Below are positions 1-25,684 of a stretch of 25,684 bases of DNA, piece after piece (positions within the stretch are counted from its first letter, which is position 1; each line of letters begins with the position of its first letter). Below the pieces are notes generated by a model. That model saw nothing but the letters and a program-made list of their open reading frames with translations. It did not search any database and was not told where the DNA came from. Both the position numbers and the translations under genes were made by a program. The DNA is taken from positions 1-25,684 of the IMG/VR virus record IMGVR_UViG_3300027909_000060; one strand, written 5' to 3'. This DNA comes from a virus.

Positions 1-44
1 GTTTCCCCAGGCCACGTTCGCATCTCGATCGTACCCCCCGTCAC
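1..44 (-). CDS. possible start of a further early gene, cut by the window edge
   Basis: A reading frame starts just downstream of the cupin-like gene and runs off the left edge. It could begin at a GTG (base 44) or an in-frame ATG (base 23). A G-rich run lies inside the stretch between the two and could act as a ribosome binding site for the ATG. Only about 14 residues are visible, so nothing can be said about function. If the genome is circular, the next genes here would be packaging genes before the portal, but that is inference. The call rests only on position and frame. Confidence 0.25.
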   Translation of the reverse strand, partial: MTGGTIEMRTWPGE

Positions 45-82
45 ACCGTCTGGAGGGCGCCGCGCGCGTGTGGCCGACTCGA

Positions 83-508
83 TCAACAGAGCGGCGCGAA
101 TCGCCACGGATGCGCGTACGCGCCAACGAGAAACAACGTCCAGCAATCGGCGCCGAGTAACTCAATGCGATGGCGATCGTCTGGCGCGAGGATATTGACA
201 TCGCCGGCATGGTACTCGCGCCACTCGTGGCCCTGTGGTGTGCACCGGTACTCTCGGTATCCACCCACGAGGATGAGACTCGCCGCCCATTGCCACGGAT
301 GGCTATGCACTTCGCCGCCGGGATCCGAGTTGACAAAGTGGTGGAGAAACACGGCGGGCACATCCCCCCCTCCTCGCATGCGTGGCGTCCAGCCGGCCAC
401 AAAGTACCGATCGAGGTACGGATCCTCGTTGCGCGTAATCGCCTGGCGTTGACACCGAGCGGCGAGGGTTTCGCACCACTGGCGCACCATCGGATCCTCA
501 TCGGTCAT
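83..508 (-). CDS. cupin-like phage protein (141 aa)
   Basis: A 141-residue protein of a type seen as an unassigned gene in phages. The central part has a cupin-like pattern: a His-rich strand (EVHSHPWQWAASLIL), then a Gly-Tyr turn (VGGYREYR), a PGD-like turn (HAGDVNILAPDDRHRIEL) and a final strand with CWTLFLVG. The first motif (HSH) and the later DRH could supply metal ligands of a small beta-barrel. No substrate can be named. It is the most distal complete gene of the early operon here, and its ATG overlaps the stop of the HNH gene by four bases, so translation is probably coupled. The fold is a pattern-based inference. Confidence 0.6.
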   Translation of the reverse strand: MTDEDPMVRQWCETLAARCQRQAITRNEDPYLDRYFVAGWTPRMRGGGDVPAVFLHHFVNSDPGGEVHSHPWQWAASLILVGGYREYRCTPQGHEWREYHAGDVNILAPDDRHRIELLGADCWTLFLVGAYAHPWRFAPLC

Positions 509-864
509 GGTTCATACTCGCGATCCTCTTGCCAACGGCGCACGCCGCGCTTACTTTCCTCGGCGGTTTTGCGATCACTGCATTCCTGACACAAAGCTTG
601 CGTATTCTCGGGGACGTCCTCGCCGCCCTCGGCCAATGGGATCGTGTGGTCACGAATCGTGGCCGCCCGCACACGGCCGTGCGCCTCACACTGCACACAT
701 AGGGGATGGGCCGCAAACAATCGGGCGCGCTCCCGTTGCAGGCGTCGGCCGCGGATGCGTGGGCGGGCGCGCGCGCTCGAGGAAAAGCCAGGCCGCGGCG
801 CCGTGTGCCCACCGCAGTGGATACGCCCGCACAGATAACATGCGCGCGGCGGTGCCATCGGCAT
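505..864 (-). CDS. HNH endonuclease
   Basis: A 119-residue protein whose C-terminal half carries an HNH nuclease signature: a CxxC pair (HPLCVQCEAHG), the DH dipeptide of the beta-hairpin (ATIRDHTIPLAEGG), an Asn (VPENTQALC), and a second CxxC followed by a Lys (CQECSDRK). The two Cys pairs would bind the structural zinc; the His of DH is the expected general base. The N-terminus has another Cys/His cluster (CYLCGRIHCGGH) and an Arg-rich stretch. Small HNH proteins often sit next to terminase genes and help cos or pac cleavage. As the operon heads toward the missing packaging genes, that role is plausible; a free-standing homing nuclease is the alternative. Its ATG overlaps the upstream stop as TAATG. 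Confidence 0.8.
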   Translation of the reverse strand: MPMAPPRACYLCGRIHCGGHTAPRPGFSSSARARPRIRGRRLQRERARLFAAHPLCVQCEAHGRVRAATIRDHTIPLAEGGEDVPENTQALCQECSDRKTAEESKRGVRRWQEDREYEP

Positions 865-1286
865 TAGCTGGGTCTCACGAGGTCTTTCGACCCCTGGCGG
901 AGCTCGCGGAAGTCCATGAGCACGGCCGCCGCTTTCTCCGACTCAAAGCCGATCTTCTCGACGAAGAACTGATAGATGAGCGTGTCGGAGACGGCCGCTT
1001 CGATGGCTTCGCCGAGCATCCGATGAATCTCGCGCGCTTTGTCGAGATCCCATTGCGACATCTCGTCGTTGAAGGAGAATTCGATCATCCCCATTTGGGT
1101 CCGTTGGGAGAGGATGGTCGAGAAGGCGAGGTTATCGATCCTGGCTTCGTCGTGGCGCGCGTGTTTGCGGCGGAGGTGATCCATCAGGGCTTTGGCGAGA
1201 TAGGACGTGATGAGGGCCTCGTCCTGCTTGCCCGTCTGTTGTTTGGCGGTCCACTCGCAGAACGGGCACTGCCCTTCGATCATCAT
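864..1286 (-). CDS. hypothetical early protein with N-terminal C2H2-like motif
   Basis: I do not recognise this 140-residue protein. Near the N-terminus it has CPFCEW and then, about 30 residues on, HLRRKHARH, a spacing compatible with a degraded Zn finger (two Cys, two or three His). The middle and C-terminus look helical and acidic/basic mixed. The stop overlaps the HNH start by one base. The next gene upstream begins 28 bases away, so the two are probably co-transcribed. A nucleic-acid-binding accessory role would fit, but this is a guess. Confidence 0.7.
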   Translation of the reverse strand: MMIEGQCPFCEWTAKQQTGKQDEALITSYLAKALMDHLRRKHARHDEARIDNLAFSTILSQRTQMGMIEFSFNDEMSQWDLDKAREIHRMLGEAIEAAVSDTLIYQFFVEKIGFESEKAAAVLMDFRELRQGSKDLVRPS

Positions 1287-1314
1287 GGGTGCGTCTCCCT
1301 CGAGCTCACGGGTG

Positions 1315-1512
1315 TTAGCGCAAACCTCGCGTAACGTTCAGTGTCCGCACCTCGCGCAGTTCGTAGACGCCGACCTTGTCGCCGTGCTCGAAACGGCCGA
1401 ACGTGTCGTGTCCGAAGTAGGTGTCCTCGGCGCCGCGCACGACGTAGATCACGAGCGGCATCGTCGGCCGCGGCGCCGGCTTGGCCGCCCGCTTCGCCTT
1501 CCTCGCCGCCAT
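1315..1512 (-). CDS. small hypothetical early protein (65 aa)
   Basis: A short protein with a Lys/Ala/Pro-rich N-terminal tail (about 18 residues) followed by a compact part likely to be beta-stranded (PLVIYVVRGAEDTYFGHD and EHGDKVGVYELREVRTLNV). I do not recognise a family. The ATG follows directly on the TAG stop of the preceding gene, so it probably depends on the same message. The basic N-terminus suggests nucleic-acid contact, but there is no motif to support it. Confidence 0.6.
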   Translation of the reverse strand: MAARKAKRAAKPAPRPTMPLVIYVVRGAEDTYFGHDTFGRFEHGDKVGVYELREVRTLNVTRGLR

Positions 1513-1881
1513 CTAGACCTCGGCGCCAGCGACCTGCTCGCCGGCGTCTTCATCGTCCGGGGCGTCCTCGCCGCCCTCGCTGGGCTTCTTCACGCGAACT
1601 TTCACCGTTTCCTCCTCGTGCACGATCTCGATGTGGATGCCGTCGCGGTCGTACGAGGTTTTCTGATACTTCTTCATGAGCGAAAGCAGCTTCGCCTTCA
1701 GGCCGGTCTCCTGCTCGGTCAGGCGCATCCGCTCGTCGCGGATCTCGGCGTAGTCGTTCGCCGCGTTCTCGAGCGGTTTGATGGCACTGTCTTCGATGAG
1801 GTCCTGCTGGCGCGGGCGGCCGCGCTTCGGCTTGTCGGGCGTTGAGAGCTTGCGATCGGCCTTGCTCGCGCGTTTCGCCAT
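1513..1881 (-). CDS. hypothetical early phage protein (122 aa)
   Basis: A charged 122-residue protein of a kind common in phage early regions. The basic N-terminus (KPKRGRPRQ) resembles an AT-hook-like GRP core. It is followed by a likely helical hairpin of alternating acidic and basic residues (about residues 30-72), then a short strand pair (YDRDGIHIEIVHEEETVKVRV) and an acidic tail. No function is established to my knowledge. It is the same strand and operon as its neighbours. Confidence 0.65.
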   Translation of the reverse strand: MAKRASKADRKLSTPDKPKRGRPRQQDLIEDSAIKPLENAANDYAEIRDERMRLTEQETGLKAKLLSLMKKYQKTSYDRDGIHIEIVHEEETVKVRVKKPSEGGEDAPDDEDAGEQVAGAEV

Positions 1882-1885
1882 CGGT

Positions 1886-2101
1886 TCATCCTTCCGTCAA
1901 CATCGACTCTCGGGTCGTCACGGGCGCCAATCGCGGCATCATCCGCGCGACCAGTCGCCACCCGTGGCAGTTGTGGTCCCCGCAGCTGCACGGCACGATT
2001 TCGTACGGGTGGACGTACACCGCGATCCGGTTCCGCTGCAGCCACGCCGCGAAGGCGCTGCGCGTCATCACCGTGCGCGGCGCCGGCCTCAGTCCAGACA
2101 T
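1886..2101 (-). CDS. small Cys/His-containing hypothetical protein (71 aa)
   Basis: A 71-residue protein overlapping the end of the RusA gene by 13 bases. The start at 2101 is chosen because GGAGG lies five bases before the ATG; longer versions of this frame are overlaps of RusA. The middle holds a Cys-Ser-Cys-Gly-Asp-His-Asn-Cys-His cluster that may bind a metal. The family is unknown. Confidence 0.6.
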   Translation of the reverse strand: MSGLRPAPRTVMTRSAFAAWLQRNRIAVYVHPYEIVPCSCGDHNCHGWRLVARMMPRLAPVTTRESMLTEG

Positions 2102-2622
2102 GGCGCCTCCGACGACGGCGGCGTCCCGAGCCCGCGCGTGAACAGCGACGGCTGCACGCCGAACACGCGCTGATTCCGCGCGAGCGCCGCCACGCCCGCC
2201 GCCGGCTCGACCCAGATCTCCGCATGTGGCGCCGCGTCGGTCGCCGCATAGCGTTTCATCGCCACCAGGTCCACGACCTGGCTGTCGTCGCGAAAGACGA
2301 CTTGCGTGAGCGCGTCCTGCACGCCGCGCACGAACTTGTCCAGGTCGGGCGCTTTCGTGTGCGCCGTCACCCGCGCTGGCAGGGACTTCGGCCGCGGCAG
2401 ATAGAACGCCACCGTGAGCCGCACGCCGTCGGGGAGCAGCCCACGCTCGCTCGCCGGCCGCTCGAGGATCGCCGCCTGCGCCGCCGCCGCGACGAGCTGC
2501 TGCCACGACTTCAGACTGCGGTTGGTGTCGGTGATGATCGGGCGCGTCCAGCCCTTCGGCACGAACGCGCGCTTGCTGCCCATCTGCTGCGGCACGCCGA
2601 TGACGGTGAAGTGCAGCGTCAT
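2089..2622 (-). CDS. rusA-like: RusA-like Holliday junction resolvase
   Basis: A 177-residue protein with the RusA pattern: an N-terminal strand followed by a Gly/Lys-Arg segment (VIGVPQQMGSKRAF), then PDLDKFVRGVQDALT, and FRDDSQVVDLVAMKRYA. In RusA enzymes the conserved Asp residues of these last two motifs bind Mg2+ and cut four-way junctions. In phages they resolve replication or recombination intermediates before packaging. The C-terminal 40 or so residues extend past the usual RusA end of about 120-140 residues and are Ala/Pro-rich. Its ATG overlaps the preceding stop by four bases (ATGA). It belongs to the same early module as the exonuclease and ATPase. Confidence 0.88.
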   Translation of the reverse strand: MTLHFTVIGVPQQMGSKRAFVPKGWTRPIITDTNRSLKSWQQLVAAAAQAAILERPASERGLLPDGVRLTVAFYLPRPKSLPARVTAHTKAPDLDKFVRGVQDALTQVVFRDDSQVVDLVAMKRYAATDAAPHAEIWVEPAAGVAALARNQRVFGVQPSLFTRGLGTPPSSEAPCLD

Positions 2623-2864
2623 CGGTCCCTCGGATCACGAAACTCAGGGACGACGCCGGGCCGGAGCTCGCCGGGCTTCGGCTGGACGTCGCGAGTCGGC
2701 CGCACGAGCGCGGTCGCACAGTAGAAGCAGCGCGCCCGGCCACGCGACCGCCCGGGCGTCAGCCATGCCCGGCAGCGCGGACACCACCGGTCGAACCGTC
2801 CTGGCGCCGGGCTGCTCGGCGTGAGCTCGAGGTCATCGACGCAGCGCCGCGATTGCGTCGACAT
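2619..2864 (-). CDS. zinc-ribbon protein (81 aa)
   Basis: An 81-residue protein with two CxxC knuckles (WCPRCRAW and RCFYCATAL) about 15 residues apart, the form of a zinc ribbon. The rest is Pro/Arg-rich and probably flexible. The start is fixed by a four-base ATGA overlap with the gene before it, and its own stop overlaps the RusA start in the same way, so all three are probably translated in a coupled series. Longer forms of the frame only overlap the loader-like gene. The exact role is unknown; binding nucleic acid or a replication protein is plausible. Confidence 0.65.
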   Translation of the reverse strand: MSTQSRRCVDDLELTPSSPAPGRFDRWCPRCRAWLTPGRSRGRARCFYCATALVRPTRDVQPKPGELRPGVVPEFRDPRDR

Positions 2865-3451
2865 CACCCGTCCTCGCCGGGTTCGCGCTCGTGCGGCACC
2901 AGCGCGAGCAGCGCGCGCGCCATCGGGGACTGGCGCGGCACGCTCGCGAAGAACGCGGCACGAGCGGTATACCAGCGCGCGAGCTCGTCCCCGTGCGCCC
3001 AATGCCCCGTGACGACGACGCGATGGCGCGTGTTGTCGAATGCGCGCTCGGGCTGATCGTTGTGGTCGAACTCTGGCACGAACCGTAGGGGCCGCGCCGT
3101 CACGCCGGCGAGCTGACACGCGAGACACCCGCACGGGTCGTCCTCGTAGCGCTGGCGCTCGGCGCGGTGATACGCGGCGAGCTCGTCGGCGCTCATGACG
3201 CGACAGTCCGCCGGCGCCTCGCGGGCCCCGGCCGGCAACGCCTGGAACCAGTCGGCCGCCTTCGGAAACGTCCGCGACTGCTCGAGACAGGTCTTGCCGG
3301 CGGCGAGCACGGCCTCGAGCGGCGCCGACGCGAGGATCTTGAAATACGTCGTCGTCAGCTCCTCGAGTTCCGTCGGTTTGAGCTTCAGCCGAAACGCCCG
3401 CGCCATGTTGCTGAACGCCTGGTCGAACGTGCGCCGGTCGGCGGCGTCCAT
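2864..3451 (-). CDS. possible helicase-loader-type replication protein (195 aa)
   Basis: A 195-residue protein. The N-terminal 70 residues look like a helical bundle (LTTTYFKILASAPLEAVLAA, then CLEQSRTFPKAADWFQAL). This resembles the N-terminal domain of phage helicase loader/inhibitor proteins of the G39P type, in which helices lead to an FP.xAD motif. A CGCLAC cluster at the middle may bind metal. The C-terminal part is Arg/Ala-rich. It sits after the replisome-organiser-like gene, as loader genes often do. The ATG has no Shine-Dalgarno site, but it overlaps by one base (TGATG) the stop of another frame that appears to continue the gene upstream, so initiation by translational coupling is likely. 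The functional call is an inference. Confidence 0.55.
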   Translation of the reverse strand: MDAADRRTFDQAFSNMARAFRLKLKPTELEELTTTYFKILASAPLEAVLAAGKTCLEQSRTFPKAADWFQALPAGAREAPADCRVMSADELAAYHRAERQRYEDDPCGCLACQLAGVTARPLRFVPEFDHNDQPERAFDNTRHRVVVTGHWAHGDELARWYTARAAFFASVPRQSPMARALLALVPHEREPGEDG

Positions 3452-3718
3452 CACAGACGCACCGGTTGCACGACGACGGGCGCGGAGTGGCGCGCAGCGC
3501 CGAACGCAGCGACCCGTCTTCGTTGGTACTGAGTACCCGCGGCGCTCGCGCTTGCGTGGCGCTGCGCGCCCGCGGCGCTGCGTGCTGTCCTGATCTCTCG
3601 AAGAGAGATCCGGGTACGGGTACGGGATCGCGATCGCGCGCGCGCGCGCAGGATCGACGGAATCCGTTGGGTGTCCGAGCGGACAACTCGCGGACGGCAA
3701 TCGGTGTGCCAGCGTGAT
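3451..3718 (-). pseudogene. probable C-terminal part of the replisome-organiser gene in a shifted frame
   Basis: This stretch lies between the stop of the replisome-organiser-like gene and the next clear start. One frame stays open from upstream of that stop (from about 3846) to a TGA at 3451-3453, which overlaps the next ATG by one base. This is the junction type used throughout the operon. The frame is +1 relative to the organiser frame and encodes an Arg/Ser/Thr-rich low-complexity tail (RVVRSDTQRIPS, RSRSRTRTRISL), typical of the disordered C-terminus of such proteins. Removing one base in the G4 run at 3736-3739 would join the two. It could be a natural frameshift, a sequencing indel or a mutation. 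A CG-alternating run is also present near 3629-3650. Confidence 0.45.
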
Positions 3719-4111
3719 TTAGGCGCGCCCATTCTTCCCCGCTCGCTCATTTCGCTTGCGGATCCGGTCCTCTTTGCGCCGTTGTTTGATTTCCTTGGCC
3801 GACGGATTCCACTCGTCAAAATCGTGAATTCGAAAGCCCCCATCAACTTTTTCCAAGAGCCCAGCGAACACGAGCGCGTCAGCGACGGCGCGGGGCTTGG
3901 TCACATAACGGAAGCCGTCGATCGTGGTCATCGGGAGAAACCCATCCGTGAGGTACTTGTTCGTCCACATCAACGCGATCGCGTAGAACCCCATCGCGAT
4001 CGCCGCGCCGTTCAGGCCGATGCGTTGGCCCGCCAGATCGATCTTGGGGTGATTCAATAATTCGTCGTCGAGCTTGGCCCACATCGCCGGGTCACCGATC
4101 CTGTTGGTCAT
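3719..4111 (-). CDS. phage replisome organiser-like / replication initiation protein, N-terminal domain
   Basis: A 130-residue protein resembling the N-terminal winged-helix domain of phage replisome-organiser and DnaT-like proteins. It has WAKLDDELLNHPKI, an aromatic helix (AIAMGFYAIALMWTNKYLTDG), a second helical unit (VTKPRAVADALVFAGLLEKV), then FRIHDFDEWNPSAKEI and a very basic helix (KQRRKEDRIRKRNERA). This F-H-D-F..WNPS ending followed by a basic linker is a familiar arrangement. It probably binds the phage origin and helps load helicase. Family members usually continue with a Ser/Arg-rich tail; here the frame stops just after the basic helix, and the tail appears in the +1 frame. The start overlaps the small membrane protein gene by 20 bases. 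Confidence 0.65.
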   Translation of the reverse strand: MTNRIGDPAMWAKLDDELLNHPKIDLAGQRIGLNGAAIAMGFYAIALMWTNKYLTDGFLPMTTIDGFRYVTKPRAVADALVFAGLLEKVDGGFRIHDFDEWNPSAKEIKQRRKEDRIRKRNERAGKNGRA

Positions 4112-4229
4112 GGGCGGTCAGCCAGTCGTCGGAGACGCGCTCGGGCAAGCGGACGCGCGCCGGCGGCAGCACGAGCCACAGCACGAGCGCGAGCCACACG
4201 ATCGCGCCGACGACCAGGAGCGTCGTCAT
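4092..4229 (-). CDS. small single-span membrane protein (45 aa)
   Basis: A 45-residue protein with one hydrophobic segment (residues 4-21, LLVVGAIVWLALVLWLVL) followed by a basic and polar tail, so N-out/C-in insertion is likely. The start is set by an ATGA overlap with the stop of the preceding coiled-coil gene, and its end overlaps the replisome-organiser gene by 20 bases. I do not know a family. A membrane protein amid replication genes could anchor replication or alter the host envelope; neither is shown. Confidence 0.6.
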   Translation of the reverse strand: MTTLLVVGAIVWLALVLWLVLPPARVRLPERVSDDWLTAHDQQDR

Positions 4230-4393
4230 TCGCCGGCCGCCTTGCCCACGGCCCGCGGTTTGGTCGGTTTGGTTTTCGCCTTCGCGATCTCGTCCCGCAC
4301 GTGGCGCAGCGCCTCGCGCGCCGACTGGAGTTGGGCGATGTCGGCGTCGAGTTTCTCGATGGCTTGGTCAATCTGCCCGCGGCGTGCTCTCAT
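4226..4393 (-). CDS. small coiled-coil protein (55 aa)
   Basis: A 55-residue protein, almost certainly a single long helix. Residues 7-40 show heptad-like spacing of Ile, Leu and Ala (IDQAIEKLDADIAQLQSA), followed by a Lys/Pro/Thr tail (KAKTKPTKPRAVGKA). Both ends use ATGA overlaps, with the ATPase gene before and the membrane protein after. The family is unknown. It may be a small adaptor of the recombination proteins, but there is no direct evidence. Confidence 0.6.
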   Translation of the reverse strand: MRARRGQIDQAIEKLDADIAQLQSAREALRHVRDEIAKAKTKPTKPRAVGKAAGE

Positions 4394-5373
4394 GGCGCGA
4401 TCGCTCCTTTCTCGCTGGTGGTGGTTCCGGTTTTCAGGCGTTTGAGTCGCGTCTCATAGGCGGCGCGGATGGCCTTGACGACCGTTGGACTCAGCGCCGC
4501 TTTCACGCGCGCGAGCTCCTTGCCGACGTCAAGCAGCGCCTCGCGCGTGCGGGCGTCGGCGATCCGGACGAGCCAGTCGTCGGCGACCGTCTCGGCCGGC
4601 GCACTCGCGCGCGAGGCCGGCGCCGCGCCGCCCTTCGCCCAGGCGGCCAGACGGGCGCCCGACTCTTCGGTGATCGGTTCGTCTTTCGGGAAGAGCGCGC
4701 GGTGCTGCTCCTGCAGCTTGATCGGGTTTGGCACGCCGGGCCGATCGGCCATCAGGAGGAAACTGGCGGTGAGCTCGTACGGCAGGTTCTTCTCCGCGAT
4801 CGGGATCCAGCCGTGTAGGCCGGTGAGCGACTGCTTCTCGCGGATCTCCATCTTGCCGTTGTCGCCGCGGACCATTTCGATCTTCGGCTCGGCGCGGAAG
4901 CAGAGGATCAGGTGCGCGCGCACCTGGAGCAGGCGCTGCACCATCTGCTTGTGCGCCATCTTCGGTTTGATCCACGCGGCCATCTTGCAGGCCTCGCGTT
5001 TCTTCCAGTCGTCGCCGGCCATGCGATCGAGCTCGGCTTCCTGCCAGTCGAGAATGCCGCCTTCGCCAGCCCATTCATGCGACATCGAGTCAACGACGAT
5101 CACGGCGTACTTCGCCTGGTCGGCGCTGGCGATCGCATCGGCGTAACGGTCCGGGGTAAACGGCGGCGTGAGATCCCCGTGGTCGAAGCGGAAGGCATCG
5201 GCGTAGTGCTTCGCGCGGCCGGCTTCGGTGTCGATAACCGCGAACGGGCGCTCGCCGCTGATCCCTTTGGCCAGGCGCATTGCGGACCACGTCTTGCCGC
5301 TGCCGGTGCCGCCGGAGAGGCCGATCAGGAGGGCGACGTTTTCGCGGGCGGCTGGTCGGAAGCTGAAGGTCAC
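4390..5373 (-). CDS. Sak4-like RecA-fold ATPase (AAA_24 type)
   Basis: A 327-residue P-loop ATPase. Walker A is GGTGSGKT (residues 21-28), and a Walker B-like strand, YAVIVVDSMSHEW, follows around residue 90. This layout (Walker A very near the N-terminus, an early FAVIDTEAGRAKHYAD, then VVDS) matches phage nucleotide-binding proteins of the AAA_24/Sak4 group. These work as RecA-like ATPases that aid single-strand annealing recombination. The C-terminal third has a different, Ala/Arg-rich helical region (KELARVKAALSPTVVKAIRAA). The GTG start is preferred because AAAGGAAC lies just before it and it forms a GTGA overlap with the exonuclease stop. Direct coupling to an exonuclease supports a recombination role. 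Confidence 0.8.
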   Translation of the reverse strand: MTFSFRPAARENVALLIGLSGGTGSGKTWSAMRLAKGISGERPFAVIDTEAGRAKHYADAFRFDHGDLTPPFTPDRYADAIASADQAKYAVIVVDSMSHEWAGEGGILDWQEAELDRMAGDDWKKREACKMAAWIKPKMAHKQMVQRLLQVRAHLILCFRAEPKIEMVRGDNGKMEIREKQSLTGLHGWIPIAEKNLPYELTASFLLMADRPGVPNPIKLQEQHRALFPKDEPITEESGARLAAWAKGGAAPASRASAPAETVADDWLVRIADARTREALLDVGKELARVKAALSPTVVKAIRAAYETRLKRLKTGTTTSEKGAIAP

Positions 5374-6236
5374 CGCAGTTCCTTTTCTAACCACCACGCC
5401 TCGTGCGTCATCGGCAACGCCGCCCAGCACGTCCGCCGCGGATAGCCGATCCACTCGTTGCGCGCGCGCGCCTCGCGCCAGGCCTCGAGCGCATACAGGC
5501 ACTTCTTCTCCGCGAGCATCAACGCATCCGGCGCCAGGCTAATCACGGACAGCGCGTACGGTGCCGTCGTTTCCTGCACCGCGAACCGGAAGGTAGCGTC
5601 GAAGCCGGTGATCGCTTTCAGGCCGCGGAGATACCACGCGACCTGAATGTCGAACCCGGCATAGAACAGCGACCGCGACCAGGCGTCGGGGTTCGCGTTC
5701 GGGCTCGTCGTCGTCTTGTAGTCGTCGATCGCGTCGGGCCGCAGCCAGTCGAGGCGCGCGCGGCACCACACGTCCTCCTCGCGCCAGACGAGCGTTTGTT
5801 CCGGCTTGCCGTTGGTGAACATGCCGGCGCCGCCGTCCGTGTGCGCGTCGAGCTGCCCGCGCGCCGCGGCGACCATCGCCTGGACGTCGACCCAGCGCGC
5901 CTTCAAGAGCGGCGTCAGGCCGGCGGCGTAGGCCTCGTCGCGCGCCTGCTTGGCGGCGTTGGTCCGGTAATCCTTCGCGTCGATGATCGCGAGGGTGCTC
6001 ACCCCCTCGAGCAGGAGCGCATGCGCCGCCGTGCCGACGTCGAAGTGTTCGCCGTTCTCCTCGACGGCGCCGGGGTTGAGGCGCGGGTGCTGCTCCCGCG
6101 CATGCAGCGGCGAGGCGAGACAGATCAGTTTCGCGATCGAGCTCGAGAGCGACGGCTCGGGGCAGGGATCCGCATGGTAGGCGCGCGCCGGGAGCTCGTA
6201 GATGCCCGGCGCGTCGATAGTCAGGGCAGCAGGCAT
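5370..6236 (-). CDS. RecE-like PD-(D/E)XK exonuclease
   Basis: A 288-residue nuclease of the RecE/YqaJ-like PD-(D/E)XK group (resembling the DUF3799 family). Visible motifs are GTAAHALLLEG around His72, a first acidic motif RARLDWLRPD around Asp163, the core DDYKT (Asp171-Lys174), and FDIQVAWYLRGL (Gln198, Tyr202), a typical downstream helix. The order H...D...DxK...QxxxY is that of 5'-3' dsDNA exonucleases that make the single-stranded ends used in phage recombination. The start at 6236 has GGAAGAG nearby. The ATPase start overlaps its stop (GTGA), so the two form a recombination pair. Asp171 or Asp172 plus Lys174 would be the metal-binding core. Confidence 0.85.
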   Translation of the reverse strand: MPAALTIDAPGIYELPARAYHADPCPEPSLSSSIAKLICLASPLHAREQHPRLNPGAVEENGEHFDVGTAAHALLLEGVSTLAIIDAKDYRTNAAKQARDEAYAAGLTPLLKARWVDVQAMVAAARGQLDAHTDGGAGMFTNGKPEQTLVWREEDVWCRARLDWLRPDAIDDYKTTTSPNANPDAWSRSLFYAGFDIQVAWYLRGLKAITGFDATFRFAVQETTAPYALSVISLAPDALMLAEKKCLYALEAWREARARNEWIGYPRRTCWAALPMTHEAWWLEKELR

Positions 6237-6460
6237 GACTCTTCCGGTTTCCGGCAAAAGGCGCAGCGGCGGCCGCCGCGGCCGTCCGCAACGAATCGGT
6301 GCGTCAGGTAGATCGAGTCGTGGCAATTGGTGTACGGGCTCGGGCGCGGCGGTTCGTTCGGGCGCGCGTGCGCGAGGCGGTCGGCCTCGTCCTCGAGGCG
6401 CTCGCGCCGGCGCTCGGCCGCGGTCGGATGCTGTTTGAAGGGCGCGCGTTTGACCGGCAC
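6221..6460 (-). CDS. small Cys-rich hypothetical protein (79 aa)
   Basis: A 79-residue protein with a GTG start preceded by GAGGGG. The N-terminal half is Arg/Glu-rich and likely helical (AAERRRERLEDEADRLAHA). The C-terminal third contains CHDSIYLTHRF and RCAFCRKPEESC, a His/Cys set that could hold one zinc. It overlaps the exonuclease start by 16 bases, consistent with coupled translation. I do not recognise a family. Similar small zinc proteins next to recombination genes are common in phages. Confidence 0.65.
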   Translation of the reverse strand: MPVKRAPFKQHPTAAERRRERLEDEADRLAHARPNEPPRPSPYTNCHDSIYLTHRFVADGRGGRRCAFCRKPEESCLLP

Positions 6461-6472
6461 GGCAGGCCCCTC

Positions 6473-6745
6473 TCACGGGTGCGGGTCGAGCGTGCGCGCC
6501 TTGACGAGCGCCAGGTCGAGCGCCTCGACCAGCGCGCCGTCCAGGCGTTCGTCGTGATACGCCTGCACGACGCGTCGCGCGGCGCGGGCGAGCTCGAGGT
6601 GAACGCGCAGTAGTTGCTGTTGCTCGGTGACAAACCGTTCGATGGCGTGCCCGAGCGCGTCGAGTTCGACGGCGAGGTCGTGGGTCGCGTTCTCGTAGGA
6701 CGCGGCCGGCGTGGCGGCCGCAGGATCAGGGGCATCCGGCATCAT
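6473..6745 (-). CDS. hypothetical helical protein (90 aa)
   Basis: A 90-residue protein that reads as almost wholly helical after a Pro/Ala-rich N-terminus (first 15 residues). Leu, Ala and Val recur at helical spacing (DLAVELDALGHAIERFV, QLLRVHLELARAARRVV). The start is an ATG-ATG pair; the first forms an ATGA overlap with the preceding stop, so that one is chosen. The family and function are unknown. It belongs to the early operon between the DUF3846 region and the recombination genes. Confidence 0.6.
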   Translation of the reverse strand: MMPDAPDPAAATPAASYENATHDLAVELDALGHAIERFVTEQQQLLRVHLELARAARRVVQAYHDERLDGALVEALDLALVKARTLDPHP

Positions 6746-7062
6746 GAGACCTCTCCCACGGTGATCTGCTCGCTCACCTTCGGCGCGTCGGTCTCGCCGA
6801 GAATAAATTCAACGTCGATGACGGCGCCGTCGACGAGATCGTCGAAGTACTCGGCGATGTGAAGGTGCGCAGTCTTCAGCGTGCGATCGCCCCACGCCCA
6901 CGGGTCGTAGCGGCATTCCTGGGTCGCGAGCTCGACGAGGTAGACCATCGGGCTCTGGAAGCCCGCGCGTCGCATCAGATAGCCATCCTGGCCGCTCACC
7001 TGAATCGCCAGCGCTTGAATCGACGTGTGCTGATCTCTCAGTTCCAGCAACTTGGTGATCAT
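6742..7062 (-). CDS. hypothetical early protein (106 aa)
   Basis: A 106-residue protein with a mix of strands and helices, not recognised. It begins with a short helix (MITKLLELRDQHTSIQALAI), then GYLMRRAGF, an aromatic segment (CRYDPWAWGDRTLKTAHLHI), and an acidic end (FDDLVDGAVIDVEFILGE). The last part suggests a compact alpha/beta domain. Both ends overlap their neighbours as ATGA, which fixes the start. Its neighbour codes for a DUF3846-type protein, and such genes are usually dispensable accessory early genes. Confidence 0.6.
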   Translation of the reverse strand: MITKLLELRDQHTSIQALAIQVSGQDGYLMRRAGFQSPMVYLVELATQECRYDPWAWGDRTLKTAHLHIAEYFDDLVDGAVIDVEFILGETDAPKVSEQITVGEVS

Positions 7063-7385
7063 GCGAAGTCCTCGTCGAGGGCGATCGCGACGTCACCGGC
7101 GATCTGGTGCGTCGTGCCGGCCTGGCAAACGCTGAGATACAGCGCGGTGGCTTTCGGATTGAGCGGCTTGCGCGGCGCGACCGGCACCATCTCGAGACCG
7201 TAGGCGCGCGGCTCGGCGCGACACTCCCACCCGTTGTCGTCGCACAGCATCACGCGGCCGTCGCGGAGGTTGACGGCGTCGAAGGTGTCGGCGCCGATCA
7301 GCCGGTTGATCGTCGACACCGCCAGGGCGCGCGCGATCTCGTGGATCTCTTCACGGCCGTTGGTGCGGATGACGAGTACTCGCAT
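7059..7385 (-). CDS. DUF3846-like protein (108 aa)
   Basis: A 108-residue protein that fits the DUF3846 pattern found in phages and mobile elements: an N-terminal strand with RVLVIRTNGREEIHEI, a Leu/Ile helix, a central TFDAVNLRDGRVMLCDDNG (a hallmark of the family), and a C-terminal hydrophobic segment with the PLNPKATALYL motif. No biochemical role of the family is known to me. The ATG overlaps the preceding stop by one base (TGATG). It likely forms a small fold of strands around the conserved Asp-Asp-Asn-Gly turn. Confidence 0.75.
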   Translation of the reverse strand: MRVLVIRTNGREEIHEIARALAVSTINRLIGADTFDAVNLRDGRVMLCDDNGWECRAEPRAYGLEMVPVAPRKPLNPKATALYLSVCQAGTTHQIAGDVAIALDEDFA

Positions 7386-7918
7386 CAGATCCTCTTCAAG
7401 GGATTGCGCTCGGCACGCTGAAAGAACAAGTGGCCGGTCCCGCGCGGCTTTTCACCCGCGTGGAAATCGCATTTCACCTGGACCTTCTTCTTACAAAACA
7501 CGAGCACGTCGGTCCCAAGAATTTGCACGTTGTGCCGTTCGTCCTCGGTCGCATCCAGCCAGAACGGAAACCGGCCGCGTTTCATGGCACCCAGCACACA
7601 CATCACGGCGAGCTGGCCTTTTCGAGTCGTCGAGAGCCCGTCTCGAAACTGTGTCCACCCTTCCCATGATTCGAACCGCAGGCGACGCAAGTCCTCGACA
7701 TCCTCCACAGGCACGAGCCATCCCTCCGCCGTCGGTCCAGCGACACCGGGTTGGCCCGCGAACCGTTTCTCGCGCGGTGTTCGAAACACGGCGTCCACAC
7801 CGTTCTTGGTCGGAAAGGCGTAGATCGTGCGATTCACAACAGAGACGTGCGCGCGAATATCGCTCCCCTCGGTGTGAATCCCATATTCGAAGAGCGAGAC
7901 GTCGAGTTGCGGCTGCAT
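7385..7918 (-). CDS. hypothetical early protein (177 aa)
   Basis: A 177-residue protein I cannot assign. It begins right after the MT-A70 gene (one base between that stop and this ATG). A longer form of the frame would run into that gene and is not chosen. The middle contains WLVPVEDVEDLRRLRFESWEGW and a helix (QLAVMCVLGAMKRGRFPFW), then a strand-rich C-terminus (NVQILGTDVLVFC, KKKVQVKCDFH). Two Cys (FCKKKVQVKCDFH) are close to each other. The gene is consistently located between a DNA methyltransferase and DUF3846, but context does not give it a function. Confidence 0.65.
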   Translation of the reverse strand: MQPQLDVSLFEYGIHTEGSDIRAHVSVVNRTIYAFPTKNGVDAVFRTPREKRFAGQPGVAGPTAEGWLVPVEDVEDLRRLRFESWEGWTQFRDGLSTTRKGQLAVMCVLGAMKRGRFPFWLDATEDERHNVQILGTDVLVFCKKKVQVKCDFHAGEKPRGTGHLFFQRAERNPLKRI

Positions 7919-7919
7919 C

Positions 7920-8927
7920 CTAAGCGCTCGCGACAGCGGCATCCGCTCGCAGTTCGTTACCCCAGGTGGCCCAGGGCGCGGGGGCTGGGCGCCTGGCGAA
8001 GAGTTCGAGCCGAGCGCCGCGCGGATACAGCTCGTCGATGATGGTGCGAAAGGCTTCTGGCTTTTCGCTATGGACGGCACTGCGCTCGATCGTCTGCACC
8101 GAGTCGTGGAGCACCTGGACATCCGGCGTGCACGAGCCGCGCGTGCAGATCAACAAAAACTCGTGGCGCACGCTGTTGTAGTGCCCGAAGTTGTGTTTGA
8201 CCTTGTCCCAGACAAAGGACGTCTTGTAGGTGAACCCCCACGCGTCGATGACTGCGAAGCATTCGGCCAGGAGCGGGGACGTCACCCAGAGAAACAACAC
8301 GGCCTGCGGATCGGTGAGCTGCTTCACCGGCAGATCACACAAGTCCGCGATCGACATCGACGGGTAGTGCCGCGCGACGTGGCCGTAGTTGTCGGAGTCG
8401 TTGATGACGCCGCTGTTGCCGTACGACCAGGGCGGATCGGCGTAGAGCACGCGGTACCGCCCAGTCGCAGGGAGTTCTGCGGTCGGCCGCTTCGCGCGCT
8501 CGACCTCGCGGATGGCCTGTGCGACGCTGGCGGTGCCCGCTTTCACGTTCTCGAATTGCTCGTCTGGAAGATCGGCGAGCTTCTGGGCGAGCGCCGAGGT
8601 TTTGAGAGACACGCCGAGAGCTCCTAAAGTGGAATGCTTTGGTGGGATCCCACTTTTGCCAATTCCCCGAGCACCCGCATTCTTCGGCGTCTCTTTCAGA
8701 ATTTCGCCCAGCCGTCGAAGCGCCTCGACCCTGATCGCGTGCGCGAAATCGATCGACTCCTGCCCTAACTGCTGCTGGCGCGCATAGACCTCGGCGGCGG
8801 CCGCCAGATCCGCTATCTGTTTCGCGGCCTGGACGGTCTTCGCCTTCGCCAGTTCTGCGCGCGCGGCGCCGAGCCGCGCCAGGACGGGATCGCGGCGAAC
8901 GGCAAGCGCGTGCGTCTTTACTCGCAT
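7920..8927 (-). CDS. MT-A70 family DNA (adenine-N6) methyltransferase with N-terminal helical region
   Basis: A 335-residue protein. The second half is an MT-A70-type adenine methyltransferase: catalytic DPPW at residues 164-167 after RYRVLYA, then a HYPSMSIADLCDLPV segment, an AVLFLWVTSPLLAE strand and the FVWDKVKHNFGHY region. The C-terminal part has RSAVHSEKPEAFRTIIDELYPRGARLELFAR, a usual end of the family. The first 150 residues are helical (Ala/Gln-rich, AAKQIADLAAAAEVYARQ) and resemble the N-terminus of phage MT-A70 proteins that also carry a ParB-like or HTH-like region. The enzyme probably modifies phage DNA to escape host restriction. GGAG precedes the start. No matching restriction nuclease is adjacent. 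Confidence 0.9.
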   Translation of the reverse strand: MRVKTHALAVRRDPVLARLGAARAELAKAKTVQAAKQIADLAAAAEVYARQQQLGQESIDFAHAIRVEALRRLGEILKETPKNAGARGIGKSGIPPKHSTLGALGVSLKTSALAQKLADLPDEQFENVKAGTASVAQAIREVERAKRPTAELPATGRYRVLYADPPWSYGNSGVINDSDNYGHVARHYPSMSIADLCDLPVKQLTDPQAVLFLWVTSPLLAECFAVIDAWGFTYKTSFVWDKVKHNFGHYNSVRHEFLLICTRGSCTPDVQVLHDSVQTIERSAVHSEKPEAFRTIIDELYPRGARLELFARRPAPAPWATWGNELRADAAVASA

Positions 8928-8937
8928 AGCGGCTCCG

Positions 8938-9237
8938 TCAGGCGCGGCGCTTGCGACCGAACGTCGGTTCGTAGACGGGATCCCCGCAGAGATAGCGATA
9001 GACCTTGACGCCCGAGTAGCACTTGTTCCCGATCGCGGGCTTCAAGAGGAAGGCATCGAACGCGCCGGCCTTCGCGAGCTTGGAAGACTGCGCACGCTTG
9101 ATCCGGAAAATCGCCCCGATTTCCCCGATGCCGAGCGGCTCACCCGCCTTGGCGCGCTCGATCGCCTCGCGCGTCCCCGCATCATTGAGATCGATCGGCG
9201 GCAATGGATCGAAGGCGCGGATTGGCGTTTCAGACAT
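8938..9237 (-). CDS. small HTH-like DNA-binding protein (99 aa), possibly excisionase- or regulator-type
   Basis: A 99-residue protein. Residues 28-60 show a helix-turn-helix-like pattern (EPLGIGEIGAIFRIKRAQ, then SSKLAKAGAFDAFLL), and the end is basic (PTFGRKRRA). The YSGVKVYRYLCGDPVYEP segment resembles the wing and tail of MerR- or excisionase-like proteins. It is the second gene after the early promoter, overlapping the end of the Cro-like gene by eight bases. A lysis/lysogeny or excision role fits the position. The call is inferred from pattern and place; no catalytic motif exists. Confidence 0.55.
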   Translation of the reverse strand: MSETPIRAFDPLPPIDLNDAGTREAIERAKAGEPLGIGEIGAIFRIKRAQSSKLAKAGAFDAFLLKPAIGNKCYSGVKVYRYLCGDPVYEPTFGRKRRA

Positions 9238-9508
9238 CGTCGTGATCCTCGAGGTCCGGGTCCGGCGCGACCGGCGGCTCGTCGACGAGTCGCGGCAACG
9301 TGGGCAGGAGCGGTGGCACCGGGAAGAGCGCCGTCGGACTGACGCCGAGGACTTGCGCGAGATGCACGATCGACCGGAACGGCACCTCGTTGAGGAAGTC
9401 GCGATCCCCGCTCTCGAGACGAACGATGACGGCGACGTCGAGGCCCGCGCGCTGGGCCAATTCCTGGCGAGAGAGGCGCGCGATTCGCCGAGCGATCTTG
9501 AGTTCCAT
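9230..9508 (-). CDS. Cro-like XRE-family regulator
   Basis: A 92-residue protein with an N-terminal XRE helix-turn-helix (residues about 3-60): MELKIARRIARLSRQELAQR, the recognition part AGLDVAVIVRLESG, then SIVHLAQVLGVSPTALF. The rest is Pro/Asp/Val-rich and probably flexible. It is the first gene of the leftward early operon and stands opposite the repressor, so it likely acts as Cro or as a second repressor. The ATG at 9508 was chosen; a longer frame would need a TTG at 9541 without a good ribosome binding site. The leader from the predicted promoter would be about 65-70 bases. Confidence 0.8.
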   Translation of the reverse strand: MELKIARRIARLSRQELAQRAGLDVAVIVRLESGDRDFLNEVPFRSIVHLAQVLGVSPTALFPVPPLLPTLPRLVDEPPVAPDPDLEDHDDV

Positions 9509-9582
9509 GTGCAGGCCTGTGCAATGACCAGCGAGCGCCAACTACAGGACGCCAAGAACGCTACACAAATCGCTGCATCTTG

Positions 9583-9611
9583 TCTATATGCGCTTCTCTA
9601 TTTAGACGCAA
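9583..9611 (-). promoter_or_regulatory. leftward early promoter (PL/PR-like)
   Basis: Reading the minus strand, TTGCGT (9611 to 9606) is followed after exactly 17 bases by TATAGA (9588 to 9583). This is a good sigma-70-type match just upstream of the Cro-like gene. The palindrome TCTATTTAGA lies in the spacer and touches the -35, so a bound dimer would block this promoter. The early operon has no other obvious promoter. Confidence 0.65.
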
Positions 9612-9623
9612 AGTAGATATAAT
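9594..9623 (+). promoter_or_regulatory. rightward repressor promoter (PRM-like)
   Basis: A perfect TATAAT is at 9618-9623. The hexamer at the proper distance (TTCTCT at 9594-9599, 18-base spacer) is a poor -35, as expected of a promoter that needs activation. Transcription would begin at about 9630, two or three bases before the GTG start of the repressor, so the message is probably leaderless. It overlaps the divergent early promoter and the palindrome. Confidence 0.6.
9597..9606. promoter_or_regulatory. candidate operator palindrome
   Basis: TCTATTTAGA has perfect four-base arms (TCTA/TAGA) around TT. Further half-sites lie on each side: TCTA at 9583-9586 and TAGA at 9614-9617, giving a nested symmetry centred near 9600. 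It sits between the -35 and -10 of the leftward promoter and over the -35 of the rightward one, the usual place for a phage repressor operator. This is a pattern-based call. Confidence 0.5.
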
Positions 9624-9632
9624 CAGCTATTC

Positions 9633-10283
9633 GTGGGCACAGGCAGCATTGACGGAGGGCGGATCCGGCAGAAAACTAAGCGCGTGGCGCTATCTCCGGA
9701 AGAGCGGAGTCGCGTAGGCCGTTTGTTGCAGGACCTACGCGACGACCGCGAGTTGAAACAAGCAAACATCGCCGAAACCATTGGGTGCAGCGTCGGCACT
9801 GTGCAAGCCATCGAGTACAACAAGTGGAAAGTAGACCGCGACACCATCGAGAAGTACGCCGCGGTGTTCGGGACAACGGTGCACGGCCTCTTGCATCCTG
9901 ATGCGCGGGTCCAGCCGTCGGATCCGGAAGTGGCGGATCTGAATCGCGAGCATCTCGCGATCGCACGCGGCTACATGCGCGCCGTGAAAGCCGTGCGCAC
10001 CGCCGTCGAAGTGCTCCTGGCCGATCAGTCGCGCGATCGCGCCCTGGCCGATCGGATTGAGGACATCGCGGAGCTCGTCGTCGCGCTGAAACCCGCTGTG
10101 GATCGCCATCCGTCCCTGGCGTACGACCTCGGGGAAGCCCTCACGCGCGGCGACGTGTTGGTGGAGCTCGCGGACCGGCTCGAGCGCGATCCGATGTTTG
10201 AAGAACGCCTGCGCGATCTGCTGGATGAACCCACGCCGGCGATCCCGCCGACGGATAGCGCGCCACGCACGAAACGGAAATGA
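9633..10283 (+). CDS. CI-like XRE repressor without a peptidase domain
   Basis: A 216-residue protein with a helix-turn-helix at about residues 25-85 (EERSRVGRLLQDLRDDRELK, ANIAETIGCSVGTVQAIEYN, then a dimer-like helix with YAAVFGTTVHGLL). The C-terminal half is helical, Ala/Asp/Arg-rich (AVKAVRTAVEVLLADQ; DRIEDIAELVVALKP) and could form the dimer interface. There is no sign of the LexA/S24-type self-cleaving domain with its Ala-Gly site and Ser-Lys pair, so induction by RecA-driven cleavage is not expected. The GTG start has no Shine-Dalgarno site but lies about three bases after the predicted transcription start. The integrase ATG follows one base past its stop, so both are probably co-expressed in lysogeny. 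Confidence 0.8.
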   Translation: MGTGSIDGGRIRQKTKRVALSPEERSRVGRLLQDLRDDRELKQANIAETIGCSVGTVQAIEYNKWKVDRDTIEKYAAVFGTTVHGLLHPDARVQPSDPEVADLNREHLAIARGYMRAVKAVRTAVEVLLADQSRDRALADRIEDIAELVVALKPAVDRHPSLAYDLGEALTRGDVLVELADRLERDPMFEERLRDLLDEPTPAIPPTDSAPRTKRK

Positions 10284-10284
10284 A

Positions 10285-11613
10285 ATGAGAGCGAAACACG
10301 ACGACGACCGCAACATCCGCACGGCCTACCGGCCCGATGGGACCGTCAAGGGCTGGCTGGTCCGGTTCACCGTGAAGGGTCAGTTGTTCGAGCGGTATTT
10401 CTCAGCCGCCGAGAATTCGCTGCCGGCGGCGCGCGCCTGGCGCGATGACAACAAGCGGGTCAACACGAAGGCCCCTGGGACGTTCCGCGCGGACGTGCAG
10501 GACTACTTGCGCGACGCGCCTATTCACGAGAGGACTCGGCCGGCGACCATCAAGAAGCGGACGCAACAACTCGCCTTCCTCGGGGCGCAGGCGCTCGCCA
10601 GTGGCTCCCGTGTGCTGACGGTGAAAGAATGGCTGGTCGAGCGCGAGGCCGCGAAGGCCGGGCACCCGGTTCCCTCGCGCGGCCGCACACTGGACGAGAC
10701 GGCGCGGCACGAGATCCCGATCGATCGGTGGGCCGAGATTTTTGCGAAGGCCTTCGCACCCACGGGTCGCGATGCAGCGGAGTTTGCGAACACCTCGAAT
10801 CTCTATCGCTCAGCCGCCCACCATTTCTACAAGGTGCTCGACCGTCACGAGCCGCGACTGAACCCGATCAGCAAGGTGGCGGTGCGCCCCCGTCAGGAGC
10901 CAAGCCCGAAGGGCCAGGACATGCGCGTGATCGCGGAGATCCTGAAACACGTCCCGACGAAGTTCGGCCGCGACGGGCGAGCCACCGAGCTGCGCCTGAA
11001 CGTGCTCGCCTGGTGCAACATCGAACCCGAACAACTGAAGAACCTAGACCCGGCGCGTGATTTCCACGACGACCCGGACGCCACCGCAGATGAGATCGTG
11101 GACGGCGCGATCACCCTGACGTGCCCGGCCAGGCTGAAGGGCCGATTGAAGGTCATCCCAGCCCCGTTGCTGAAGTTTCTGATCCCTCGAGGGGTCGAGG
11201 CCCTGCGCGCGTATGCGACTGAATCCGCCGACTGGAAGACGCACTCGTTTTCGAACAGCTCGCTGCTGAAGGCGCTGAAGCGCGCGAGTCGTCAGGCTCA
11301 GGTCGCGCTCGCCAAGCAAGGGGTGTCGGTCGATCTGTCGGGGATGACGGTCAAACAGCTCCGACACAGCTTCCTGTGCGCGATGACCCTCGCGACCCGC
11401 GGGCGCGTCAGCCTGAGCGGCACGCTACGGGTCGACCCTGGTGTCATCGCCGCGGCGGGACATGCCGACGCGACGATGATGCCGATTTACGTCGAGCGCA
11501 TCATGCGCGAGGCCGACCGGCTCGCGATGGCCGACACGGCCCGCTATCTCGCGGCGCTGTTCGCGCAACCGCTGAAGCCGCCGACGCTGCGGGTTGTGCG
11601 TGGGGCGAAATAG
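10285..11613 (+). CDS. int: tyrosine recombinase (phage integrase)
   Basis: A 442-residue tyrosine recombinase. Catalytic parts by position: Arg237 in ATELRLNV (box I), a likely hairpin Lys289 in GRLKVIP, the box II region MTVKQLRHSFL with Arg360 and His361 (the usual first His of HxxR appears as Lys357), His393 in AAGHADATMMPIY, and nucleophile Tyr402, nine residues after it. The N-terminal third would hold the arm-binding and core-binding domains. It acts at the adjacent attachment core, a tRNA-Val 3' half about 200 bases downstream. The ATG at 10285 is preferred because it lies one base past the repressor stop; an in-frame longer form would overlap the repressor by 86 bases. Its TAG stop is inside the left arm of a long hairpin. 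Confidence 0.92.
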   Translation: MRAKHDDDRNIRTAYRPDGTVKGWLVRFTVKGQLFERYFSAAENSLPAARAWRDDNKRVNTKAPGTFRADVQDYLRDAPIHERTRPATIKKRTQQLAFLGAQALASGSRVLTVKEWLVEREAAKAGHPVPSRGRTLDETARHEIPIDRWAEIFAKAFAPTGRDAAEFANTSNLYRSAAHHFYKVLDRHEPRLNPISKVAVRPRQEPSPKGQDMRVIAEILKHVPTKFGRDGRATELRLNVLAWCNIEPEQLKNLDPARDFHDDPDATADEIVDGAITLTCPARLKGRLKVIPAPLLKFLIPRGVEALRAYATESADWKTHSFSNSSLLKALKRASRQAQVALAKQGVSVDLSGMTVKQLRHSFLCAMTLATRGRVSLSGTLRVDPGVIAAAGHADATMMPIYVERIMREADRLAMADTARYLAALFAQPLKPPTLRVVRGAK

Positions 11614-11673
11614 GACCCAGCTCTATGACCCCGTGCGATCGCGAAACGCACGAGGTCATAGGTTTGGGTCCTA
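11611..11673. terminator. long imperfect hairpin at the end of the integrase gene
   Basis: Three stacked stems form one hairpin: TAGGACCCA pairs with TGGGTCCTA (9 bp), CTATGACC with GGTCATAG (8 bp), and GTGCG with CGCAC (5 bp), with small internal loops and a nine-base apex containing GCGAAA. The integrase stop codon is in the left arm. No T-run follows directly; a T6 is about 30 bases downstream. It may stop transcription, stabilise the message 3' end, or be part of the recombination site, so the terminator label is provisional. Confidence 0.55.
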
Positions 11674-11752
11674 AAGCCGGGTCCTATGCGGTCGGAAGAA
11701 GTGGTTTTTTCTAGCATTTTGTAGGCTTTTGTGACGGCCGACTTGGACCCAG
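11611..11752. repeat. cluster of GGACCC-type short repeats between int and the attachment core
   Basis: GGACCCAG occurs at 11613-11620 and 11745-11752, and the inverse GGGTCCTA at 11666-11673 and 11679-11686. The latter two are both complementary to TAGGACCC at 11611-11618. Four short repeats in about 140 bases near an integrase gene and core site fit arm-type integrase or accessory-protein sites. The fit is by pattern only. Confidence 0.45.
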
Positions 11753-11815
11753 AAAAGACGAGAAGTCGCGACTTTATTGAGGAAATTCCCAGAAAGAGCG
11801 AGTTCTGACACCCCG

Positions 11816-11860
11816 TTCACACGCACGAGGTCACACGTTCAAGTCGTGTAGCGCCCACCA
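11816..11860 (+). other. attP: attachment core (attP): 3' half of a tRNA-Val(CAC) gene
   Basis: The bases fit a tRNA from the anticodon loop to the end with exact spacing: loop TTCACAC (anticodon CAC), 3' anticodon strand GCACG, variable loop AGGTC, T-stem ACACG, T-loop TTCAAGT, T-stem CGTGT, acceptor strand AGCGCCC, discriminator A, and CCA. The 5' partner needed for the anticodon stem (CGTGC) is not present (CCCCG instead), and no 5' acceptor GGGCGCT is found upstream. The identity to a host tRNA therefore starts at the anticodon loop, as is usual for tyrosine integrases. The phage copy would rebuild the tRNA after integration. Confidence 0.85.
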
Positions 11861-12006
11861 CTTACAGCAGCTAGGTCCCACGCCGAACCATCGCCATCCG
11901 GGTTTCGCTGTATTGCGTGGTCCCCATCTACCCGATACTCTGCACGTCATCCGCTGTTCGGTCACCCTTTTGACGCTGCCCCTCCGGGGGTGTATGCGAG
12001 GTGTTC
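11861..12006. other. spacer between attachment core and lipoprotein gene
   Basis: A stretch of about 145 bases with no reading frame that looks coded. It includes a short GC hairpin (CCCC-TCC-GGGG near 11979-11989) and a weak promoter-like pair, TTGACG (11970-11975) and TATGCG (11993-11998) with a 17-base gap. A G-rich GAGGTG at 11998-12003 lies right before the ATG. It may carry the promoter of the next gene and part of the attP arms, but nothing is firm. Confidence 0.3.
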
Positions 12007-12867
12007 ATGCCGTCGTTCATTCTCCGCAATCTGGATCCCGAGTTCTGGTCGCGCGTTCAAGCCAAGGCCGCGGCGGAAGGCACCACCGTGAAGGCGGTGA
12101 TCCTCCGCCTGCTCGCGTCCTGGCTCGCCGCCGGATTGCTCCTGTTCACGGTCGGGTGCGCGTATCAGAACCCCGCCGCTCCGACGCCGCCGGCCCCGGC
12201 AACGCCAGGTGTGCCCGCGCGGATCGAGCTCAACTCGAGCGCCGGGACGGGCGCCGAGAGTGGCTCAGGCCGCATTAGCGCCCGCGTGTTCGACGCGTTC
12301 GCGACCGCCCTCCCCGAGCAGACCGTCGACTTCCGGGCGTCTGACGGGACGCTGAGCGCGGCGCAGGTCGTGACCGATGCGTCGGGCATGGCGCGGACCA
12401 TCATCACGGGGCCGGACGGCGCCGTGATTACGATCGTGGCGACCCTCGGCGCGCTCGAAGTGACGACGCGGGTCGCCATCCAGGCCCGGCCGGTGGTGCC
12501 GCCCACCCCGACCCCGCCGACGCCGACGCCCATTCCGCCGACCCCGACGCCGACCCCGCCGACGCCGATTCCCCCGACCCCGATTCCGCCCACACCGATC
12601 CCGCCGACCCCGCTGTTCACGCGGAGCGGTTCGGGCGATACGGTCTTTGACATGCCGACGACGGTCGCGCGCGTCCGCATCACCGGCACGTACACGGGCA
12701 CGAGTTCCAACTTCATCGTGCGGATCGCCGGCGCGCTCGTCGTCAATGAGCTGCTCGGGACGAGCTGGGGGCTCACGTCGTTTGAGGGCACGTACCTGAC
12801 GAGCGGCGGCGTTGTCGCGATCACGAATTCCACCGGCGTCGCGTGGACGTTTACGGAGGTCCGCTAG
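12007..12867 (+). CDS. RHH-like N-terminus joined to an Ig-domain lipoprotein (possible lysogenic-conversion gene)
   Basis: A 286-residue product oriented against the late genes. Residues 1-42 read like a ribbon-helix-helix domain of the FitA/Arc antitoxin type: strand SFILRNL, helix DPEFWSRVQAKAAAEG, helix TTVKAVILRLLASWL. The same second helix runs into AAGLLLFTVGC (Cys51), a signal-peptide-like segment with an imperfect lipobox (TVGC; Leu is expected at -3). Then come an Ala/Pro spacer, a bacterial Ig-like (invasin/Big_1) domain at about 69-158, a Pro-Thr linker (about 165-202), and a beta-rich C-terminal domain (LFTRSGSGDTVFDMP to FTEVR). GAGGTG precedes the ATG. An internal GTG (base 12088) with GGAAGG seven bases upstream would give a normal lipoprotein. 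A surface protein made during lysogeny is the likely outcome. Confidence 0.75.
   Translation: MPSFILRNLDPEFWSRVQAKAAAEGTTVKAVILRLLASWLAAGLLLFTVGCAYQNPAAPTPPAPATPGVPARIELNSSAGTGAESGSGRISARVFDAFATALPEQTVDFRASDGTLSAAQVVTDASGMARTIITGPDGAVITIVATLGALEVTTRVAIQARPVVPPTPTPPTPTPIPPTPTPTPPTPIPPTPIPPTPIPPTPLFTRSGSGDTVFDMPTTVARVRITGTYTGTSSNFIVRIAGALVVNELLGTSWGLTSFEGTYLTSGGVVAITNSTGVAWTFTEVR
12075..12090 (+). promoter_or_regulatory. possible internal translation start (GGAAGG + GTG)
   Basis: GGAAGG at 12075-12080 is followed after seven bases by an in-frame GTG (codon 28). Starting here gives MKAVILRLLASWLAAGLLLF and then TVGC, a compact signal peptide with Lys and Arg before the hydrophobic core. This looks better as a lipoprotein start than the ATG 81 bases earlier. 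Both starts could be used. Confidence 0.45.
12499..12612 (+). repeat. Pro-Thr tandem repeat linker
   Basis: The DNA repeats short units of the form CCGACCCCGA/CCGATTCCGCC, coding for PPTPTPPTPTPIPPTP-like tandems of about 38 residues. The linker joins the Ig-like and C-terminal domains and would span the cell wall or periplasm. Such repeats are prone to slippage, so length may vary between isolates. Confidence 0.7.
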
Positions 12868-12924
12868 TCCTCATCGCACGCCTGGTGCGGTGCCGCGCCG
12901 TCAGCGACCTGTGTTTGCTCTCGG
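12868..12924. other. convergent intergenic gap
   Basis: A 57-base space between the ends of the plus-strand lipoprotein gene and the minus-strand late operon. A small CGCAC/GTGCG stem (12875-12889) is present, but no T-run on either side. It does not look like a strong terminator. Confidence 0.3.
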
Positions 12925-13290
12925 CTAGTCGAGACCGGTCATGCCCTTGAGGAGCTTGAGCGCGAGCTCCTGCACGAGGGTAAACGGGAGCGCCACGCCG
13001 CGATCCTTCATCTCGGTCTTAATCTTCGTCCACACGCGGTCGGTGCGGGTCGCATCGAGAAACTCGTGACCCGTCCAGGTGATGGACCCAGGGAGGGCCG
13101 TCGGACTGCCGTCCCCCTGGGCCGTGATCGCCACGCCGGTAATCAGCCGCCCCTCGATCATCAACAGCACATGGTGGCCGATGACCTCCTGGTCGTAGCC
13201 GGGAATGGTGAAGGGCGCCGGCGCGAAGCCGTGTGCTTCGGCCTCCATCGCCAAGAGGATCTTGCGCACGAGGTCTAGGTCGCGCTTCAT
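12925..13290 (-). CDS. DUF2513-like protein (121 aa)
   Basis: A 121-residue protein matching the DUF2513 pattern: MKRDLDLVRKILLAMEAE at the N-terminus, GYDQEVIGHHVLLMIEGRLI (winged-helix-like), ITWTGHEFLDATRTDRVW in the middle, and a C-terminal helix with LPFTLVQELALKLLK. The family is found in phages and chromosomes, has a winged-helix-like fold by pattern, and no clear role. It is the last gene of the minus-strand run before the attachment region. It could be transcribed from the late operon or be independent. Confidence 0.8.
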   Translation of the reverse strand: MKRDLDLVRKILLAMEAEAHGFAPAPFTIPGYDQEVIGHHVLLMIEGRLITGVAITAQGDGSPTALPGSITWTGHEFLDATRTDRVWTKIKTEMKDRGVALPFTLVQELALKLLKGMTGLD

Positions 13291-13318
13291 GCGGCGGTCG
13301 ATTCTACCGCCGCGGGCG

Positions 13319-13510
13319 CTACTCCTCGTCCCACGCCAGATGGAGACATTGCGCGCACAGATAGCATTTATTGGGCGTGCGGTTGCACTCGGCGATGAGT
13401 TTGAGGCGGAGGCGAAGCCGGGCGATGAGTTGATCGCGCTCTTTCAGCCGGGCGGCCGTGAGCAGATCACGGCGACGGGACTCCGGCGTGCGCGGGCTGG
13501 TCGCTGGCAC
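13319..13510 (-). CDS. small Cys-containing protein (63 aa)
   Basis: A 63-residue protein with a GTG start and GAGGG just upstream. A longer form would overlap the membrane protein gene further and is not preferred. The middle is a basic helix (RLKERDQLIARLRLRLKLIA), and the end has four Cys-like positions (ECNRTPNKCYLCAQCLHLAW), with C...CxxCxxC, possibly metal-binding. It overlaps the end of the preceding gene by 44 bases. Rz/Rz1-like overlaps look similar, but it has no signal peptide or membrane segment, so a spanin is not supported. The function is unknown. Confidence 0.5.
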   Translation of the reverse strand: MPATSPRTPESRRRDLLTAARLKERDQLIARLRLRLKLIAECNRTPNKCYLCAQCLHLAWDEE

Positions 13511-13835
13511 GTTCCCTCTCGATCCCCAACCGCGGCGGCGCCCCGGTCGCGGCCGGGCGCACCCGGCCAAAGTAGAACCCAATCACGAGGCCGACAATCG
13601 TCCACCATTCGGGCGGCAGCCGCGCGTCGCTATCGTAGGTCGAGAGCGCGACGACGCCGCCGCACGTCGTCATGACGACGAGCACGGCAATCACGCTCTG
13701 CGTGTATTCCCAGACGTGGTTGACGCGCCGGTCGGACGCCGCGGTGATCGCCGTCTCGAGCTTGCGCCCGATCCCCAGCATCGCTTGCTGATACTCGCGC
13801 GTCGGATCGGGCGGCGGCGCGGCGGCCGGGTTCAT
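13467..13835 (-). CDS. two-span membrane protein, holin candidate
   Basis: A 122-residue protein. A polar, Pro-rich N-terminus is followed by a helix (YQQAMLGIGRKLETAITAAS) and two hydrophobic segments: SVIAVLVVMTTCGGVVAL and WTIVGLVIGFYFGRVRP, joined by a short polar loop (STYDSDARLPPEW). The C-terminus is charged (RLGIERERASDQ). Size, two membrane spans and location after the tail genes are those of many holins, but no lysis gene family can be named. A tail or envelope membrane protein is the alternative. It begins six bases after the preceding stop. Confidence 0.55.
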   Translation of the reverse strand: MNPAAAPPPDPTREYQQAMLGIGRKLETAITAASDRRVNHVWEYTQSVIAVLVVMTTCGGVVALSTYDSDARLPPEWWTIVGLVIGFYFGRVRPAATGAPPRLGIERERASDQPAHAGVPSP

Positions 13836-13841
13836 CGCGGG

Positions 13842-14531
13842 TCATTCGTCGGGATGGAGCGCCATGTACTCGTCGCTCACCTTGATCGCGTCGACCATCT
13901 CCTGCGGCAACATGTCGTCCTCGCGGATGTTCTTGAGCCAGTTGCAGGCGCCTTTGAAGTCCGACCAGCGATACAGCAGGTTCAGATAGATCGCTTCGAC
14001 GTTCGCGGCCATCTGCGCGTACCACTCGTAGCCGTAGACCTCGGTGCCGGCGACGGCCCAGGCGGGCTCGATTGGCGGCGCCGGCCACGGGGCGTCTTCG
14101 GGGTAGCCGTCCGGCTTGCCGTCGTCGGGCGGCGGCGCCGTGCCTTTCAGCACCAGCGGCCCGGGATACTCGAGATACGCCGCGGTCGGCTGCACCCAGT
14201 TGGTCGGCGGCGGGCTGCCGGCGGGCGGCGGCGGATACGGCGTGTAGGCCAGCTTGATGAGGCGCCGGCCATCCGGCTGCAGTTCGTCGGTGAGGTAGTC
14301 CGCGCCGGTGCCGTCGACACAATCATGGAGTGCATCAACCCCGACGCCATGAAATTGTGTTTGGCCGCCGGTCTTGGCGACGTAGCCGACGCGCGGGTTG
14401 ATCGTCTGGTTGATGGTGTAGCCCGCGCGGACCAACACCTGCCCCTTGCCGTTGTCGCCCTGGTCGCCCGGCACGTAGCACGACTCATAGAGCGCCAGCG
14501 TCTCGGCGAACACCTGCGAATAGTTGTCCAT
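13842..14531 (-). CDS. hypothetical late protein (229 aa) with conserved HGVGVDA-type motif
   Basis: A 229-residue protein I cannot name. The first part has QVLVRAGYTINQTINPRVGY, then QFHGVGVDALHDCVDGTG; this HG.GVDA pattern recalls unassigned phage proteins that have NPRVGY..K..GQ..F.GH.VD. A Pro-rich spacer (PYPPPPAGSPPPTNW) joins it to a second part with GYEWYAQMAANVEAIYLNLLY and an acidic C-terminus. His and Asp in the first motif could be catalytic or metal-binding (a lysin-like enzyme is possible), but this is not supported by family evidence. Its ATG overlaps the preceding stop (ATGA). It sits between tail-tip and membrane-protein genes. Confidence 0.6.
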   Translation of the reverse strand: MDNYSQVFAETLALYESCYVPGDQGDNGKGQVLVRAGYTINQTINPRVGYVAKTGGQTQFHGVGVDALHDCVDGTGADYLTDELQPDGRRLIKLAYTPYPPPPAGSPPPTNWVQPTAAYLEYPGPLVLKGTAPPPDDGKPDGYPEDAPWPAPPIEPAWAVAGTEVYGYEWYAQMAANVEAIYLNLLYRWSDFKGACNWLKNIREDDMLPQEMVDAIKVSDEYMALHPDE

Positions 14532-14668
14532 CAGGTCACCAGCCAACTCAAGACGAGGAAGAACACGCCGAGCCATTCGCAGCGGACGGTGATCCCGGCC
14601 GGCGGTTTCGCGGCAATCAGGAAGCACACCGCCGCCAGGATGAGACACAAGAGACGCGCGGTGACCAT
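14531..14668 (-). CDS. small two-span membrane protein (45 aa)
   Basis: A 45-residue protein with two hydrophobic stretches (LLCLILAAVCFLIAA and WLGVFFLVLSWLV) separated by a short loop (KPPAGITVRCE). The start lies on the TGATG junction after the upstream stop, and the end forms ATGA with the next gene. Small phage membrane proteins like this often lie among late genes; a holin-like or accessory envelope role is possible. Confidence 0.6.
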   Translation of the reverse strand: MVTARLLCLILAAVCFLIAAKPPAGITVRCEWLGVFFLVLSWLVT

Positions 14669-14766
14669 CATCCGTCTCCCTTCGTCAAGAACCCGGCGAG
14701 GCCGAGCAACCCGACGACGATCAGCAGGAACACGACGCCGACCCGCAGCTCAGAAAGCTCCGACAC
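14668..14766 (-). CDS. very small single-span membrane protein (32 aa)
   Basis: A 32-residue protein beginning with GTG and overlapping the end of the preceding gene by 17 bases. It has one strongly hydrophobic segment (VGVVFLLIVVGLLGLAGFL) and a short polar C-terminus (TKGDG). Its stop overlaps the next ATG by one base. It was found by reading the overlap region; being so short, it is less certain than its neighbours, but continuity of frames and hydrophobicity support it. Confidence 0.5.
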   Translation of the reverse strand: MSELSELRVGVVFLLIVVGLLGLAGFLTKGDG

Positions 14767-15043
14767 CCCAGAGCGGGCGCACGAAGGTGCGGAAATCCTT
14801 GGCCGCCGGCAGCGCTTCGAGCCCGGCCCAAATCTGCGACAGTTGCGTCAGGTCGGCGAACGCGGTTTTCAGCGTCGCGACTTCCTGATCGGTGTAGCCG
14901 AGCGCGACGAGATCAGGATTCGGCGTCGCCTCCAGATACGTCTGCATCGTGTAGACGTCCTCGAAACTGCGCTGAAAGGCGCGGGCGGTATCGCCGGCGC
15001 GACTGTCAATTTCGTCTTTGGTGACCGGAAGACCAACACTCAT
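14750..15043 (-). CDS. hypothetical late protein (97 aa)
   Basis: A 97-residue protein, mostly helical, with an acidic start (TKDEIDSRAGDTARAF) and repeated Thr/Leu/Ala helices (LGYTDQEVATLKTAFADL). It follows the tail-tip gene with a clear GGAG about seven bases before the ATG. I recognise it only as a common unassigned phage protein type. An assembly or minor structural role is likely from its place. Confidence 0.6.
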   Translation of the reverse strand: MSVGLPVTKDEIDSRAGDTARAFQRSFEDVYTMQTYLEATPNPDLVALGYTDQEVATLKTAFADLTQLSQIWAGLEALPAAKDFRTFVRPLWGVGAF

Positions 15044-15065
15044 GACAACACTCCATTTCCGTGGG

Positions 15066-15902
15066 CTAGGTCACCTCAAAGGTGATGGTGCCGCGGGCGT
15101 ACGTCAGATTCGCCGCGACGGTCCAATTCGTGTTGGTCGTCGCATCTCGGCAGAGAATCAGGAGGTTCGGGGTATTCGGGCCCGCGACCACATAGCCGGC
15201 GGTGCCCGGGGCCCCAGCATCCGAGGCATACTGGAACGTGACGGTATCTTTCGCGACGAGAAAGCCGCCCGGCACTTTGAGTCGGAGTTGTGACGTGCCC
15301 GTGCCGCCCACCGTCGTCGTGTCGAGAAACCAGACGACCGACAACGTCCGGCCAGAGAGCCGATAAGTATAGGCGGTCACGTCGGCGGCATCCACGGTCC
15401 AGGTCATCGGCGCGAGCGCCGTAAAGTTCGCCGCCGAATACGCGGGCGTAATCCACGCGCCCTGTTCGTGGTCGATGAGATTCCACAAATTGCCATCGTG
15501 GACCCAGGTCGCCCAGCCATCCGGCGCCACCGGCGTTGCCGCCGACTTCGCGAGGTTATAGAACCGATTCGTGGCCAGCCCGGCGCCGCTCATATGGGCA
15601 AAAGAGGCCACCGCGCCCCCGATATTTTTGAAGATCACCGTCTGCCCCCGCACGCCCCCCGCCAGGGTATTGACGGCGAGATTGCTCACACCGCTCCATT
15701 GGATCAGTGTCGTCCCGCTGAGCCCGGGCGCCCAATCGGTGACCGTGCCCGTATCGGTGCGGGGGACCACCGTCGCCAACAGTGCCGCATCGGTCGGATC
15801 GAGGAGCACGCCGGCAATCGCCGCCTTGTTCCAGATCGAGCCAACGGTATTGGACCCGTCGTCATCGACCAGCGCATTGAACGGCCCGCGGTTAATCGCC
15901 AT
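15066..15902 (-). CDS. tail-tip / receptor-binding protein candidate (278 aa)
   Basis: A 278-residue structural-type protein. The N-terminal start (MAINRGPFNALVDDDGSNTV, then GSIWNKAAIAGVLLDP) is a known phage fibre-like opening. It is followed by a beta-rich middle (VIFKNIGGAVASFAHM; GTTLIQWSGVSNLAVNTL) and a C-terminal sandwich (TYRLSGRTLSVVWFLDTTTV, LRLKVPGGF, TVAANLTYARGTITFEV). The many Thr/Ser/Gly/Val residues and lack of enzyme motifs fit a fibre or tip domain that binds the host surface. It is the last large structural gene, after the tail hub, as expected. Chaperone or enzyme roles are less likely. Confidence 0.7.
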   Translation of the reverse strand: MAINRGPFNALVDDDGSNTVGSIWNKAAIAGVLLDPTDAALLATVVPRTDTGTVTDWAPGLSGTTLIQWSGVSNLAVNTLAGGVRGQTVIFKNIGGAVASFAHMSGAGLATNRFYNLAKSAATPVAPDGWATWVHDGNLWNLIDHEQGAWITPAYSAANFTALAPMTWTVDAADVTAYTYRLSGRTLSVVWFLDTTTVGGTGTSQLRLKVPGGFLVAKDTVTFQYASDAGAPGTAGYVVAGPNTPNLLILCRDATTNTNWTVAANLTYARGTITFEVT

Positions 15903-15904
15903 CG

Positions 15905-18259
15905 CTACTCCGGCAACAGCGCGGCCATGCGCCGCAGTAAATCTTCCAGGCTGAATTTCACACTCGAGGCCGTCGTCGTAAACCGCGGCGCCAACCCATC
16001 GGCAATATCCAGCTCGCTGATCGTCACATCCTGAATCACCAGGGTCGCGACGATCGGCAGCGCCGGCAGGTTGACGTCAATCGGTTTGCCGCTCTTCGTC
16101 TTCACATCGCGCGAGGCATACGACACGGTCGCCAGCGGCGCCGAGAACAGCGCCAGGTCCGCATTGCAGCGGGCGGCCAGCGAGGCTTCCGCCCGCCGCT
16201 CGTCCACGATCAGGTGTTCATGGATGCCGTCCGCGGTATAGGTCGCGGTGCTCTCCCGCGCCGCCGCCGCCGCCTGTGCCACCGGGTCATCGCGTTGCAC
16301 GAAGATGTGCACGCGGGCGCCGCGGGGCAGCGGCATCGTGTTGCCCGTCACCCCCGCGAGCGCCGGCGCCGGGACGAGCGCGGAGCCGTAGGAAATGGCG
16401 GTGATGATGGCGCCCGAGCCCGTCGCCGGGACGCCCGTCAAGGTGTTGCCGCTGATGCCGGTATAGCGAATCACCGCCCCGCCCGTCGTCAGCATCCAAC
16501 CAGCCGCCGGCAGCGCGCCGCCCGTCGTGATGATCGACGTCGAGCCCGGGAGCACTGCACCCGACGGTTGCTGCAAACCCGACGTATCGCCCGCGGGCGC
16601 CGCCGCGCCGAGACTGCCATCGGCGGTCGTATCGGTGACCGCGGTCGTCGCCGTATTGTTCGCGATCGTCTGTTGCAGTTTGAGCGCGCTGCCATTCACG
16701 GGCGTGCGATAGAGCTTGCGCGCCGTCGTCGCACTCGGCCCCAGGGCGATGCCCGACACGGTCACCGCTTGCGCGCCCGGCGTCGTGTTCGCGGACGGCT
16801 GGGTCGCGGTCGTCGTGACCGTGGTCGCCGCGCGAATCGTGACGACCCCGGTCCCAACAATGTTATCGAGCGCCTCGTAGGCGCGCCAGACACTACCGCC
16901 GGCAAACGTCCATTGCCAGACCCAAATCGTCTTCACGCGCGGGTCCGGCGAACAGGGAATCGTCACCACCACATTCGCGGCGGCGCTCGGATTCAGCGGA
17001 TCGTTATTACTGACCGTGGTCAGGACTGGCGGATAGTTCGGCGAGATCAGCGTCATCTCAGACGTGTCGACATAACTCGCCTTCGTGCTGTAGGAGTAGT
17101 TGTAGTACTGGAGTTCCCCGATCGGCATGGCCCCACTGATATACGGATAGAAGGGGCTGCCGGTCGGATCATTGCGGACGGTGACACTCCCGGTCGGATT
17201 GACGACACCGCCGCTCGTCGCCACGATGCCGACCGGACTCGGCAACGATTCCCCACTGGCGGTGACGAACGTAAACGCATAGCGATACGTGCCGAGCCCG
17301 AGGCCGGCCCCCGCCACCGCGGTCGCCACCGGCGCCACCGTGGGGGTGACGCCCGGCCCGACGATCGTACCCGGCCCGTCCGTGATGAGACTGGTATACG
17401 CCAGGCGATCGGTGGGCGAGCCATCGGCGGTGCGACTGACAATCACCGCCCCGCCGCCGGCGGTAAAGAGCGTGCTATTCGCGACCGGCAGCGTCGATTC
17501 ACCCGCGGCCAGATCCGCCAGCAACGTGGTCCCCCATCCGCGCCCATAGACGCGCGTGCGGATTTGCGAGTCGTCCACGGTCGAGGCGATCGGCGGCTCG
17601 AGGGACAGCGTCGGCGTCGTTGGCGTCAACGGGTCCGGCGCCTGGGTGGGTTCGTCGAGGAAGAAATGCAGCGCGCCGTCTTCCCAATAGAAATACGCGC
17701 CGACAATTTTCGCAATGGCGCGCAGGCAGCCGTTGAAGCCTTCGGTGCCATCGAACGCCACGGTGACCGCGGGCAGGTCCGCTTGCACATGCGTCGCGGT
17801 CAGGCCCGGCGCAAACCGCGCCACCAGATCGGTGACGACGGTCGAGGCCGACACCGTCTGGTAATAGGCAAACGGGCGCCGGTTGTCCGCCCGCATCGTG
17901 TCGTCGGTCGCGCTGCAGGCATAGACGGTGTTGGCCGGCTTCCCTTGGTAGGTCAGCGCCGCCGTTTCGAGCGTGCCGTTGAACAGCAGCCGCGGACTGT
18001 TGGTGTTGATCGTGATGCGCACTTGCATGCCGGGTTCCGGCGCCGGCGTGCCGCCGATCGCAAACTGGCAGGTGTTCGGCACATCGTTGAGCACGTCGTG
18101 AATCGTCACACTGCCCCGCCGCACCCGGTCGCGAACGAGCACGCCATCGAGGTAGATCAGGATGCGCGTTTCGCGGATCGGGGCGACGCCGGCCGGCAGA
18201 TAGTTCAGCCGGAAGTTATTCAGGCGGGCGGTGCCAAGGAGCGCGGGTTGATAGGGCAT
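15905..18259 (-). CDS. tail hub / baseplate protein with inserted Ig/Fn3-like repeats (784 aa)
   Basis: A 784-residue tail protein. The N-terminal part (about residues 1-290) resembles hub (gp27/Tal-like) proteins: a short strand and loop (RETRILIYLDGVLVRDRVRR), VYACSATDDTMRADNRRPFAYY, FNGCLRAIAKIVGAYFYW and LHFFLDEPT. A long Thr/Ala/Gly-rich middle (about 300-600) has Fn3- or Ig-like strands (LGTYRYAFTFVTASGESLPS). The last 150 residues return to hub-like sequence (DDPVAQAAAAARE, then SLAARCNADLALFSAPLATV and KTKSGKPIDVNLPAL). So an Ig-like tract seems inserted within the hub. The protein would cap the tail tube and link the tip. It starts at a TGATG junction after the tape measure. Confidence 0.8.
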   Translation of the reverse strand: MPYQPALLGTARLNNFRLNYLPAGVAPIRETRILIYLDGVLVRDRVRRGSVTIHDVLNDVPNTCQFAIGGTPAPEPGMQVRITINTNSPRLLFNGTLETAALTYQGKPANTVYACSATDDTMRADNRRPFAYYQTVSASTVVTDLVARFAPGLTATHVQADLPAVTVAFDGTEGFNGCLRAIAKIVGAYFYWEDGALHFFLDEPTQAPDPLTPTTPTLSLEPPIASTVDDSQIRTRVYGRGWGTTLLADLAAGESTLPVANSTLFTAGGGAVIVSRTADGSPTDRLAYTSLITDGPGTIVGPGVTPTVAPVATAVAGAGLGLGTYRYAFTFVTASGESLPSPVGIVATSGGVVNPTGSVTVRNDPTGSPFYPYISGAMPIGELQYYNYSYSTKASYVDTSEMTLISPNYPPVLTTVSNNDPLNPSAAANVVVTIPCSPDPRVKTIWVWQWTFAGGSVWRAYEALDNIVGTGVVTIRAATTVTTTATQPSANTTPGAQAVTVSGIALGPSATTARKLYRTPVNGSALKLQQTIANNTATTAVTDTTADGSLGAAAPAGDTSGLQQPSGAVLPGSTSIITTGGALPAAGWMLTTGGAVIRYTGISGNTLTGVPATGSGAIITAISYGSALVPAPALAGVTGNTMPLPRGARVHIFVQRDDPVAQAAAAARESTATYTADGIHEHLIVDERRAEASLAARCNADLALFSAPLATVSYASRDVKTKSGKPIDVNLPALPIVATLVIQDVTISELDIADGLAPRFTTTASSVKFSLEDLLRRMAALLPE

Positions 18260-20361
18260 CAGCTGCCTGAGAGCTTGCGCCCTTGCATGACCTGGCGGTT
18301 GAGGACGTCGGCAATCTGGCGGGCGACATCCTGCGCGGTGCCGTTGACGTGGAACGTATTGACGACGGTCAGGCCGCCGCCGTTCGCAGCAATGCGGCCG
18401 CTGTGACTCGGCACGAAGAGTTCGGGGCCTTGCTCACCGACCATGTAGGGTTGACCGGCCGAGACCGGGCCGCCGCCGGCGCGACCGGGATAGCCGCCGC
18501 CGCCCCACCGGCCTGAGGTGCCCCAGAATTTTTCGCCGCCGACCGCGGCATTGATGAAGATGCCCGCGGCCATGGAGGCGGCCTCTTCCGGCGTGAGCCC
18601 GCCGTGGCCCCCGCTATAGAGCGTGGTCGCCACGGGATTGCCGCCGAAGAACGCGGCGAGCTTCGGATCGTCGACCAGCATATGGAGCTGGTTCATGTAG
18701 ACGCCGGTGGCCTTGGTCGCCTCCTCCGTCGCCTTGGTATCCTTTTTCTTGGCTTCGGTTTTCTTCGACCACCACTCCTCGGCCTGGAGCGCCGCGGCGA
18801 GTTCCGCATCGGCGGCAGCTTTCAGGGCTTGGGTCTCTTGGAGTTTGGCGACCACCGTGTCGTTGGTCGCCTTCAACATGATCGCCTGGATCTCGGCGTG
18901 GCGTTTCTTGGCGTCCGTCGCCATCTGTGTCGCCGCCTCGTCGTTTTTCATCGCCGCGGCCACGGCTTTGACCTGGGTTTCACTGACGCCGTAGAGCGCC
19001 GCTAAGTCCTTTTGTGAGACGCCCAGGTCCAGGTAGTACTTGATCCCCTCGACCACCGTGCCGTTGATCGTGTCGAGGATCTTGACCCATCCCGTGCCGG
19101 CGAGGCTGATGGCCTCCTGCGCCGCCTGGTAGGGCTTCAGGGCATCCGAGGCGGCTTTGGCCGCGGCTTCGGCTTTTTTGAGTGCCGAGGCCGTTTGATT
19201 GATCGGGCCTTGCCAGGCCGCGGTTGCGACCGTCGCCGCTTTCGTCGCGGCCTCGTTCGCCGCGGTTTGCTGGTTCAGATGGTCGAGCAGCGTCGCGAGA
19301 TTGGTCGCACTGCTCCCGGCGCCTGGCATCACGCTCGCCGCGGCGTCGGCCAGCATCGCCTTGAAGATCTCCCACTTCGACGCCCCCTGCATGGCCGCGT
19401 CGACGACGACGTTGAAGCCTTGCGCGACCGGGCCCACCATTTGGGCCGCGATCAACGACAGGCTGTGCGTCGCCTTCTCGATCGACTCGCCGAAGGTGTC
19501 GAGCGCGTCGATGCTTTCCGAGGACAACACCTGATTGAGCTGCTGCGCGCTGGCCATCGTGCTCTCAATGTCGGTCGAGGCCCCCGCCATCGCCATGCCG
19601 AGCTTGTCGCCGAACAACGTCGCCGCGGTTTCATCCCGCAACGACCCTTGGAGCTTGGCCAGCCCTTTCTCGATCGTGAGAAACAGTTCCTGCCCCTCCT
19701 GGCTCCGCACTTCATCGAGCGAGAGGCCCATGGTCTGCAGCGCCGCGGCGACGGAGTCATCGCCTTTGGCGATGCGCTTACTCAGATTAAACATGCCGCG
19801 GCCGAGTTCCTCGGCATCCACCCCGGAATCGGCCATCGCGTTCGCGAGGACCTGGAGTTCATCGGTCGAGATTTGCGTCTGCCGGCTCAGGTCTTTCAGG
19901 GTGGACGCATCCTCGAGGATGGCCTTGCCGAACTCCAGGGCATGGCTGATCACGAATTGCGCGGCCATCGCCGCCAGGTTCCCGACGAAACTCGCCGCGG
20001 CGCTGCTCATCCCCGACATCCCGCTTTCGACTTTCTTCGTCGCATCGGCGAGATCCTGCAACCCTTTCGGCACCTCATAGCCGAGTTTCTGCATTTTCTC
20101 GGCGGCCTCGTTCGCTTTAGCGCCGACCACCTGCAGTTCTTTCGCGGTCAGCGCGGCGACGCCGCCGGCTTTTTCCACCGCGATGGTCAGCAGCGAGGCT
20201 TCCTGAATCAGCTTCCGGCCGCTGAAGTTGTCAACCATCCGATTGAGTTGCTTTTCAACCGTGCTCGCGCCCTTGCCGAAATCCACCAGCGCAATCTCGG
20301 CCTGGTCGATCGCCTGGAGGAAGTTGGAAAAGTCCGCTTTGAACGTGGCGTTAACGGCCAT
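18259..20361 (-). CDS. tape measure protein
   Basis: A 700-residue protein with long helical/Ala-rich tracts, hydrophobic segments (SFVGNLAAMAAQFVISHALEF and others) and the usual C-terminal signature AGGGPVSAGQPYMVGEQGPELFVPS with GRIAANGG and a basic tail. Coiled-coil regions lie near residues 370-550 (AAWQGPINQTASALKKAEAA; DAKKRHAEIQAIMLKATND). The protein sets tail length and helps DNA injection; 700 residues would suggest roughly a 100 nm tail by the usual rule, an estimate only. It begins 11 bases before the end of the frameshifted chaperone frame, as is typical, and supports a siphovirus-like tail. Tape measure genes normally follow the G/GT chaperones, as here. Confidence 0.93.
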   Translation of the reverse strand: MAVNATFKADFSNFLQAIDQAEIALVDFGKGASTVEKQLNRMVDNFSGRKLIQEASLLTIAVEKAGGVAALTAKELQVVGAKANEAAEKMQKLGYEVPKGLQDLADATKKVESGMSGMSSAAASFVGNLAAMAAQFVISHALEFGKAILEDASTLKDLSRQTQISTDELQVLANAMADSGVDAEELGRGMFNLSKRIAKGDDSVAAALQTMGLSLDEVRSQEGQELFLTIEKGLAKLQGSLRDETAATLFGDKLGMAMAGASTDIESTMASAQQLNQVLSSESIDALDTFGESIEKATHSLSLIAAQMVGPVAQGFNVVVDAAMQGASKWEIFKAMLADAAASVMPGAGSSATNLATLLDHLNQQTAANEAATKAATVATAAWQGPINQTASALKKAEAAAKAASDALKPYQAAQEAISLAGTGWVKILDTINGTVVEGIKYYLDLGVSQKDLAALYGVSETQVKAVAAAMKNDEAATQMATDAKKRHAEIQAIMLKATNDTVVAKLQETQALKAAADAELAAALQAEEWWSKKTEAKKKDTKATEEATKATGVYMNQLHMLVDDPKLAAFFGGNPVATTLYSGGHGGLTPEEAASMAAGIFINAAVGGEKFWGTSGRWGGGGYPGRAGGGPVSAGQPYMVGEQGPELFVPSHSGRIAANGGGLTVVNTFHVNGTAQDVARQIADVLNRQVMQGRKLSGS

Positions 20362-20835
20362 CAGGGTCGCGCTCCGCGGTGATCAACTGGATCACTTCCT
20401 CGACTTCCTCCGGCGCCAGCCGGCGCAAGTCTTCGAGCGTCCAGCCCATGTAGCGGCACATTACGAGCTCGTTGCGGAGGCGGCGGCGGTCAACCGTTTT
20501 TTTTCCTGCTCAATCGCTTCCTCGTGCGCCTCGAGCGCCGCGGTGATCTCGCGCGCCGTCTCGGTGTCAAGGTTGTTGATCGCCGGCAGGCTCACCGGCA
20601 CCGGCGTGCCCTCCGCATCGACGAACGACCAGGCGAGCAGATACGTGCCCATACGCGCCCGGCCGATTTGCGTGGCGTCCAGCACCGGCACCGTGCCGGC
20701 GCCGAACTGCTTGCGCATCGACGCGAACATGTCGGTCTGCTCGCCGTACGACAGTTCCCGCTTGACGTCGATCCACTGGCCCTCGCTCAGCGGCAGGCGC
20801 ACAATCTTCGGTTGGACAAAGCGACAGCGGCTCAT
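20351..20835 (-). CDS. tail assembly chaperone GT fusion made by -1 ribosomal frameshift
   Basis: The first frame gives 113 residues up to the slippery A8 (bases 20497-20504). A -1 shift then gives 48 more residues (beginning TVDRRRLRNELVMCRYMGWT) to the TAA at 20351-20353, for 161 in all. The -1 tail has coherent protein-like sequence (LEDLRRLAPEEVEEVIQLIT) beginning upstream of its only ATG, and RNELVMCRYMGWT resembles tail chaperone C-terminal parts. In lambda the equivalent G and GT proteins act in tail assembly with the tape measure and are not in the finished virion. The open -1 frame before its ATG argues strongly that it is expressed by frameshifting. Confidence 0.8.
20461..20835 (-). 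CDS. tail assembly chaperone G-like protein (zero-frame product)
   Basis: A 124-residue protein with GQWIDVKRELSYGEQTDMFA and a helix-rich end (TETAREITAALEAHEEAIEQ). It is the major product; the frame ends with 11 residues past the slippery site. It begins at an ATGA overlap with the gene before. Placed between the tail tube and tape measure genes, it fits the phage G-type chaperone, which binds the tape measure and is present in excess over the GT form. Confidence 0.8.
   Translation of the reverse strand: MSRCRFVQPKIVRLPLSEGQWIDVKRELSYGEQTDMFASMRKQFGAGTVPVLDATQIGRARMGTYLLAWSFVDAEGTPVPVSLPAINNLDTETAREITAALEAHEEAIEQEKKRLTAAASATSS
20497..20505 (-). promoter_or_regulatory. programmed -1 frameshift slippery site
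   Basis: On the minus strand the codons are GAA AAA AAA CGG, so the heptamer A-AAA-AAA lies in the frame needed for simultaneous -1 slippage of two lysyl-tRNAs. The A8 tract is the longest homopolymer in this GC-rich region. Downstream sequence is GC-rich (a run of GCC/CGC units) and could form a stimulatory structure, but none is clearly folded by eye. Confidence 0.75.
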
Positions 20836-21086
20836 ACGGGAACCTGATCGGTGACGGTGACGTGCGCGGTGAGATGCTCGCCGACCACGGCGAGGTCCGT
20901 GATCGGCCACTCCCACGGCCGGCCTTGTTTCGGAATCACCAGCGTCAGCGGCCGCTGCGCCAGGCGGTACGCATCCGCGGACACCATCCGCGCGTGCAAC
21001 GTGCCTGCGTCGAGTTCCCACCGGCCGAGCGTGGCCGCCGTGTAGTAGACCCAGCGCACCTCGGCGACGACGCCGGCAATCTTCAC
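20832..21086 (-). CDS. hypothetical tail-region protein (84 aa)
   Basis: An 84-residue protein with GTG start at a GTGA overlap with the end of the tail tube gene; a slightly longer GTG start at 21098 is possible. The sequence is strand-rich (VAEVRWVYYTAATLGRWEL; LTLVIPKQGRPWEW; LTAHVTVTDQ). I do not recognise a family. Location between tail tube and chaperone makes a tail protein or assembly factor likely. Confidence 0.65.
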   Translation of the reverse strand: MKIAGVVAEVRWVYYTAATLGRWELDAGTLHARMVSADAYRLAQRPLTLVIPKQGRPWEWPITDLAVVGEHLTAHVTVTDQVPV

Positions 21087-21475
21087 AGGCGGCCCCACGA
21101 GCCGTTGGCGTTGAACGAGCCTTCCATCGTCACCGCGCCCGCGATGTCCACTTCAATCGAGGCATCGAGCCAGGCCGGGCCGTACCAGTACTTCGTCGGC
21201 ACGTTCTTGGTCGGGTAGAGATACAGCTTGATGCCGTCGACCGAGTCCGCGGCCAGGAACAGCTTGTCGTCGGCCGCATCCCAGAAGCCGGAGAGGCTCC
21301 CGGTGAGGTCCTTCATCGAAGCCACGTAGGTGCGGTTTGCATCACAGAAACTGGTGGTCTCGATTTTCTCCGTCGCCATATTCAGCGACCACTTCGACAG
21401 GCAGATCACCGTGGCGACTCCGCTGCCCGTCGTCGACATGTAGACGACTCCGTCTTTCCCGGCGTACTTCGGCAT
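21083..21475 (-). CDS. major tail (tube) protein
   Basis: A 130-residue protein of the phage tail tube type: YAGKDGVVYMSTTGSGVATV at the start, LSKWSLNMATEKIETTSF (a familiar tube motif), then MKDLTGSLSGFWDA, KLYLYPTKN and the C-terminal GSFNANGSWGRL. Tube proteins form the hexameric rings of the siphovirus tail. The size is at the small end of the family. It has a good AGGAG about seven bases before the ATG. The upstream glycosyltransferase frame overlaps its first 134 bases. Confidence 0.88.
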   Translation of the reverse strand: MPKYAGKDGVVYMSTTGSGVATVICLSKWSLNMATEKIETTSFCDANRTYVASMKDLTGSLSGFWDAADDKLFLAADSVDGIKLYLYPTKNVPTKYWYGPAWLDASIEVDIAGAVTMEGSFNANGSWGRL

Positions 21476-22520
21476 GGCTCAAACTCCTGTTCGTGAGGGC
21501 GCGGCAATCTTCCAGAACCGAAGCCGCTCGAGAGGTCCAGCTCGCCGACGCGACACACGCCGGGAGGTCCGCCGCGACCGCGGCGCGCTCGATCGGATGC
21601 GCCAGCCAGTAGCGGAGCGCGCGCGCCGCCTCGGCCGGATCGTCGAGGATCGGCACCAGGTCGCCGAACACCTCGCACACTTCGGCGCGGGCATCGCTCA
21701 GGTGAAACGAGCCGCAGGCGGCGAGTTCATACGCGCGCGGATTCAGTGACTCGGCGCCGGGCGCCTGGCGATAGAGGTTGAGGCCGATCGCCGCCCGGCG
21801 ATAGAGCGCGGCCGCCGTCGCGTTCGCCACGGTGCCGGCCTTGACGAACCGGCGCAGCGGCGAGCGCCGCGCGAGGCCGTCCCAATGGCCGTACAGGCCG
21901 AGATCGATCCCCGTCCAATCCACGGCCTCGAGCCAGGTCACGCGTTCGGGAAAGGCCGAGCCGACAAAGACGACGTCGTGCGCCGGCTGCAGGTCGTCGC
22001 CCGGCTGCGGCCCGGGTCGATGCCGCAGCGGATGCCAGCCGTGCGGCAGGTAGCGGCACGAGGGGCCCGCCGCGGCCAGCGGGCCGACACTGACGCGGTC
22101 ATTGGTCCAGCAGTGATCGACGAGCGGTGCGAGGGTCGCTTCTTGCGCGCCGTCATACGGCGACTCGGTGAACAGCGCCGCCACCGTCAGCCCGGCGCGC
22201 TTCATCAGGATGATCACGTCGGGATGGAAGAACATCGCCGACAGGACGATCACCACGTCGACTTGATGGCGCAGCGCGACGGCGAGCACGTCGGTACTGG
22301 CGAGGTAGCAGACATCGCCCACGGTCGGCGCCAGCAGGGCCGGATCGTGTTTCACCGCCCGGCGCCACGCCGCTTTCAGCCAGCTCGCCGCCCGTTCGAT
22401 GCGGACGTCGAGCCGGTACCGGATGACCTCGACGCCGTGCTGCTCGAGGCCGTAGCGCAGGCCGTCCTCGACGTCGGCCGTCGACCAGGAGGCGCCGGGA
22501 TGCACGACCAGCAGCTTCAT
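21342..22520 (-). CDS. CgeB-like glycosyltransferase
   Basis: A 392-residue protein. The N-terminal Rossmann part starts MKLLVVHPGASWSTADVEDG, with VDVVIVLSAMFFHPDVI and a sugar-enzyme-like VAALFTESPYDGA. The second half has DVVFVGSAFPERVTWL, GLYGHWDGL, AAIGLNLYRQAPGAESLNPR, and YELAACGSFHLSD, the latter typical of the CgeB/GT4-like family (NxR..E..ACG). The enzyme probably puts a sugar on a surface polymer or a virion protein. The start overlaps the methyltransferase stop by ATGA. The ordinary end would be near ASVLEDCRALTNRS; the frame instead continues about 45 more residues into the tail tube gene, which is unusual. Confidence 0.82.
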   Translation of the reverse strand: MKLLVVHPGASWSTADVEDGLRYGLEQHGVEVIRYRLDVRIERAASWLKAAWRRAVKHDPALLAPTVGDVCYLASTDVLAVALRHQVDVVIVLSAMFFHPDVIILMKRAGLTVAALFTESPYDGAQEATLAPLVDHCWTNDRVSVGPLAAAGPSCRYLPHGWHPLRHRPGPQPGDDLQPAHDVVFVGSAFPERVTWLEAVDWTGIDLGLYGHWDGLARRSPLRRFVKAGTVANATAAALYRRAAIGLNLYRQAPGAESLNPRAYELAACGSFHLSDARAEVCEVFGDLVPILDDPAEAARALRYWLAHPIERAAVAADLPACVASASWTSRAASVLEDCRALTNRSLSHAEVRRERRSRLHVDDGQRSRHGDLPVEVVAEYGDGENRDHQFL

Positions 22521-23011
22521 GCCGGTTTCCTCGCCGTCGCGTAGATGTCGCCGGCCCGGCGATTGGTCCAGACGCGCACCTGCTCGAGGCCCGCGCACCA
22601 GCCGCCGACGTCGCCCGGTGTCACGTTGGCGTAATACTCGCCGTCGCGCAGCGGGCCGCCATCGACGGCCGAATGCGGTGCCCGGCCGTCCCCCGCGGCC
22701 GTCACGATGAGCAAGCCACCCGGCTGCAGCATCGCCGCGGCATTGGCGACAATCGCCGGCGCCGTCGGGGCGTGCTCGAGCACTTCGCAGCAGACGACGC
22801 AGGCGGCCGGCGCCGGTGGCGTATAGGTCGCGGCATCGGCGACGACATCGACGCCTGGCCCGGGCGCCAGGTCGACGCTGACATAGCTGCCCCAGAACAA
22901 CCCGCGGATCGAGCCGTTGACGTCCCGGCCGCCCAGCTCGACGACCAGGCCGGGCGGCACCTGGCCGGCGCTGACAATCGCGGCGACGAACCGATAGGCC
23001 GCGGGATGCAT
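22517..23011 (-). CDS. class I SAM-dependent methyltransferase
   Basis: A 164-residue protein with the Rossmann methyltransferase pattern: motif I VVELGGRDVNGS (around residue 25), an acidic end of the second strand (YVSVDLAPGPGVDVVADA), then CVVCCEVLEHAP (motif IV region) and MLQPGGLLIVTAAG. This is Methyltransf_11-like and small, as in phage or glycan-modifying clusters. It pairs with the glycosyltransferase by ATGA overlap, so methylation of the same glycan or protein is a reasonable inference. The start TAATG overlaps the stop of the preceding structural gene by one base. DNA methylation is unlikely, as no DPPY-like motif is present. Confidence 0.82.
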   Translation of the reverse strand: MHPAAYRFVAAIVSAGQVPPGLVVELGGRDVNGSIRGLFWGSYVSVDLAPGPGVDVVADAATYTPPAPAACVVCCEVLEHAPTAPAIVANAAAMLQPGGLLIVTAAGDGRAPHSAVDGGPLRDGEYYANVTPGDVGGWCAGLEQVRVWTNRRAGDIYATARKPA

Positions 23012-23424
23012 TACACGGGCTCCGCCAGAAATTCGTAGAGGCCGCCGGCGTGTTGCCACTGGATCGCCGCATCCACGGGATCGGGATCCGCATATTTGAC
23101 CCGCTCGAGGCGTTGCACGCGCATCAAGTGATAGCCGGTCGCGGCTTGGAGCGTCTCGATCAACACGCGAATGCGCGCCGCCGCGGCGTCTACGGTCGCC
23201 GTGCTCGACTCTTTCGCCACGGCTTTGATCAGATACGTCGGTTGCTCAAAGGCGGTACGCCCTTGCTCGTATTCCTCGCCGGCGGTGGGGAGTGATACCA
23301 CGACAAACTTCGTCTTGCCTTGCGGCGCGGCATTCCACCAGGCGCCATCGGGGCACAGCGTCTTGAGCGTCGGATCGTTGAGCGCGGTAAAGATCGCCGC
23401 CTCGATCTTGCTCGAATCGCTCAC
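23011..23424 (-). CDS. DUF3168-like tail completion/terminator protein
   Basis: A 137-residue protein of the DUF3168 tail completion type: IEAAIFTALNDPTLKTLCPD at the start, then WNAAPQGKTKFVVVSLP (close to the family signature), EYEQGRTAFEQPTYLIKAVA and a C-terminal WQHAGGLYEFLAEP. In siphophages it sits between the gp10-like protein and the tail tube and caps the tail. The GTG start forms a GTGA overlap with the preceding stop. Here the tail tube gene is displaced by two modifying enzymes. Confidence 0.82.
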   Translation of the reverse strand: MSDSSKIEAAIFTALNDPTLKTLCPDGAWWNAAPQGKTKFVVVSLPTAGEEYEQGRTAFEQPTYLIKAVAKESSTATVDAAAARIRVLIETLQAATGYHLMRVQRLERVKYADPDPVDAAIQWQHAGGLYEFLAEPV

Positions 23425-23843
23425 GGCGTCACCGTCACCGTAAAGCCGGCTTCGCGGACGAGCGCCACGAGCTCGTCGAGCATCCGCCGGCGGTTGCGTT
23501 GCGCGAGGCTGATCAAGCCGCGGCCGGTCGCCGCCGGCATCGCGCCGCGGTTGAACCCTTGACTCGTGCGGCGCACTTGTGTGCCGTACTCCCAATACGT
23601 GGCCTCGTCCGTGGTACTGCGGACCTTGGCCGAGACCGTCGTGGTCGTATCGCGCGTCGTCACCTTGACGCCGCGGCGCATCGCGCCCGATCCGCCCTGG
23701 GGATAGACCGATCGCAACTGCGCCGCGGTTTTCTCGGCGGCGTTGTGCACGATCGCGCGCGCCTCGAGGTTGAGCGCCTCGGGCAAGTTGCCGAGGGCAT
23801 CGCGCAATTCGTTGTTCCCTTGCAGGAGGACGCGGACGCTCAT
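23421..23843 (-). CDS. HK97 gp10-like tail-component protein
   Basis: A 140-residue protein of the HK97 gp10 type: VRVLLQGNNELRDALGNLPE at the start, then ALNLEARAIVHNAAEKTAAQ, and YWEYGTQVRRTSQGFNRGAM, which matches the usual YaxxxExGT...Q....PF pattern. These proteins act at the head-tail connection or tail completion step. The start overlaps the adaptor stop by ATGA. The long upstream frame extension covers two earlier genes and is not used. Confidence 0.85.
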   Translation of the reverse strand: MSVRVLLQGNNELRDALGNLPEALNLEARAIVHNAAEKTAAQLRSVYPQGGSGAMRRGVKVTTRDTTTTVSAKVRSTTDEATYWEYGTQVRRTSQGFNRGAMPAATGRGLISLAQRNRRRMLDELVALVREAGFTVTVTP

Positions 23844-24190
23844 AGGACCTCCTCGCACGCGCAGACGAGTTGAATGTGCCGCTCGTCGGGATCGCTCAGG
23901 CCGCTGATGGTGAAGGCCCGATCGCGGCCGCCGTCGTGAAACACGATCGTGCTCGCGACGGTGACGCCGGCGAGGTACGGGATCGTCACCAGATGCGAGG
24001 CCGTGGCTTGGACGGCCACCCCTACGGAGCGTTCCATATCGCGCACCGTCGCCGGGATCACTTCGCCGTTCACGTCGCCGAGGATGGCCGGCACCGTCGT
24101 ATAGCCACCCATCCCATCGGGGATCTCCTCGCCGGGATTGCTCACGGTTAAGCGATGGATCCGGCGGCCGGCGGGCACCCGCGGCGTCAT
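23840..24190 (-). CDS. head-tail adaptor/joining protein
   Basis: A 116-residue protein matching phage head-tail joining proteins (Phage_H_T_join type): RRIHRLTVSNPGEEIPDGMG at the start, a GGYTTVPAILGDVNGEVIP segment, ERSVGVAVQATASHLVTIPY, and GRDRAFTISGLSDPDERHIQ. The short strands fit the small beta-barrel stopper/adaptor. Start and end are fixed by ATGA overlaps with neighbours. Synteny with gp6-like and gp10-like genes supports it. Confidence 0.85.
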   Translation of the reverse strand: MTPRVPAGRRIHRLTVSNPGEEIPDGMGGYTTVPAILGDVNGEVIPATVRDMERSVGVAVQATASHLVTIPYLAGVTVASTIVFHDGGRDRAFTISGLSDPDERHIQLVCACEEVL

Positions 24191-24513
24191 GCGACCGCCG
24201 GATCGTGATAGGCGCGCAACAGTTCACGGACGGTGATCGAGAGCTCCTCGCCCTCTTGACGCACCGGTCCGTCCACGTCATCGCCGCGGAAACGATCGAA
24301 TTCGCCCGTCTGCACCAGAATCGCGAGCACGACCGTCTTGGGGACGGTTTCCGGCGTCCAGGCATCGGCAATCGCTTTCGCGCGTGGCGTCGTGCTGCAC
24401 CACTCGAGAATGTGCGCTTCGGCCTGGTCGATGAGATCCTGTAAGTCGACGTCATCGGTCACCAGCAACCGGAGTCGCCGCTTGGCTTGATCCAGCGTCA
24501 CGAACATCGCCAC
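24187..24513 (-). CDS. gp6-like head-tail connector protein
   Basis: A 108-residue helical protein of the phage connector (gp6/gp15) type: MFVTLDQAKRRLRLLVTDDV, then DLQDLIDQAEAHILEW, AWTPETVPKTVVLAILVQTG and a C-terminal LLRAYHDPAV. The family's VTLDEAKxxLRI..DDxD..L..LI..A pattern is visible. It joins the portal to the adaptor. GTG at 24513 is chosen as start because AGGCGG lies nine bases before; an ATG two codons later is possible. Confidence 0.85.
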   Translation of the reverse strand: MAMFVTLDQAKRRLRLLVTDDVDLQDLIDQAEAHILEWCSTTPRAKAIADAWTPETVPKTVVLAILVQTGEFDRFRGDDVDGPVRQEGEELSITVRELLRAYHDPAVA

Positions 24514-24516
24514 GGG

Positions 24517-25128
24517 TTATCGCCGCCTCTGGGCGTCGTACACCTGCTGCCAGTCGCGGCCGGGGGCCCCGGACGGCCCCGGCGGGCCGTCCTTCCCGTC
24601 CTTGCCATCGCGGCCGCGCTTGACTTTCAGCGTCCACGCCTTCGACCCCTCGCCAGGCTTCGTCGCCGTGGGCGTGTGGCAGTGCCATTCGGAGCCGGCC
24701 CAGGTCACGCCGTCACCTGGCTCATACGTCCGGCCATCCGCCCAGACGCCGCGGTAGATGTCGGCCGCAAACCGCGCCGTCCCGATCTCTTTGACGCAGT
24801 CGCCACGCGAGGCCGTGATGGTGAACGACCGATCGTCGCGTTGCTCGACGCCGAGCCCCTCGAACCCGACGCCGTCCACGCCGTCACGCCCGGGCGGGCC
24901 CGGGGGACCGGGCACCGGTGCCCGCGTCTCGAGCACGGCGAGCCGCTCGCGCAGCGCGCTGATCGGGGAGACGCCCTCGACGACCGCGGCGAGCTGCGTT
25001 TCCGCGACCATCAGCCGCCCGCTGAGCGCGGCAATCTCGGCAGCCGCCTGGGCGCCGACGTCCCGCACGAAGTCGCGCACGACGGGGGCGATCCCCTCGA
25101 TGATGGCGGCGACGTCGTCTTCCGTCAT
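24517..25128 (-). CDS. collagen-like protein with putative carbohydrate-binding module
   Basis: A 203-residue protein. Residues 1-70 form a helical coiled-coil-like start (AAIIEGIAPVVRDFVRDVGA; QLAAVVEGVSPISALRERLA). Residues 74-87 are a short Gly-X-Y run (GPPGPPGRDGVDGV). Residues 125-168 resemble a chitin/cellulose-binding type module: YRGVWADGRTYEPGDGVTWA, EWHCHTPTATKPGEGS and AWTLKV. Residues 172-191 form another Gly-X-Y tract (GRDGKDGKDGPPGPSGAPGR). The mix of coil, collagen-like rods and a Trp-rich module suggests a trimeric fibre on the virion head or neck. It lies between portal and connector, where protease and capsid genes would often be. The ATG overlaps the portal stop. Confidence 0.7.
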   Translation of the reverse strand: MTEDDVAAIIEGIAPVVRDFVRDVGAQAAAEIAALSGRLMVAETQLAAVVEGVSPISALRERLAVLETRAPVPGPPGPPGRDGVDGVGFEGLGVEQRDDRSFTITASRGDCVKEIGTARFAADIYRGVWADGRTYEPGDGVTWAGSEWHCHTPTATKPGEGSKAWTLKVKRGRDGKDGKDGPPGPSGAPGRDWQQVYDAQRRR

Positions 25129-25684
25129 GCCGCCAACGCTTTCGCGAGGTAATGCCGCGCGGTGGCGGCAACCTGGCCGGGCGGCAGTTGGTCGGCGGCC
25201 GGCGCCGCTGCGGGGGCTGGCTTCGGCTTCGCAAACGGATCATTCGCGTCCCGCTCCGCGAGCGCGGCGATGCTGAAGTTCTGCTGCTGCGTCATCGGCG
25301 ACTCGCCGCCCTTGACCGGCCCGACGCCGTGATACTTCTTCCGCACTTCGTTGAACGACAAGCCGCCAGTAATCGAGTCGGCCGCCGCCTTGACGCGCGT
25401 CCCCGTGTCCATCCAGATCAAATCGTCGATGTCGAATTCGGTCCCGTACTGCGTCGTGCCGTTGACCGGCTCGAGGATGCCCAGGCCTTCGTCGAGACTC
25501 TTCTCGAAATTGGTCAGCAGCGATTGCAGGCACTGCGAGTAGTACTGCTGCAGGAGTGGTTCGACGTTGGCGTACGGCGGCGGCGGGCCGACGCCAATCA
25601 TGTACGGCGGCACGTGGTAGCACGAACACACCGTTTCCGCCGTCCACTTCAGTTGCTCGATCAGTTGCGCGTCGACGGCGTTCA
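25125..25684 (-). CDS. portal protein, C-terminal part (5' end outside window)
   Basis: The frame is open to the window edge, with about 186 residues visible. Near the edge it reads LIEQLKWTAETVCSCYHVPP and MIGVGPPPPYANVEPLLQQY, the usual HK97-type portal segment in which a helix is followed by a PPxxIG-like turn, then YSQCLQSLLTNFEKSLDEGL, ESPMTQQQNFSIAAL and a C-terminal Ala/Pro-rich tail. The portal forms the dodecamer through which DNA is packed. The stop overlaps the next ATG (ATGA). No start codon can be chosen because the gene is cut. Confidence 0.88.
   Translation of the reverse strand, partial: NAVDAQLIEQLKWTAETVCSCYHVPPYMIGVGPPPPYANVEPLLQQYYSQCLQSLLTNFEKSLDEGLGILEPVNGTTQYGTEFDIDDLIWMDTGTRVKAAADSITGGLSFNEVRKKYHGVGPVKGGESPMTQQQNFSIAALAERDANDPFAKPKPAPAAAPAADQLPPGQVAATARHYLAKALAA

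What the first reader, a model, noticed from the sequence alone, without database searches (positions are those of the whole stretch)
12007..12867. Ribbon-helix-helix domain appears to be reused as a lipoprotein signal peptide
One open frame starts with an RHH-like domain of antitoxin type, and its second helix (VKAVILRLLASWL) merges into a hydrophobic run ending in TVGC. An internal GTG with GGAAGG seven bases upstream would start exactly at that helix and give a short, normal signal peptide. So the same bases may code for a DNA-binding helix in one product and an export signal in another, or the gene arose by fusion of an antitoxin-like gene to a surface protein. It stands next to attP on the opposite strand from the late genes, as lysogenic-conversion genes do.
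Basis: partly seen in the sequence, partly recalled or inferred. Interest (0 to 1): 0.72.

Follow-up and report, generated by a model that had tools for sequence, protein, structure and literature searches.

The report
DNA-binding fold merged with lipoprotein signal peptide
Several soil phages carry a gene whose protein begins with a small DNA-binding fold that runs directly into the export signal of a predicted cell-surface lipoprotein, and this merged head is kept almost unchanged while the exported part behind it is exchanged, which suggests the head does more than export.

Summary
Window 12007-12867(+) is one open frame: ribbon-helix-helix (RHH)-like residues 1-42, a hydrophobic stretch, a lipobox at Cys51, then a Big_1 domain, a Pro-rich linker and a beta-sandwich domain. 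It is not a one-off. Three further phage lineages (G002/G003, G004, G005) carry the same head, with the lipobox Cys at position 51 in every case, in front of different cargo: Big_1, Pro-rich/PKD-like, or a SASA-type esterase. The head is the most conserved protein segment shared by these phages (66-91% aa identity, against 33-70% for portal and tail proteins). Codons 2-27 are under purifying selection; the hydrophobic codons 42-50 are free in letters but stay hydrophobic. The window's C-terminal domain also occurs in other phages' lipoproteins behind ordinary signal peptides, so heads and cargo are shuffled.

The two-start idea is not supported. The internal GTG is GTC in G002 and G005, and G002 has no ATG or GTG between codon 1 and Cys51. 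One chain started at ATG12007 is the likely product: a surface lipoprotein whose signal peptide is a conserved RHH module. That precursors still bind DNA (for example, export-coupled autoregulation) is inference only. I found no description of such an architecture.

The parts
11833..11860 (+). tRNA 3'-end remnant (T-arm, acceptor, CCA), probable attP core
   Evidence: 5/5 paired T-stem ACACG-TTCAAGT-CGTGT-AGCGCCC-ACCA
11966..12006 (+). conserved 5' leader of the head gene: CCCC..GGGG hairpin and SD GAGGT (11998-12002)
   Evidence: DNA homology block to G004/G005 starts at 11966, to G002 at 11979; aligned; motif unique to this place in each genome
12007..12132 (+). RHH-like head, residues 1-42 (strand 2-8, helix 1 11-24, turn EGTT, helix 2 from 28)
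   Evidence: PHROG 6506, Foldseek RHH hits, conserved in four phage lineages, purifying selection
12088..12090 (+). internal GTG proposed as second start; judged not a conserved start
   Evidence: GTC in G002 and G005
12088..12156 (+). helix 2 running into the hydrophobic stretch (residues 28-50), signal-peptide h-region
   Evidence: max 17-residue hydropathy 2.17 versus below 0.65 in stand-alone RHH proteins; AF2 helix 28-52
12148..12159 (+). lipobox TVGC, lipidation Cys51
   Evidence: PROSITE-type lipobox core in 4 of 4 heads, Cys at 51 in all
12271..12465 (+). Big_1 Ig-like domain (residues 89-153)
   Evidence: Pfam PF02369 E=9e-9, above cut-off
12493..12615 (+). Pro/Thr-rich linker
   Evidence: sequence
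12616..12864 (+). C-terminal beta-sandwich domain (residues 204-286), shared with phage lipoproteins that have ordinary signal peptides
   Evidence: 69/68% identity to L003/L005; AF2 pLDDT 95.7
9633..10283 (+). HTH repressor-like gene upstream on the same strand
   Evidence: Pfam HTH_31 5.8e-7, PHROG_8 3.2e-9
10198..11613 (+). integrase-like ORF by position and RHSF/GHAD/Y motifs; no profile hit
   Evidence: no Pfam, PHROG or PDB match

Best explanation
The gene makes one protein, started at ATG12007. Its N-terminus is an Arc/FitA-like RHH module whose second helix has lost the charged end seen in stand-alone RHH proteins and continues into the hydrophobic core of a lipoprotein signal peptide. 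Sec export, lipidation and cleavage at Cys51 would place the Ig-like/beta-sandwich part on the surface of the lysogen, as an envelope or lysogenic-conversion protein. The head is a constant module (leader + RHH + signal peptide) behind which the phages exchange cargo. Shown here: the architecture, its recurrence in four lineages, purifying selection on the RHH codons, cargo exchange, and position on the strand opposite to the late genes, with an HTH repressor gene upstream where it could be checked. Inferred from sequence: export, lipidation and lysogenic expression. Further inference, about 0.35: the uncleaved precursor, or the freed 50-residue head, still dimerises and binds DNA, probably near its own leader, so that expression is tied to export. 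The residues that close the RHH dimer core (L35, L36, W39, L40) are also the start of the membrane helix, so folding as a DNA-binding dimer and being exported may exclude each other.
For: Four lineages with the same head and Cys51. Head is the most conserved protein segment shared with G002/G004/G005, above portal and major tail protein. dN/dS low in codons 2-27 and 28-41, about 1 in 42-50. DNA homology block outside the late genes covers only the leader and head. Cargo differs: Big_1, PKD-like/Pro-rich, SASA esterase. Same C-terminal domain behind ordinary signal peptides in L003/L004/L005. RHH by PHROG and Foldseek. Stand-alone RHH relatives end helix 2 in charged residues (RELLERWVTRPPR) where heads have LRLLAAWLAAG. 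HTH repressor upstream in window, G002, G004; attP remnant.
Against: RHH family scores are below Pfam cut-offs and individual Foldseek E-values are 0.5-2.3. The signal peptide would be 50 residues long, with a 30+ residue n-region; no signal-peptide predictor was available. Only four lineages are known. DNA binding, export, lipidation and expression are untested, and no operator was identified. G002/G003 look complete (29,093 b circle) yet have no recognisable integrase, so 'lysogenic conversion' is not established for all.
Confidence: 0.7

Rival explanations
1. Two products from one frame: a full-length RHH protein from ATG12007 and a lipoprotein from the internal GTG12088 with a short normal signal peptide.
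For: GTG preceded by GGAAGG; MKAVILRLLASWLAAGLLLFTVGC would be a textbook signal peptide. G004 also has GTG at this codon.
Against: Codon 28 is GTC in G002 and G005; G002 has only TTG37 as a possible start before Cys51, leaving too short a signal. The SD-like GGAAGG is explained by conserved A-E-G codons. The true start has a conserved leader and GAGGT SD.
Confidence: 0.1
2. A membrane-tethered one-component regulator of ToxR/CadC layout: the RHH stays attached through a transmembrane helix to an outer sensor domain and regulates in response to what the outer domain binds; Cys51 is not cleaved.
For: Cytoplasmic DNA-binding domain, one hydrophobic helix, outer domain; head under strong selection.
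Against: A lipobox Cys at a fixed position in 4 of 4 heads predicts cleavage. The outer part is swapped for unrelated domains, one an esterase, which does not suit a conserved sensing circuit.
Confidence: 0.15
3. The head is only an unusual long n-region: the RHH origin is historical (or the resemblance chance) and conservation reflects targeting or timing of export, with no DNA binding.
For: RHH scores are modest; DNA-facing strand residues are S/T3, I/T5, R/Y7, not strongly polar or invariant.
Against: Conservation exceeds that of portal and tail proteins. The helix-2 N-cap EGTTVK, which corresponds to the phosphate-binding turn of RHH proteins, is invariant. Ordinary phage lipoprotein signal peptides in the same niche are not conserved (G006 versus G008).
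Confidence: 0.3
4. Recent accidental fusion or assembly/frameshift artefact joining an antitoxin-like gene to a surface protein.
For: No stand-alone copy in these phages.
Against: Same junction in four lineages from different samples, with dS about 0.5-1.3 between heads and an identical window sequence in a second contig.
Confidence: 0.02

Closest known systems
Arc-like / FitA-like RHH repressors (PHROG 6506; e.g. mycobacteriophage Majeke gp56)
   Same: Helix 1-turn-helix 2 sequence (AKA.AEG(S/T)(S/T)..AVI..LL..W) and fold; phage-borne
   Different: Those are free soluble proteins of about 50 aa with a charged C-terminal end; here helix 2 becomes a signal peptide
Phage/prophage surface lipoproteins (lysogenic conversion genes), e.g. 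L003/L004 gene beside its integrase
   Same: Same C-terminal domain (69% identity) and same kind of position opposite the late genes
   Different: Ordinary short signal peptide, no RHH; different middle domain (HYDIN/ASH Ig)
Lipoprotein signal peptides with a second life (enterococcal pheromones cut by Eep; review PMC10202637)
   Same: A lipoprotein signal peptide carries a separate function
   Different: There a short secreted peptide; here a whole cytoplasmic DNA-binding-type fold
ToxR/CadC membrane-tethered one-component regulators (PMC9214523)
   Same: N-terminal DNA-binding domain, one hydrophobic helix, outer domain
   Different: HTH not RHH, not cleaved as lipoproteins, outer domain is a dedicated sensor

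Membership tests
RHH superfamily | strand-helix-helix order with G-x-[ST] turn before helix 2 | tested here: met
   AF2 helices 11-24 and 28-52 (strand not formed in the monomer); EGTT turn invariant
RHH superfamily | significant profile or fold match | tested here: inconclusive
   PHROG 6506 2e-5 to 1e-4 for 4/4 heads; Pfam below cut-off; Foldseek top hits nearly all RHH but E above 0.5
RHH superfamily | dimerisation and DNA binding by the strand pair | not testable with these tools
   no multimer folding or assay available
Bacterial lipoprotein (SPase II substrate) | lipobox with Cys after a hydrophobic stretch | tested here: met
   pattern in 4/4 heads, Cys at 51
Bacterial lipoprotein (SPase II substrate) | short n-region, Cys within first 15-35 residues | tested here: not met
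   Cys at residue 51 from the conserved ATG; n-region over 30 residues. This is a usual rather than strictly required feature, so the protein is called lipoprotein-like, not a standard member
Bacterial lipoprotein (SPase II substrate) | lipidation and cleavage | not testable with these tools
   needs experiment
Type II antitoxin | cognate toxin gene adjacent in operon | tested here: not met
   next gene downstream is convergent (DUF2513 in the window); no toxin-like gene beside it
ToxR/CadC-type tethered regulator | winged HTH DNA-binding domain | tested here: not met
   domain is RHH-like

The most novel reading that the evidence does not exclude
A two-state phage switch: the same helix either closes an RHH dimer that binds DNA (unexported precursor or freed head) or is drawn into the membrane as the signal peptide of a surface lipoprotein, so the phage gene senses its own export. 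The head is a reusable regulatory export cassette onto which cargo genes are swapped.
Probability: 0.3. Interest if true: 0.85.

Novelty: new variant of a known kind. Interest (0 to 1): 0.62.

Why it matters
Signal peptides are normally among the fastest-changing parts of a protein. Here one is the most conserved protein segment shared by distantly related phages, and it has a DNA-binding fold. If the head is functional, it links export state to gene control in a single helix and gives phages a portable cassette for displaying new surface proteins. If not, it is still a clear case of a signal peptide evolved from a regulator, with conserved head and shuffled cargo.

Tried and rejected
Internal GTG start: rejected on comparative grounds. 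Leader motif as a wider regulon: other matches were unrelated sequence. No sigma-70-type promoter or terminator by consensus near the gene. C-terminal domain fold: beta-sandwich without a significant PDB match. Defence family (PADLOC): nothing meaningful. Literature: no paper found on an RHH domain within a signal peptide or with a transmembrane segment. Host not determined.

Full report
Observation. The window is an IMG/VR virus contig. ORF 12007-12867(+) reads MPSFILRNLDPEFWSRVQAKAAAEGTTVKAVILRLLASWLAAGLLLFTVGC-AYQNPAAP..., then a Big_1 domain (Pfam 9e-9, residues 89-153), a Pro/Thr-rich linker and an 83-residue C-terminal domain. The start has a good SD (GAGGT at 11998-12002).

RHH nature. 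Residues 1-43 match PHROG 6506 'Arc-like repressor' (1e-4), and all four independent heads do so (best 2e-5). Pfam RHH families hit below cut-off. AF2 on four sequences gives helices 11-24 and 28-52 at pLDDT about 80 in residues 11-40. Foldseek in PDB returns almost only RHH proteins at the top: MatP, Arc (30-32% identity), NikA, MazE6, AmrZ, CopG, AvtR. Each match is individually weak, as expected for 53 residues. Stand-alone relatives such as Majeke gp56 (MPREPLRAIRISDELWQSVRAKADAEGSSANAVIRELLERWVTRPPRNQKG) align without gaps from helix 1 through helix 2. They end in charged residues where the heads are apolar: maximal 17-residue hydropathy is 2.2-2.6 in heads and below 0.65 in stand-alone proteins.

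Relatives. A search with residues 1-49 found three more lineages with the same head: G002 = G003 (the two contigs close a 29,093-b circle by a 50-b overlap), G004 and G005. In all of them the lipobox Cys is residue 51 (STAC, ITGC, VAAC). Behind it stand different proteins: Big_1 (G002, 1.8e-6), a Pro-rich protein with a weak PKD/Big_6-like end (G004), and a SASA/SGNH-type esterase (G005, 3.5e-8). Conversely, the window's C-terminal domain is 69% identical to that of lipoproteins in L003/L004 (beside an integrase gene) and 68% to that in L005, which have ordinary short signal peptides and no RHH. Both halves therefore move independently.

Selection. Nei-Gojobori counts give dN/dS of roughly 0.04-0.4 in codons 2-27, similarly low values in codons 28-41 for most pairs, and about 0.8-3.4 in codons 42-50, where only hydrophobicity is kept. 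The segments are short, so single ratios are rough; the contrast between segments is consistent over all six pairs. Between the window and the other carriers the head is the most conserved protein segment of all: 66% (G002), 91% and 88% over its first 32 residues (G004, G005), and about 80% over 51 residues, versus 33-70% for portal, major tail protein and other late proteins. DNA homology outside the late genes covers just the leader and head (11966-12134 or 11979-12167).

Start site. The internal GTG28 is GTC in G002 and G005. G002 has no ATG/GTG between codon 1 and Cys51, and its only candidate (TTG37) would leave too short a signal. The SD-like GGAAGG is the coding of A-E-G, conserved for protein reasons. 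A second start is therefore not a shared feature, although it could exist in the window and G004 alone.

Context. An HTH repressor-like gene lies upstream on the same strand in the window, G002 and G004; structural genes run on the opposite strand. In the window an integrase-like ORF (no profile hit) and a tRNA 3'-end remnant (11833-11860) lie between, so after integration the gene would sit at the prophage end away from the integrase. The complete G003 circle has no tyrosine or serine integrase by profile, so integration is not shown for all carriers.

Mechanism. Export and lipidation follow from the conserved lipobox and hydrophobic stretch (inference). That the RHH part keeps a function follows from its conservation (shown) but not which one. 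The proposal of export-coupled DNA binding rests on the overlap of RHH core residues 35-40 with the membrane helix, the invariant EGTTVK phosphate-binding-type turn (correspondence to Arc taken from general knowledge of RHH structures), and the conserved leader with a CCCC..GGGG hairpin. It is untested.

Novelty. The literature library gave no description of an RHH domain serving as or merged with a signal peptide. Precedents for each half exist: lipoprotein signal peptides with second functions (PMC10202637) and membrane-tethered regulators (PMC9214523). I rate it a new variant of known kinds.

Noticed in passing
window 11611-11673: 27-nt inverted repeat (85%) just after the integrase-like ORF, with diverged direct repeats of 15-32 nt across 11604-11852; probably integrase arm sites or terminator at attP.
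   Followed up: partly
window 10198-11613: Integrase-like ORF by position and RHSF/GHAD/Y motifs but without any Pfam, PHROG or PDB match; possibly a very divergent tyrosine recombinase.
   Followed up: partly
window 12616-12864; L003:2931-3179; L005:6052-6300: Uncharacterised 83-aa beta-sandwich domain at the C-terminus of several phage lipoproteins, AF2 pLDDT 95.7, no significant PDB match.
   Followed up: partly
window 19838-25684 versus G001: The second contig of this phage is 100% identical over 1-19837, then unmatched or only 96.5% and 84% identical in the remaining late genes, a sharp mosaic boundary.
   Followed up: no
G002/G003 (L007, L028-L031): Complete-looking 29,093-b circular phage carrying the head gene, with an HTH repressor but no recognisable integrase.
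   Followed up: partly
L010:667-1383: Phage gene coding for a predicted SASA/SGNH-type carbohydrate esterase displayed as a lipoprotein.
   Followed up: no
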